A program made the position numbers and the translations under genes. Of a DNA stretch of 64,000 nucleotides, positions 1 to 64,000 are shown piece after piece (the stretch's first letter is position 1; each line of letters begins with the position of its first letter). The notes beneath the pieces were generated by a model, which saw only the letters and a list, made by a program, of their open reading frames with translations, did not search any database and was not told where the DNA came from. Origin of the DNA: Fereydounia khargensis (lineage: Eukaryota > Basidiomycota > Ustilaginomycetes > Urocystidales > Fereydouniaceae); contig JAOCZO010000006.1 in assembly GCA_026413255.1 (NCBI GenBank), positions 471,139 through 535,138 of the forward strand. Reading direction: 5' to 3'.

Positions 1-1
1 A

Positions 2-2531
2 AATAGAGCAGACTCGCTGTCACTCACCACCAACCGAATGCGCCTGTACGTTTCAACAGTCGAGCCAAACGCCAACCTCTGGCTCTCTCGAGCGTGTTCG
101 CCCTTACGGTCTGAGGGCGACCTTGGTGCGTTCATCAAGAGCGCGATTGCAACCAATGCGCTCCACATGTCTCAAAAGTTGTGGGCATCCTGGCATGTCG
201 ACACCGCCTCGACCCATCGAGATCACCAGCCGAATCTTTTCTACCTTGTTTTTGGTCTCGATCATCTTGGCGAAGAGCTTGGGGTATGGGGCGAAAACCT
301 AAAGAAACAGCACATACACACCATGAACTCAAATGCCTCTATCGATCCAAACAACTCCATCGACGATGCCATTAGTGCAGCCCACGCAGGATTCATTGAG
401 CGTGTGCAAGAGCTTACCGGGAATGGGCCAGATGGATGGAGAAGATCAGAGAGAGACTTGCTCATCGACGATGCAGTCAAAGCTGCCATGCTTGCCTATG
501 CCTGTCAATACAGGCTTGATGGCAGCTCTGTTCCGGAGGACCCCAACCAGGCGCCGTCTCAAGGAGACAAGGATAGGGACGCTCACGACCGCGTGGCAAC
601 CGCAGCATGGAAAAAAGCTCGATCCCTTCTTTTTCAATTAGCACCCAGGCGCTCCTGCAGAGTCGCTTATGGCCTCTTCCTGTTCGGTGTCACCGCACCG
701 CCAGCGGGGGCCGTTGCCGATGGACTCATGACCGGCTCTGATGCGGCTGAGGATGCAGCATTTGCCTGCGAAACGGCCTCTCGTCACTTGGAATGGTTTT
801 TGGCCAGGTGTCGCGAGCTTGTTAGGTCGGTAGAAGATGCAGCCAAGAATCCTCTCCTCGCAAGCAACCCGGATTTGCTCAAGCAGCGACGCTTGGCGAA
901 CGATCTCATGGGTCTTGCCGAGTCTCTGGGCTGGTTTGGTCTCTTGATCGATACCGTATCTAGCGTTTCTTTGAAGCGAAAATCTGCGTTCCGCGAGGAC
1001 ACATTGGTGGATGAGCCGAGCGGTTTGAGTGCTTCACTTTTTGGGGGCTTCAAGTCAGGAGAATCTCCCGCTTCATCTCTATCGTCTTCCTCCCCAACAG
1101 ACCAGTCCACGGCTGCCCTCTTTGCCATTCAAGAGACATTGGAACTTCTACCTGGAAGGCAAGCGCCCCCTGGCGCCTTTCCCGGAACATCGATGTCTTA
1201 TATGCATGACGACACAACCAATGGCGATGATGGTCTTCCGAAGGACTCTGAAATGTCGAAACGGATCTTGGAGCGTGCTGCATGTGCGCGGGATCTGATC
1301 CCCGCATTGCTTCGCAACCCTAGTGCGATCAGCAACGCAATGGCCTTCGATGTTTTGCTTCCAGGAAGCTCGAGTTCGAACGGTGTCGAGTCGCAGAAGC
1401 AGAACTTTGCCAATTCGATCTTCTTCAGCGGTGGAAGCACAGGGTTGAGCGAACAAGTTGTGCTTCTTGGAATAGCCTGGGGCACCGCAGTGGAGGTCTA
1501 CATCTGGAGAAGGATCAATACACTCCAGACTCTATCAGAACCTCTTTTGTCCTCCACCTCTCCATTTGCTTCTCTCAAAGGGTCGTCTTTTATCTCGGAC
1601 AAAAAGGAAAGGTTGATCTCCAATGTCCTCGATACCATTCGTTTGTTCCATTCCATCTTTGATGGTCTCATTTCCAAGGCGTACGACGAGTATTTCCTCC
1701 TCAGCCGTCAGGCCCGTAGCATGCTCGGTGAGTTGCGCTTGCAAGTCGCTGTGGTCCTGATTTGAACTAACCCATCTGTACCGCACTTACATAGCCATGT
1801 TTGTGATCCACATTCATCTCGGAGTGCTGCATTTCATCCGGCTCACGAAGGACATGGAACAAAAGGAAGCCGAACTTGTCCAACTTCTGGACCAACTGAA
1901 GTTGGATGATAGCCCAACCACAGCTGCCAGTGGTATGCCGACTCAGACGGACTCGGCCATGCCCTCCTTAAGCCCCAATAACGGTGTTTCGATTGGATCT
2001 CAGCAACACCTTCCCAGCCGAGCTGGTCAAGGAAGTACAGTCAAGCCAAGAATGACTCGTACCTCCCTTCAACGAAGGATTGTCGGCCGGGAAGCTGCTG
2101 CAGGAGTGGCGAGAGTTGCCAAGTTGCTGACCATTGAAAGCAGTATGCGCGAGCGCATATCGAAGCAAACCCCATCTGAATCGAACAATTCTTCAACACA
2201 CCGACGAAAGAACTCGCTCTACATGGGCAACGATGGCCGTGACGATATCGAGGATTCAGCGACAGCGCCTTGGAGACACCCGTATCCGATCTTGGCAGCC
2301 GACGCGCTCCAACTCGCAGCGCAGCAGTTGCATGACGAAGTGTGGGATCAGCTGCTCACCATTCCCCGCAACAATCAAGAGCTCACCGACACGTTGGGGC
2401 ACCTGGACACATGCTTGGATAGTTTGACTAGATTGTTGCACTCAGTCCCTGCGCTGGAAAGCTATCGTAAAAGTCTCCACGACCTGAAGAATGCCCGCGA
2501 TACGGCGGCATACGTCGCAACTCAGCAATGA
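2..2531 (+). CDS. Fungal-specific transcription factor, C-terminal part (left-truncated)
   Basis: The frame is open to the left edge of the window, so the gene starts outside it. Exon a runs to 1727. A GTGAGT donor at 1728 and a TAG acceptor ending at 1794, with a CTAAC branch-like site, join it in phase (G|CC) to exon b, 1795-2531. The visible protein is about 820 residues. Segments such as GLAESLGWFGLLIDTVSS and the FVIHIHLGVLHFI helix across the splice resemble the middle homology region of Zn2Cys6 fungal transcription factors. The Cys6 finger would lie upstream and cannot be seen, so the class is inferred. Serine-rich linkers separate the conserved blocks. The 3' end faces the bZIP gene at 3072. 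Confidence 0.6.
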
Positions 2532-3071
2532 GGTGCGGTTTGGACCTCGTGCCCTCAAGTCTCCCCGATTCCGTTCCAATCTCCCCACTTTGATTGCTTT
2601 CGTTACGGTCGCGCCACTAAGAATTTTCCTTGTACTAAGCTATGTATTTTTGCAATGTTCACCGCACTCCACCATCCCATCGGTTACCAGAGTGAATGCG
2701 TTGCTGCGGCTATGTCTGGTCCACAGCGCAGCTACGTGTCCAAGGATAACGGGAGAACGCGGGAAGGGTCAGTCTTGTTACGCCCATCAAGCCTCGACAG
2801 TCGACGAGATCTCGGAATCACGGGCATCTCAAATCGGAAACATGGTCTGACACCGCAGGGACAAGATGCTGATCAGGTTTTTTAATGGTAGTTCTGATGT
2901 ACAGGACTGCAAAGAAACATGGGCAGGAAGAGAGCTCGAGTATGGTGGAGGTCCAAAAAGATATTAAAATACATTCCCGCGAAACGCCAAAGACTCGGGG
3001 CTAAAGCGGAAAGAGAGGAGAGAAAGAGTGGGTTGCAATAGGCGGTCGAGGGTAGAGCTGCCTTAGTCCGC
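2532..3071. other. Convergent 3' intergenic region
   Basis: About 540 bp between two converging stops. I see no coding frame with an ATG and plausible composition. It presumably holds the two 3' UTRs. Confidence 0.6.
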
Positions 3072-4982
3072 TCAGACCTTGATCGACGCGTTGTTGATCT
3101 CGCGACTCTTGGACGGATCGCTTGAATTGCTCCATTCTCGGTCGTGTTTGACGTGGGCGTTGATGGGCTGGTCTGTCAGCTTGACATCTTGAACGCCGTC
3201 GCGGCCATGATCTGCATCAATTCTTGGACGACCTCGACCATCCTGCTCAAAGGTGTTTGGCATCTGCGAGGGTCGGGGGACAGCGTGAGCTGAGTAGATG
3301 CCTGCTTGATGAGGTGCTGATGTGATCTGGGTGGGTCCCGAAGTTGGGTGCATGTACGCAGGATGAGGTCCCATTCCGGCAGGCACGCCCATCGCCGGCT
3401 GAGGAATGGAATGGTGTGGATCGGGGTGATGAGGGCCGATGGGCATGCCCATGCCCATTCCCACAGGCATCGGCGCGGGTGGAGCTCCTCCTTGCGCTTG
3501 GACGAGCTGACTCTTGAGGAACAGGATCTCGTTGCGAAGAGCGCCGACAGTGTTTTGCAAGTTTTCGTTGTCGTTCTGAAGGTACTCGACTTTGGCTTGC
3601 AGGGATGCCAACCAGGCTTTCTTGCGCTGTCGGCACTTGAGGGCTGCTTGTCGATTGCGCTCAAGGAAGTTTTTTCGTTTCTCATCCATCCCTTTGTCGT
3701 CTCCGCCACCTTTGCCGTCTGACTTGCGACCGCCTTGCTCATCATCGCTGTCATCTCCGCTGTCCATGTCATCGTCGTCGTCTTCGCCTTCGGTGTGACC
3801 TTTCTTCTTGGAACTAGCCGCAGCATCTGTTGCGCCCTTCTTGTTCTTGGCCTTCTTGGATGCGGTGCCCGATGATTTTGCCTCTTCGGCATCCTTCTTA
3901 CGCTTGGCGGCACTGGCGTTGGCGGCTTTGTTCGCCTTGATATTCTTAGTACCTTTGCCAACTGAGGAATTAGAAGATTCATACAGTGAAGTTGAAGGGT
4001 TCATCATTCCCATCTGTTGCTGTTGAGCATCGGCGTCTTCACGCCTCGAGATCTCCTGTTGTGCTTGACTGAGCAGGAAAAGACCAGATACTGCCTGGTT
4101 TGCCTGTTGTCGGTCAGCCGTGCCGACGGGCCTTGCCTTTGAGGCATTTGGATCGCCGTTGATCACGACAGAGTCCTTTAACTTGGAACCTTGCTTGTCA
4201 GCGCCAAAGGTTTTGCCAAAAGCCAAGTCGAATGTGTCGTTAGAGTCGATCGGACGCTCAGCGAAGCCTTGAGGCTGGGAAGACACGTTGGCCGACGTGG
4301 TATCAGCACCAGGAGCGGGTGGGTTGCCACTGAGCGCAGAGAGTGTATTAGGTGTGATGGTTGCGGCGGAGGTTGAGGCGGCAGACGTGTTGTTCACCAT
4401 AGCGGCTAGGAAGGCGGCCGTGTTTGGAGAAGGAGGCGGGAATGAGATTGGACCTCCTCCAAGAGGGGTCAAGCCGGTCTTGAAGTTGGACAGGTCAGGG
4501 GTGAAGCCGGTACGGAAGGAGTTGGGATCAAAGTTTGCAGATTGAGGGCCAGCCAGCATTGCTGGTGACAGTGGACCAGATCGAAGTGAGCTGGTCAGGC
4601 TGGCTGCCCAAGGGTACTGGCTAGTTTCATTTGCCGGCGAAGTGATTGATGCCACGGGAGGGAGGAGCGGCTTCGGCGTAGAAGTGGCGTCGTTACTGGC
4701 GGAAGGTGAAGTCTGGGATTTGGATGCTGAGTGGGTACGGTCGCGATAGGCTGCACCGGGACGAGTGCTGAGAGGAGGGGTGCTGTTACTGAGGTTGCGG
4801 GAATGGTCCGACTTGATATCGGTCTTGCGATCCGAACCGTCGTGAGATGGCTCAGAGCTGAAAGACTTTTCGAACGGATTGGGTTCGAGGTGATGTTTAG
4901 CTGAAGGGCGACTGGGAGAAGAGCGCCGAACAGGTTTGGCTAGGGGCCGAGGTGCGGATGCTTTTGATGGAGGTTCCAGCAT
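3072..4982 (-). CDS. bZIP transcription factor of the ATF/CREB (Atf1-like) family
   Basis: The protein has 636 residues from the ATG at 4982. A basic region (KNFLERNRQAALKCRQRKK) lies near residues 430-450, followed by a leucine zipper with heptad leucines in LQAKVEYLQNDNENLQ and LRNEILFLKSQL. The N-terminal EPNPFEKSF motif matches the start of the Aft1/Atf1-type HRA region. A long Ser/Pro/Asn-rich middle, an acidic Asp/Glu/Lys tract just before the basic region and a Met/Pro/Gly-rich tail complete it. Family members bind CRE-like sites and respond to stress-activated MAPK signalling; that role is inferred here. An in-frame stretch lies upstream of the chosen ATG across a 5' intron (see the next entry), so the true N terminus could be longer. 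Confidence 0.9.
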   Translation of the reverse strand: MLEPPSKASAPRPLAKPVRRSSPSRPSAKHHLEPNPFEKSFSSEPSHDGSDRKTDIKSDHSRNLSNSTPPLSTRPGAAYRDRTHSASKSQTSPSASNDATSTPKPLLPPVASITSPANETSQYPWAASLTSSLRSGPLSPAMLAGPQSANFDPNSFRTGFTPDLSNFKTGLTPLGGGPISFPPPSPNTAAFLAAMVNNTSAASTSAATITPNTLSALSGNPPAPGADTTSANVSSQPQGFAERPIDSNDTFDLAFGKTFGADKQGSKLKDSVVINGDPNASKARPVGTADRQQANQAVSGLFLLSQAQQEISRREDADAQQQQMGMMNPSTSLYESSNSSVGKGTKNIKANKAANASAAKRKKDAEEAKSSGTASKKAKNKKGATDAAASSKKKGHTEGEDDDDDMDSGDDSDDEQGGRKSDGKGGGDDKGMDEKRKNFLERNRQAALKCRQRKKAWLASLQAKVEYLQNDNENLQNTVGALRNEILFLKSQLVQAQGGAPPAPMPVGMGMGMPIGPHHPDPHHSIPQPAMGVPAGMGPHPAYMHPTSGPTQITSAPHQAGIYSAHAVPRPSQMPNTFEQDGRGRPRIDADHGRDGVQDVKLTDQPINAHVKHDREWSNSSDPSKSREINNASIKV

Positions 4983-5128
4983 AATGACGATGGGAGCAAG
5001 GTCAATGCTGTCAGTGAGAGTTTGGAGGGAGGGATGATGATGATGAGGAGGAGGAGGAGGCGGAGGAGACGGGACGGTGTTTTCTGGGACAATGGGACCG
5101 AGATGCGAGACTCACCTGCCTCTGCCAT
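4983..5128 (-). promoter_or_regulatory. 5' leader intron and upstream ATG of the bZIP gene
   Basis: A GTGAGT donor at 5115 and a gacag acceptor ending at 5008 define a probable 108-bp intron. An upstream ATG at 5128 (context CCAAAATGGC) lies just before the donor. After splicing it is out of frame with the 4982 ATG and would read through that start. The frame that does continue into the bZIP has no ATG between its upstream stop and the donor. Either this is an overlapping upstream ORF that damps translation, or another upstream exon supplies the start. Confidence 0.5.
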
Positions 5129-7123
5129 TTTGGGAGAATCGTTCTGGGTCTACTAGCCGAATCACAAGAGGCACTGTGGAGAAGTGATGCGATGCGTCTG
5201 CTGAGTGAGGGGGAAAGGAGGGCGTATGACGACTGGGCGAGCGAGCGCGTGGAGGCCTTGGAAGGGATGGGACGGACAGGGCAAGCTGATAGTCTGGGAG
5301 GCGGATTTGATTGGAAGCGAGACGCTGAATGGGATCGGTTTGGATGGATGAAAGGTAGGGTCTGACCGATGGAAGAACCAAGACGGGTCGCCCGTTCGCG
5401 ATGCTGTTACTAGTGTGGTGCTGGTAACTGGTAACTGGTACAGGCACTGGTGTGGGTACTGTTTCTGATCCTATTACCGTTGCCGTATGCGAGTTCCCGG
5501 GAACCTGAGACTGATAGAGGAGATTGATAGCCGTGCTAGGTTGGATATGCAGGCTGTAATGTCGAGTGTGGCAGACAAGGGGGGGTGAGTTTGGTGAGGT
5601 CTGGTGAGGTGGACGGGGCGATGTTGTGAGGAGGGAGGGTGGATCAAGAGGGGAAGACAGAGGCGCGGAAAAAAAGAGGAAACGCAGGTTTAGCTGTCCC
5701 CTCGGTGGGGTGACGTCGAAATGACGCTCAAGTGCTCCTCGGCGCTCTGCGGCTCAGCCCATCGCCCGGTGCTGAGCTGCGCGATAGAAGAGAAAAGGAA
5801 AAACGCGGTCAGTCGATACAGGCAAAAACCCAGAGCGTGCACCTGCTAAATTTCAGTGCAGCCAAGGTCAAGCAAAAAGGCTGTGTGTGTGGTCAGAGGC
5901 AGAGAGGCGCCATGCGATGTATGTGATCCCGAGCGCGTCGCTCGCGGTGATTGACTGACTGACTGACTGACTGACTGACTGACTGACTGACTGACTGACT
6001 GACTGACTGACTGACTGACTGACTGACTGCTCGTGTGCCTCACTGCCGTGACTAAGCACACCTGGAGCCTTAGAGTACAGTACAGTATTTTCTGGCGTCC
6101 CCTCCTCTTTTGCGCGCAGGCTCTCAGACTGACGGATCCACCGATTGCTCGATTGTGCGGCCGAGATGAGTGAGCTCGCAAGTGGCCGACCTCCGCGCGC
6201 AATTTATTACAGTACTACAGTGTATCGACTGAAGATTCTGGCAAAATGCCTCTGGCGTTTCCGAGACTTACTGACTGATTGGTGCGGACGCGGGGATCGA
6301 CCAATCCGTCCTTGGATCTGATACTATACTTCTGCGTGGACGATCTTGATGTCGGCGAGCAAAGAAAGCGGATACAGGTTTGATGCATGGTCTGTTTGTA
6401 TCGCCCCTATGCCACCGCACTCTACCTTACAGTACTCCAGGCGCCCGACCCGATCCGGTCGACGCATCCACCGGGATCGAACCCCCGACCCCAAATGACC
6501 CTGCGGCCTCCACACATCACTCGCGTACGGCGGACGGCAACAAAGACGCGTCGCCAAGCAACTCGAAAAAAGCACCTTTCGCTCGCAGATACACTACATT
6601 ACGGCACGTGGGATCCAACACCATACGAAGCTGTGCAAGACATCAAAGCTACTGTACCAAAACACTGGGCAACATAACATGTCTAACACCAGACCTGTCA
6701 TGTCGTAGAATAGTTCGAGGGCTTCCAGTCTTTTCCGTCATTTTTTAGACGAAAAATCACGCAGCCGTTGGCATTTACAGTACAGTAGTATTGTACACAG
6801 TACTGTACCATACCTCATTGCTTTGGGTTGTTTTGGCGAGAGCAAATCACATTCGCATCACACTGTATTGGCGGTCTCTGACACGGCAACTCCATGCTAT
6901 GATACGGGCGCAAACTTCAGTATCGCCTCACCATGACATCCATCATTTGACCGGACACGATTCTTGAGTAAATGTACTAGTTCAAGAAGACACTGGCTTT
7001 ACTACGCAGGCAGACATACTGTACTGTAAAATGCCTTACATACGGCCCGTGGACAGGCGACTGCTTCGCTGGCTTGCCGAGATTATGGCTCAAAGTACAG
7101 TACATTTTGAACCACCAGGCCAG
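5129..7123. other. Long intergenic region upstream of the bZIP gene
   Basis: About 2 kb with no convincing gene. It holds a TGAC microsatellite and several copies of the GTACNGTAC motif (around 6070, 6205, 6430, 6777-6810, 7017 and 7094). Open frames here are short and of random-looking composition. Confidence 0.6.
5951..6029. repeat. (TGAC)n microsatellite
   Basis: About 19 uninterrupted copies of the tetranucleotide TGAC/GACT, far upstream of the bZIP start. The apparent Ser-Val-Gln-Ser protein read from it on the minus strand is a repeat artefact. Confidence 0.98.
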
Positions 7124-8727
7124 TCACCTCTCATCCAGCACCGCTACGTAGTGCTCCGTCTTGTTCGAAATCCCAATCCCCATCAAGCCCTCGGTCAAAA
7201 TGTTATTCGTCAACTTTTGGTCCGTCAGAGAGCCAATAAATGTTGATGATTCGACTTGCTCTTCGTCCTTCAAGTCGTAAGATGCATCATCCGATCCATC
7301 GTCCGTCTCATACTCGTCCTCCGACGAATGCACTGCGCCAGGCGCAAACACCTTGATCAGCTCAAAGCGTTCGTCCGGTGTCAGCTCCCTGACTACCTGA
7401 TCCACGCCGAGTCGTGGCAAATTCCTATTGGATTGTCGAGGCAATGCTTCGTCCCGTCCATATCCTTGCAAGAAATTGACAAGGCTCTGTGTCAGTGCTT
7501 GTGGTCGAGTCACGCTGACCAGAAATGGGGCATCATCGATGACCTGGTACGTGAACCTGGACGTGTTGGGGAAGAGCTTGCGGTAATCTTGCCCAACCTG
7601 CCGCTCGTACGGTAGATGATGTGCTCCTTCGATCACAAGCATATCACATGTCACCGCCTGACGGGCCTCAGACGGCATTGTCTCTCTCAGCCAATAGAGA
7701 TCGAACCACCAATCCTTCGCTGCCGCCATGCCGTCCTGCCTGAGAACAAGTCGCTCGAGCCATGTTTTGCTCAAGTACGAGCCAATGTGTTTGGGAATCA
7801 TTTCTTCCCCTGCCCAGCGATAAGAGAAGCCCTGAACTACTTCTCCAGGCATAGAGACCGTCTCGGCGGTGTGGAGGCTCTTTGGGTCGGCAGCACCGTG
7901 GACTTGACCCCATGCATCTTCCAGCAATTCTTTGATTCCTTGGAACGATTCGATCATGAACTTGCTCTCCAGCTCCTCCAACGGTGAAGCGATGATTATA
8001 CTTGTGAACACTCCTGGCCACTGTGACGCCATGCGTGTCGCAACCAGACCGCTCATACTGCAGGCCACAAGGTGAATGCCTTGCTCCCAAGTTGGAACGG
8101 CACCTTGTTCAGTGTCTGGCATGGCTCGTGTGGACAGCTGCTGGATGAATGCCAGGAGATCTGCTGCTTTGACGTCGAGGTCGTAAACTCTTCCTGCGTT
8201 CGACCGAATTGGTAGCTGCAGGAGATGGACAGGACATCGCACCGACATGCGTCATTATTCTAGTCGAGCCGCAGTGAAGCGAGAACATGTGCGTGACTCA
8301 CATCCTTTGTGAGACCGTGGCCTCTTGGGTCAACAGCCACCAAATTGAAAGAGGATGCCAAGGCGGTGTTGCTAAGCTGATCAGAGAAGAGATGAACGCA
8401 GCTGAAACACTCTGATGGTAGAAAAGCCACTATAGGATATGCGGGGTCGAGCTCGAGGTGATCTGCTTGCTGCAGACAAGCTCCTTTGCCAGAATGACTT
8501 GGGCTCGAGCCTTGATTTGAAGCGCCACTTTGAGACGAATCAGTGGAGAGACTCTTGCTGTGCCATGAGCCACGGGATTTCCGGGCTGCTGACTCGAAAG
8601 TCTCAGCGTGCGATCTGGCGTGCACAAAAGTGGGGCAAGAGGGTGTCGAGAGGATGTAGTGCAGTGCCACCTCGCCATCCTCGAAACGAAGAGCCTGGGG
8701 GTCCTTCGGAAGGGGTAAGAACGGCAT
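7124..8727 (-). CDS. Alpha/beta hydrolase fold protein
   Basis: Two exons, 8302-8727 and 7124-8215, joined in phase 0 by a GTGAGT donor at 8301 and a pyrimidine-rich cctgcag acceptor, give 505 residues. Exon 1 carries the VAVDPRGHGLTK strand and turn typical of the fold. Exon 2 carries a nucleophile elbow variant (ACSMSG, Ser about 195) and a late GAHHLPYE that could hold the catalytic His. The C-terminal 60 residues are acidic. The substrate is unknown. The ATG at 8727 is preceded by a good acceptor (cattcccag). An upstream frame around 8868-9082 would join in phase but lacks an ATG, so I read it as leader; a longer N terminus stays possible. Confidence 0.8.
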
Positions 8728-10760
8728 GCTGGGAATGTCTCGGTGACCGTGACCGTGACCGTTTCCACAGAGAAGTTGTCAGACTGATCAGGATTGGAAC
8801 AGGAGCACTCGAGTCAGAACAGGGAACTTGACTGAGGACTGCATCACGTCTGCCAAAGCTAGCTTACCAGAGAGGGTCTATGTAGGTTTGGGGGGTATCA
8901 GATGCGCGTGAAGATGAGGAAGAATGAGAAGGGGACTGGTTGGATGCTGATTGACAAGGAGTTTCGTCTTGAACCGGAACAGGTGTTGGACGCTTTATAT
9001 CACGACGTAGTTTCTGCTGAGTCGCATCACTTGATGTCGAAAGAGCAAGGAAAAAGAAAAGTAGCCGGATTACTCGCGGCAAAAGGACATCTTCTCAGGT
9101 CCCTGCATGAAAAGAGGAGGCTTGAACGTCTGTGCGGTGCGAACACTCGGACCGCAACGGCACGGCACACTGTACCGTGAAGCTCAGCCGGGTCTTGGAC
9201 AACAGCAGCTGCAGAGGACGGCAGAAGGAAGGAAAGGGAGAGAGGGAGTGTGGGCAGCTTGAGTGACTGTATGAATGAACCGCCGTTCCGACAACGAGAC
9301 CAAAGGTAAACTTTCCCACTGTGACAAGAGCAAGCCATCGCTTTTTCCCAGAATGAAAGTGTCCAGTCAATCAGTGCAGTGGATCGGCTAGCGCGGCACG
9401 ACAGTCGGAGACGCATGGCCAACTCTATTTTGACAACCCAACCCGGCACCTGAATGCGTGGGGTTGTGAAGAACCCGCTCTGCTTGCCTTGCCTTGCCTT
9501 GCTTTGCCTTTGCATGCCCTGCGTGGCACCCCAGAACGCGTGGGATAAGAACGGGTTGAGCCCGTTGGATGCTCCTTCAGGGCACATGGCCTAACCGAAG
9601 AAGGTCGGTCTCCTCTGCCTCTCGTGTCTCGCCTCGTCCCTCTTGCAAGTGAACAAGTGAACAAATGAACAAACCCTCACCTTTCAGGGCCCCGGGGCCC
9701 GGCCTGGGTTCCATGGCTCGGAGCAGTTTCAACGCTTTCTCTCCCTCCACTGGCCAATTGTGCAGTCTGCTGTTCCAAACCTCTGGTCTGAGCGGCACCA
9801 CTGAGTATACGCCCACAGAACGGCCTCCTTATCAAGCACTTCATGCTGATATACGTCAGTCAAGAGCTCACACCCCTCGCGGGACAGGGACATCACATGA
9901 TGTACCACTTCACCCTTCTCCTGCCAGGATACCAGGCAAGGAGCATGATAAGCAGAGATGGACGCAACCGTCTCATTTGGCAGCAACCAACTGTCGAGCG
10001 TGTGTACTGTCCTGTAAAGCCCAATTCCAGTTCGCTTGTTCGAACCAGGTCGCGGCAGTTCGCGCTGCGCATCGCTGCAAAAGAGAAAAGAGTGGCGCAG
10101 CCCATGCATACATCCAGCGGTGGCGCCATGTGTGTGTGCTGTGCGTGTGCATTCAGTCCTGAGAAAAATGCCGATCACTGTCACTGTATCAGCATAAGTT
10201 GACTGATTACTTACGGTAAATCCCCTTCAGCCAAGCCAATCCTTGCTTGCTTGCCCGTTGAAAAGGAGATGGAAACTCATGTCTTTCCTCAGCAACCCAT
10301 GCAGCACACAGCCCTCATGCCCATCAAACGTCACCTGCATCCAGTTGCAGGGTCGTGATTGACAGATGCACGGTAGTCGGCAACCAGTCCTCCCCGATCC
10401 GGTCCCAGGAGATGCGCATGGTCCAGCATCACTTACAGTATTCCACCTCTGCCTTTGCTCTGCCATGCAACCTTCCAGGCGGTCCACATGCATGCTTTGA
10501 GCAACGCTTGGTAGCGTCTAAACCGGTCAACGATTCAGCCGTAACCAGGCACGCTTCTGCATCTGATCAAGCGAAATACAGTAACAAGTATATTCAAATC
10601 AACAATGGATCTACCAGTCAAGTTGCCGACTTGGTCGGGTCGGGCGATTACAGTGCGACGTAAGGTAATGCGAAAAGTGAAAAACGGCGGAAAAATCCAA
10701 GATCGCGGAGGAAGCGATGCAAGTTGACAACCTCGACGAAAGCAGGGAGTATTGCTTGCT
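8728..10760. other. Intergenic region, about 2 kb
   Basis: It holds the probable leader of the hydrolase gene (donor GTAAGC at 8867), a short GTGACC triplication at 8743-8760 and CTTGC-type short repeats at 9480-9515. Overlapping opposite-strand open frames around 9665-10200 have no recognisable features. Confidence 0.5.
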
Positions 10761-12454
10761 TCAAGGTCCAGGAGAGCTCATTCCTGAAAAGGCGGCATTA
10801 CCCAGCGAAGGCGCCGCTCCAGCAGACCCTGACAGAGCGAACGGGTTGGGCGCTGACCACGCACCTTCGCCAGGCTTGGCCGTCGAGTCTGTTGGGTGAG
10901 GAGAGAACGCAGAGTCCTCAGCCATTGGCTGCAGACCTTGGCCACTGTCTGTACCAAGTCCGCTGACTCCAGTGCTGGCAGAGTTGTAGTGGCCGTATGC
11001 CTCCTTGGCATGGCGACCCATGATACCAGCGAGCGGGCCCAAAAGGCGAGTGAATGCCCTCTCTGACATTGTCACAACCCGAAGCTTATCCACGGATGAG
11101 TTTGGCGGTGCTGCAGCCACGATCGAAGCAGCACGAGGTGCATTGTTGAGAAGAGCAAGCTCTGCAGCGCAAGAAACATTAGCAAAAAAGCTCCAAGTCG
11201 TCAACCGGAAATAGTCCTGCTCGGATACTCACCTCCAAAGTAGTCTCCACGGGACAGCTTGCCAACTGTCTCCTCGTGCCCACCGTCTTCGGCGCTCATG
11301 GTCTTTCTTACCTCGGCATTGCCTTCCACAATGATGAAGAACTCGGAACCCCTTTCGCCTTGAGATATGACCTTGTCCCCGATCGCATAGTCGCGCGGCT
11401 CGAGGCTATCTGAAATCTTGGCACGCTCGGCAGCGCTAAGGTGCTCAAAGAGCGGAACATCCTTGAGGAATTTCTCATACAATGCTCGCCTCCTCGAGTT
11501 GGTCTCCATCAAGATGGACCGGAAGGTAATACGATCAAGCGCCCAGAGAGTGCATGGTGAAGTTGAAATCACGGTTGCAGCCCTAGGCTGGGCATAGAGG
11601 AGGGCCAACTCGCCAAAAGAGGAGCCCGCGCCGTACGAGAGCTTCTTCTCTCCAAGGGCAGAAAGTGAGCTGCTGGGGCCGGTGCCGTCGTCAGAGCTCT
11701 GCGTTGAAACAGGGCCGGTGGAACGAATGTAGACATCGAGTGTACCGTTTTCAACAACGTAGAAGTAATCTCCCTGAGCACCTTGCTCAATGACGGCGAC
11801 TCCCGAGTCCAACTTGACCTCCTTCATGGCTAGCAGCACGTCTTTGTACTGATCCTGCTCGAGGTTGCGGAAGAGAAGGTTGTTGCCAATAGAGACGCGA
11901 ATCCTGTTCATTTGCTCTTCGGATTTGGGAATCACGGTCTTGGGCAGTGCCGCTTTGACTTGGTCTCCTGCGCCCGTGGACGGAGCCATGCTTTCAGCCG
12001 AGACCGACGTCCTCCTTCCAAGGTTGAAAGTGGGTGGGATGAACGAGGCGCCGTCCTGGGCTCCGGATCCGGCATGAGGGAAAGATGGGGTGGAGGCAGG
12101 GTCTGAGTTGGACGACCACGAGCCTGAGAAGGGCGTGGACGAGAGAGGCCCGGAAGCTGCAGACTGCGAGAATGGGTCTGATTCGAAGAGTGACGGTTTT
12201 TGGGTGGGTGATGCATTGCCCGGGACGTTGCGGCCAGGCTCGGCGTCGGGGGCGATTGAAGCAGAGTATCCAGCGATAGCAGCGGAGCGGTAGGACGGGT
12301 CGGAAGACTTTTGAGCTAGGAGCTGCCTGCGCTGTTCCTCGAGCCTAGAGTTGAACCAGTTGGCACAGAACTGAAGCGGATCGGAGGGCTTGGACCGGAG
12401 GACATCACGATTGAGGTCGTTGAGAATGTTGGTGTACGTCGGAGGCAGCGACAT
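10761..12454 (-). CDS. cAMP-dependent protein kinase regulatory subunit
   Basis: Exons 11233-12454 and 10761-11161, joined G|AG by a GTGAGT donor and a cgctgcag acceptor, give 540 residues. The start MSLPPTYTN opens directly into a dimerisation/docking helix region. A frame extension to 12526 begins with GTG and is not used. The inhibitor site RRTSVS follows a Ser-rich linker. Two cyclic-nucleotide-binding domains follow, with FGELALLYAQPRAATV in the first and a second phosphate-binding cassette containing ELALLNNAPRAAS across the splice. It inhibits the PKA catalytic subunit until cAMP binds. In smut fungi the orthologue is Ubc1, which controls budding versus filamentous growth; I infer orthology but did not test it. 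Confidence 0.95.
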
Positions 12455-13219
12455 GTCGTGTATGTTGCCAGCAGCAGGAAGTTGAATAGGAGCGGAAGAG
12501 ACTTGAGGTTGTGAGAGAGATGACACACCCGCTGGTGAGACGGGACGTGCGCAGTGATTGGGTCGAGCGAATCTGAGATGAGACTCGTTTAGGAGAAGAA
12601 GAGAATAGGGATTCGGTTGAAATGTGGCTGGACAGGGCGGACGATGAAGAGCGGTTTATGGGTGGCAGGTGGTGAGTGGTAATGATTCGAAAGGGCGTGT
12701 GCGGAGGTGGTAGACAGCAAGCCCGAGAGAGTGTTCACCACCACATCCAACAGTGAGCTGTGAGGCGCGCCGGTGCTCAAGCACGGTCACTGATTTACTC
12801 ACTCGACTTGCACTGCTGGCTGGCACTTTCTGTGCAGAGACAGGGCGCGCATCTGGCGCAGCAACAGCAAGCAGCATTGGTGGAATGTGCGCGCACAGAC
12901 GTTTTTTGGAAAGTCGTGTTGGCAGACAGAGATGCGAACCGCTGCTTTCTCGCACGAAAGAGCTCGGCAGTTGCCGGGTTTTTGTTGACCAAACGCAGTG
13001 ATCGCGCCCGCAAAGTCGGCTCAGCTCTGGCTGCTCGAGCAGGTTGGCTGGAAATTCGAGCGCGAGCGCCGCGCCCCAGCAACCGGGTCGTCGTCGCAGC
13101 AGACAGGCAGAACGGGACTGCGTGTTGGATACTGACTGATCTTGGGCACGTTGTCAATCATCATCACCACCACCGCTTTTCCCCCACCAAACCCTTCCTT
13201 CACATAGCTCCTACTCAAA
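12455..13219. promoter_or_regulatory. Divergent promoter region, PKA-R / ATP synthase subunit d
   Basis: About 765 bp between two divergent ATGs. Pyrimidine-rich leader sequence (ctccttttcccccaccaaacc type) precedes the ATP synthase ATG. No further gene is visible. Confidence 0.5.
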
Positions 13220-14282
13220 ATGGCATCCAGGGCCGCTGTCGATTTTGCCAAGGTCAGCTCCAACCTTGGCCTGGGCAAGAACACCGTCGCCCAGATCTCG
13301 GCTTTCAGGAAGAGGAACGAGGACGCCCGACGAGCTCTCGCCCAGCTCAAGCAGCAGTCCACCACCGTCGACTTTGCTCACTACCAGAGCGTTCTCAAGA
13401 ACAAGGACGTTGTCAACCAGGCCCAGAAGATTCTTAACGACTTCAAGCCCATCACCTACGATGTCCAGGCTCAGCTCAAGGCTATTGACGCCTTCGAGGC
13501 CAAGGCTGTACGTGTCTCCTTCCAACACTTTGTCGACCTTTGCATCCTACCTTCCACCCTCTCGCCTGCGCACTGCCTCAATTCCGATCCACCCATGTCC
13601 ATTGTCCATTCTTCGAGTTTGTTCGCCCTCCACTTTGACGGTCGGCCTACTCGGTCAGATCCGGAGTGTCAAGTTGTTGCTCTGACTGACTTGAGTTGTC
13701 GGCGACGAAACAATTGATGCCGATCAAGCAAGACCTGGGCGTTTTGATGGAAGGCTTTGCGCGGGTCTTGGTGTTGGGATCAGAAGATCGCGTCGCAGGG
13801 ATTGAACCATATGATTGCTGACCGTTTTTATTTTCCCCCTTAAACCATCAGACTGAGCAAGCTCAGGCCACCGCCGCCAAGATCGAGGCCGAGCTCAAGG
13901 ACCTGAAGGCCACCCTCAAGAACATCGAAGACGCTCGACCCTTCGACCAGCTCACCGTTGACGATGTTGTTGCCGCCCGACCTGAGATCGGGAAGACTGT
14001 CGAGGAGATGGTCAAGAAGGGCAAGTGGACCACGCCTGGTTACGACGAGAAGTTCGGTAGTGAGTATCACAAACGTGTCCGACCCTTCATTTCGCAGGTT
14101 TTTCGGCCCATCAGCCTCGCACCTCATAGCACCAGCGTCATGCCAGTCGACATGTTTCCCAAGCATTACATTTTCCAATCCGATCCGATCCTGCCACGGC
14201 ATACGTGCCACAAGATGACGACTTTGGTTACTGACCAACCTCTGTACCTCTCCATTTCGCTCCAGACCTTTCGGCCATCTAA
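13220..14282 (+). CDS. ATP7: Mitochondrial F1Fo ATP synthase subunit d
   Basis: Three exons, 13220-13507, 13852-14059 and 14266-14282, give 170 residues, close to the yeast subunit. Donors are GTACGT and GTGAGT. The last exon codes only the final residues (NLSAI, completed through A|AC). MASRAAVDFAKVSSNLGLGK, the helical middle, and the C-terminal WTTPGYDEKFG match the subunit d family. The subunit is part of the peripheral stalk on the matrix side of the inner membrane. The 344-bp and 206-bp introns contain open frames that are not coding. Confidence 0.95.
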
Positions 14283-15571
14283 ATGGTCCTCAAACTTCCG
14301 ATGGGAACTATCGCCGTGTCATAGAATGCCGACGCCTGTCCGCAGATTCTTCTTTCACGCAACCACAGTTAAAGTACATTTCGAACTTGACAGGGACCTT
14401 GTCCTCTTCTTGGGCCTGATCTGATCTGAATCTTTGCGAGATATTATGAATGCTTGTACATGGCACAGCTTGGGTTCAACTCGGGGTTGTTAAGCCGTTC
14501 ACAAAGCCATTTGATTCGCGACTCAGGGGCGCTACTACGAGGCGTATATTGAAACTTGTAGGGTCAGAGAGTCAACTCACCGGATATGTCTTAATCCTGA
14601 ATGCGCGTGCTTCGCACTTTTCTCTTTTACTTCGATCAGTTGCTCACAAGGCAGAGTGACCTCTCGCGTTCATGGTCGAGGCTTGATAGTCGGAGCAGCA
14701 CATACGGGACATGATCACCACATGAGAATCAGAACGGTGACTTGCGTCTGGTCCAGCGAAATGCTCGGCCAAATACTCCGCTACTTCCAAAGGCAGGCAT
14801 GGTCCCGATATGGCTGCTCGCGAAATCAGTCATCTCTGGTGCATTGCTGCAACGGTAACACGGATCCTGAAGGAGGTCTCAGATTCCACAATGCAAACAC
14901 TACTGTCCTTGAACTTGTTCCTGATAGGTGGTCTCCCTGCATGGTTGGTCTTCATGCTTTGCCTAGTCCGAAAACCAAGGCTGATCGCCCAAGTAGGACA
15001 CTTGTGTCTGTGTCCTAGCCCATCGTCGAGGGTGGAATCGTTCGACACCTTGCAAATGCCCAATGCTACGTTGCATTCGTGAGCTTAGGTTGGTACCTGG
15101 TGCCCCGAATCCGTTGGGGGTGAGAGTACGTGATAAATTCACGTGCGTCTTCCGAAATCCCTGACTTGTGGAAGGTCTCGCTGTCCATTCGAGCTTCCCT
15201 GTCGCTATGTCAGAGAGTGTCTTGGCTGAGGGATCATTGACATAAGATCTCGTATCTGATAACCTCAGGTCGATTTGCATGCGGATCCGAGTGTCTTCAG
15301 TTCGGCCGAGGATTTTATTCCTTCTGAAAAACAACACGTGACTCGCCTTGACGCCCAAAAACGGCCTTAGTGAATCAAATTTTGTGAGCAACGCCTGGAC
15401 GCGCCAGCCAAATTCTGTCCTGGGCCACAGACCAGTCTCTTGCCCAGAGCTGAGCAGGCTGGCCCCAAGAAACCGGCAAGGCGAGGGGCGAGCGACCGTG
15501 GGCGGTTCTGAAGACTACACACGAGAGCTTCACACATCTTTCCTCCGTTACAGCCAACATCATCCATCAAG
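14283..15571. other. Intergenic region upstream of eS25
   Basis: About 1.3 kb with no convincing gene. The last part should be the promoter and first leader exon of the eS25 gene. Confidence 0.5.
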
Positions 15572-16055
15572 GTAAGTACGGCATCATATACCTAGCTTGA
15601 TACGGAGGCCGGACACAATCGTATTACGGACAGCATGGGATCACCAACAAACTACGCTACCGACACGCCTTGACCACATACCTGGACACCTCTTTTACCG
15701 GCAATCATGGCATCGACAGCAAATACTCTTGCATCCCTCGCCTCATAACACCGCGTAAGATGGAAATCGTCTTTTATGGGCTCCAACTTTGAACTCAGTC
15801 TCAACGGTCCGGCCCAACTTTTCCTTGCGAACGGTCCAGATCGCTCCAGGTTTTAGTGCAATCAGCGATGCCACACTTTGTCAGCCATTCTCTGGCTATC
15901 AACGGAACCGTCTCAAATCGTGTGCCGCCTCTTCAGCTTTGTCAACAACTACCCAACAATTCGACTCATTGCGAGAAGTGTCCGGCCTTTTGATCAAAGC
16001 TAGCATCTCACTATGTGCCTTCAATATCTGACAAAGTATTCATCTCTGAAATCAG
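15572..16055 (+). promoter_or_regulatory. Probable 484-bp 5' UTR intron of the eS25 gene
   Basis: A strong donor (CAAG|GTAAGT) lies at 15572. An AG falls immediately before the start codon at 16056, so the intron would end exactly at the ATG. Leader introns are common in fungal ribosomal protein genes. No snoRNA C/D boxes that I trust were found inside. Confidence 0.55.
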
Positions 16056-16519
16056 ATGCCGCCCAAGAAAGCTGCCATCGCCGCCGCGGCGTCCAAGTCG
16101 TCCAAGAAGAAGAAGTGGTCGAAGGGCAAGGTCAAGGACAAGGTAAGTTATCGAGCATTAGCATCGTGTCATCAGCAGAGTCTCATACATCGCTTTTCGT
16201 CCTTCCGTGTAATAGGCCCAGAACATGGTCTACCTTGACCGACCTACCTACGACAGGATTCTCAAGGAGGTGCCCACCTTTAAGATGATCTCCCAGTCGA
16301 CCCTTATTGACCGACTGAAGATCAACGGCTCGCTCGCCCGTGTCGCCATCAGGCACCTCGAGCGTGACGGCCAGATCAAGAGGATCATCCACCACCACGG
16401 CCAGCTTGTGTACAGTGAGTGTTTTCCCCTTCTTCAATTTCGCCGCATCGACTTGTTTCTTACGTTGTCTTTTCCCCTTGTCTTTTCTGCCAAATTTAGC
16501 TCGTGCCTCCGCCGAGTAA
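16056..16519 (+). CDS. RPS25: 40S ribosomal protein eS25
   Basis: Three exons, 16056-16142, 16216-16414 and 16500-16519, give 101 residues. The N terminus is a Lys/Ala-rich tail (MPPKKAAIAAAASKSSKKKK). It is followed by the winged-helix core with YDRILKEVPTFKMISQSTL and RLKINGSLARVAIRHLE. The final exon adds only TRASAE through an A|CT split codon. It is a component of the small ribosomal subunit head near the E site. All phases close and the length fits the family. Confidence 0.97.
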
Positions 16520-16789
16520 ACTGATCACGATCTCGATCTGATCTCAAATACACTCCAAAAGCCGGTTTCGTTGTTACACCTGCATCCTCATGTCGATTCG
16601 ACTTTCATGAAAATCTAGGCCACACAGGGCACTGACACTGTAGACGATGTCTGTTACTGAACACCTAGGAAGGAGCGTTTTGGAGCATGTGAATCAGGCA
16701 TTTGTCTGGCAGGTTGGGAGAGGGCGATTAGGGACAAGTTGGCCGCAGCCGAGTGCTAGGCTAGAAGATGGCAGTCTTCAGGCATTATG

Positions 16790-17311
16790 TTAGCGATGAT
16801 GGTCGATGTCAGGGTTCTCGAGTTTAGCAGTGGACAAGTTGTCCTCCAATTGCTTGAGTCGCTTGGCAACCTGATCGGGGTCTACCATGCTGTGGTCGCT
16901 GAGGGCATCACCAAAGAGCCCGTCGAAGAAAGGTTGGAGAGATTCACTGGTGGGATCAGCTTGCTCTTCTTGAACGGCCTTGGAATGGGCTTGCACCAGG
17001 TCCTGAAGGATGACTTGGGGACCTCGTGTACCAGGCGGAGAGCTACCGCTGGCTTGCTTGGCCAGGGACTGGGTTAGTTCGTGGGCCAATCGGGTGAGCT
17101 CGAGCTGAGAGGGGTCAATCTGATCGCTTGGCATTGCTTCAATGAACTTGCGGAGGCCTCGCATCAGGCCGGCGAATGGTTCCTGTTGCAGAGCCTCAAC
17201 CACGGTCTTCAGTTCCTGATCGGACGGACGAGGAGCAAAACTAGCAGGAACGAGGTACAAAGCGCCGATCAAAACGACGAGCAGACTCTGGGAAAGAGAT
17301 TGGAACCGCAT
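16790..17311 (-). CDS. Hypothetical secreted or membrane-anchored protein
   Basis: The protein has 173 residues from the ATG at 17311; the longer frame begins with TTG. It opens with a hydrophobic signal-like segment (MRFQSLSQSLLVVLIGALYLVPASFA). A predicted-helical, Gln/Leu/Asp-rich remainder without cysteines follows, ending PDIDHHR. I recognise no family. It lies tail to tail with eS25, 270 bp away, and just downstream of the BolA-like gene on the same strand. Confidence 0.6.
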   Translation of the reverse strand: MRFQSLSQSLLVVLIGALYLVPASFAPRPSDQELKTVVEALQQEPFAGLMRGLRKFIEAMPSDQIDPSQLELTRLAHELTQSLAKQASGSSPPGTRGPQVILQDLVQAHSKAVQEEQADPTSESLQPFFDGLFGDALSDHSMVDPDQVAKRLKQLEDNLSTAKLENPDIDHHR

Positions 17312-17570
17312 GATGACGACTGACTGCAAGCTGAGAGGAAAGAGGCGGATGAGAAAAGGAGGAGGGTTGGGGGAAGACTTGCAAGCTGTGCTGCTGATAT
17401 CTGCGCCACAAACGTTACGGACGGGGATCTGATCAGAGTGAAGATGCTAAGGTGCTCGGTTCGGAGCGGACCTTGCTTTGACTCTAGCATCTAGCCACCG
17501 GACGGGACCAGACAGAGCAGAACAAAAATGGCAGCGATTTGTTGCAAATTAGAGCTGGCATTCGTTTGGA

Positions 17571-18050
17571 TCAATCTTCGGCGATGGTACGGAGCTACGC
17601 AAAGTATGAGACGAGGAGAGTGAAAAGATGTGAGAGGCTGAATGGTCAGCGGGATGGTGTGGAAGGCATACCTGTAGGCCGTGAATGTCTTTGATGACCT
17701 CCTTTAGCTCTTGATTTACGAGTCGATGCGCCTTGACGGTGGGGATGCCCTTGAACTCCTTTGATGAGATGGCGATTGCGTAGAAGGAGCCGCAGCCGCC
17801 TGGTGGAAGAAAACGAGTCAGTAAAGATAAACAACATTGTGCGTAGTGAAGAGGGTGACGCTTACGTACCGCTGACATCCTGAACCTTGAGCTGGGAAGG
17901 CTTGAAGCGGGCAGTGAGAAGCTCGGTGATGGTGCGCTCTCCATCTGACTTTGGTGGCGCCGAGCTGTTGGACCGTGCCGAGACGGTGCGTGTAGCGACG
18001 GGAGAGGAGACGGAGCGAAGAGGGCGTGCCAAGGATCGCAAAAGAGACAT
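17571..18050 (-). CDS. BOL3: BolA family protein, mitochondrial BOLA3/Bol3-like
   Basis: Three exons, 17870-18050, 17672-17799 and 17571-17594, give 110 residues. Exon 1 encodes an Arg/Ser-rich presequence (MSLLRSLARPLRSVSSPVATR) and the first BolA helix. Exon 2 holds GGCGSFYAIAISSKEFKG and the VNQELKEVIKDIHGLQ block that is diagnostic of BolA3-type proteins. Exon 3 adds LRTIAED. A Cys sits in the GGCGS loop; family members act with Nfu/Grx5 in late transfer of 4Fe-4S clusters inside mitochondria. It is divergent from the GTP cyclohydrolase gene. Confidence 0.92.
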
Positions 18051-18657
18051 GATGACGACAAGGTTGTGGTTGAGTGTAGAGCTGCGTTCTACAGTATTAG
18101 CGATATGCATCCTACTTTGCTGCGCTGTTGCTCTTCTTGACACGACACACGTTACGTTGCGAAGATCCGCTTGCTGATTGATTGCCCTGCTCCACACGCA
18201 GAGCCACGCCAACCCGGCTCAGCTTTGCCCGCTTCTAGCCGATGAACGGATCGGGAGGCCCGATGGCTATGCGCGAGTTGCTGACGCGCGAGGAGGAGCC
18301 GCCCTGCACTTCTATTTGACTTTGAGTTTTCTTTTTCGGACACACAAGGCAAGCGAGGAAGGAAAAAAAAAAAAAAAAAAAGTGGTGTCAAACGGCATCG
18401 TCGACAGTGTTGCAGTGCGGAGACAACAAGAATGTGTGACTGGGTACAGAGAAGGAAGGAAATCACAGCCATCACAGCAATCACAGTGCTCTAAGTTAAC
18501 CCTGAACCTGGACAGAGTCAGCCGAACAGAGTCATCCATCGAGGATCCTCTTCTCCGCACAGACTTTTTAGGCTCACCTCGCCGGCACCTTCGATTAAAC
18601 TCCCAACTTCCCACAGCTCGTTTCCAGTCTGGGCTTAGTGGTCAGTCCAGTGACGAG
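18051..18657. promoter_or_regulatory. Divergent promoter region, BOL3 / GTP cyclohydrolase I
   Basis: About 600 bp between divergent ATGs. It contains a 19-base A tract (18363-18381). The open frame running through it into GTP cyclohydrolase has no conserved content before the ATG at 18658. Confidence 0.5.
18363..18381 (+). repeat. Poly(A) tract, 19 bases
   Basis: An uninterrupted A run on the + strand, about 280 bp upstream of the GTP cyclohydrolase start. Such tracts are often nucleosome-depleting promoter elements in fungi. Confidence 0.9.
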
Positions 18658-19975
18658 ATGGCCTCCTCCTCTTCCTCACAGCAACAGCAGCAGCAACAGG
18701 AACACGCCTCCGGCAACGCCTTCTTTGACTCGTTCTTCGCCTCTGCCCTCCAGCGCGCCAACATGTCCTCCGACGACCTCAAGGGCATGACCCAAGCCAT
18801 CAGCGCTGCTGCGCACCCTCTTCCCTCCTCTTCTGCCCCCTCATCTCACGCTATCACTGCTTCCGCATCCCTTGGAAATGTCGCAGCGGACGGTCACGGC
18901 CTCGACTGCGGTTCTGATCCGGGGCCCGTAGAGCCCGTAGACGCAGTTCCTACTTCCCCTACTTCTGCAGCCTCCACCTCCTCTGCCAGGCAGCAGCTTC
19001 ACCATCACCGAGAGGCGCAGGCTGCCGCTTCGGCTCTCCTCTCCCGCTCCGCCCATTCCAGCGACTCGATCACGCTGCCAAATGCGTCCCTCAACCCGAG
19101 CATGCTTGCTCATACTCGTGGTGGAGGCCTCGGAACACCTACGGGAGAGAAGACCTACATTGGCTCTTCATGGCAGTCACACGGCTCTCAGACCCCTGTC
19201 ATGGACAAGGACGGACTCGGCTGGCCCGCCAAAGCCACTCTCGACAGGCTCAACCACACCGCCGAGCAGGCTGCTGCCAACGAGAAAAGGCTCGCCCGGG
19301 CTGTCAAGACTGTCCTCGAGTGTCTCGGCGAAGACCCGGACAGGAACGGCCTCAAGCAGACACCAGAGAGGTACGCCAAGGCGCTACTCTGGATGACAAG
19401 AGGCTACGAGGTTCGACTCAGTGGTAAGTACCTTGTCTTTCTATGTTTTAAGGCAAAGCTGACCTGATTTCCCTTCTTCTCTCAAACAGACGTGATAGCC
19501 AATGCCATCTTTGACGAAGAGCACGACGAGATGGTCATTGTCCGCGATATTGACATTTTCAGTCTCTGCGAGCACCACATGGTCCCATTCACCGGCAAGG
19601 TAGGTTTCCGACGTATTTCAATATCTCAGTCGTATGAATCTTTTGCGCTGACACGACGACCAATTGAAACAGATTCACATTGGCTACATCCCCAACCGTC
19701 TGGTCATTGGCCTATCCAAGCTGGCGAGGATTGCAGAGACTTTCGCGCGTCGCCTACAGGTCCAGGAGCGACTCACCAAGCAGGTCGCGCTGGCGCTCGA
19801 TGAGGCTCTTCGGCCTCAGGGAGTCGCGGTGGTTGTCGAGTGTGAGCATCTGTGCATGGCTATGCGCGGTGTCCAAAAGCCTGGCGCCTCGACAGTGACG
19901 AGCTGCATGCTGGGCGTCTTCCGTGACCGACAAAAGACCAGGGAGGAGTTCCTGTCGCTCATTCGGAAACGATGA
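18658..19975 (+). CDS. FOL2: GTP cyclohydrolase I
   Basis: Three exons, 18658-19423, 19490-19599 and 19673-19975, give 392 residues. The enzyme converts GTP to 7,8-dihydroneopterin triphosphate, the first step of folate and pterin synthesis. About 190 N-terminal residues are low-complexity Ser/Ala/Gln, unlike the short bacterial enzyme. The catalytic domain begins near [19 protein letters not shown]. Zinc ligands are visible in [13 protein letters not shown] (exon 2) and [12 protein letters not shown] (exon 3). The substrate-handling [17 protein letters not shown] segment opens exon 3. The [17 protein letters not shown] motif is intact, so an active enzyme is expected. Confidence 0.96.
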
Positions 19976-20246
19976 TCTCAAACCATGGTCGTGTCATTCA
20001 ACAAACTAGTACCCCGTGTTTCAACATACATGCATCGCAAACCTTGCCGTTCCTCCTTTTCTTTCCCCCTTGCAACAGCTCTTGCTAGGATTTCTCTTCC
20101 TCTCCCACGTCTGTATTATTGGTCTCAACACTATTCATCCATCCCCTCTGCACAAGCCTGTAACCCGTAGATTAACAGTAGCATTTCCTCTCTTTTTACC
20201 GATCAAGATCTGAAATATTCTTGCAAAGTTGCATTGATGACGGTGA

Positions 20247-20996
20247 TCAAAACTCAAAGCTCCTGTTGAGGTCATTCCTAATGAGTTCGCGCATCCCTGG
20301 TGGCATGAGAGGTTCTGGGTTGTCGGCAGTGGAGCGAGACTGGTCGACCATGTATCGGAAGGGCATTTCGACACTTTCGCCGCGTCCAAAGCGGAGTTCT
20401 GGGTGAGTGATCCACTCGAGCTTTCCGTTTGCCTGCTTGTCTTGGCCCTTTTCGAGCTCGACTTGCTCCGTGTCTGGCAGGGCAAGACGGAGCTGGTCCT
20501 CGACAACGCGCTTGGTGACTCCGAGAGCGGTATCTGTGGTCATCTGCACGTTGCCGAGGTGTCGGGATGGGAAGCCGAGCTGTCGGAGGGAAGCGGTCCT
20601 GTCTCGAGGAGGGTCATCGCCAAGGATGCCTCCAAAGAGGAAGAAGCGGAAGGGAGATGGGTTGGATTCCGTCTGCTTGGCGTCGTTGACGCTGATCGGG
20701 AGAGGGGCCTTGGGGTCCAATAGGCAGACCTGCTCGAGAGCGATGCCCCGCTCTCGCATCAAGGTTGTGATAGAGGCAGTGTGAAGCTCAAACTCTGCTC
20801 GATCAGTAGAGGAAGACTGGAGTGCGTTTCGAAGCGATTCGAGCGAGGCGGTGGAGAGGGAGGTAAAGTGGACGGTGGAACCGGGGCCTACAAGGGTGAG
20901 CATGTGAGAATACTCGAGGAGTGCCCAGCGAGGAAAGACGGCAGGCGCATCCGGATCGTCCTCCTCCATGTGTTCGATGACATATTGTGGTCGCAT
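20247..20996 (-). CDS. SFM1: SPOUT-type protein arginine methyltransferase, Sfm1-like (DUF431)
   Basis: A single exon of 249 residues from the ATG at 20996 (MRPQYVIEHMEEDD). The signature FLFGGILGDDPPRDRT and the following LRQLGFPSRHLGNVQMTTDTA block form the trefoil-knot SAM site of the Sfm1 family. In yeast Sfm1 methylates ribosomal protein uS3 on an arginine; the substrate here is inferred. The open frame extends upstream through a run of GTAC-rich promoter sequence, which is not coding. It is divergent from SUS1. Confidence 0.9.
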   Translation of the reverse strand: MRPQYVIEHMEEDDPDAPAVFPRWALLEYSHMLTLVGPGSTVHFTSLSTASLESLRNALQSSSTDRAEFELHTASITTLMRERGIALEQVCLLDPKAPLPISVNDAKQTESNPSPFRFFLFGGILGDDPPRDRTASLRQLGFPSRHLGNVQMTTDTALGVTKRVVEDQLRLALPDTEQVELEKGQDKQANGKLEWITHPELRFGRGESVEMPFRYMVDQSRSTADNPEPLMPPGMRELIRNDLNRSFEF

Positions 20997-21314
20997 GATG
21001 ATGGGCGAGTCGTGATGGCCAGGGCGATGATGATGGAAAAGATGAGGAAGGGAATGGCTAACTTGCCGTAAATGAAGGAAAAATCGACAGAAAAATGTGC
21101 AGTGTACGGTACTGTACATACACAGTACAGTACTGTAGTGTACCGTACAGTACAGTAAATGTGCCTTTGGAAAAAATGGCATTTGCATTTCATTCCCGTT
21201 TCCCGCGTTTTTGAGCACACGGGGCGCGAGAGGATTGACTCCCTCCACGTCCACGTCCGTCCCTCCCGCTTGGGCACACTGCGCTCCTTGACCTGAGACC
21301 AACAACATCACACC
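20997..21314. promoter_or_regulatory. Compact divergent promoter with dense GTAC palindromes
   Basis: 318 bp between the SFM1-like and SUS1 ATGs. Positions about 21100-21160 consist almost entirely of overlapping GTACNGTAC units, both GTACAGTAC and GTACGGTAC/GTACCGTAC forms. This is the densest cluster of the motif in the window. Confidence 0.7.
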
Positions 21315-21871
21315 ATGGAGGAGGGCGAGATCTCGGGCGACGAACTCTACAACGCCCTTCATCAGCGCCTTGTTGCCACGGGCGAATGGCAACGGTACGT
21401 TTCTCATCGCATCATTTCGCATAGATTCTTTCCTTTAACATATCGCACGTACTTACCCTCTCACGCTCGGTTGGTGATGCCATCGACAGACTGTCTACGC
21501 TGCTCAAGCGCATGCTCGACGATTGCGGATGGGAGACGAGTTTGCGTGAGACAGCTACAGGTGAGTCTAGCTTGGTACTCACTGCCTTGTACTTGATCGA
21601 CCTGACCAACTTACTTGTCTGTCTTTGAAGAGCGAGCCAAGGCGCAATCGCAACCGTCGGTTCCTCAACTACTCGATCAGCTCATTCCACACGCCAAAGG
21701 TGAGTAGTTGATATGCTCGTACTCCACCCTTCCTGCTTGCCGACTTTGAGCCCAACTGCAACCTGCGTCTTCCTCTTGCCTGACCGCGCAGAGACGCTGC
21801 CCAACCACGTCAAGGCGCACATGATCTCTCTCCTGCGCGACTTTCTTGATCGCAACCTCGAGGATGCATAG
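21315..21871 (+). CDS. SUS1: Transcription and mRNA export factor Sus1/ENY2
   Basis: Four exons, 21315-21394, 21490-21560, 21631-21699 and 21792-21871, give 99 residues, the normal size. The helical protein shows LYNALHQRLVATGEWQRL, the conserved DDCGWETSLRETAT, LLDQLIPHAKETLP and a C-terminal MISLLRDFLDRNLE. Family members belong to both the SAGA deubiquitinase module and the TREX-2 export complex at the nuclear pore. Yeast SUS1 is also unusually intron-rich, so four exons in so short a gene agree with the family. The stop is 70 bp from the stop of the convergent dynein light chain gene. Confidence 0.95.
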
Positions 21872-21941
21872 CCTCTCTTGCCTACTACTTTTCGCTCTCC
21901 CTCTTTTTCCTGTAATTTTAGTCGACCATTTCTGTCTAATG

Positions 21942-22777
21942 TCATGCCCGAATGGCAAAGCAAAGTACTGTACAGATTAGGGTATCCTGGATCGAACCAA
22001 GTCCGTATCATTGTCAGTCCAGGAGGGTGGCAGCTTTTCTCCAGACAAGGCGCTTAGGACGACTCACGTTGGCAAACATTTCCTGTGTGACACTGTCCGT
22101 GTCTTCCCAGTGACAGGCAAGATCGGCTGTTTCAGGGACAAGCTTGTCAGATCCATGTTGCAGTCAAGAAGAGCGAAAGAGGTCTCTCTACCTCGGTAAC
22201 TCACCTCTGTTGGATTTGTTGGAGAGTGGTATTTGTCGCACATGAGTGTTTGGTCATAAGGGTTGATGGGGGCAAGTTTAGGTGTCAACTCACCTCCCTC
22301 CTTGGCCGAGGTTCTCGACCAAGTGGACCTGAACGATAAACTTGAAGCCTTTTGGTTCAATCTCTGTCGCCGACCAAAGAAAAGACGAGATCAGTCTGAG
22401 TGTGCTGTGCTCGTGATGGTCTTGGGCTTGTGGACGTACCTATCATTTTGGCCTTGGCCGCATCGGCGATGGTGCGGCTGAGTGCGCGGTTCTTTTCCTT
22501 GTCCGTCTTGTCCCATCTCGCTGCCTTGAGCTTGGAAGAGAGGATGCTTGCTAGTTGCGGCTTTAAGAGGGACTGGGGATCGAATCTAGAAATGGCGGTC
22601 ATTCAGCGCTTGTTCTGACGACGACATGCTCGACTGCTTGACCCAAAGAGCAACTGACCTTGTGAGAGTTGGCGGCGGTGATGCAGCACCGGAGGCCGAG
22701 GCTGAGGAGGATGCGGCTGTGGAAGCCCTGACGGAATGCGTGGCGCTGGCAGGAGCACCAACGACCGGGCTGCTCAT
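21942..22777 (-). CDS. Tctex1-type dynein light chain (TCTEX1D2/DYNLT2B-like) with a 2-nt microexon
   Basis: Six exons on the minus strand: 22659-22777, 22440-22585, 22294-22363, 22205-22206, 22068-22126 and 21942-21986, giving 146 residues. The family pattern is clear: RFDPQSLLKPQLASILSSKLK, GFKFIVQVHLVENLGQGG, DLACHWEDTDSV and the terminal DTLICTVLCFAIRA. The phase between exons 3 and 5 closes only if the two bases AG at 22205-22206, bounded by a CAG acceptor and a GTGAGT donor, are kept as an exon. It is a light chain of cytoplasmic dynein. A Ser/Ala-rich N-terminal extension precedes the domain. Confidence 0.85.
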
Positions 22778-23302
22778 GGTGTGTATGGTTGAGGATGTGT
22801 TTGGTGGCCAGTAAGTGTTGCTAGGCTGCTGAGTTGAGTTGTTCGACGAGTGGAGGGGTCCTCGAGTTGTACCGTACCGTATTGCTCGTCCAGCCCGCTG
22901 AGCCAGGTCTGCGCCATTTTGCCAGCCCGTCAGCCCGTCAGCCCGACGACCCACAGACAATTTACTGTACCGTGCACTATTGCAACGTACCGTACGTGTT
23001 GAACCCGCAGAGCAAGGGCGGAAGCGAGGGCTGGACGTGGCTGCATCACGTGATACAAGACAGGGTGTCAACGCACGCCCCCCTCCCCCCCCGCCCCCCC
23101 CCCCCCACTCACAGTTCCAAAAGTGACAGGAAGATGGGTGGCCTGAGCTCAGCAGCGCCAGCACAAAGGCGGAAAAAGGCACACACTCTTGCTCTCCTCC
23201 AACGTTACTCCTTCCCGCTTGAGATTCGTTCCTTGCTCTGACCTACACACCAAACCTCCTTCCCATCGCAATCGCAATCGCAATCGCCTCGCCTCGCCTC
23301 GC
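22778..23302. promoter_or_regulatory. Divergent promoter, dynein light chain / glucosidase II beta
   Basis: About 525 bp. It contains GTACCGTAC-type motifs (22869-22880, 22966-22998), a poly-C tract (about 23079-23106), and just before the glucosidase ATG a triplet of CAATCG followed by a triplet of CCTCG (23268-23302). Confidence 0.6.
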
Positions 23303-25492
23303 ATGGTGCGAATTGCCATCCCATTCGCTGCCATCGCAGCAACAGCACTCTCCACATCTGCGTCCGCGTCTTCCTCTGCCAACACCCAGGTCAACCTAGC
23401 CGGTGTTGCACCCCAAGGTAAGCCTCAACACCCCGGCCTCCCTTCCCCTTTCACCAACAGACACTGATATTCTCCGCCCAAACCTCTTCAGACGCAAGCC
23501 TGTACGTTCCTCGACAGTCCAAGGACAACGAGCTTCGATGGACTTGTCTCGACGGCTCTGCCGAGATCAAGTGGTCGGCTGTCAACGATGACTACTGCGA
23601 TTGTCCCGACGGCAGCGATGAGCCAGGTGCGATTCCGTCCCCATATAGCACCTCCACTGTTCACCTTCTCACCTGGTCCTCTTTCTCCCTCCAACAGGAA
23701 CGTCGGCCTGTCCCAATTCTACCTTCTACTGCGCCAACAAGGGGCATATTCCATCTCGCATCCGCTCCTCCAGGGTCAACGATGGTATATGTGGTAAGCA
23801 TGTCTCCCCAACACACAATACGCCAATTCCTACATGGTATACTCAACCCCGAGCTCCACCCCTATCCCACTCCTCTCAGATCCCGAATGCTGCGATGGCT
23901 CCGACGAGACTGACGGCAAAGTTCAGTGTCCTGACATTTGCGCCAAGGTAGGAAAGGAGTACAACAAGAGGATGACCGAACTCGAAAACATCCGTCGGGC
24001 TGTAAGTCACAAAATCGCCTACTTTCGTCTGGCCTTGTCTTGACTCCTTCTTCGCATCCTCTTCCTCGGCCAACAGGGCTCCAAAATCCGAGACAAGTAC
24101 ATCTCAGATGGACGCAAAGAGATGGAGTCGATCGAGAACGAGATTGCTCGACTCCAAGTTGAGCTCCAGGTCGCAACAGAGAAGGAGAGCAGGCTCAAGC
24201 GCGACCTACAAGTAGCTGAGACCATGGACAAGGCCGTAATTGAGGCCAAGATGAAGACTCGTAAGTGCATTTGTTGCCATCTACCCAAGCTCATGGACAA
24301 TAGCAAGCACTCATATTGTCTGCACGCCTTCCACAGCTCTTTATGAAACTCTCAGCTCACATCAGCAGGCGCTCAAGGCTCTCGTGGCCAAGAACTCTGA
24401 GCTCAAGGAAGAGATCAAGACTCTCACCCTTCTCCTCGACGACTTGGCCCGCGGCTACAACCCCAACTACCAAGACATGGCTGTCAAGGGCGCCGTTGTC
24501 GCTTACAAGGAATGGCGTGGCATCGCCCCTCCCACTTCGGACGATGCTGAAAAGCCGGCTGACGGGCTTGAGACGGAGAACCAAAAGCTCAAGGTCCTCT
24601 TTGATGATGGCGAGTGGGACTCGACAACCATTCTGGGCATGGCTCAGGAGAATGTACTCGAGCTCATGGACGGAGGTCTTGGTGGCCAGGTCGATGTCAA
24701 TGCCTCTGGCTCGGACGGCGGCCTGCTCTTCCGCATCCATGAATACCTTCCGGACGCTGTTGTCCCCTACTTTGAGGCCATGGTCGATACCCTGCTCGAC
24801 GTACTCATCAAGGCCAACCTGATCAAGGATGTCAACCGCATGCGACCGCGCGATACGGCTAGCGGCTCAGGCTCAGAACCGGAGAACGTGACAGCAGCGC
24901 GCCGAGCGTACAACGCCGCTCAGGATCACATGCAAAGGACGCGTAACGATCTTACTTCGCACCAAACCAAGCTTGGTCAGTTTGGCTCCAAGTTTGGCCG
25001 CGATCTCGAGTTCAAGGCGCTCGAGGGCAAGTGCTTCCAAAAGGACATGGGCGAGTACACGTACGAGTTCTGCTTCTTTGGCCGCGCCAAGCAGATCCCA
25101 AATAATGGTGGCGCTCAGGTCACTCTCGGCTCGTTCTCCAACTGGAACCCATCCGGTCAGGCCAACGAGTCGCAAGATGCCTTCTGGATGCAGCAAATGT
25201 ACGCCAATGGACAAAAGTGCTGGAATGGACCCCAGCGAAGTGCGATCGTAAGTCGAAACCCTTCCCTTCCCTTCCTCTCCTCTCCTGTCTTGAGACTCAG
25301 CGATACTGACTCTTTTACATTCGCAACCAGGTCGACTTTGTCTGTGACACGAGCAACGCAGTGTTGGACGTATTTGAAGCGGAAAAGTGCATCTACTCGA
25401 TGAAGGTATCAACACCAGCCGTTTGCTTCCCCAAGCCCGCTGCCGCTGCTCCACAAGAGCAGAACCAGCATGTGGTCAAGGACGAGCTCTAG
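23303..25492 (+). CDS. GTB1: Glucosidase II beta subunit (PRKCSH-like)
   Basis: Seven exons (23303-23417, 23492-23626, 23698-23793, 23880-24001, 24077-24260, 24337-25247, 25331-25492) give 574 residues. A signal peptide ([22 protein letters not shown]) is followed by two LDLa-like Cys/Asp modules ending [13 protein letters not shown] and [13 protein letters not shown] coiled coil (about residues 170-290) and a C-terminal MRH domain with [17 protein letters not shown] and CWNGPQRS follow. The chain ends in KDEL, so it is retained in the ER. It recruits the catalytic alpha subunit to trim glucose from N-glycans in the calnexin cycle. Confidence 0.95.
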
Positions 25493-25726
25493 CTGCGGAT
25501 ACCGGCTGCAGGATGTGTAAATAGAGGAATCCAATCAAGTCATACACAAAGCCTGTGGCGCGTGACGATAGTGGTCATTAGGCATTAAACCCCCAGCTGT
25601 TTTCCATAGCTGTGTTTTGTCGGTGATGCGCATGTACAGTATGTGTGAAGGTTGCTATACAGATGCGAGCGAGAACCAGGCAGATTGAGAAAGGCACGTG
25701 GATGGGGAGAATAAGGTATGAAGGGC

Positions 25727-25760
25727 AGAGAGGGAGAAAGAGAGAGAGAGAGAGAGAAAG
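25727..25760. repeat. (GA)n-rich simple repeat
   Basis: Purine tract, mostly GAGA, in the short convergent gap between glucosidase II beta and eIF6. Confidence 0.85.
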
Positions 25761-25784
25761 ACGCACACAAGTAGAAGCTGAGCT

Positions 25785-26677
25785 CTACGCGTACGTGTCA
25801 ACAAGAGCGTCGCGGAGCTCGTTGACAACCTCTCCCGTCTGCTGACCACCGTTGAGGCGGAATACGCTCTCAATCACACTGATCTCGGTCGCTGTCGCAT
25901 CCATACCACAGAAGGCAGCAAAGTCGTTGACGACCAGGCCAGCACCGATCAAGTCAGAACCACGGTTCACCGTACCGGCCACCAGGGGCACCTGGAGGAG
26001 CGAAGACAGCTCATCCTGATCTTGCAGCGAGGTCTTTGGGTGTGTAAGCGCTCCTTGGTTGGAGATGGCCGAATAGGATCCGACAAGAACATTGTCGCTA
26101 TGTGTGCAAAACCAACCACAGCGAATCAAGAGGTCAGCAAGTGCAAGTCAAGGAATGGCCGAGACACATCGCTGCTACTCACCCGACTGTTTGCCTGAAC
26201 ACTTCCACCTTGAGCACGTCAGCAATGATCTCTTCCGTCTCTCGGTCAAGGTCTGGGTGGACGAGCGCGACATAGTCTGACCAGGTTGGTTGGGGTGTCA
26301 GAATTGGGTTTGTAATCAAGAGTGGGAGGATGATTCCACTTACCATTGCACGCAATGACGTTGCCCAACGCACTCAGACGCTCCTCTACTCGCTGGATGG
26401 CAACTGAATCTGGGAGACTGTTGCGGAGATGCTGAAGTTCCTGGTCGGTGGTGGTGGAGGGTACGAGCAGACCGTGTCGGTTGCCAACGGTGAGGCGGCC
26501 GACGAGACGAGTGCCGGCAATAGAGCAGTGGACGACGGGGATGACATCAGAGAGCTCGGCCTCAAAGGTGGAGTAGAAGTTGGCACTGCCGCCGATAGCG
26601 ACAAGGCAGTAGGCGTTGGTGAGACGAGCAAAGACGCCGATCTCGGACGAGTTTTCAAACTGGCAACGGACGGCCAT
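25785..26677 (-). CDS. TIF6: Eukaryotic translation initiation factor 6
   Basis: Three exons, 26344-26677, 26183-26276 and 25785-26097, give 246 residues, the family length. [64 protein letters not shown] and [19 protein letters not shown] are near-identical to eIF6 signatures of the five-fold pentein fold. It binds pre-60S subunits, is needed for their biogenesis and blocks premature joining to 40S. Split codons G|AC and GG|C close properly at both introns. Confidence 0.97.
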
Positions 26678-27283
26678 GATGATAGAGCAACTGTTCTGGT
26701 GAGGGTCTTGAAGTCTAGTTGGTAAAGTGGGGCTTGAAGAAGGATTCAGTCGCTCGGAGAGGAAGCTTTGTGTTGCTAGCGGGCTCTACGAAGGGACGAT
26801 GCCTTTTTGAAGGTTGGTGGACTGGAAGCAAAGCAAGACGAATGCTGAGTCGGCCTTTGAGAAGAAATGCAAGGAAACCGCGTCGCTGCGTTACAGCTTG
26901 CCTTTGCTGCAGGTTGGAATGGCGAATGTGTGGGCGACGGGGCGGTGGAATTGATGCGCAGCCAAAAAAAATGTTGGCAGCGTGCTCAAAGTGAGAGAAT
27001 AATAATGCGCAGTTCGCCAAATTTTCCACTCTTGATTTTCCGGTTTTTACTTAGCCAAGGCTGATGTTGCTATCGGCCGAGACGTCACTTCCACTCGCAG
27101 AGGTCAAGCACAGAATCATCTGCAAATCGGCAGAGCAGAATCTGGCATCGTTTACCACCTCCATCAAAGCACGGCCAGCACTTTTACTGCAGTTGCTGCC
27201 ATCTTTTCGAGACCTCTCAACCACAAAACCATCATCATCACATCATCTTTCGCTTTCCTTGCGGAACATAGTACATATACAAG
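26678..27283. promoter_or_regulatory. Divergent promoter region, eIF6 / TIM9
   Basis: About 600 bp with no gene. The open frames are short and lack conserved content. CATCAT repeats lie just before the TIM9 ATG. Confidence 0.5.
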
Positions 27284-27784
27284 ATGGACTGTAAGTGCTC
27301 TCTCTCTTTGCATATCTCCATCAGTCTTGCCATGGCTGTGTGCTAACACCGCTGCGCACGCACAGTCTCGAGCCTTTCGTCGCAAGAGCAGCAGGTCATG
27401 TCGCGGGTGATCGAGCAGAAGCAGATGAAGGACTTTTTCAAGATCTACACGGACCTCGTCGAGCGATGCTTTGAGAGCTGCTGTAATGACTTTACCAGCA
27501 AGTCCCTCAGCTCCAAGGAGGTTCGTAGTGCGCCCATGCCTGCTTGTGCTCACGACATTTTAACTGACCGTCTTGCTTTTCGGCTTCAGGACACCTGCGT
27601 CAACAACTGCACTCAAAAGTTCCTCAAGCACTCAGAGCGAGTCGGTGCCCGCTTTGGAGAGGAGAAGTGAGTTCTTGGCAATGCTTCGACGAAGGTTCAA
27701 ACATGTTGACTGATCCCGTTGTTTCTGCGTTTCGTCTTTTGCCCCTTCAGCGCCAAAATGATGGGCCAGCAGCAGCAGAAGTAA
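27284..27784 (+). CDS. TIM9: Mitochondrial intermembrane-space chaperone Tim9
   Basis: Four exons, 27284-27290, 27366-27520, 27590-27666 and 27751-27784, give 90 residues. The first exon codes only MD plus one base. The twin CX3C motifs are CFESC and CVNNC, spaced as in small Tims. [20 protein letters not shown] and [13 protein letters not shown] mark it as Tim9 rather than Tim10. With Tim10 it forms the hexamer that escorts carrier proteins to TIM22. Intron 2 uses the weaker donor GTTCGT. Confidence 0.95.
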
Positions 27785-28635
27785 AGCGCTGTCGAATGTG
27801 AATCAATATTGTACCATGTGAACTGCGGATTGACCTTGAACCTGCCAGCGTATGATGAAGGGTCCCCACCATCTCGCAAGGATGGGTGACAGTTCTGCCA
27901 CGGGTGTCCATCGGACTAGGCCGGTTGGTTGCGCCAGGGAAAAGGGCAAAGAGAGATGTCTACCGCTGCCTGTCTGAGTCGTTTTCCCACCAGAGCCTAA
28001 AGGTGCTGCAAGGCGATGCCATTCGGGCATTTCCGAGAGCGGAGCCTGCCGCGAAAGCAGAGGCAGGTCGTGGAGCTGCGCAAGAGGTAGGATTGTGTGA
28101 CATGATGCTTGTTTGCTCTCTCCCGAAAGGGTTCGCAGCTAAATCGAGGCGCAACTGTTCCGTCAACTCGGAGCATCAAGAATGTCCAGCAGCAGCTAGC
28201 ACCTAGCGCCTGGCCAACCGGCCCTGTCCGAATTCCGAGTGTCGGGTGTGTCTGTTCTTGGTCTGTTGCTGGGTGGGCTGGCAGGCCGACGCAGACAGGC
28301 TGAGGCATGCGTGGGAGAGAGAGCCCAGCCACGGCGCATCCGCTCAAGCTCGGATTTTTTTTTTCTCAGAGGGTGCTCGAGGCAAGTGGAAGCCACGAGA
28401 AGAACCCAGCAGCGTCAAGTGGAGGTGAGATGCTTCCCGCAGGCCTGGGAAAGTGCTCAGTCATTCTGGATCAGTCTGGGCACATGCTTCCTCCCCCTCG
28501 CCGGTCCCTGCCGTCAATGCACAGACCTCCCTCAGCATACTGTACTTTCCGCTTTCCATACAAACCATATATACAACCACAACCTCAGCCTATCTTTCGC
28601 TGTCCATTATCCAAGCCACAGCCACGAATATACCC

Positions 28636-28682
<47 letters not shown>

Positions 28683-28797
28683 ACACACACACACACACAC
28701 ACACACATCCCCTCTCGCGAATCCTTCCCCCACGCCTGCACCTTACGCAGCGACATTCTCCTTTGCAGTTTCGATCCTAGTGCGATAACCTGCACTC
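27785..28797. other. Upstream region of HSP104
   Basis: About 1 kb without a gene. It holds the HSP104 promoter and leader, including a CA repeat. A CCCCT stress-element-like site lies in CTTCCTCCCCCTCG near 28490. I could not find a clean array of heat-shock elements by eye. Confidence 0.5.
28639..28708 (+). repeat. (CA)n microsatellite in the HSP104 leader/promoter
   Basis: About 34 CA units with one interruption at 28680-28682, ending about 90 bp before the HSP104 ATG. The long open frame across it is a repeat artefact. Confidence 0.97.
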
Positions 28798-31554
28798 ATG
28801 TCGTACGAGTTCACCGAACGTGCTCAGGCAAGCGTTGCCACTGCCATCCAGCTCGCCAGGGACCATTCGCATGCTCAAGTGGCCCCCACTCACATCGCTC
28901 TCGCTCTTCTCACCGATGATACCAGCAACTCTCAAGGCGTTCAGTCCACCAACGAAGCAAGTCAATCCCTCTTCAAGAGTCTATGCTCCAAGTCTGGCAT
29001 TGACGCCAAGATCCTCGAAGACAAACTCCGCACCTCTCTCCGAAAGATCCCACAGCAGACACCCGCGCCCGACGAGGTCGGCTTATCCGGTGCAGCGTCC
29101 AAGGTGCTCAAGGAGGCCGAGAACCAAAAGAATACCCAAAGGGACAGCTTTATCGCCCAGGACCACATCCTTCTTGCTCTCATCCAAGATCCTACCATCA
29201 AGCAGCTCTTGAAGGAGTCTGGCTTGGCCAATGATCAGCTCCTCAAGACGGCTATTCAACAAGCTCGAGGCGGCAGACATATCGACAGCAAAAACGCAGA
29301 GGCCGGATATGATGCCCTCGGCAAGTACTGCACTGATCTCACCGCCCTTGCTGCCGAGGGTGGTCTCGACCCCGTCATTGGCCGAGACAACGAGATTCGT
29401 CGAGCTGTTCGCGTTCTGTCAAGACGAACCAAGAACAACGCTGTGCTCATCGGTCCTCCCGGTGTTGGTAAGACTGCCATCGTCGAGGGTCTTGCCCAAA
29501 GGGTCGTAGACCGAGACGTCCCTCCGAACCTTCTCGGCAAGATTCTTAGTCTCGACGTTGGTGCTCTCATGGCCGGTGCAAAGTACCGCGGCGAGTACGA
29601 GGAGCGTGTCAAGGCCGTCCTTTCCGACATTGAAAAGATGACCCAAGATGGCACGCCTTGCATCCTCTTCATTGACGAAATGCACCTTCTCATGGCCGGT
29701 CAGGGGCCCAACAGCGGCGGTATGGATGCAGCCAACCTGCTCAAGCCCATGCTTGCCAGAGGTAAGCTCAGAGTGATTGGATGCACCACAGCAAACGAGT
29801 ACCGCCAATACGTTGAGAAGGACGCTGCTCTTGAGCGTCGCTTCCAGTCCATCCTAGTCAACGAACCTACTGTGGAGGACTGCATCGCTATCCTGCGGGG
29901 TATCCGAGACAAGTACGAGGTCCACCACGGTGTTCGCATCCTCGACTCTGCCATAGTTTCCGCAGCTCAGCTCGCCAAGCGATACCTGACAGACCGACGG
30001 CTCCCCGACTCGGCTATCGACCTGGTCGATGAGGCTTGTGCCGACGTCCGCGTTTCCCGCGAAACAGTACCCGAGGAGGTCGACAAGCTCGAGAGGAAGA
30101 GGCTCCAACTCGAGATTGCCGTCCACGCTCTCAGCCGAGAGAAGGACGCACAGAGCAAACAGTCCCTTGAAGACACCAAGAAGCAGATTCAGGCTATCGA
30201 TGACGAGCTCGCCCCTATCAAGGCAGCCTACGAGGCCACAAAGGCCAAGGGTGAGGAGATTAACAATGTCAGGCGCAAGATTGAAGAGATCCGCTCCAAG
30301 ATTGCTGAAGCCGAGCGACGATACGACCTCGCCAAGGCGAGTGACCTCAAGTTCTACGCCCTCCCCGACTTGGAGGCCAAGCTTGAATCTCTCCAGGCTG
30401 CTGAGCGCAAGCGTGAAGAGGACGGCCTCAACTCGGAGAACAATGCCGTCACCTCTGATGCAATTGCCGCCATCGTTTCCAGGTGGACAGGCATTCCTGT
30501 CTCGAGAATGCTTGAGTCGGAGAAGACCAAACTGCTCCGACTCGAGAAGACTCTGGCCAAGGAAGTCATCGGACAAGAAGAGGCTGTCAAGAGCGTCGCC
30601 CAGGCCATCAGGCTCTCAAGGTCCGGTCTTGCCGATGCCAACCGTCCAATCGCCTCGTTCATGTTTGCTGGCTCTAGTGGATCTGGCAAGACGCTTCTCA
30701 GCCGAACGCTCGCAAAGTCGATGTTCGATTCGCCAGATGCGATGATCAGGATCGACTGCAGCGAGTACTCTGAGAAGCACAGCATCGCCCGCCTGATCGG
30801 TGCACCACCTGGATACGTGGGCCACGAGGAAGGTGGTGTTCTAACCGAAGCTGTTCGTCGCAAGCCGTTCAGCATTGTCCTTCTTGACGAAATTGAGAAG
30901 GCCAGCCGCGAGTTTGTCCAGCTGTTCCTCGGTGTTCTCGACGAGGGACGTCTGCAGGACAGCCAAGGCAGACAGGTGTCGTTCAGGAACACGATTATCA
31001 TTATGACATCCAACCTGGGATCTGCTTTTATCAACGAGTCGGAGAGCGATGAGATGGACGAAGCCACGCGTCAACTCGTGCTCAACACGATCAAGACGTC
31101 CCTGCCGACCGAGTTTGTCAACCGTATCGACTCGATCGTCGTTTTCAGCAAGCTCAGCCGGAAGAATGTTAAATCAATCGTGGATGTTCGCATTCGCGAG
31201 ATTGAGCAGCGCATTGCCAACAATGGTGGCAAGACAAAGGTTCAGCTCGATGATGGTGCCAAGGACTTCCTTGTTTCGACAGGCTTCTCACCAACCATGG
31301 GCGCACGACCCCTGAACCGCACCATTCAGCAAGAGCTTCTGTCGCCTCTCTCGGTTCTCATCCTCAGCGGCCGCGTCAGCATCAAGGATGACAATGTGGT
31401 GCGCGTTACATTCGACCCGCATCGAAATGGACTGGTGGTTCACCCCAATCACGAAGCCTCGGTCTCAGCGGATGGAATGGACGAGGATGAGGATATGGAC
31501 GAGGACGACGAAGATTATGAGGGCGCAAAGATTGAAGCCGAGCCCCTCGACTAA
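28798..31554 (+). CDS. HSP104: Hsp104/ClpB-type protein disaggregase
   Basis: A single uninterrupted exon of 918 residues in an otherwise intron-rich region, as is common for heat-shock genes. It has an N-terminal Clp_N domain ([20 protein letters not shown]). The first AAA+ module has Walker A GPPGVGKT near residue 220 and Walker [12 protein letters not shown] coiled-coil middle domain spans about 400-530. The second AAA+ module has Walker A GSSGSGKT near residue 624 and Walker [11 protein letters not shown]. An acidic tail ends EPLD, resembling the DDLD end of yeast Hsp104. The hexamer threads aggregated protein through its pore together with Hsp70/40. Both ATP sites look intact. Confidence 0.98.
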
Positions 31555-31725
31555 AACAAACCGGTTCAAGCACAGTACTAGCATCAAGCAAGCAAATTCG
31601 AATGGGTTTCTGGTTTCCACTGTTGTACTATAGATGAAAAACAAGCAAACTGACCGAAAAAATGGAAAGAGAACATGCTATCCAACGTCTAATCGAGGGA
31701 GTCCTAAGTCGAGAACGAATGACGT

Positions 31726-32820
31726 CTACATCTTGCCTGTAGCCTGTGCGGCGTTATTGGTTTCACCAATCTTGCCTTGTGAAATGAGGGTGCCCTGCAC
31801 TTCAGCTTCGACCTCTTTGGCCAGCTCCTGGAGCCGATCAAGGTTTTCGCCGATGAGGGAGACATCAACGCCATTGTTCCACTGGATTGAGACGTGAAAA
31901 GTCAGTATCAGACTTAATGGACGAATGAAAAGCTTTCATGAGTGACTGACCTTGGGGTAGGATCCTACTTTGATGCCCTCTGGCTTGCACTTGTCCGTGA
32001 GCTTGACCAGGAAGGGGCTGATGTTGCTCTCTGGCAGGCGAGTGTGGATCAGGAGACGGTAGGGCCGGGGACGGTTGGGGTCGAGGGGAATGTAGTCTTC
32101 CATGCCATCGATGAGGGCTTCAAACAGACGGGGCACACCGGGAAGGATGCAGAGTCGGCCGCCCATCCTGACGACAGGGACCCATAGCTGGGAGGTCGGG
32201 AAGAGGACTTCAACATGCTCGGTGGGGAAGAGAGCCATGCGCTTGCGCGCCGTGATCATGTCTTCGGTAATGTTGCTCTGGTCCACCTGACGGGCCTTTA
32301 GGTTCTCAGCCATGCGGCGGAGCGTCTCGTCGTGGTAGGCCAGGTCGCAGTTCCATGCCTTGGCAATCGACTGGTACGTGATGTCGTCTGGAGTCGGCCC
32401 AATACCGCCGCTGGTGATGACCAAGTCGTGTCGTTTGGAAAGCCTCTGAGCGGCCTCCACGATGACCTCCTCGTCGTCCGGGATCACCTCGATCCGCTGG
32501 AGCTCAATGCCGAGGTTGAAGCAAAACTTGGCAAAGTAGTTGCTGTTGCTGTCCTTGGTCTTGCCGTTGAGTACCTCATCACCAATGATGAGGCAGGCTG
32601 CCGTCTTGACATACGTGTTTGCTCCTAGTGGGTTGGCGGGCACAGGGGACTTTTCGAACGTAGGCAGCTTGACGTCCTTTTGTGCGGTTGCCATTGTGCG
32701 AGTAGGAATAACGGGAAGGATGGGTGTTGCGAATGTAGTGAAACGGGGCGTCAAAGCGACAGTAGAACGTGGCAGCGAATTTCGAACAGCGGTGGCAGCT
32801 CTCGGTATCCTGAGTAGCAT
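31726..32820 (-). CDS. Molybdopterin-binding (MoCF/MogA-like) domain protein, probably mitochondrial
   Basis: Two exons, 31951-32820 and 31726-31881, joined in phase 0 by GTCAGT and aatccag, give 341 residues. The domain begins KTAACLIIGDEVLNGKTKDSNS and contains VITSGGIGPTPDDITY, the signature shared by MogA/CinA-type proteins and by the MoCF half of some FAD synthases. No PAPS-reductase-like half follows. The first 30 residues are Arg/Ser/Thr-rich without acids, like a mitochondrial presequence. A second in-frame start (MATAQKD) could give a shorter cytosolic form. Convergent with HSP104, with 171 bp between the stops. Confidence 0.85.
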
Positions 32821-33061
32821 GAGTGGCCGTCAACGGTTTGATGGTCAACGGTCGTTGGCTGTTTCGTCTGAGCTTGAGTGTTGTGGTCGTATGGTAAGTG
32901 TACGTCGTCGATCTTCTGCGCTTGGGCCGGGTTCAGGTGGAGGTTTGGTCGGGTCTGATCCACGTTACTGAATCCACGACGCCTCCTTAGCTCATCGCCG
33001 TTCTGCAAAGGCAACGGACAGAACATTCATAATTACAATGAATGCCCGGCTTCACAACGGC

Positions 33062-33164
33062 TCCGAATTAGTTTAGTGGCTATGACGGCGCCTTGTCATG
33101 AAGACATCGCTCTCCGCGGTTCGAGTGAACGGCGCAGACCCGGGTTCAATTCCCGGATTCGGAG
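33062..33164 (+). tRNA. tRNA-Asp (anticodon GTC) with a 31-nt intron
   Basis: The acceptor stem TCCGAAT pairs perfectly with ATTCGGA, and the discriminator base is G at 33164. The D arm is GTTTAGTGGCTATGAC. The anticodon stem GCGCC/GGCGC encloses TTGTCA with anticodon GTC at 33095-33097. The T arm is CCGGG-TTCAATT-CCCGG. A 31-nt intron (about 33099-33129) sits one base 3' of the anticodon, the canonical eukaryotic position, leaving a 72-nt mature body. The intragenic A and B boxes are present. Confidence 0.93.
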
Positions 33165-34450
33165 AAAGCACTTCATTTTTTCTTTTTTGCATCTTTTCGC
33201 GGTCGTTTTTGGGCAACTACTACATGTTGTCTCGGCCGAATGCGCGCGAGGCACAGTCCGCTTCATCTACGGCCTTGACTAAGTTAGTTGGATTGGTCAT
33301 CCCTGAGTCGTAAACACATACAGTAGATAGCCGCCATGTGCGACGTAACATGCCAACTTCACCGAGAGGACATTCCTCCCATCAAGCGGAAACTATTTTT
33401 CCGTCCAAACCGCCGGGATCGTGATTCAAGCCGTTCGCCTACAGATACCTGGCTGTTGCCCAAGTTGCGCACAACGATGGCGGTGCCTGCGTCACACGTG
33501 TGCGTATTTGGGGGTCGGGGGGGGCAGAGGCGAGCTTTGCTACCGTACTGGAATGCTGATTCAAGGTCTTTGTCAGCGCGGGGCTGAACAGCACTAATGC
33601 AAGATGCCGTTGTCAGTTCTATCCCTGACTGCGCGGGGGCCTACTCACTGCGACCCGGGTAACAGTCGTCGGTATGGAAAGGGGAAGGGGGAGGCCAAGA
33701 GAGGGGCATGGATGACATACGTGCGCTTTCTGATTGGACGATGCGGCTACTTGGCTTGTCAATTTGATATTCGTCTCACGTCTCTCGATCGGTTTCCCGC
33801 CCCTGTCGATGCCCTTCTTCCTTTGTCGAGACTCGGCTCCCAAATACTAGCGGCAGACGACGCTGGAATTGCTTATGACCGCCTTCGGCTGCATTTTCTC
33901 CCATTATCGCGATTGATACGGCAAGAGGGTCTTTGACTCGCTAAGTTTGGAGCGTTTGGCGGGGGACTTGCTGCTTCAAGTTGGAGAGCCGCATGCATGA
34001 TTGTTTTTGTGGGAGAATATGGACATGGTGAGTTCCAGAATACCCTCTCGCGGGATGCCGCCGGTCGGTGCCGCGGTAACAAGAGAAAGGGGGTTCGTTC
34101 GTCACCAACCCAACCGTCAAAACGACAGTACCGAGCCAGTGCAAGGGCCACGAGGCAGGCGGCGGCGCCTGCTCCGACTCGGCAAGCAGAGGAGATGCAC
34201 CGCGCCTTGCAACAGAGACGTTCCAATTTCACTGAATCCCTCTAGACTGCTGCTCTTGCTGCCGTCTTTCGCACTCCGTGAATCTGCCCTCCGTATTACC
34301 ACAACAGAAACAGGTGAGGTTTCGAACATCAAATCCTGGGTCCTGTATAAAGAGAATGCAGTAACAGAGAGTGTTGGAGAAACAGAAGAGGTGTAGCGTC
34401 TAGGAGAAGCAAAATAGCCGCTGCTGAATGCGAGGGTGCCGGCCGGGTGT

Positions 34451-34514
34451 CAGCCAGCCAGCCAGCCAGTCAGTCAGTCACTTGGTCGGTCGGTCGGTCG
34501 GCCAGGCAGTCAGT
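34451..34514. repeat. CAGC/CAGT/CGGT tetranucleotide repeat patch
   Basis: Successive runs of CAGC, CAGT and CGGT, then a further CAGT pair. They look like diverged copies of one microsatellite, related in sequence to the TGAC array at 5951. Confidence 0.85.
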
Positions 34515-34626
34515 CTTCCTGGCATCAACGCGCTGGCGCTGCTGAAACAGCGAGCGCAGCCACGCGAGTTTGAATCTTGCAGAGGCACGTTCACACTTTC
34601 GACTTGCCAGCGCGCAAGCTGCTGAA

Positions 34627-34917
34627 ATGGCGCCCGGTCCACCCGCTCGGTCATCGGGCGGAGCTACGATTGACACAGCCTCTCCCGTTCCCTCTCAGGA
34701 CAAGATGTTCCCCTTACCCGGTGGTCACACCCCAGAAGCAAGAAGGATTGGGCTTTTGGAAGAATGCCACGCAAAGTCAGCGTGCGGACCTCAAGCTCAA
34801 GATGATTACAGTGCGTGCCGTACCGTCATGACTTGGCGCCCCACTTCGGAAGCACATTGGTGCCTTCGCCCAGCGACGTCGCGCCAAGCCTCTTGTGTCT
34901 TGGCCGATATCAGTTGA
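34627..34917 (+). CDS. Weak candidate ORF of 96 codons, unknown
   Basis: It starts at an ATG with good context (GAAATGG) and reads MAPGPPARSSGG onward, then a Cys-containing segment (EECHAKSACGPQ). I recognise no family. A GTGCGT donor-like site near 34810 may mean the true gene is spliced. It could equally be a chance frame. Confidence 0.2.
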   Translation: MAPGPPARSSGGATIDTASPVPSQDKMFPLPGGHTPEARRIGLLEECHAKSACGPQAQDDYSACRTVMTWRPTSEAHWCLRPATSRQASCVLADIS

Positions 34918-36642
34918 GCCAACGCGACAGCATGGACAGATGAGAACGTTAGGCTCCGGCCGTTGCGGTCGTCTCAGCACAGTAGCAACTGTTGACGGCA
35001 ATTGTCGTGTGAGGCGCAACACCGTAACTTGATTTTGCGTGATATCAGCCTCGCCTCCAACGTTCCTAGCCACGGCTTGAACGCCTACAAAAACGAACCG
35101 AAAAGGCTTTGTCAGGCAACGTGGCCAGGCCTCAAGTCGTCTCCCAACCCCTCATTTCGGCCAGACAACCGGAATCGCTTTCCGTTCCAGCGATGTGTAC
35201 CGCAAAGCTTGGTCGGCTGATCCGATCCGGACGGCTCTCTCTGCCGTAAGAGCAACCTCCTTTTCAATTAATTAGAGACTTGCTAACCGAGCCTGCTGAA
35301 TACAATACTGCACTCTTACAGTAGTCTGTGAGCAAACAGTGAGCGAAAAGACGCCCCGCAGAACAGCGGCCCAGTTGCAGTCACGGTAGTTGACCGTTCT
35401 TGGGTAACGTATTTTTGGAACAGAGCGCCCGGCTGCACGTCTGTCTAGCCTGCCTGCGCACGCGACGACTCGGAATGATTTGGACGGGCAGCACGCGAGC
35501 ACGCATGACGCCTCTGTTGATCTTGCCTGCCTGCCAGCCTGATCCCTTTTGTGGGGTGTGCTGGCCAGCTGCCGCTCGCGCTCCAATCACGTTTTCATCG
35601 TTTCCCTGCACTGTTCTTCTAGCTAGCCAAAGCGGGAACGCTTGGCAAGACAAGGGTCAATCACGCAAGCCCATCAGTCTTTCTCGTTTCCATCGATACG
35701 GCGCCGGTTTTGCTCTTGTCACAAACTATAAGTTAACCGTGTTGACCTAGATTGAGAGCCTCTAGGGAGACGAAGAGGAAAACAAGGGGCGTTAAAGGGG
35801 CGCTGGAAAGAGGGTCCGCGCCCCGATGCGAGCGGAGAAAAAAGAACACTGCAAGGTAATACAGGAGTAAACGAGGAAAAATATGCCGTTCGGCACGGCA
35901 ACAACAGAAAAGAGCACAGGGGGAAGAGAGGGAAGAGTGCAGGGCGGGGAAGGTTGGGGTTGCGACAGAGCGTTCAGCTGGCTAGCCACCTGGCCTGCGC
36001 CGGGCAGGCGGAGTTGAAACCATCTCGACCCAGGTGATCTGTTTACAGCATACGGTGCAGTACAGTACTGTACTGTGATACTGTATCTGTGCTGCACAGC
36101 TCTCCAAGCCAGCAGTCCTGGCACACTAGAAGCAACACGGCTCTGTCAGCCTTCATCTCCTCCTGCATCGGTCTTCTTTCTGTTTCTCCCTTCCTCGTCT
36201 GCGCTGCTGGCCTTCTGGGTCTCCTTTCCAGCTCCTGAAACATAGTGACAAACCCGCCCCACCTCGCTTTCGACGCTTCCTCAGCGCCGCGCAGCTAAGC
36301 CAAATTGCAATCGTATTTTGTCATGACATTGTGACTATAGCAGCGGCACTTTCCATTACATCACAATGTTGCTAGGCACGAGCTCGCCCTCAAAACACTG
36401 ATAAGAAGAACATATGAAGTGATTCCCTTATCCCCGAGCCCTAAAGTATCTCCCGACCCTCCAACATAGAATCACCTAGCACCGCCTCATTCTGTGACAG
36501 CACCCAACTTCTCGTCCGCTCCCTCTTGATCTTCACTTTACTTAAAGACCTCACAACCTTGCCTACTCGCCAGCGTTCACCCGAACCCCTAACAAACATC
36601 GACTTGTACATCAGCGACCAGTTACAGACCCTTCGGTGCAAG

Positions 36643-38170
36643 ATGCGATTGTCTTTGACTCGTTCTGTAATTGCCTTCGGCCTATCCTGCCTTGCTTTGA
36701 CAGCGGGTAGCGGCGTGCAGGCTCAAGGCTCTTCTACGGGCCTCACGGCGGACCTCAAGTGCAACAATGTACGTGGTGACCTGCTTGTGCTCCTGGCCCT
36801 GGGTCGTGGAATAGCAGCTTATCTAACTCACCCACTCTCGCACTTTGCCTGCAGGCCCTATGTCTTCAAGTCATCTACAGCGCCTCGGAGCGGATGTACA
36901 ACATGACGATGACCACGAGCGGTGGCGGCGCTCCACTCGGCTGGCGCGCCGTGGGCACTGGCTCACGCATGGCCGGATCAAACATGATGGTAGGTCACAG
37001 GTCCTCATAGAATCCGACATAGCTCCTTGCTAATGAATGTGACCCAATACCTCGTCCCGGTAGATTGGTTGGGTCAACTCTGATGGAAGCGTCACCATGT
37101 CGCAACGTACTACCTCGTCTGGCCATAACGACCCAACAACCTCGATTCAGGCGCAGGCCGCTATTCAAAACTCTGCCAACACTTTCTCCAATAGCAGTGG
37201 CACCTCGTGGTCTTGGTCATTCCCACTGTCGTCATCCGACCCGACTCCTTCGTCCAGGACGTCATTCATCTGGGCTACGAACCAGAGGAACAGCCCCTCT
37301 TCCAGCAGCAGCAACGCCAACATCCGAGAGCATACTGACTATGGTCAGATTTTGCTGGACTTGACAAAGGCGTACACCCTACCAAGCTCGGGATCGTCTG
37401 GAAGTACCACGGTGACCACTCCTGATACTGTCGCTCCCGGCTCGGATGCGCAAGACCCGAGCTTGATGATGAACAAGTACAACAGGATGATTATTGCGCA
37501 CATGGTCTTCATGATCCTCGGCTGGCTGGTTCTCGCCCCGGCTGCTGTCCTGTTGGGACGCTGGGGCCGAACAGTTTCACCTTCCTGGTTCAAGCACCAT
37601 CGGAACATTCAGTTTGTCGCGGCCATTGCGGTTGTGATCGGCTTTGTGGTGATCGTGATTGAGACGAGCTGGCACGAGGGCGGTCACTTTGAGTCGAAGC
37701 ACGCCAAGGTCGGACTCGCCATCTTCATCATCCTCTTTGCGCAAATTGCGCTCGGCGCGTTCGGTCATCGAACTCAGCGCTTCCACGCTTTGAGGATCAT
37801 CCACGTTGTGCTTGGCCTGATTGTGATTGCCGCCTCGTTCTGGAACACGCTGGAAGGCCTGGAGCTCTGGCCGTACAACACTCGCAACTGGCCAAAGTAC
37901 GTGATCATTGCTTGGATTGCGGTGGTTGCTGTTGCCTACCTGGCGGGTCTGGTGATGCTGCCTAAGGATGTTCGACAGTGGAAGGCAAGCAAGCAAAACA
38001 AGCTTGGCGGGCCAAGCATGATTGCACTCAACGACGCCTCGGTGATGGGCACCAAGACGTCCTCGAATGATGGTCACCAAGATGGCGGATACACGGATGG
38101 CTACCAGGCTGGCTACCAGAGTGGCTATGGCGGTGGAGCTGCTTCCCAGCAGGGCTACCGTGCAGCTTGA
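36643..38170 (+). CDS. DOMON-domain plus cytochrome b561 membrane protein
   Basis: Three exons, 36643-36768, 36855-36989 and 37064-38170, all in phase 0, give 455 residues. A signal peptide (MRLSLTRSVIAFGLSCLALTAG) leads into an extracytoplasmic DOMON-like domain with MYNMTMTTSGGGAPLGWRAVGTGSRMAGSNMM and IGWVNSDGSVT. A Ser-rich linker follows. The b561 core begins with IIAHMVFMILGWLVLAP. His residues placed for haem are seen in AHMVFM, KHHRNIQ, KHAKVGL and RIIHVVLG. The tail is Gly/Tyr/Gln-rich. The architecture matches fungal secreted-face redox proteins such as CDH-like cytochromes and ferric reductase-related FRRS1-type proteins; the electron partner is unknown. Confidence 0.85.
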
Positions 38171-39034
38171 GAGATGAGTCCTGGCGACCATTGACAGCAG
38201 AAAATGAAGAAATGCAAGGCAGTGCACCGTTTGGCGCTGTCCTGATGTCTGATACTCGGGTACGTTTACGCTTGTACATACGAAGAAGACTGTTTGTGAT
38301 GATCAGAATTGTACATTTACGGTTTCACGATGACGTGATCAGGTCTGTGCCGTTGTGACCTCCAAGGGCCGAGCGAGGAGTATCTCTGGGGCACATGGTC
38401 CGAACTGCGAAGGGTACATACTGTACAGTAGCTTGGGTGTGCTTGATGTTGCTGCTCGCACTCGGCTTTTGTTTGCTGGCCATGCGGTCGCTTGACAGGC
38501 GAGGGAGGAGGTGAAGCGAAAAAGAGAGGTTGGCACTGAGTGCTACTCGTCGACACGCGCTGCCTCAAGCACAGGCCACCAAGGTAAGGTACAGTAGAGT
38601 GAGCTGAGTCTTGCGAGTCATCCCTGCCCCGCACTGCAGTACAGTACGGTACTGACTGGCTTTTCTCACTCTATTGCTAGGTGACAGACACGCTTCTTCA
38701 CTGAGAAGTGCAGTAACTTGACTCGAACGCACAATCTTGCATCCCGGGCATTACGGCGATCTTGCCCTTCTCCACATCTGCACAGCGCCAGCGCACGACA
38801 AGGGTCCGAGATGCTTTTGCATTGCTCTACATTTTGCCACCTCGCTTCAACCCCTGGAGGTCGCTTGACCGACCAGTGCGCCAGCAAGAGCGACAGGGAG
38901 ACTCTCCGGGGTCGGTAATCTCCTTCTCTCCATTATAATGCGGGGAGCGGCCACCTCTCCATTCTCTCGCACCATCTCGACCATCTTCCGTTCCTCTCAC
39001 AGGTGTGCGACGGTGGCCTCAACCACACCTAAAC
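38171..39034. other. Intergenic region
   Basis: About 860 bp without a gene. GTAC motifs occur at 38412-38422, 38588-38594 and 38637-38652. A TATAAT-like site lies near 38934, about 100 bp before the GH43 start. Confidence 0.5.
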
Positions 39035-41146
39035 ATGATCCATCAAATCCAACATCGCCTCGTTGGGCTTCTCGGTCTTTGCAGCTTGGCCACTGCAGCC
39101 GCGGCCACTCTCAGCCCCGACGTTGCACCGCTCGAGTACTATGAGAATGACGAGGTTGTTGCAAGCAACGCTACCTTCTTCAACTCGGCCTCTCAGCCTG
39201 GTGCCGACACCTACGCTATTTTCGACTCTTCCTCTGGACAGTACTATGCCTACTCCACCGAAGGAGCCGACGATGGCTGGCACTTTGCCATCTACCGCTC
39301 TCCTGACCTCGCTACCTGGGAGCAGGTTCCCGGAGGAGCTCTGCGACAGTGCAACAACAATAGCCAGCCTCCCTCCGGCCAGATCTGTTGGGCCCGCGAC
39401 TGGATCTGGGCACCCGAGGTGTACCACAACGAAAAGACTGGTGTATGGTTCATCTTTTTTGCCGGCCGCCTCCGCCAAGACCTTACCGCTGAATGGTTCC
39501 GCTACAGTGCATTTGAGGAGCCAAGCAAGGTGAGTGCTGACTCGACATTCCCCAAATCAAAACAATTGAGAGAGACGAGACCAAATCGTTGCACCAATCT
39601 CACAGATCGGCGTTGCCGTCAGCAAGAGCCCAGAAGGTCCTTTCCAAGAGATCGAGCCGCATCCAATCGAGTACTATCCTTTTGACCCGGACTATCATGA
39701 CGTGAATCTCATCATGGATGCCAGTCAGACCAAGCCACCCCCAACCCGCCAAGAAGGAAGAACCGCCCCACAGGGTATCTTTATCCCCACCATCGACCCA
39801 AACGTCTATTTTGACCTCGATGAGCGCGTCTATCTATACTACTCTCGCAACGCCTACCGCAACTGGGTGTGGGATACACATGGCCTCGGCAAGTACATAG
39901 AGTGAGTACTGCCCTTTCAGCGACGAGATTCGCCGGTGGCAACTTGCTCAACCACAGTTCTCAGGGAGTCAAACATCCTTGCCGTCGAGCTCAACCGTGA
40001 CTGGTGGGACGATCCTGAGGGGCGTACCATGCCCACGATCGTGGATGCACAAGTAGATGCAAACAAGGAGAAAGCCGTGCCACTTCCTTCTAACATTACG
40101 AGTTACAATGCCACGGGCGAGGTCAAGGAGCCAAAGAGGAAAGAGTGAGTGTTACTGTCGTCTCGCGGCAAGCTCGGACCTGCGCGAGGGATGTTGACCT
40201 TCTTGTACAGCGGGTGGAGGACTCTCATCTCGTACAATGCTGATCCTCAAGAGTGGGAAAACTACCACGTGGACGACTATGCCAAGGTGAGTTTGTGTTC
40301 AAAGAGGTGAATGTCAGGCTATCGTAGGAACAACTAATGCCGCCTCCCTTACGCACGAACCCCCAGTTCAATGGGACGCGCAAAGACCGACGCTGGAGCG
40401 AGGGAAGCACTTTGCTTCGACGTAACGGCGCTGACGGCAAGCCGCTCTATTTCATGACATACAGCTGCAACAACTTTGAAGCATCGCGCTGTGAGTTCCA
40501 CATGACCCGTGTTTCAACGTGGTGTCCCCCTTCGGTCGCTTACAACAAGTGCTCGCTTTCAGACGGAGTTGGATATGCTACAAGCCCATCCCCACTTGGT
40601 CCATTCACAAAGGCGGGAGAGAATCCGGTACTATCGCAAAAGGCCGACACGGTACCTCCAGTCTACTCTGTCGGGCACGGCTCTGTAGTCGCGACCTATG
40701 CCGTGCCGCCTGCCAACGTAATGACCAAGCCGCTTGGGGTCCAAGATGTGACGCATTACACGCCGCCCTACGGCAGTGAGCTATTCTACGTGCACCATGG
40801 GCGAAACAGCACCGAGGCGGCCAGGACTATCTACACGACGCGCATGAGCGTGGCTGAGGCAGAGGGCAAGATCAAGATGGAGCTCACCACAGCAGACCAG
40901 CCAGTTGCCAACGGCGTGGCTCCCTACCGCATTGAAATCGGCCGCGAGGGAGGAATGAATGGCTCGCCACCGGCCCAAGTCTTTTCCGCTGCTGGTGCGC
41001 GATTTGACCTGAATCAGCCAACCAACCGCATTGCGTACGTCGATGACGGGGATGGCGCCAAGAGAGCCAGGTATGAGCGCCTGAAGGTCGATGGCAGCTG
41101 GGCTCCCGTGTTCCAGAACGGTCAGCCTCTCACTGTGCACGATTAG
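39035..41146 (+). CDS. Secreted glycoside hydrolase family 43-like protein
   Basis: Five exons (39035-39529, 39606-39901, 39965-40144, 40211-40286, 40367-41146) give 608 residues. The signal peptide is MIHQIQHRLVGLLGLCSLATAAAA. Repeated blade-like motifs suit a five-bladed propeller: YAIFDSSSGQYYAYSTEGADDGW, RDWIWAPEVYHNEKTGVWFIFFAG, DPNVYFDLDERVYLYYSR and GHGSVV. The WAPEV block, with its acidic residue, is typical of GH43/GH62 arabinofuranosidases and xylosidases. Substrate preference cannot be read from the sequence. Several NxS/T sites suggest glycosylation. It would act on plant cell-wall arabinan or xylan outside the cell. Confidence 0.8.
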
Positions 41147-41455
41147 TCACGCCGAGGGCTGTTGTTGAGAGTAATCAGTCATTATAGGGCTTTGAATGCC
41201 AGGACACCTCGTGTGGTTCATCGTGCAACACTTTATGGGCTGTACGGGCTGTTCGATATCACCTGAGACCTGAGCGGTCGACTGAGCATTTTGTTTTGGG
41301 CTGCAGCTGTCATGCATGTCATCATTTACGGCGGCTGTGTAGGTGTGCACTTCCGAAACAACATAAACCAAAGGGTGAAGCGTCGCAACTTGCCCTCTCT
41401 TCCTTAGACCTCCATTACGCTTTAGCTCTTCTTCTCAACCTTGCCTCTAGCAGTG
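41147..41455. other. Intergenic region, GH43 to MDR gene
   Basis: About 310 bp between tandem genes; nothing recognisable beyond presumed terminator and promoter. Confidence 0.5.
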
Positions 41456-42535
41456 ATGCGCGGAGTGATAGGTTCTCAAGCGTCAGCGGCGGTGTCAGAC
41501 GCACTTACCGAGCCCAAGGTCACATCAAGTAAGGATATCAAGGTGCGCGTACACGCCGTCGCACTCAACCCGCCTGATGCGTTCATGCTTGAACGCATGC
41601 AAGCCAGCGAGATCCGAATGGGCTCTGACTTTGCTGGCGTGGTGGAGGAGGTGTACGACCAAGGCAGTGGCCGGATTAAGGTCGGAGACCGAGTCTGCGG
41701 GATGGTGAGAGGCAATGTTGACACCGAATCGGGTGCCTTCGCCGAGTCGGTCGTCACTTGTTCCAAGCTCGTGGTCAAGCTTCCCGACCACATTGACTAT
41801 GAGCATGGCGCGACGCTTGGTATGAGTCTTTGGACTGCTATCCAGGCGTTGTTCCTCAAGGATCTACTACTCTCCTTTCCCGGGAAGACCAAAGAGGAGC
41901 CGCTTCTAATTTGGGGAGGCGCATCGGCCGTAGGGCAGTTTGCCATCCAGCTTGCCAGCCTAGCGGGGTACCATGTCTTGGCAACTTCGAGACGAGGGCA
42001 CTTTGCGCACTTGAAGAGTCTTGGTGCTCGACAGGTGTTCGACTACCGATCTTCTCAAGTATCTGAAGACATCCGGCACGGCGCACCGGAACTTGTCCAT
42101 TGCCTGGACTGTGTCTCGACTGCTGGTACTATGAACCAGTGCATCAAGTCTCTGAATCCCAAAAAGAACGTCATTCTCCAAGTCGTCCTACCACCCTCAA
42201 GCTCCTTCCATAACCCGTCTCCCGCACGGATCCAGATCGCATTCGCGCTAGTACACACAGGTCTCGGAGATCCGATCCCATGGGCATCGTATCTCTTTGA
42301 TCCTGTTCCCACCCATGAGGAGTTGGAACGTGACTGCAACAAGGCAGCAAAGTGGCTTGGTTTTGACCAAGGTATTCTTTACCCGCTTCTGAGTGAAGGC
42401 AAGATCAAGCCTCTACCTGTGACCAGAGAGGCAGGCGTTGGTCTGGATGCAATCCCGAACGCGGTCAAGGCAATGGCATCCGGGTCTATCCGAGGAAAGA
42501 AGCTCGTAGTGAGCAAGGTGGCCTCGACACGATGA
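41456..42535 (+). CDS. Medium-chain dehydrogenase/reductase, zinc-independent enoyl-reductase type
   Basis: A single exon of 359 residues from the ATG at 41456; the longer frame starts with TTG. The catalytic-domain opening VRVHAVALNPPDAFML is followed by GSDFAGVVEEV and GDRVCGMVRG. The nucleotide-binding motif is LLIWGGASAVGQFAIQLASLAGYHVLATSRR. The Cys/His zinc ligands of alcohol dehydrogenases are absent. The overall pattern matches fungal trans-enoyl reductases and quinone-oxidoreductase-like MDRs. It is the first of four closely packed genes and converges on the SelA-like gene, with 72 bp between the stops. Confidence 0.85.
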   Translation: MRGVIGSQASAAVSDALTEPKVTSSKDIKVRVHAVALNPPDAFMLERMQASEIRMGSDFAGVVEEVYDQGSGRIKVGDRVCGMVRGNVDTESGAFAESVVTCSKLVVKLPDHIDYEHGATLGMSLWTAIQALFLKDLLLSFPGKTKEEPLLIWGGASAVGQFAIQLASLAGYHVLATSRRGHFAHLKSLGARQVFDYRSSQVSEDIRHGAPELVHCLDCVSTAGTMNQCIKSLNPKKNVILQVVLPPSSSFHNPSPARIQIAFALVHTGLGDPIPWASYLFDPVPTHEELERDCNKAAKWLGFDQGILYPLLSEGKIKPLPVTREAGVGLDAIPNAVKAMASGSIRGKKLVVSKVASTR

Positions 42536-42607
42536 GCTACTGTATGTACTGTAGGAATCAGCTTTCAAACATCGCCCTCTTGGAGAGGACATCTCTATGT
42601 ATTGTCG

Positions 42608-43711
42608 TCAACATCTCATGTCCAAGACTGCCTTGCGTATGCGGTTGATTATCATGTCTACTTCGTCATGGTCTAGCTGGACCAATTCAAACGACATTTC
42701 CCCTTTCGCCAGGCGGTCGTCAAAGAACCAGATGGGGGGATCACCATGTTTGAGGGCATGAGAGAGCCTGTGTGCGCTGACTCCGGGACTTTCTACGACC
42801 AGAATGGGCCGGGAGAAGGGAAGCTGCGTTGGATCTGGGTCTAGTCTGACTTGAATACCTGGCACATTGGCGAGCTTAGCAGCAAAGAGGTTTACCTTGT
42901 CCTCTTGTTTGGCTTTCCATCGGGGCAGGTCAAGCTCGAACCTCTCCTGCAGGGCAGCTAGGACACCGACAATGGCCTCCTTGCTAGCCTTCATGCCTCG
43001 GCCGATCCCCTTGGCCTGGCTCTTGACACTATCGATATAATGCCGACTGCCCACGATCAGACCTGCTGTTGGAGAGGCAAGGTACTTTTGCCCACTGAAG
43101 AGGACCAGATCAGCATAGGTGTCGCGGCAGATTTGGCCGGCACGCAGATCTTGTGCTGCGGCGTCGATGATAGCGGGTACGCCAGCCGCATGAGCCGCGC
43201 AAACCGCCTCAGGGAGAGAGACAGGAGAGGTGAGATCAGTGAGGCGCGAGGCGACGAGAAGAAGACATGCTGCGTCCGGATGTGCAAGTCCCCGAGCAAG
43301 AGCAAGCTCCTCTTTCGTGTCTACGACGAGGGGCTTGGCGCCGGCAATACGTATGGCTTGAAGTATCGAGTGACCATAGTTGACAACATGCGCAGCAGGG
43401 ATGACGACGCGGCTGCGCATTCCAGGCAGCAGCTGTGGTAACGCCGCGATGCGCTCCATGTCCGAGCCAGCCAAGACGGCAGCTACAGCAACAGTGATGG
43501 AAGCAGCCGTGCAATTGACCATGGTACCTGCCTGAGCGCCACTGAAGCGAGCCAGCTCAGTGTCGACTGCATCGTAGAGCTCGTCCATGACATAGTATTG
43601 TGATAGGGCTTTCGAAGCGCTCTCCGCCACGCTTGGGCTGCTGCGAGACACACCGAGTGGGGTGAAGGTCCCGCGTGCGTTGATCAGCTGTGTAAAGCGA
43701 CGGGCTGACAT
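42608..43711 (-). CDS. SelA-like PLP-dependent enzyme (COG1921 type)
   Basis: A single exon of 367 residues from the ATG at 43711. The start (TQLINARGTFTPLGVSRSSP) and the ELARFSGAQAGTMVNCTAASI block match the SelA / D-glucosaminate-6-phosphate ammonia-lyase family. The PLP lysine is probably K209 in DLVLFSGQKYLASP. IIDAAAQDL holds the cofactor Asp. Eukaryotes do not use SelA for selenocysteine, so a small-molecule lyase or aldolase-like reaction is more likely. Close relatives that I know are mainly bacterial, with scattered fungal copies. Intronless, as are its three neighbours, unlike most of the window. Confidence 0.82.
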   Translation of the reverse strand: MSARRFTQLINARGTFTPLGVSRSSPSVAESASKALSQYYVMDELYDAVDTELARFSGAQAGTMVNCTAASITVAVAAVLAGSDMERIAALPQLLPGMRSRVVIPAAHVVNYGHSILQAIRIAGAKPLVVDTKEELALARGLAHPDAACLLLVASRLTDLTSPVSLPEAVCAAHAAGVPAIIDAAAQDLRAGQICRDTYADLVLFSGQKYLASPTAGLIVGSRHYIDSVKSQAKGIGRGMKASKEAIVGVLAALQERFELDLPRWKAKQEDKVNLFAAKLANVPGIQVRLDPDPTQLPFSRPILVVESPGVSAHRLSHALKHGDPPIWFFDDRLAKGEMSFELVQLDHDEVDMIINRIRKAVLDMRC

Positions 43712-44217
43712 GGTTTCCGCTTTGCAATGGTGATTGTACTTGACATTGTGTCCTTGTTGGATGCAGAGAGGTTGGAGGCCAAGGTGTGAAGAAGTGGACT
43801 GCGCACAGACCAAGCAATATTACAACAGCCACAGCCTGAAAGGTAGATTTGTGACTTTGTCTTCCGTCCCAGAGGACGGAATTTTCCTCGGCATCTGTTC
43901 TTTGGTCTGGCCGGCAGAGTATGCTTTTGAAATCTCTTGAATGGGAAGCTGCGCGCAGCCTGGGTTGGCGTTGGTGGAAATGGTCGAGTCAGTTGGTCAG
44001 TTTGAGACTGTAGAGGTGCAATGCCTGCAAACCCGATCCCGCAAATCCGATACCGCACAGTACAGCAGGGCGCGTATGGAAGTATGACAGACGCCGACCC
44101 GCCGACCCGCCGACCCTATCGTGCAGACAGATGTGCGGTTTACGCTCAGTCTCTTGTTTCCTGTATAAGAAGCCGCTCCAACAGTCATATAATCGCCTCT
44201 GTCTCTGATATCCTGAA
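43712..44217. promoter_or_regulatory. Divergent promoter, SelA-like / PaiB-like
   Basis: 506 bp between divergent ATGs. It contains a short CCGACCCGCCGACCCGCC repeat (44095-44112) and a GTACAG motif at 44059. Confidence 0.55.
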
Positions 44218-44964
44218 ATGTACCTCCGATCAGTCCACGCCGAAAACTCGCTGCCCGTGTTGCAGCAGCTCGTCAGGGACAACCCATTGGGCATCCTGAC
44301 GACTGCCCTTGCCAACTCCAAGTATCCCCTGATCCAGGCCAGTCACATTCCCTGGGTACTAGATGTACCGACTGCGGGGCACGCGGATCAATCGACCAGC
44401 CCGGGAGTACTTCGGGGTCATCTGGCGCGAGCAAACCCCCAGGCCAAGGCTTTGATTGAAGCAGCTCAGGCATCCGCAGATGGACGTACCCTCGACACTG
44501 AGGTCATGGTACTCTTCCACGGCCCTGCTCACAGCTATGTGACGCCCAAGTTTTACGTGTCCACCAAGCCAGATACGGGCAAGGTAGTCCCCACCTGGAA
44601 TTATGCTGCCGCGCAAGCCTATGGCCGCATAACAGTCTACCACGATACCTCTGACGCACGCTCTGACGCATTTCTGTCCAGCCAGATTGCGGACCTGTCC
44701 GAACAGCAGGAGCGTGCCATGGGATTTGAAAGGACGTGGAAGGTATCTGATGCACCGGGCCGCTACATTGATATGCTCAAAAAGGCTATCCTTGGTGTCG
44801 AAATCCAATTAGACCGACTCGAGGGCAAGTTCAAGATGAGCCAGGAGCTCTCGCCTGCCGACCGCGAGGGTGTGGTTCAGGGATTCAAGCAGCTTGGCAC
44901 TGAAACCGGAGAGGCCGTGTCTCAGCTTGTACAAACGTGCTCTCCTCTAGGTACTACAGCCTAG
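44218..44964 (+). CDS. PaiB-like FMN-binding protein (FMN_bind_2 family)
   Basis: A single exon of 248 residues. The start MYLRSVHAENSLPVLQQLVRDNPLGIL, the LRGHLARANPQ block, VMVLFHGPAHSYVTPKFY, VPTWNYAAAQAYG and the C-terminal MLKKAILGVEIQLDRLEGKFKMSQ are all hallmarks of the PaiB split-barrel family. In Bacillus PaiB pairs with PaiA. Biochemical function in fungi is not established; an FMN-binding or negative regulatory role is inferred. Its 3' end lies 77 bp from the stop of the PaiA-like gene. Confidence 0.92.
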   Translation: MYLRSVHAENSLPVLQQLVRDNPLGILTTALANSKYPLIQASHIPWVLDVPTAGHADQSTSPGVLRGHLARANPQAKALIEAAQASADGRTLDTEVMVLFHGPAHSYVTPKFYVSTKPDTGKVVPTWNYAAAQAYGRITVYHDTSDARSDAFLSSQIADLSEQQERAMGFERTWKVSDAPGRYIDMLKKAILGVEIQLDRLEGKFKMSQELSPADREGVVQGFKQLGTETGEAVSQLVQTCSPLGTTA

Positions 44965-45041
44965 TTACCGCAACCAGCAATCTTCAATCCATGTCTCGTT
45001 CCACAGCATGTGCTGTAATCTATGACAGTATTGTTGCGGGT

Positions 45042-45617
45042 CTATTGAGGAGGTACGTTGAGTGGTTTCTGCAGGATCCAATCAGTCTGAACGCAAGAGC
45101 CCATTACAAAGTCATGCTCTCCTACGCGTTCAAAGCCATAGCGCTGGTAGAAACGCTGAGCTTTCACGTTCTCTTCCCACACGCCAAGCCACATGAGCTT
45201 AAACTTGGGCGTAGCGTGCCGGATGGCACGCTGAAGGAGTGCCGAGCCGATCCCACTGCCGTGACTCTGGGAACTGGTGTAGATGCGCTGAAGCTCAACA
45301 GCCTCACTGGCAGGGAGCGTGATGCACGGCTCGCTGGATCCCTCTGTGATCTGGACAAAGCCAAGCAGGCTGCCCCCTGGGTCCTTGGCAAGGTAGAACG
45401 TGTGGGCCTTGTCCTCAAGCTGGGACTGGATCCTGCTCACCGAGTAGGAGGTCTGCAAGTACTTTTGCAAGTCCTCAGCCGGCATCGAGTGTGCAAACGA
45501 TTTGCTGAACACCTCGGCACCTAGCACAGCAATTGCACCTGCATCCTCAGCGGTACCCGGCACGATGCTCCAAGAGGATTGCTTGGCCTTGGCGGTCTGC
45601 GTTAGGTCAACTGGCAT
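45042..45617 (-). CDS. PaiA-like GNAT acetyltransferase
   Basis: A single exon of 191 residues from the ATG at 45617. GNAT motif A is present as LQRIYTSSQSHGSGIGSALLQRAI, with the acetyl-CoA loop SHGSGIG. MWLGVWEENVKAQRFYQRYGFERVGEHDFVMGS is characteristic of PaiA-type polyamine N-acetyltransferases, as is the N-terminal DLQKYLQTSYSVSRIQSQL. Bacterial PaiA acetylates spermidine and spermine; that substrate is inferred. It lies tail to tail with the PaiB-like gene, preserving the bacterial partnership in a different orientation. Confidence 0.9.
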   Translation of the reverse strand: MPVDLTQTAKAKQSSWSIVPGTAEDAGAIAVLGAEVFSKSFAHSMPAEDLQKYLQTSYSVSRIQSQLEDKAHTFYLAKDPGGSLLGFVQITEGSSEPCITLPASEAVELQRIYTSSQSHGSGIGSALLQRAIRHATPKFKLMWLGVWEENVKAQRFYQRYGFERVGEHDFVMGSCVQTDWILQKPLNVPPQ

Positions 45618-46225
45618 GGCAGGGCAGAAGGATCAGCTGGCAAGCTTCTTCCGTTCCGTTCCGTTGCAGTGACGCCTTAGCTTACCTGTCATTGAAGAGC
45701 GTCAGAGATGGTGAATTGGCGCAAGCAAAGGCAAGTCCGGTGGATCCGCGTTCTTTTTGAGTGCTTCTCGGTCGGGTGGGTGTTCCGGGTAAGCATGACG
45801 CGCTGCTGACAGCACTGTTCTTCATCCTCTACACACTGTTCACGCTCCTCACAACATGCCCAACTGCGCGCGTAGTGGACCCTGAGACAAGTGACTCGTG
45901 TCGCAATACAAGTACTGTATCACACTTGTCACTGAACTAAACCCCGAAATTTCCAACACGCTCGAGCTGAGCAGCGTTTGCTGGACCCTTTCCGCAATGT
46001 CCTGCCCCTACCCTTCCTTCGCAAGACCACCATGCCCCTCTCATGTCACTTGCTTCGCTTGCCACACTTAAGAACCTATCCTCGTCCAGTCCTTGTCTGC
46101 ACCAGGCCTATTAGAATGTATGACACGCCTTCGTTTGACCGGAACGGATACAACATGCAATTCGGATCAGACCACAATAGACTAACTTTAGTGAGATCGC
46201 TTGAGCTGGATGCGCGAGCACCTCC
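45618..46225. other. Intergenic region before the small-secreted-protein island
   Basis: About 600 bp without a gene. One GTAC motif at 45910. CCGTTCCGTTCCGTT short repeat at 45648-45665. Confidence 0.5.
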
Positions 46226-47154
46226 TCAAGTAGCACTCTGCTTGATAACGACTCCCTGTACGGGTGAAGTCCAAGTTTTCTTGTCCTCGCTCCCGATCAG
46301 AGCGATCGTGTAAGGACTTCCGCTGCCAGAGCAGGACAGCTCGAGGGCCTTCTTTGGAGCAGTGGATACAGTAATACTGAATCCATCGAGGACAACGGGC
46401 TCGGAGTAAGCCTTTCCGTTCAGCCCCCTCCAGAAATGAAATCACTTGGGAATTTTTTAGGAAAGTCGTCAGGTGTCTCGTCAAACTTGGTAACATACTG
46501 GATATCGGGAAGATGAGCGTTTGTATTTCAGGCCACCGCTTTGGTAAGACTCAAGTTTGCTTACAATGGGCTGGTCCTTTCCCTTGCAGAAGTTGAACGA
46601 CGGACCTTCGACTTCAAGAGTGAAAGTGTTGGGCGTAGCGCAGCTTCCCCCATTCTCACCGTGGGTCACCGGGATTTGTTTACCATCTTTTGTCCAGCCA
46701 TAAGTGAAGAGTTCGTTGACTTGTTGTTGCTCCCCCCTAATGTACCCATCACCTTGGGTAAGAAGAAGATTGAGGGCAGGGGTGACAGGCAACCCTTCGG
46801 CAATTGAAGCTTAGTACGCAAAAGAGACCATCGTCAGTCTGCAAGCTAGAAAACACTACAATGCAAAAATCAACAAATTACAAGCACGATACAATCCTGC
46901 TCACTTGAGAGTCCAACAACCCTGATTGCTCCGTCTTGCGATGGCTTTCCAGCGAATTCCCAACTGAATCCTAGATCCTCAACAGTGATACCATCCTCTA
47001 GGGTCAATGAACAGGTTGCGACTCCGGCCGGAGGGGAGAGGAGCTTGAAAGGGGTAGGAGGGCCGTCTCGCTTGATCATTTGAGCCAGAGAAAATTCAGC
47101 TAGCGCCAGGCTACAGAAGGCAACAATGACGATCGTCTTGAGAACAGTCCGCAT
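46226..47154 (-). pseudogene. Small secreted protein, copy A of a tandem family, frameshifted in exon 3
   Basis: Exons 46905-47154 and 46565-46809 are intact and encode a signal peptide (MRTVLKTIVIVAFCSLALA), a VATCSLTLEDG block and a Cys-containing middle. Exon 3 starts at 46497 in phase but meets TGA at 46420-46422. Homology to copies B and C (APKKALELSCSG and DKKTWT blocks) continues in another frame to a stop at 46226. The break falls in a run of five C on the + strand (46424-46428), so a one-base length change is the simplest cause. It may be a decayed copy or a homopolymer sequencing error. If translated as is, the product is truncated after about 190 residues. Confidence 0.8.
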
Positions 47155-48232
47155 TCTTACTTGTAAGTCTTTGATGGAAGTGTGTGGCTTATGAGGTTTG
47201 CCTGTTTGAAGGAGAAGAGCTGTGATCTGAGAGGCGATGATGCTGTGGGAGATACTGTAAAGGGCAGTCAAAGCTCGCCCTTTTATGGCTTTTGCTACCC
47301 GAAGCGTCCAAGAGCAAAGCGCAGCAACAACGATAGTATTAGCGTTGAAACCTCGCCCCACAACGTACCAAGCATTCGCTTTCCTCTTCTAGTAGAAAAG
47401 CAGTGTAGGGTTGCTCCGAGCTTGAATAGCCCCGCATTGAATTAGCCCTGTGTTGTGCTTCACGCTGGACAAGTTACAAAAGGTTGAGCGCCAAAGGAAC
47501 CAACCCCCAGAGAATGTGCCCCACGCGGATAAGCCCCGAATTGAATGAGACCCAAACCGTGTTAGCCCCGCTCTATGAGCGCCCCACTGGATGAGCTGTC
47601 GGAACATGAGCGCCGGAAGTGGTTGTCTGGTGGCACAAACGCCCCGAATGGTCAAAATTCGAATTTTTCCCCAGATGTGTAGTTGCTACTCTTAGGTTGT
47701 TGTGAATGAACGATGAAGCCAATTGAGCTGCTAAGCTCCGAGCTGAATGAAGCCCAAAAGGGAAGGACTAAGTTCAGCTTCCCTATGAAAAGCAGAACAA
47801 CCGCCCGGAGAGCAGATTGGAAAAGCTGTGCAGACGTGCTCCTTTGAACTCACAGCAAATCGTGTACGACAAGATTACGAAGTGTGACCAAGACGAGCTG
47901 CTTTTCAAGTCTCATCCCTGTCTTCAAACGGCTTTACAGACCGGGTCCAATTAAGCATATTCGGACCTGATTGGCTTGACTTTAGTCACTTTGCCAGCAC
48001 CCGTGTTTGGTCTCTTTGCAGCAGAGAATGCTGCCCACTAGCTCTCTGAAAATGCGATGGTAGTTACAGCGTTATAGATTGTTTATTGTACCTTCTGGAA
48101 CGATGAAAATCTGAATGCTAGCCAAGTCACGGACTGGGGAGATGAATGGTGCCAGCACGGTCTCTAGGCACGTACACGACATGTGTGCAAGACGTCACAG
48201 CCAATACTGTACCAGCCGTGCTAGCTGCCTCT
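47155..48232. other. Intergenic region between copies A and B
   Basis: About 1.1 kb without a gene. The part nearer to copy A carries its GCCCCG motif cluster; the rest has no recognisable feature. Confidence 0.6.
47428..47646 (-). promoter_or_regulatory. GCCCCG motif cluster upstream of copy A
   Basis: AGCCCCG at 47428, AAGCCCCGAA at 47531, TTAGCCCCG at 47563 and GCCCCGAA at 47641, plus near matches GTGCCCCAC (47516) and GCGCCCCAC (47579). These lie 270-490 bp upstream of the copy A ATG. On the coding strand the motif reads CGGGGC. Confidence 0.6.
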
Positions 48233-49130
48233 TCAAGCATCGGTCTGCTTGATTTCGACGCCATTGGGGGCAGTCCAAGTCTTCTTGTCTTCACTGGCAG
48301 TCAAGGCAACAGTGTAGGGTTTCCCGCGATCAGAGCTGCAGCTCAGCTGAAGGGATGTTTTGGGGACGCTGGTCAAGGTGACAATGAATCCTTTGATCAC
48401 GATCGATTTTTCGTAGGGCTTCCCATCGGCTCCATTTGCAGTCAGGAAAACGCTTGAAAACGATTTAGGAAAGTTTGCGGGCTTGTCTTTCAACCCCACG
48501 TGAACCTATAGTAGATAGAGCAAAATTTTCAAGCTATCAGTAAGGATCAGCGATTGTCGAGGATCGATCCTGAGCTCACAGATGGCTGGCCTTTTTTCTC
48601 GCAAAAGTCAACTGTCGAGTCGATGGCTTGCACGTACAGCGTAATATCTGCAGGGCAGGATGCTCCATTTGAAATGGAGTCCATGTCTCGATCGAAAGCT
48701 TGGCCACCCTGTGTCATGCCCTGGAGGTTCCAGGAATATCCAGGCATGTTCTCCTTTTTCCAACTGTGCATGATTGAAGGTGCAACCGGTAATCCGTCCT
48801 GGATCGTGGCTTTGGGTTTGTCATGAATTCAGATTGAGTCTTGTGCTGAAAGCAATAGTACCAGATCTAAGGAAGCAAGGTGGGGATCTACTCACTTGCT
48901 AGGCCGACAAACTTGGAGATAAGGTCATTTGGTAGATGATGATAGTCCGCTTCGATGCCGACGTTGACAAAGCTGACGCCACCGTCCAAAGCCAAAGTAC
49001 AGGTTGCGACACCACTTGGGGGAGTGATCGGATTGTGGGCAGGTACGCTGGCTCCCTGAGTGAGAACGTTGCTGGCCAGTCCTAGGCTGAGGAGCGAAGT
49101 AGCCAAATACGTGTTCAAAGCGGTCCACAT
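48233..49130 (-). CDS. Small secreted protein, copy B of the tandem family
   Basis: Exons 48896-49130, 48580-48809 and 48233-48505 give 245 residues, with intron phases 1 and 0 exactly as in copies A and C. A signal peptide (MWTALNTYLATSLLSLGLASNVLT) is followed by a VATCTLALDGGVSF block, a diverged middle exon (TIQDGLPVAPS then Cys-poor) and the shared last exon (DKPANFPKSF, LQLSCSSDRGKPYTVALTASEDKKTWTAP). I recognise no named family. Subtelomeric position, secretion signal and tandem duplication are typical of candidate effectors, but that is inference. Confidence 0.8.
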
Positions 49131-50114
49131 CGTTTGTTCAAGCAAGGACTGTAGTTGATACGTCAGGGGTATGAATGTTGTCTATCTCCAAGATTGAGCT
49201 GTTGTGAACGAGTCAGAGAATGGTGAGCTGAAAATTGTTGATAATACGGTATGGGTTGGAGGAGAGGAACAACTACTTTTTATGCACAATTACAGAATCA
49301 GTCCAACGACGTGAGGAAGCAGGTCCAATAGCGAAAGTTGTTGTGGCTCTGAGCTCTGTGCTCCTCGAACGATGACGAGCAGCATTCTATGGGGCAATCA
49401 CTTTGCCTGTATCGTCAAAACAAATTGCGTGTAAACTGTAGAAAGCCCCGAACAGTAGGAGCCCCGTCACGACAAGCCCCGAGGATAGCCTCCTCCAGAA
49501 CTGGCGCCCTTGTGGGTGGCGCACTTTGTCAATTCAATTACAGTACAGTCCAGTCCGTAAGTAGCCAGCAGAGGATACGTGGCTTCATCCGGCCGAGCAA
49601 AACCAGAACAGCTTGGGCCAGACGTACAGCAGACCAGGCAATCCAACAATGCCAGCGAGGCATGCAAATGGGAAACAACCTAGTCGGGGCGAATTCGAGC
49701 GCAGGCCTCAGCCGTTTAACTCCGCCCCGAACTGAGACACATATTCCGTGATTATTTCAATCAAGCTAAAGGGCAGCAAGCTTCATTAGGCAAGACTTTG
49801 ACAAGGCCTCGGACGAAGAAGAAGAAGCGCCCGAGTCTCATCCGTAGCAACAGGAAATGTCAGCCAATCTACTTCAATGTAGTTGTAATCTTTGACAGTA
49901 CTGGTACGTAACACATGCTTTCGGTAACAAAGTCTGTGGATAGTGCGTAAGGAGGCATTCCCCTGACACTGTCCCCATTCATGAGACTACAAGGGTTGTG
50001 TCCTTTTCTCCCACGTCAGCCACACGGGAAACCAACAAATGAAGCCTGAGAACAATCTTGCCATGGTATCCCCCATGCTGAAAACGGGGATGATGGCGCA
50101 GCAACAACCCCCGG
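49131..50114. other. Intergenic region upstream of copy B
   Basis: About 980 bp without a gene. It includes the GCCCCG cluster of copy B and a GTACAGTCCAGTCC stretch near 49541. Confidence 0.6.
49445..49730 (-). promoter_or_regulatory. GCCCCG motif cluster upstream of copy B
   Basis: AAGCCCCGAA at 49444, GAGCCCCGTC at 49459, AAGCCCCGAG at 49474, inverted TCGGGGCGAA at 49684 and CGCCCCGAAC at 49723, all 310-600 bp upstream of the copy B ATG. Confidence 0.6.
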
Positions 50115-50315
50115 ATGAAGTTCGGCACGTACCATGGCACCGCAGCATTCTCCCATGCCAACTACTCAGACAGCCACCAAATGATGCCCGGAACAGACCA
50201 TGGCGCAGCTTCCTCCCACAGCGACCATGCGGTTGCTGGCACTTGTCATCCGAAAGACAACGATTTTGGCCTGTTTGTAGCCTTTGAGATGCTTGGTTGT
50301 GGCTGTGCAGCGTAA
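50115..50315 (+). CDS. Possible small His/Ser-rich ORF, remnant or small protein
   Basis: 66 codons from an ATG. The composition is non-random, with repeated HG, SH and DH pairs (TYHGTAAFSHANYSDSH, TDHGAASSHSDH) and a Cys-containing end (LGCGCAA). There is no clear signal peptide and no recognised family. It may be a fragment of a larger decayed gene. Confidence 0.3.
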   Translation: MKFGTYHGTAAFSHANYSDSHQMMPGTDHGAASSHSDHAVAGTCHPKDNDFGLFVAFEMLGCGCAA

Positions 50316-50336
50316 AGCAAACGGCTCTTTCCTACT

Positions 50337-50389
50337 ATGCAGTCTCATCAGTCCTTACGGAAACAATGCAGTCTCACCAGTCCTTACGG
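50337..50389. repeat. Two 24-bp direct repeats
   Basis: ATGCAGTCTC(A)(T/C)CAGTCCTTACGG occurs at 50337 and again at 50366, separated by 5 bp, about 140-190 bp upstream of the 50524 gene. Confidence 0.85.
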
Positions 50390-50523
50390 CACACATTTGG
50401 TGGAAAAGCACAGGCCACGGCCGTCGGGGATAAATAGGGAGTCTCGGACTACGTGTGTCGCTCCCTCTGTCTTCTCATTCACTCTACCATCTTCCACTCA
50501 AGTCCTCGCATTCCGATCCCACC

Positions 50524-51183
50524 ATGAAGCACACCCTCTCAGCTTTCAGTATCCTTGTGACCATCCTCAATCTGCCGACTCCTTCACTGTCTTCCACGAT
50601 ATCATGCAAGTCAGAGGCTCAGTATCCAGCTGATATCAACAACGTTGCGATAAAGCACTGCCCCCCGAACATCAATAACAATGTGAGTTATCAGTTCATT
50701 GCTGAGTTGTGGCTTTTGACGTGATCAGGAAGCTGACTGCAACGTACGAATGCAGTGGCTTCAAACTTACGCCGAGCAAGTTTCGAAAGGACTGATCCAA
50801 TACAAGGCTGAACTGCACCCTTTCGATGCCCCCTCAAGCAATCCGCCCCAGGCCAAAGTCGTGATTTGCACTTAGGACGTCAATGGGTGAGCAGATCTTC
50901 AGCTCAATTGATTGCTTGATACAGCAGTTTGACTGTTCTTCTTTGAACCAAAAGTGATCTTAACGTCAAAGAGTTCTTTTTTGGTGTCACAGTCGAAGGG
51001 TACCGAAACCCTGACGGCGGAGTGACCACGAGTGTGTGGGAGTGAGTGTTTAAGCATCTCTGTTCTGCACTCCAGAAACTAAAGTTGACCACAAATCACA
51101 GATTCCGATGCGGCTCGTTCATTGATGACCAGCCCGATTACTGTCTTGGTCTCAAAGCCGCCTGCGCGGTGGCCAAGGGCTAG
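50524..51183 (+). pseudogene. Small secreted protein gene with an internal TAG
   Basis: Four exons, 50524-50682, 50756-50886, 50955-51041 and 51102-51183, close in phase (0, 2, 2) and run to a final TAG. They encode a signal peptide (MKHTLSAFSILVTILNLPTPSLSS) and a Cys-bearing mature part (HCPPNINNN, KVVIC, EFFFGVTVEGYRNPDGG, FRCGSFIDDQPDYCLGLKAAC). One codon in exon 2, TAG at 50873-50875, interrupts the frame. Downstream exons still read well, so the lesion looks recent, or the short form of about 92 residues is the product. I recognise no family. It is unrelated in sequence to copies A-C. Confidence 0.7.
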
Positions 51184-51276
51184 GGCAGTCAAATCGGCTG
51201 AGCCCGTTCAACGAAATTCGAGTTTCTCAGCTACTTTGGCAGCCAAGTTGACAATCAGCCATGCTCAGCGGTGACT

Positions 51277-51915
51277 ATGCTTGCTGTAATGGTAGTTTTC
51301 GGGCTCGGCATTAATCCTCAATACAACAATCTGAACCTCACATACAGTATTGTCTTACGCCTGATTCCTTCCCGTCTGGCTAAATGGGTAAACTTGACGT
51401 TGATGGTGATGAAGGAAGGAGATTCTGATTTCAGGCATCAACAAGCCAACTCGTACAATGGTGTGCGAAGAATGTGCATTTCGGTGACAGACGTGTTGCA
51501 ACACATCGGTATGGCTTGGCTTTTGGAACTCAAGGAGACAAGACATCGGCCTGCAGCAGCATTGTGGTTTTCAAGTTTCTCTGGAATTGTATTTGCTCCA
51601 TCTATCCACTTCGCGAGTGAACTGAGTCAACTTCTTGATCGAGAGCTTTTCAGTGTTGTGAACAGGATCTTACAATCTTCTCAAGCCGCACCTGAACCAA
51701 AAGGGCGTAGAAGGAGGGGCTTGCCCTCTTCATCTTTTGAGAAAGATTCACTGCGTTCGCAGCCAGTGAGGTTCCCCTACCAACACAGACGGGAGCCTCT
51801 ACTACTTGACCATGCCTTTTCTTTTTTTCCGCTTTTGCGTTCTGAACGGTCCGATGGTGTGAAGGTTGGAAAATACCTACCCTTCGCACTCAATGCTCTC
51901 AATAGCTGTTCTTAG
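51277..51915 (+). CDS. Long ORF of uncertain status
   Basis: 213 codons from an ATG, without introns. The N terminus is hydrophobic (MLAVMVVFGLG) and an Arg cluster (KGRRRRG) lies near residue 155. No conserved motif is recognised, and composition is not clearly coding. An antisense frame overlaps it. Confidence 0.2.
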   Translation: MLAVMVVFGLGINPQYNNLNLTYSIVLRLIPSRLAKWVNLTLMVMKEGDSDFRHQQANSYNGVRRMCISVTDVLQHIGMAWLLELKETRHRPAAALWFSSFSGIVFAPSIHFASELSQLLDRELFSVVNRILQSSQAAPEPKGRRRRGLPSSSFEKDSLRSQPVRFPYQHRREPLLLDHAFSFFPLLRSERSDGVKVGKYLPFALNALNSCS

Positions 51916-52475
51916 AGGCACGGGTTTTGAATTTGAACGAGTCACGCACTGATGATGGCAGAAGCAGTCAAAGACAACCGAATAACCAGGTCATTTACAG
52001 TATCCTATCCCGGTCAAGTACAATGTGAGTCGCTACTGGAAACCGGCTGGGTGGACTCAGCCAGATAATGCTATCGTGCTGTTGATCATGCGTGAGGTTG
52101 ACATGAGGATCTTGAGAGGATAGCCTAACTTTGCGGCTGCATAGAACAAGATACTCCCAACAACGTTGATGCTGATCAACTGGCATGAGGTACTGCACAG
52201 CTTTCTTGTCATGTCGGTCCAAGAATCAACGGATCTTGAAACAAGTCGAGGGAGCACTCCATTTGGATCGGAAAGGAAATGCATGAATTTCTAGATCACT
52301 AGCTACTGTACGTGGCCTATCAGCTCAAGCTCGGGGGAGGTTTGCGATTGTGACTGGATCGTATAGAAGAAGGACAGGATAAACGTCGTGGATACTCGAG
52401 AAAGGTGCGCACATGTTTCAGCAATCACTGTAGGTGTTTGCCATTTTCCGTGTCGCAGAAGGCGTGGCAGCACGC
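51916..52475. other. Intergenic region downstream of copy C
   Basis: About 560 bp. Nothing recognisable apart from a short TACAGTATCC near 51998. Confidence 0.5.
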
Positions 52476-53371
52476 CTACTTCGTTTTCGGGGGTGGACCC
52501 TGCTTGATCTCGACCCCCTCCTTGGGTGCAGTCCAGACCTTCTTGTCTGAACTGCCAGTCAAGGTGATGGTGTAGGAGTTTCCTCCTTTAGCAGAGCTGC
52601 AGGTGAGCTCAAGAGGCTTCTTGGGCGCGGCAGTCACAGTAAGGCTGACGCCCTTAAAGAAGAGAGACTTGTCGAAAGGGCCGCCACTCGATGCCCATCC
52701 GGTGAAAAAAACGCTAGGAAAAGTCGTCGGAAAGTTCTCAGGCTTGTCCTGAAGCCCAACGATTCTCTGATTGAAGGATTGCAAAAGTCAGTGAGCGTCA
52801 GGCAAATATGGCGCTTCCGGTTCGACTCACACTTTTACTGTCTTTGTCAAAACACTTGACACTTTCGGTGCTAGCGGCTACAATTGAGAACGTGTTGTCC
52901 AGCGAACACTTGTCTCCATCTTTGCCCTGATCGGCTGTCGTGATCTGTTTTCCATCCTGTGTCCAGCCATCGAACCACGCACGGTCATAGTTCTTCCCGT
53001 CACGAAAGAATTTGAGGGAGGGCGCGACTGGCACGCCATCCTGGATTGAGGCTTCAAGCATCAGAGTTTCAGCGGGCGAGCTCGAATTTACTTTGACTGT
53101 CAATAGCGTGACAGCACTTACCAGTGAGTCCAGCGAACAAGTAAGAATCGCCTTGTCTTGGTGACCTGTCGCCGAGGTAATCAAAGTCCAGTTTGGTAAA
53201 GCCGACACCGTCTTCAAGGGTCAGAGAGCAGACCGGAACCGTGTCCGGGGTGGCCAGGAGCTCGAAAGGAGCAGGCGGGTTGCCACGCCTAATCATTTTG
53301 GCATGAGCAATGTCGGCAAATGCCAGACTGAAGAAGGACAGAGTCACGTAGGTCTTGAGAGCGGTCCACAT
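52476..53371 (-). CDS. Small secreted protein, copy C of the tandem family
   Basis: Exons 53122-53371, 52831-53051 and 52476-52766 give 253 residues. Exon 1 is the same length as in copy A (250 bp). The signal peptide (MWTALKTYVTLSFFSLAFADIAHA) is followed by VPVCSLTLEDGVGFTKLDF, ASIQDGVPVAPSLKFF, WTQDGKQIT and the shared last exon (DKPENFPTTFPSVFFTG, PKKPLELTCSSAKGG, DKKVWTAPKEG). Intact, like copy B. Copies A and C are closest to each other in exons 1-2 (MIKRDGPPTPFKLL versus MIRRGNPPAPFELL). Function unknown; secreted. Confidence 0.82.
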
Positions 53372-54431
53372 GGTTCGTAGAAGCTGATAGCAAGTTGGTG
53401 TAGTAGTAGCTTAATGTTTTGTTTGTCCGGAAGCGGAAGAGTGTTTTGATTTTACTTGATTGAGTAGTGATGATAAGAAGATGATGGAGGGAGGATGGTA
53501 AGCCGCACTATTTATTCTTTCTTCCCACGCTTGGAGCTTGCTTGAAATCTACACCATGAACACCAGCAGCGCCAGCCTCTTTCACTGCGGGACCTGCGAT
53601 GACGAGCCATTTCTGCGTGTTCTCCGGCTCGAATCATCATTAGTGTGTTGTCAGGGTTCGTACGGGCTCGCCCCGAGTAGGCCGCTCAAATACGGGGAAA
53701 GCCTCGGAGCTTGTCAAAAGAATGCTGAGGCATGCAACTACAAGGAGCTGAGCAGTGACGACTACAACATGCCGAATTCCGAGACAAGCAAAAGCCCCGA
53801 AAGCACAGTAAGGATAATGGCGAATGCTTACAATCGTTCCGGTCAGTCATAACGCCCCGTAGCGCAATTTGGACTGTGTAAAGATGAATTTTTGGAAGTC
53901 CTCCGACCCGACCATAAAGCCCCGAGAAGGTAGGAAGACTCCAACCGCGGCTGAAAAGAAAGAAAAAGTCACGAAGCCAGTCGAACTCAGAATGGCAGGA
54001 GGAAGCGCCCCGATATCAGCCCCAGCAGGTACATCGGGGCGTAAAAAGTGCCAAGAAACTGCCATATGGGCTAGCACAGGAGCGTTGCGAACAATGGGGT
54101 GAAATGAAACAACGTCCGGGTGCGTGAGACTGATACAGTACAATATCAATCGGCTCCGACTATGAAAGTCAATCCAAGGGTAGGCCATGGAAAATGGAAA
54201 GTAAAACAACATGCATGGCCTGCCCATCTGAAATACATTAGGTGTAGTAAAAACACCAGGAAAAAGCTAGTGACGGCCAGACCAAAGGTTGAATCATGTG
54301 CACAAGATTGTACGGCAGGCTGTTTGGCACAGCAAGACATTGTGAGTTGTTATGCGACCGACGTCGTCCAAGCGGTGGGGAACAGCTTGCTGACGACCTT
54401 GTGCTTGCCGATGAAAATGTGCGCTCTGCTG
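53372..54431. other. Intergenic region upstream of copy C
   Basis: About 1.06 kb without a gene; holds the GCCCCG cluster of copy C. Confidence 0.6.
53670..54041 (-). promoter_or_regulatory. GCCCCG motif cluster upstream of copy C
   Basis: CGCCCCGAG at 53669, AAGCCCCGAAA at 53792, ACGCCCCGTAG at 53852, AAGCCCCGAG at 53917, GCGCCCCGAT at 54005 and inverted TCGGGGCGT at 54034, all 300-670 bp upstream of the copy C ATG. Confidence 0.6.
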
Positions 54432-55175
54432 TCAGAGCACTTCGCTTCTCGTGGTGCTGGCTAGTTTTTGACGTTTCGCTTCGGGCTCATCGCTCAAGTC
54501 GGTGTCGGTAGATTCTGGCAAATCGAGCGGTTTGGGTCGCATATACTGTTCATCTACCCCATCTTCCAAGGGGCTTAGCCCTTTGACTCCAGCCTTTGGG
54601 GAATCGTGATGTCCATTCAGTTCCATCTCAAAGCTTTTGAGTGTTGATTTGATTCTTGTTGGATCATGCTGCTCGACATCTACCTCTTCCATGTTTTGTT
54701 GCAGTTGATCTAATGTCTTGATCATACTCTGTTTCTCAGCTTCCTTGGACAGGGCATATTTGGCAGGTCCAAATGTAAGTTCCGATATGATTGACGCAGA
54801 CCTTGTAGTTCCTATTGATAGAAGCAAAAGCCTGTTCATAGAATGTGATTGGCTGGTCCTTGGTGGGCCTGATAGCGCTGCTCTCTGCCAGTTTAGATGC
54901 CTTGTCCGAATGTCCTTGAAATCATACACTTTATCAAAACGTATTTTGTGAAAGCCAGCTGTCTTCCGTGCAGGCCTGAGGATTGCAATAGGAACTCGTT
55001 CAAAGAATCCACTGCCACCGCCAGCCTTTGAAGATGCTACCACATCCAAATTTGGTATCATTTCGCCGTTTATGCTTGTGATTGCTTCAAGCTCAAAGTT
55101 GCCATTCACGACTGGTGCAAGTATCCCGTGGTGACCAGCTTTCAAACCAGATAGAGAGGACTGAACAGTTTCCAT
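54432..55175 (-). CDS. Hypothetical protein with a basic nuclear-signal-like tail
   Basis: A single exon of 247 residues from an ATG at 55175. The N-terminal half is mixed (GHHGILAPVVNGNFELEAI, FERVPIAILRPARKTAGFHKIRF). The C-terminal half is hydrophilic and helical, with a possible coiled coil (KEAEKQSMIKTLDQLQQNMEEVDVE cut into shorter heptads) and a terminal EPEAKRQKLAS that resembles a nuclear localisation signal. No family recognised. It may be lineage-specific or the last exon of a larger gene. Confidence 0.45.
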   Translation of the reverse strand: METVQSSLSGLKAGHHGILAPVVNGNFELEAITSINGEMIPNLDVVASSKAGGGSGFFERVPIAILRPARKTAGFHKIRFDKVYDFKDIRTRHLNWQRAALSGPPRTSQSHSMNRLLLLSIGTTRSASIISELTFGPAKYALSKEAEKQSMIKTLDQLQQNMEEVDVEQHDPTRIKSTLKSFEMELNGHHDSPKAGVKGLSPLEDGVDEQYMRPKPLDLPESTDTDLSDEPEAKRQKLASTTRSEVL

Positions 55176-55243
55176 TTTGTTTGTTGCAGAGACGTTTCCA
55201 TCGGTTGACTTCTTAAGAAGCGGAGCGCATTGATAACGATAGA

Positions 55244-55387
55244 TTATGCGGTTTCGTCAGTGTAAGTTGGTGCGTTTGCTTGAAAGTCGTCCAGGGCATC
55301 GATGAGAATGCTTGGATCAAACGCTGCTGCAACTAAAGCCCTGCTGAAGAAGAGGGCAATGATTGTGAGCGCTTCCCCTGGGGCCAT
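55244..55387 (-). CDS. Possible 47-residue secreted peptide or first exon
   Basis: An ATG at 55387 opens a frame with a hydrophobic start (MAPGEALTIIALFFSRALVAAA) that looks like a signal peptide, then an acidic tail (DPSILIDALDDFQANAP). It lies just upstream of the 54432-55175 frame on the same strand, so it could be its first exon, but I found no splice that closes. Confidence 0.3.
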   Translation of the reverse strand: MAPGEALTIIALFFSRALVAAAFDPSILIDALDDFQANAPTYTDETA

Positions 55388-57597
55388 CTTGATGTCAAGA
55401 AGAGACAGATCAGATCAATTAGGCCTCGGAACAACAAGGTAGTGGACAATTTACAATATACTGTACCATCAGTACTCTTTTGCGCGGAGTGGAGCAGACT
55501 TACTCTTTTAAATACCGTGTGTTGTAGTGCCTTCCAATCTTAAGCTTCGGACAATAGCCTTTTTCTGCTCGGACACTGTCAGTTGGATGGGACAGGGCTG
55601 TGAGCCCGGATGGATTGATTCGGAGGCATGGATGGGCTCGTAAAACGAAAACGAAACACGGAGCGCCGGCATGCCTCACGCAAGCCACACGGGGCTGAAG
55701 GCAGTCACAGGAAACATACCACGCTAGGTTGCGAAAGGGCACGGATGATGTGTCGGTTCAATCCTAGTGCTTCAAAAGTTGCTTGCAAGCGTGGTGCCAA
55801 ACTCCTCCGAGCTCCGAGCTCCACAGTCTCCAATGTCGTTCAATATCATGTTGAAAATGTAGACGAAGAGCGTGATCTAGAGTTCCCTGATTGAGGCGAC
55901 GAATCGACGTGGTAATCGAGAGATTCTTTGAACCACGAGAAAAAGGGCTGAGCAGGAACACTCATCCAACAGTACTTTCAGCGGATATCCAGATTCAGAG
56001 GTATCGGTTGAGAATAGCTCGGTCAAAGAAACGAGCTCCGAGATTTTCTCCGCCAGTCATTGGCTGTGTCGAGTCACCGAGACTAGGCGACGGAAGGGCT
56101 GTCCCGATATGACTCTGAATAATTGAGACATGCTCCAACGCAAGGCTGAACCAGAGTTGGGTTTCAGCAATGAATACTATGGAGGGTGACCCTGGATCTT
56201 GATCCTTTGAATACAACCCAAAAGCTGTACAGGGTAAAGAGCCTGTCTTGATGGTGCCTGTAACGCCGTCCTCGAGATTGTCTGGTCAAATGCAATGAAG
56301 CGTTCCGCCACTTTCGCTAGCAACATCAAGCGTGTTCTCTCAATGACATCAGATTCAAGAACGGATCATCAGTGCATGTCATTGTCTAGAAGCGGGATTC
56401 TTCCGTCTCTACTGTCTAATAAGCTGTCCCCTGGCAACGATACCGCTAGCCTTTATTTACCTTCTGTCAAAGACACTCGGGTGTTGGTTCCAGCTTGATG
56501 GTGATGTGTCTACGTGTTAGGTACGTACAGAAGCTGGGGTTGGATACGACACAAGTCGAAGCTGAGTAAGTCGTGACGCCAGTATGTGTCAGGCTTGCGC
56601 TTGGAGGATTGTACTCACGTTCTTTTATTTGCGGCTGCTCTGATTCAGGTCAAGGTACTCTCGCTGCGCTGTGCCAATGAAGTTGTGAAGAGGGTCAGCA
56701 GCGCGATCTAGGTTTTGCACATACTGTACTGTATCTTGTCATTGGAGAGGACAATGGCTCTGAAAAAATTACTGTATCACGTCCCAAGTATGCCACTACC
56801 CCTTACAATCATTGAGACACGGCTCGTGTGCGGTAAGAACGGAGCAGAGAGCGCCCTACTGGGGGCAGAATCAGCTTAAACCTCATTGATTTACGCCAAT
56901 CTGTGCCTTGTGTCACCATGACAATTGCGCCGTTGCTCTAGCAATGCAACCCCAATCCAGGTGTTACCAGGGAAAGATGGCACCCAGCTGCGACCAGATT
57001 ATTGCTAGCATTTCTGAGGATCGTGCCAAAGCGCACCTCACACATATGATGCTTGCGATTGTACAGAATGCCTTCCAGTAGCCGTTCCTGAAATTGAGTC
57101 AGTCTCTGTCTTCTCTGGTATGACATGAAGCGAGGAAGGGTGCAAGATGACGGAGGCCAAGCTGCCGGTGAGCATGACCCTGTCCCACAACCACGTCAAG
57201 TATCAGGTTGCCTGTCCATCTGTCTCCCCCCACAGATGTGACCTCACACGGGCGAGGCTCTGAGCATTCTGGAGCTTGCGCACCGTTGACACTTCTGGCA
57301 CTGATGCAAGTGCAATGCATAATGAACCATCAGTCACTTGGCAAGAAAACAAGAAAATTAGTTGACAGCCGGAATCAGAGAACAAGAGACGAGGAGAGAC
57401 AGAGAGACAGATAGGCCAGCCAAATAGACACATGGACTACACTTAGGGGCCGGTTGCCCGTGCATCGGGGAAAAAACGGAGCGATGCAACGACGTGACAG
57501 ATATCTCCACTAATGTGAGGCGAGACGGTCAAGCAGAGAAAGTACTGAAGCAAGCAGAGGGGTCATCTCGTTTCCCTGACAGCAGACGCCCAGCCAT
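55388..57597. other. Gene-poor subtelomeric stretch, about 2.2 kb
   Basis: No confident gene. A minus-strand frame around 55995-56260 (NLEDGVTGTIKTGSLPC, then IVFIAETQLWFSLALE) may be a relic exon. GTAC motifs occur at 55458-55475 and 56720-56730. Confidence 0.5.
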
Positions 57598-58410
57598 CTA
57601 CAAGCCCAGGATGTCCTTGATTGTAAGAGCCGATCCCAATGCCGTTCCGACAATGGACTGGTACCAGCCCCTTTGTGGCGAGCCATAGACTGGCGTCTGG
57701 TCAAAGACAAGTGTGGAGCTGGCGGATTCTTCAACAAACTTGCGGTAGGACTCCTGGAGCTCCTGAGTGGAAGCCGCAAGGAACTTGTCCATGTCGGCCG
57801 ACGAGTCAAAAACGAACTCTTCAACACCACCATCAATGATGTTGCCTTTGCCCACGGCAAACTGCGTGCCCTTAAAGAGAGTCACCGTCTGCTCCCTCGT
57901 GAGGGGTAAGGAGAGGTGACGCTGGTAGAGGGTAGGCTGGACGGGCAGGGAGTGTACGACGTCTGCATGTGAGTCCCACTTGGACTTGAAACTTGGTGCA
58001 TCGTTACGGGGCTTGAGCAGAAGGAGGAGCATGACCTGGCTTGAAGTCCTCACGCCAGCCGGCTCCGGCTCAAGGTTTTCGGTGACGAAGACTGTGTCTG
58101 CCTTTGCAAACAGGTGTGCGCCGGCCGACTTCTGGTACCCGCTAGAGCTGAACAGGCCACGCATCACCTTGATGGAGGGCCAGGTGAGCAGGGCAGAGCT
58201 GACAATGTCCTTTGTACCCATGGGCAGAGGACCGGAGAGGTCAGGCTTGGCCTTGCGCAGGTCGGTAGAGTAGCCCTGGATGTACTCGTGCAGGATGCCT
58301 GTGTTGGCTGCGATTGCCGACGTCTGCTCTGCGTGGACATTGTGGAACTCGTGGTAGAACTTTTCGTCTGACTGGCCAGGCCAGTTGCGAGAGAGGATGA
58401 TGAGTCTCAT
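57598..58410 (-). CDS. EthD-domain-like protein
   Basis: A single exon of 270 residues from the ATG at 58410. The start (MRLIILSRNWPGQSDEKFYHEFHNVHAEQTSAIAANTGIL) matches the dimeric alpha/beta-barrel EthD domain: ligand-facing Trp/Pro, then the F..E...VHA helix. A second ferredoxin-like half probably follows (VEEFVFDSSADMDKFLAASTQELQESYRKFVEESAS). Fungal EthD proteins often sit in oxidative degradation or secondary-metabolite clusters as decarboxylase or dehydratase-like partners. The substrate is unknown. Confidence 0.75.
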   Translation of the reverse strand: MRLIILSRNWPGQSDEKFYHEFHNVHAEQTSAIAANTGILHEYIQGYSTDLRKAKPDLSGPLPMGTKDIVSSALLTWPSIKVMRGLFSSSGYQKSAGAHLFAKADTVFVTENLEPEPAGVRTSSQVMLLLLLKPRNDAPSFKSKWDSHADVVHSLPVQPTLYQRHLSLPLTREQTVTLFKGTQFAVGKGNIIDGGVEEFVFDSSADMDKFLAASTQELQESYRKFVEESASSTLVFDQTPVYGSPQRGWYQSIVGTALGSALTIKDILGL

Positions 58411-59344
58411 GACTAAAGAGGGAGATTTTCAAAGGGGCTGGCTGGAATGGCAGGTAACGTTGTAACGGCGTAGTAAGAGCTTGGGTGGTATTGCAGGAAC
58501 AACGGGAGGAAAAGAGGGGTGTTGGTGTATGTATGTGTGAGATCACAAAGCAAGGGGGATAGCATTGTTGGGTCGCACCTTGTGGCCGCTATGCATGGGC
58601 CACAGCTTTGAGAGTTTGGTCCGCCGGCTTTGGGCAGATAGAGCTGTTAGGCTTCCAACACCAAGACGCGTTCACCAGATCGGGATCGTGTTGCAGCTGA
58701 CATATCCGAGCGCTTAAAAGTTGCAGCTGCCAGCTGTAGTGGACTTTCATGCGTACGCTGCACTTCCTGGATGCACAAAAGCGTTTTCAGCTGAAGAGTG
58801 TTTGCACGAACAGAGTTGAAGGGTGCTCGTGCGCGCACCCTCCAGTCCCTAGATCAGCGTGCTTGCACGCAGCATCTTCACGGCTTGGGAGAAGCAATCG
58901 AAAAGAATGCCTGCCGAGGCGCTCCACGATGTAGGCAAAGATGCATTCATCAGGTACTTGTCGGGCTTGACTCAAGCTAACCTCAGCCGGACTCCATTCG
59001 TCACGCCCGATTGGCCAGACGCAGCCCAAAACCGATTTCAGACGCGATCCTGACTTTGTGACTCCAATGTCAGACTGCTGTCAGTCACGTCAATTAACAG
59101 TTATCTGATCTGTGACTGTGACTCTGACACTCTCCATTGCCACTACAAAACCGCAATTCCAAATGGGATAAATCACGTGATTATCAGATACCATAGACTA
59201 CAAGTGGGATCATACTCGTGACTGTAGTAAAAAGCGCTGCATAAGCCCCAGAACGGACTACTAAGAATCCCCAAGTCTGCACCCCTCTTTGCGCCTCTCT
59301 CTTTCACCACAGCCACCGTGACTCCTTGCCATCCACCTTTCAGC
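58411..59344. promoter_or_regulatory. Divergent region, EthD-like / bZIP-DUF3425
   Basis: About 930 bp without a gene. It contains the first copy of a 40-bp direct repeat (58901) and alternating TGACTGTGACTC-type short repeats near 59050-59135. Confidence 0.55.
58901..58941. repeat. 40-bp direct repeat, left copy
   Basis: It begins AAAAGAATGCCTGCCGAGGC and continues to 58941. It is matched with few differences (one indel, one substitution) by the copy at 60498-60539. Confidence 0.9.
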
Positions 59345-60352
59345 ATGGCGCCCTTGTCTCCCAACCCGACCGCTCGTGATACATCGAATGTAGCAAGGCA
59401 AAGTGCAATCCGCAGCGATAATTCGTCAGCCCTCGCAGTGGCAGATACGAGCGGCGGTCTTGCACATTCACGTTACGCCGAAATGGCCGAGCGACGAAGA
59501 CGAAGCAATGCCAAAGCACAGCAGCGCAAACGCGACAGGGCTAAACTGATACAGCAGGGTAACTCCAAGTCTGGCCGAAGTGCACCGGCCCCGAGCAGCG
59601 TGCAGAGCGACATCGGTGTTCCTGCCAAGGCAAGGGGTTCGACCATGCGCGCGCACCACAGCGCCAGTGAAATCGATGCTGATGCACCACTCGAAGACGA
59701 AGCGGAGCTGCTGTACCACTTCATTTCTGTAGTGGTGCCGCTAGTCAATGAGTCGGTACACTTTTCGCTCACAAGCATGACCTTTGTGGCCGCGTACAAG
59801 GCTATCTACACACGGCTAGGTCTCCCTGTTCAGGTGATGGAGCAGTACAACAGCCTCAATCCGATCCCTGCCAGCTGGCGACTGTACGAGCAATCACGCA
59901 CACGCCGATTTGAATCTTCGGCCCAAAAAGCGACACCCTGTAACAGCGGCGACGACTTGGGCTCGCAAACTCTTGAACAACAACTTGCTTGGGACGCTTT
60001 GCCGGCAAACATGCATCCTACTGCGTTGCAGCTGAGTGACGATCACCATGCCTTTTTCGACATCTTTTGCCCTTGGCCAAAGGTGCGAGATCGTGTGCTA
60101 AGGTCGCTTCGCGATGGATCGATCGATCAGCAGGAATTTTGCAAGGACCTTCTGCAGCACCCACTAGCCACTGGCGCACCTCAGCCGCTCATCATTTGGC
60201 AGGGAGGCGACCCAGCTGATATGGATAATTGGGAGCTGCAAGAAGCGTTTGCCAAGCGATACTCTGAGATATTCGATGATGACGTGTTGCATCGGACCAA
60301 TTGGTGGCGTGCCAAGCGCGGCCTGGAACCGATCCTTCTGTGCAAGGATTGA
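59345..60352 (+). CDS. bZIP transcription factor with DUF3425 domain
   Basis: A single exon of 335 residues from the ATG at 59345 (context CAGCATGG); the longer frame starts with GTG. A basic region (YAEMAERRRRSNAKAQQRKRDRAK, residues about 43-66) is followed by a weak zipper. A C-terminal DUF3425 domain runs from about residue 135, with WPKVRDRVLRSLRDGSID, PLIIWQGGDPADMDNWE and the family ending NWWRAKRGLEPI. This arrangement is common in fungi and such factors are often local pathway regulators. It may control the flanking EthD, SDR and NmrA-like genes; that is inference. Confidence 0.85.
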   Translation: MAPLSPNPTARDTSNVARQSAIRSDNSSALAVADTSGGLAHSRYAEMAERRRRSNAKAQQRKRDRAKLIQQGNSKSGRSAPAPSSVQSDIGVPAKARGSTMRAHHSASEIDADAPLEDEAELLYHFISVVVPLVNESVHFSLTSMTFVAAYKAIYTRLGLPVQVMEQYNSLNPIPASWRLYEQSRTRRFESSAQKATPCNSGDDLGSQTLEQQLAWDALPANMHPTALQLSDDHHAFFDIFCPWPKVRDRVLRSLRDGSIDQQEFCKDLLQHPLATGAPQPLIIWQGGDPADMDNWELQEAFAKRYSEIFDDDVLHRTNWWRAKRGLEPILLCKD

Positions 60353-60806
60353 ACACTCACACCAATAATGTACAAGCTATCGATTCAAGTGCCTTGCGTG
60401 ATCCAACAAGGCAGCCAAAGTTGTGGAGCCACTGCATTTATGACACGGGTTCACATCTAGTCATAGCCTCTGCGGTATGAGCCATGACTTAGGGTTAGAA
60501 AAGAATGCTGCCGAGGCGCTCCACGATATAGGCAAAGACAACAGGACACAAGACGGGTCTTGTGCGCTGGTGGATGGAGCCTCTGGTGAGCTCATCTCGC
60601 TCGCGCCCGCTTACCGGCCTCACGTATCGATACAGGTCATTGCAGGCTCAATGGGGATGTGTCTATTTGCACACACTGGTGTAGATAGGCCACGACGTAT
60701 GTTTCATTCCAGCTACTTCTTGAGTGCCGCCTTTCGTCCTCTGCTGCACTGGCCCGTGACAGGGCGCAGCGTTGTGTGTAGCTAGGCTCGTCCCAAAGGC
60801 CAAAAA
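60353..60806. other. Short intergenic region with telomere-like seed
   Basis: About 450 bp. It contains CTTAGGGTTAG (60489-60499) directly abutting the right copy of the 40-bp repeat. Confidence 0.6.
60498..60539. repeat. 40-bp direct repeat, right copy
   Basis: It begins AAAAGAATGCTGCCGAGGCG and is in the same orientation as the left copy at 58901. The two copies bracket the bZIP-DUF3425 gene. Confidence 0.9.
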
Positions 60807-61637
60807 TTAGATGCCATACCCGCCATCAACACTAACAAATGAGCCGGTAGCATAGTTGGACTTCAGCAGAAAGCTGATCGCTTCGGCTATGTCAAGCGCC
60901 ACGCCCAGCTTCTTGGTCGGGAACATGTCGGCGATACTTTCGTATGTGTAAACTCCTCGTTCAATGGCGTCAGAAAGGATGTCGGTCTGAATCGCGCCAG
61001 GTGCCACAGCGTTGATCCGAATACCTGTCTTGGCATAGTCAAGAGCTGCGCTGCGTGTCATGCCCGAGACGGCGTGTTTGGTCGCCGAGTAGGTACCCGT
61101 GAAAGGCACTCCGTGCATGCCAGCAATCGAGCTGAGGTTGACGATATGGCCTTTGCCACTCTTTGAGAAATACTTGAGCTGACAAGTTTGATGTAAGGAT
61201 TGTCAGCAATTCCTTCCCAGCGACGACGCTTCTAATGCCAGATGGACACAAAAGCAACTCACCTGTTCTTTCATGCTCCAGAACAAGCCCAGAACATTGA
61301 CCTCGAGCATGTTGCGGAAGTGCTTAGTTTCAAGCTCATGAAAGATTGCGCTATCCGAAGAGATACCAGCGTTGTTGACCGCAGCGTCGAGCCGTCCCCA
61401 GATCTCCAGTGCGTCTTTGTGCAGACGAACCACCTCATCTTCACGACTGATGTCCGCCTGCAAAAAGCGGACCTGACCACCTTTGGCAGTGATACTGTCA
61501 GTAACACGCTTGGCAGAATCTGCATTGCGTCCACTGATGATGACTCGCCAGCCTTGGGAAGCTAGCAGCTCGGCCGTGGCTGCGCCGATGCCTGTGTTGC
61601 CGCCGGTGATGAGAACAACTTGTGCTGAGTCTGACAT
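60807..61637 (-). CDS. Short-chain dehydrogenase/reductase (classical SDR)
   Basis: Two exons, 61263-61637 and 60807-61178, joined in phase 0 by GTGAGT and a cttgtcag acceptor, give 248 residues. Cofactor motif TGGNTGIG and GRN follow the first strand, suggesting NADP preference. NNAG, the catalytic Ser in VNLSSIAG and the YSATK Tyr/Lys pair are present. VAPGAIQTD and the FVSVDGGYGI end fit 3-oxoacyl-ACP-reductase-type SDRs. The substrate is not determinable. An active enzyme is expected. Confidence 0.92.
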
Positions 61638-62586
61638 ACTTCTTAGCCTGAATTTGTCGGTGGTTGGGGGATGATGGGAGACGGCAGAGACTGCGTGCAA
61701 AGATGTCTTTATATCTCTTCAGCGGCCTTGCACTCCGTATCTGGCATCAGCTGCACAATGCATCCTCACATTGCTGCAAAAAAGTAGGAGGTCTCTGGAT
61801 TTGGGCCATCGACACTGGCTCCCGTCGGCCTTGCGCAGGCTGAAATCATCAGCCTCCACAATCCTAAAACGCACAACCTACAACAGACACGTGCGCTGTG
61901 GGACACAATGTGCCAAGTCCACACTACCACTTGACTCTCTGCGTGGGCATTTCCTGTGCGCTTCCCCGCAACACAGAGCGTATTTGTACAGGGACCAAAA
62001 GATAAGACTATGAATCTGCGCTAGAGTGTGAGAGTCACCTTTGATTGATATTGCTTACGCTTAGAAAGCTTTTTGAGAGCGCCCTTTAAAATTAGGCCCC
62101 GCTCGCTGAAGACCCGGAGTAAGCATGCCGACTGAAGTCGGAGAGGTGCAGACATACCCAGCTTGCGCAACCTCTTCGCTCATGCGCAAGGCGTGTGGTC
62201 ACAATCAAAAGGGGTGCCAAGGACATCAAGCCAGTCACAACGAGGGAAGCGTCGCACAGCAAATTTGACAGGACTGACGATTGCAAATTGTGGAGGCTGA
62301 TGACTGCGAATTGTGGAGGCTGATGACTGCGAGTCGTGGAGGCTGATGACTTTCGGCGGTTGTCAATCTCCGCCGAGCCAACATTCTGTTGACCTATGAA
62401 TTCCCGGCAAGTCAGGGGCACCCAGGGCCTTCTGACGCTGCCTAGGTGTGACCCCGGCGACTGCAGACTCGGAGCTCGCACAACAATCCCATCCACAGCG
62501 TTCAGCCACAATGCAGTCGACGCTTAGCTTACACCCAAGATCATCTGTGAACGTGGGAGTGCAATAGCTAGCAGTGCCTTAGTGCC
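61638..62586. other. Intergenic region with minisatellite
   Basis: About 950 bp without a gene. It holds the 23-bp triple repeat at 62283. Confidence 0.6.
62283..62351. repeat. Three tandem 23-bp repeats
   Basis: Units at 62283, 62306 and 62329 share TGGAGGCTGATGACT; the first eight bases vary slightly. The third copy is the most diverged. Confidence 0.95.
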
Positions 62587-63315
62587 TTATGCCTGTTTCT
62601 GGGCAAACCGATTGATTTCACGCGAAGTGAGAACGCCAGAGCGATACGACGTTTGCCGGGCTAGATGGACACACGCCCTACCAATGTTGCGCGTGGACGT
62701 CATGCCGGGCAGTATGGACTGCAGTAATGGTGTGATCAAGTTAAGGCTCCAATAAACCCAGTTGTACCAAATGACGCTGGAGCGTACATTGTCGAGTGGC
62801 TGAACGAAGGCCGGTCTGAAAATGTATACATCGCGAAACGGCTTGCTGCTGTCACCGCTATTCTGGGCACAACCAAGCAGCAGCTGCTCGGTCTCGCCGC
62901 GCACGCGCTTCCAATGTGTAGACGACTGTTGGGTAGAGTCCGCACCAAAGGCGCTGATGTAGACAAGAACAGGTGGGCGTTTGGCAGTGTTGCCAAGATG
63001 TTGAAGCGTGTTGAAGCAAAGGTCGCGCATGACTTTGGTGTACTCGGAATCTGTGATGCCAATTGAAGAGACACCAACGCACCAGAAGCAGGCATCAAAG
63101 TCGCCGTATTTTGACCAGTCGATGGCGGCAAAGGTGGCGCTCTGTACTTGCTGCAGTTTGTTGATAAGTGACAAGTCGTGATGCGCCGAGAGAAGATTGT
63201 CAGGAATGCGGCGTCGACCGACTGAAAGGACAGAGAGGACATCCGAGGACTGCAGACACTCGCGTAGCACGCCCTGTCCAATCATGCCTGTTCCACCAAA
63301 CAAGACAACGCGCAT
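62587..63315 (-). CDS. NmrA/atypical-SDR-like NAD(P)-binding protein
   Basis: A single exon of 242 residues from the ATG at 63315; the longer frame starts with TTG. The N terminus MRVVLFGGTGMIGQGVLREC holds a GxxGxxG Rossmann motif. FDACFWCVGVSS, VLVYISAFGAD and IFRPAFVQPLDN follow the order of epimerase-like atypical SDRs (Tyb/HTATIP2-like). The catalytic YxxxK is not evident, so it may be a redox sensor or non-classical reductase. It is the last gene before the telomere, about 570 bp from the first TTAGGG. Confidence 0.8.
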   Translation of the reverse strand: MRVVLFGGTGMIGQGVLRECLQSSDVLSVLSVGRRRIPDNLLSAHHDLSLINKLQQVQSATFAAIDWSKYGDFDACFWCVGVSSIGITDSEYTKVMRDLCFNTLQHLGNTAKRPPVLVYISAFGADSTQQSSTHWKRVRGETEQLLLGCAQNSGDSSKPFRDVYIFRPAFVQPLDNVRSSVIWYNWVYWSLNLITPLLQSILPGMTSTRNIGRACVHLARQTSYRSGVLTSREINRFAQKQA

Positions 63316-63883
63316 AATGATTGTCAATGATAGTAGAAGGGGGAAGGAGACAAAGGCGAGATCACAACGGTGAGAATGATGTTAGAAGGATAAAGGGTGA
63401 AAATCACAATTGCCGTTTAGGTTTTTATACTCATTTAAGTGTGTCAAGCGCACCGACGTGAGCCATTGTAGCCAATCCCTCTTTGTGCTCCTCTCTTTTC
63501 TTGGAAATAGTACTTCTGTTATACCAACTCTACGTGACGACGGCCTCGCCAACACGCACAGTCCTAGTCGGCCGAGTGGACGCGTCTGAGCGGGGCAATG
63601 CGGGTCGGCTCCCAGCTGTTAGACTTTGTTGTAAATTGTGTGTCTCAGTTCACGTGACCTTGCTCCAATGCAGGAGCTTCACATGTTGTACTTCCTTACT
63701 TTGTGTTAGATGACCGTATGGGGCTGGAGACCGTGCATGCCCGTGTCCCGTGCATGCGCGGGTACAATCAGGGTTAGGGGCTTGTGTGAGTGGTGTGTTA
63801 GATGACCGTATGGGACTGGAGACCGTGCACGCTGTTACAGGGCTGGATGTTAGGCCAACAACCAGGGGTAGATGTTGCAGTAC
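63316..63883. other. Telomere-proximal gene-free region
   Basis: About 570 bp, with TATA-like sequence (TTTTTATAC, 63421) serving the NmrA-like gene, and the direct repeats described in the next entry. Confidence 0.6.
63702..63829. repeat. Telomere-associated 36-bp direct repeats
   Basis: TGTGTTAGATGACCGTATGG followed by (G/A)-CTGGAGACCGTGCA occurs at 63702-63737 and 63794-63829 with one or so mismatch. An interstitial GGGTTAGGGG lies between them (63769-63778). Confidence 0.92.
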
Positions 63884-64000
63884 TTAGGGTTAGGGTTAGG
63901 GTTAGGGTTAGGGGTTAGGGTTAGGGGTTAGGGTTAGGGTTAGGGTTAGGGTTAGGGTTAGGGTTAGGGTTAGGGTTAGGGTTAGGGTTAGGGTTAGGGT
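63884..64000 (+). repeat. Telomeric repeat array (TTAGGG)n
   Basis: About 19 units reading TTAGGG toward the right edge, the G-rich strand running 5'->3' outward, with two TTAGGGG variants near the start (63910-63928). This marks the window's right edge as a chromosome end. Confidence 0.99.

What the first reader, a model, noticed from the sequence alone, without database searches (positions are those of the whole stretch)
42608..45617. Bacterial-type PaiA/PaiB pair next to a SelA-like enzyme in a fungal genome
PaiA-like GNAT and PaiB-like FMN-binding proteins are operon partners in bacteria. Here they lie tail to tail, 77 bp apart, both intronless, beside an intronless SelA-like PLP enzyme and an intronless MDR, in an otherwise intron-rich window. 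The pairing suggests a conserved functional unit (polyamine or amino-compound detoxification, by inference) and possible acquisition from bacteria as a block.
Basis: partly seen in the sequence, partly recalled or inferred. Interest (0 to 1): 0.75.

Follow-up and report, generated by a model that had tools for sequence, protein, structure and literature searches.

The report
Fungal gene neighbours of mixed ancestry
Two old fungal genes whose bacterial cousins sometimes sit together lie side by side in this fungus, next to one gene that does look borrowed from bacteria, so the group was most likely assembled piece by piece and not copied from a bacterium as a block.

Summary
Three complete single-ORF genes lie at 42608-45617: a SelA/DgaE-type PLP enzyme (-), a PaiB-type FMN_bind_2 protein (+) and a PaiA-like GNAT (-). 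PaiB and GNAT converge, 77 bp apart; the PLP enzyme and PaiB diverge from a 506-bp gap. An MDR lies just outside. 'Acquired from bacteria as a block' is not supported. PaiB belongs to a large fungal clade (100/99 against 15 bacterial rows). The GNAT sits with other Ustilaginomycotina (97/88) on the fungal side (91/79). Only the PLP enzyme looks bacterial; its donor is unresolved and its three closest relatives are unnamed. None of 80 bacterial loci of the PLP enzyme carries PaiA or PaiB; none of 18 bacterial PaiB loci carries PaiA; none of 40 PaiA-like loci carries PaiB. Among regions examined, a paiA-paiB run was seen only in a Metabacillus plasmid. Adjacency was not seen in the nearest relatives, by an indirect and partial contig-length check. 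Being intronless is not special here. Likely biochemistry, inferred: a heme-binding PaiB of the hydroxylamine-dehydratase kind, a small-amine acetyltransferase and a PLP ammonia-lyase. A lineage-specific amine-handling cluster is possible but unproven.

The parts
42608..43711 (-). SelA-like / DgaE-family fold-type I PLP enzyme, 367 aa, single ORF; probable bacterial acquisition
43712..44217 (.). 506-bp head-to-head intergenic region, presumed divergent promoter of the PLP enzyme and PaiB (inferred)
   Evidence: sequence; promoter function inferred
44218..44964 (+). PaiB-type FMN_bind_2 protein, 248 aa, fungal clade, GHxARANP heme-type motif (His68, Asn73)
44965..45041 (.). 77-bp tail-to-tail gap between PaiB and GNAT
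45042..45617 (-). PaiA-like GNAT acetyltransferase, 191 aa, Ustilaginomycotina clade
41441..42535 (+). Medium-chain dehydrogenase/reductase, LovC/quinone-oxidoreductase-like; flanking gene, history not tested

Best explanation
The locus is a patchwork of genes with different histories. The PaiB-type gene is an old fungal family member. The PaiA-like GNAT is a fungal gene shared with other Ustilaginomycotina. The SelA-like gene is a bacterial-type PLP enzyme of the DgaE (TIGR01437) superfamily, probably acquired singly by this lineage or by an ancestor shared with its unnamed 60-62% relatives. Likely workings: PaiB binds heme through His68 in GHxARANP and acts on N-O/N-hydroxyl amines like the NohD-type dehydratases rather than as a transcription factor (inferred from sequence). 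The GNAT acetylates a small amine (family-level inference). The PLP enzyme removes ammonia from an amino acid or amino-sugar acid (inferred from DgaE kinship, with some help from amidohydrolase neighbours in bacterial relatives). PaiB and the PLP enzyme may share a 506-bp divergent promoter. Shown: layout, families, tree positions. Inferred: substrates, co-regulation, co-function.
For: PaiB: 7161 hits; the best 120 were listed, and every listed hit that carries an organism name is fungal, closest Violaceomyces palustris at 65%. 26 named-fungus rows (window included) form one side of a 100/99 branch against 15 bacterial rows. GNAT: closest Pseudozyma flocculosa 55% and Moesziomyces 54%; bacterial matches covering most of the protein reach 38% (short partial ones up to 45%); window with P. 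flocculosa, Moesziomyces and P. hubeiensis 97/88, named fungi against bacteria 91/79, window grouped with bacteria AU p 0.048. PLP enzyme: organism names among the 120 listed of 466 hits are bacterial, except one labelled Lipomyces starkeyi (P0231) that is 73% identical to a Belnapia protein and groups with it and with Roseococcus; the window joins P0195/P0196 at 100/100 on the bacterial ingroup side. No linkage in bacteria: 0 of 80 PLP-enzyme loci (kept of 98 found) hold PaiA/PaiB, 0 of 18 PaiB places hold PaiA or the PLP enzyme, 0 of 40 PaiA-like loci hold PaiB, although 12 of 15 PLP-enzyme-bearing genomes searched also encode PaiB. Motif: [G/A]HxA..NP in 118 of 120 listed PaiB proteins, Thr before Pro in 120 of 120; PDB relatives are PaiB, NohD and piperazate synthases; [quoted passage not shown] Amidohydrolase beside the PLP enzyme: one sequence cluster in 16 of 80 loci, mostly the distant planctomycete kind (one representative identified), and one near it in L005.
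Against: The donor and exact place of the PLP enzyme are unresolved: AU does not reject the window clade as sister to all sampled non-planctomycete bacteria (p 0.415). P0195, P0196 and P0198 are unnamed and may be fungal or bacterial. The fungal-bacterial split of the GNAT has support 11 in the 112-row quick tree and 91/79 in the smaller careful tree. The 15 bacterial PaiB rows come only from PLP-enzyme-bearing genomes. Only 5 of those 15 match the same heme-motif pattern and 12 have Ser instead of Thr, so the motif is not uniform in the family, and the Lys-173 equivalent was not mapped. Among five closer bacterial relatives whose neighbours were identified, only L005 had an amidohydrolase. 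Fungal relatives' genomes could not be read, so synteny was tested only indirectly. No structure model could be made.
Confidence: 0.7

Rival explanations
1. The three genes were acquired together from a bacterium as a block.
For: Adjacency; a paiA-paiB run in a Metabacillus plasmid; the PLP enzyme looks bacterial.
Against: PaiB and GNAT group with fungi; none of 80 bacterial PLP-enzyme loci has PaiA or PaiB; the layout is convergent and divergent, not operonic.
Confidence: 0.04
2. A lineage-specific functional cluster: native PaiB and GNAT were brought beside an acquired PLP enzyme, and the three are co-regulated to dispose of toxic amines or N-hydroxylated amines.
For: Tight spacing, 77 bp and 506 bp; compatible amine chemistry; in bacteria PaiB stands next to a divergent PLP-dependent aminotransferase-family gene in 3 of 7 plasmid regions (the Deinococcus one passes the PdxR model; the others by annotation) and next to relatives of these in 3 (plus one weak) of 18 genome places, which hints at a tie between PaiB and amine/PLP metabolism.
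Against: Adjacency not seen in nearest relatives by the partial contig-length check; no ornithine/lysine N-hydroxylase candidate found in the own genome (weak test in an intron-bearing genome); the bacterial PLP neighbours are another PLP family.
Confidence: 0.2
3. Chance neighbours in a compact genome, with no shared function; intronless state and names made them stand out.
For: Other long single ORFs in the window; separate histories; no conserved adjacency seen.
Against: A pre-named pair adjacent by chance is only about 1 in 10^3 (own estimate).
Confidence: 0.55
4. The SelA-like gene is an ancient fungal gene lost elsewhere, not a transfer.
For: AU test does not exclude a sister position to the sampled non-planctomycete bacteria (p 0.415); host-like GC3.
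Against: Organism names in the 120 listed hits are bacterial plus one probable contaminant; would need loss in nearly all fungi; rooted on Planctomycetota it lies on the bacterial ingroup side at 100/100.
Confidence: 0.15

Closest known systems
Bacillus-type PaiA (spermidine/spermine N-acetyltransferase; PDB 1tiq, with 4e2a and 8osp scoring higher)
   Same: GNAT fold and acetyl-CoA-site-like motif; best NCBIfam model is PaiA
   Different: 101.2 bits against the curated 250; fungal clade; convergent with PaiB instead of an operon
PaiB / FMN_bind_2 (PDB 2ol5, 9vyc)
   Same: Whole-length family match; GHxARxNP motif
   Different: Fungal clade with longer loops (248 aa against 202 for the solved chains)
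NohD N-hydroxylamine dehydratase and piperazate synthases (PDB 9oqx, 9ebk, 9jn4)
   Same: Same family; heme His, Asn at +5 and Ser/Thr-Pro conserved; Ala at His+2 as in two of the three NohD chains displayed (the third has Asn; which is unaltered is not stated in the output)
   Different: Ala, not Asn, at His+2, so unlike the N-N bond-forming SbPZS as described; activity untested
DgaE family, D-glucosaminate-6-phosphate ammonia-lyase (TIGR01437; PDB 7lc0; also 8t7j, a putative selenocysteine synthase)
   Same: Full-length match, conserved Lys209 region SGQKYLASPTAG
   Different: Below the subfamily (210.1 of 385.3) and DgaE equivalog (181.1 of 600) cut-offs; substrate unknown
SelA selenocysteine synthase
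   Same: Partial PLP-domain match (Pfam 35.2 bits)
   Different: TIGR00474 43 of 267.9 bits over 56 model positions; not a selenocysteine synthase

Membership tests
PaiA (NF053587) | score over curated cut-off 250 | tested here: not met
   101.2 bits; three other fungal GNATs tested score 89.8-105.6, the Metabacillus control 331
PaiA (NF053587) | acetyl-CoA-site-type motif after RIY | tested here: met
   RIYTSSQSHGSGIG in the window protein and its 99% copy P0001; the motif's meaning is recalled
PaiA (NF053587) | acetylates spermidine/spermine | not testable with these tools
   needs an enzyme assay
PaiB / FMN_bind_2 (PF04299) | profile match over cut-off | tested here: met
   169.2 bits against 22.4, profile positions 1-168 of 168
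PaiB / FMN_bind_2 (PF04299) | heme-ligand His and Asn +5 | tested here: met
   H68 and N73 invariant in 22 sequences; motif in 118 of 120 listed hits, but in 5 of 15 bacterial rows by the same pattern
PaiB / FMN_bind_2 (PF04299) | DNA binding as negative regulator | not testable with these tools
   needs a binding assay
Piperazate synthase | Asn at His+2 (Asn-63 in SbPZS) | tested here: not met
   Ala in 118 of 118 listed proteins with the motif; Asn-63 from a passage of PMC13274692; that it defines the activity is inferred
DgaE family (TIGR01437) | score over cut-off 385.3 | tested here: not met
   210.1 bits
DgaE family (TIGR01437) | PLP lysine | tested here: met
   K209 invariant in 20 aligned sequences; its role as PLP lysine is recalled
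SelA (TIGR00474) | full-length match over cut-off 267.9 | tested here: not met
   43 bits over model positions 277-332
Bacterial paiAB operon acquired as a block | all genes nested in the same bacterial lineage | tested here: not met
Bacterial paiAB operon acquired as a block | bacterial locus with the trio | tested here: not met
   0 of 80 PLP-enzyme loci (one 57-aa GNAT piece in L061 is not close); loci beyond these 80 were not examined

The most novel reading that the evidence does not exclude
A smut-lineage fungus built a new amine-handling cluster by setting a horizontally acquired bacterial DgaE-type PLP lyase head to head with a resident PaiB that is a heme-dependent N-hydroxylamine dehydratase, with a resident GNAT alongside. 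Fungal 'PAI 2-type transcriptional regulators', counted among transcription factors in a fungal catalogue, would then be heme enzymes.
Probability: 0.15. Interest if true: 0.55.

Novelty: new member of a known kind. Interest (0 to 1): 0.3.

Why it matters
It shows how bacterial gene names can suggest a block transfer that trees do not support, and it singles out one probable bacteria-to-fungus transfer (the DgaE-type enzyme). It also makes a cheap prediction: the large fungal PaiB family, listed among transcription factors of Botrytis cinerea and Trichoderma atroviride (PMC8637145, table passage seen), keeps the heme-site motif and may be enzymes.

Tried and rejected
Tried: a viral-contig scan with the fungal PaiB alignment (4 stretches matched a pattern, none a relative). 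PaiB as piperazate synthase: unlikely, Ala instead of Asn at His+2. SelA-like as selenocysteine synthase: cut-off not met. Search for an ornithine/lysine N-hydroxylase in the own genome that might feed PaiB: none found, weak negative because of introns. Literature: ten searches; no title or abstract start in the listings, several of them capped, describes a fungal PaiA-PaiB pair or this fungal SelA-like gene. Only listings were seen, except passages and section 2.5 of PMC13274692 and one table passage of PMC8637145. The NohD paper (PMC12576811) is not held and was not read. The MDR's ancestry was not tested. Of 466 SelA-like and 7161 PaiB hits only the best 120 each could be seen.

Trees used parts of what was held: (quick) 39 of 40 bacterial PaiA-like loci and 72 of 73 listed GNAT hits; 17 of 40 and 25 of 73; 51 of 119 listed PaiB relatives and 15 bacterial rows; (quick) 60 of 80 loci; 30 of 80 loci.

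Shared lengths: 5103 for GNAT and SelA-like (the near-identical copies, as expected); 1482 (too short to hold both genes, so coincidence); 4605 for PaiB and SelA-like (different source databases, taken as coincidence). GNAT and PaiB share none. This is indirect evidence only.
Full report
Observation. The ORFs described are present, complete and in the stated layout: PLP enzyme 42608-43711 (-), PaiB 44218-44964 (+), GNAT 45042-45617 (-), with the MDR at 41441-42535 (+). PaiB and the GNAT are tail to tail, 77 bp apart; the PLP enzyme and PaiB are head to head with 506 bp between. The window lies on contig 6 of a 10.46-Mb, 40-contig assembly, where PaiB, the PLP enzyme and the GNAT give one match each. 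The nearest named relatives, Violaceomyces palustris for PaiB and Pseudozyma flocculosa for the GNAT, suggest Ustilaginomycotina (their taxonomy is recalled). Lack of introns is less telling than claimed: of 10 ORFs examined, those of an Hsp104/ClpB-like protein and a PKA regulatory subunit are long single ORFs, while a GH43-like gene (matches under the cut-off) and GTP cyclohydrolase I look split. GC3 of the four genes is that of their surroundings.

Histories. PaiB: 7161 hits; the 120 listed, the window's own entry aside, have 52-65% identity, and those with an organism name are all fungal. The 40 plasmid hits listed have about 33-42%. In a 67-row careful tree 26 named-fungus rows, window included, are one side of a 100/99 branch against 15 bacterial rows, all of these from genomes that carry the PLP enzyme; the window stands beside Violaceomyces without a supported fork. 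GNAT: 73 hits in all, closest in Ustilaginaceae, then Leotiomycetes and other Pezizomycotina (ranks recalled). Bacterial matches covering most of the protein reach 38% in 595 genomes of two phyla and in plasmids; short partial matches reach 45%. A 43-row careful tree puts the window with P. flocculosa, Moesziomyces and P. hubeiensis (97/88); fungi against bacteria 91/79; grouping the window with bacteria gives AU p 0.048. In the 112-row quick tree the fungal-bacterial branch had support of only 11, so that split rests on the smaller set. PLP enzyme: 466 hits; after a 99% copy the closest are three unnamed proteins at 60-62%, then proteins at 54% or less whose organism names are bacterial with one exception. 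The window joins the unnamed ones at 100/100 on the side of Pseudomonadota, Actinomycetota and Chloroflexota when rooted on Planctomycetota (one search agrees). Its exact place is unresolved (AU p 0.415). The exception, labelled Lipomyces starkeyi (P0231), is 73% identical to a Belnapia protein and groups with Belnapia and Roseococcus, so it may be contamination. Three genes, at least two histories: no block transfer.

Linkage in bacteria. Of 98 relatives of the PLP enzyme found, 80 loci were kept. None of the 80 (up to 7 kb each side) holds PaiA or PaiB; one 57-aa GNAT piece in L061 at E 5e-4 is not close. Of 15 such genomes, 12 encode PaiB, yet none of the 18 PaiB places, two of which give identical proteins, holds the PLP enzyme or PaiA within about 1.5 kb. 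None of 40 PaiA-like loci (about 3-3.5 kb each) holds PaiB. Of 7 plasmid PaiB regions none has an annotated GNAT neighbour (the plasmid gene tables are incomplete); 3 have a divergent PLP-dependent aminotransferase-family gene (the Deinococcus one passes the PdxR cut-off) and 1 a class I/II aminotransferase. The 18 places show 3 relatives of such genes plus one weak match. Of three plasmid regions of PaiA-like GNATs, Metabacillus has a MarR-PaiA-PaiB run, a positive control; Listeria and Ideonella show no PaiB beside the GNAT. So the pair is not a general bacterial rule in this sample.

Linkage in fungi. Fungal genomes could not be read. As a substitute, the contig lengths printed for each hit were compared (the limits of this check are told under Tried and rejected). 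The Ustilaginaceae GNAT contigs (1270782, 498841, 503295) do not recur in the typed PaiB list, and the Violaceomyces PaiB contig (16135) and the P0195 contig (30975) do not recur in the GNAT list. This is weak evidence against conserved adjacency.

Function. The listed PaiB proteins keep the heme-type motif (118 of 120) and Thr before Pro (120 of 120); among 15 bacterial rows 5 match the same motif pattern and 12 have Ser for Thr. PDB relatives are PaiB, NohD N-hydroxylamine dehydratase and piperazate synthases. PMC13274692 (section 2.5 and passages read) reports heme on His-61, contacts of Asn-63 and Asn-66, heme binding by PaiB and no N-N bond activity for PaiB. The fungal proteins have Ala at His+2, as two of three displayed NohD chains do, and not the Asn of SbPZS, so a dehydratase-like heme protein is the best guess; the Lys-173 equivalent was not mapped and the catalytic outcome is inferred. 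A fungal catalogue counts the family as transcription factors, with 2 and 1 members in its two species (PMC8637145, table passage). The PLP enzyme is nearest to 8t7j and to DgaE 7lc0. In bacterial relatives, mostly the distant planctomycete kind, one cluster of similar genes stands beside it in 16 of 80 loci; its representative is an amidohydrolase, and one also lies near it in L005. In the other four closer loci examined the neighbours were unrelated (transposase, sigma factor, transporter receptor, pyridine-nucleotide oxidoreductase, TrkA, helicase). That fits deamination of a released amino compound, by weak inference. The GNAT's closest solved relatives are 4e2a, 8osp and PaiA 1tiq.

Verdict. 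A real but mostly ordinary neighbourhood: fungal PaiB, fungal GNAT and one probable bacterial acquisition. Co-function is possible and testable; block acquisition is not supported.

Noticed in passing
window 33062-33164 (+): Rfam finds a tRNA of 103 bases (49.3 bits) that the bacterial-code ARAGORN scan missed; the length suggests an intron.
   Followed up: no
window 46000-58000: GC falls from about 0.55 to 0.48-0.51 and long ORFs become scarce just beside the cluster; cause unknown.
   Followed up: no
protein P0298: A 594-aa metagenomic protein, nearest a Streptomyces row in the tree, fuses an Acetyltransf_3-type GNAT (PF13302) to a SelA-like enzyme.
   Followed up: partly
L142, L145, L148, L082, L084, L088: Bacterial PaiB genes repeatedly neighbour PLP-dependent aminotransferase-family genes, PdxR-like where tested (L142), hinting at an amine or B6 link.
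   Followed up: partly
16 loci cluster 0 (L049, L051, L052, L055-L057, L063-L065, L067, L068, L072, L074, L075 shown): SelA-like relatives, mostly planctomycete, have an oppositely oriented neighbour at -1.1 to -2.0 kb; the one tested (L075) is an amidohydrolase.
   Followed up: partly
protein P0231: A SelA-like protein labelled Lipomyces starkeyi is 73% identical to a Belnapia protein: probable bacterial contamination or a second transfer.
   Followed up: partly
window 41441-42535 (+): The flanking MDR's best solved relative is an enoyl reductase, with LovC next.
   Followed up: no
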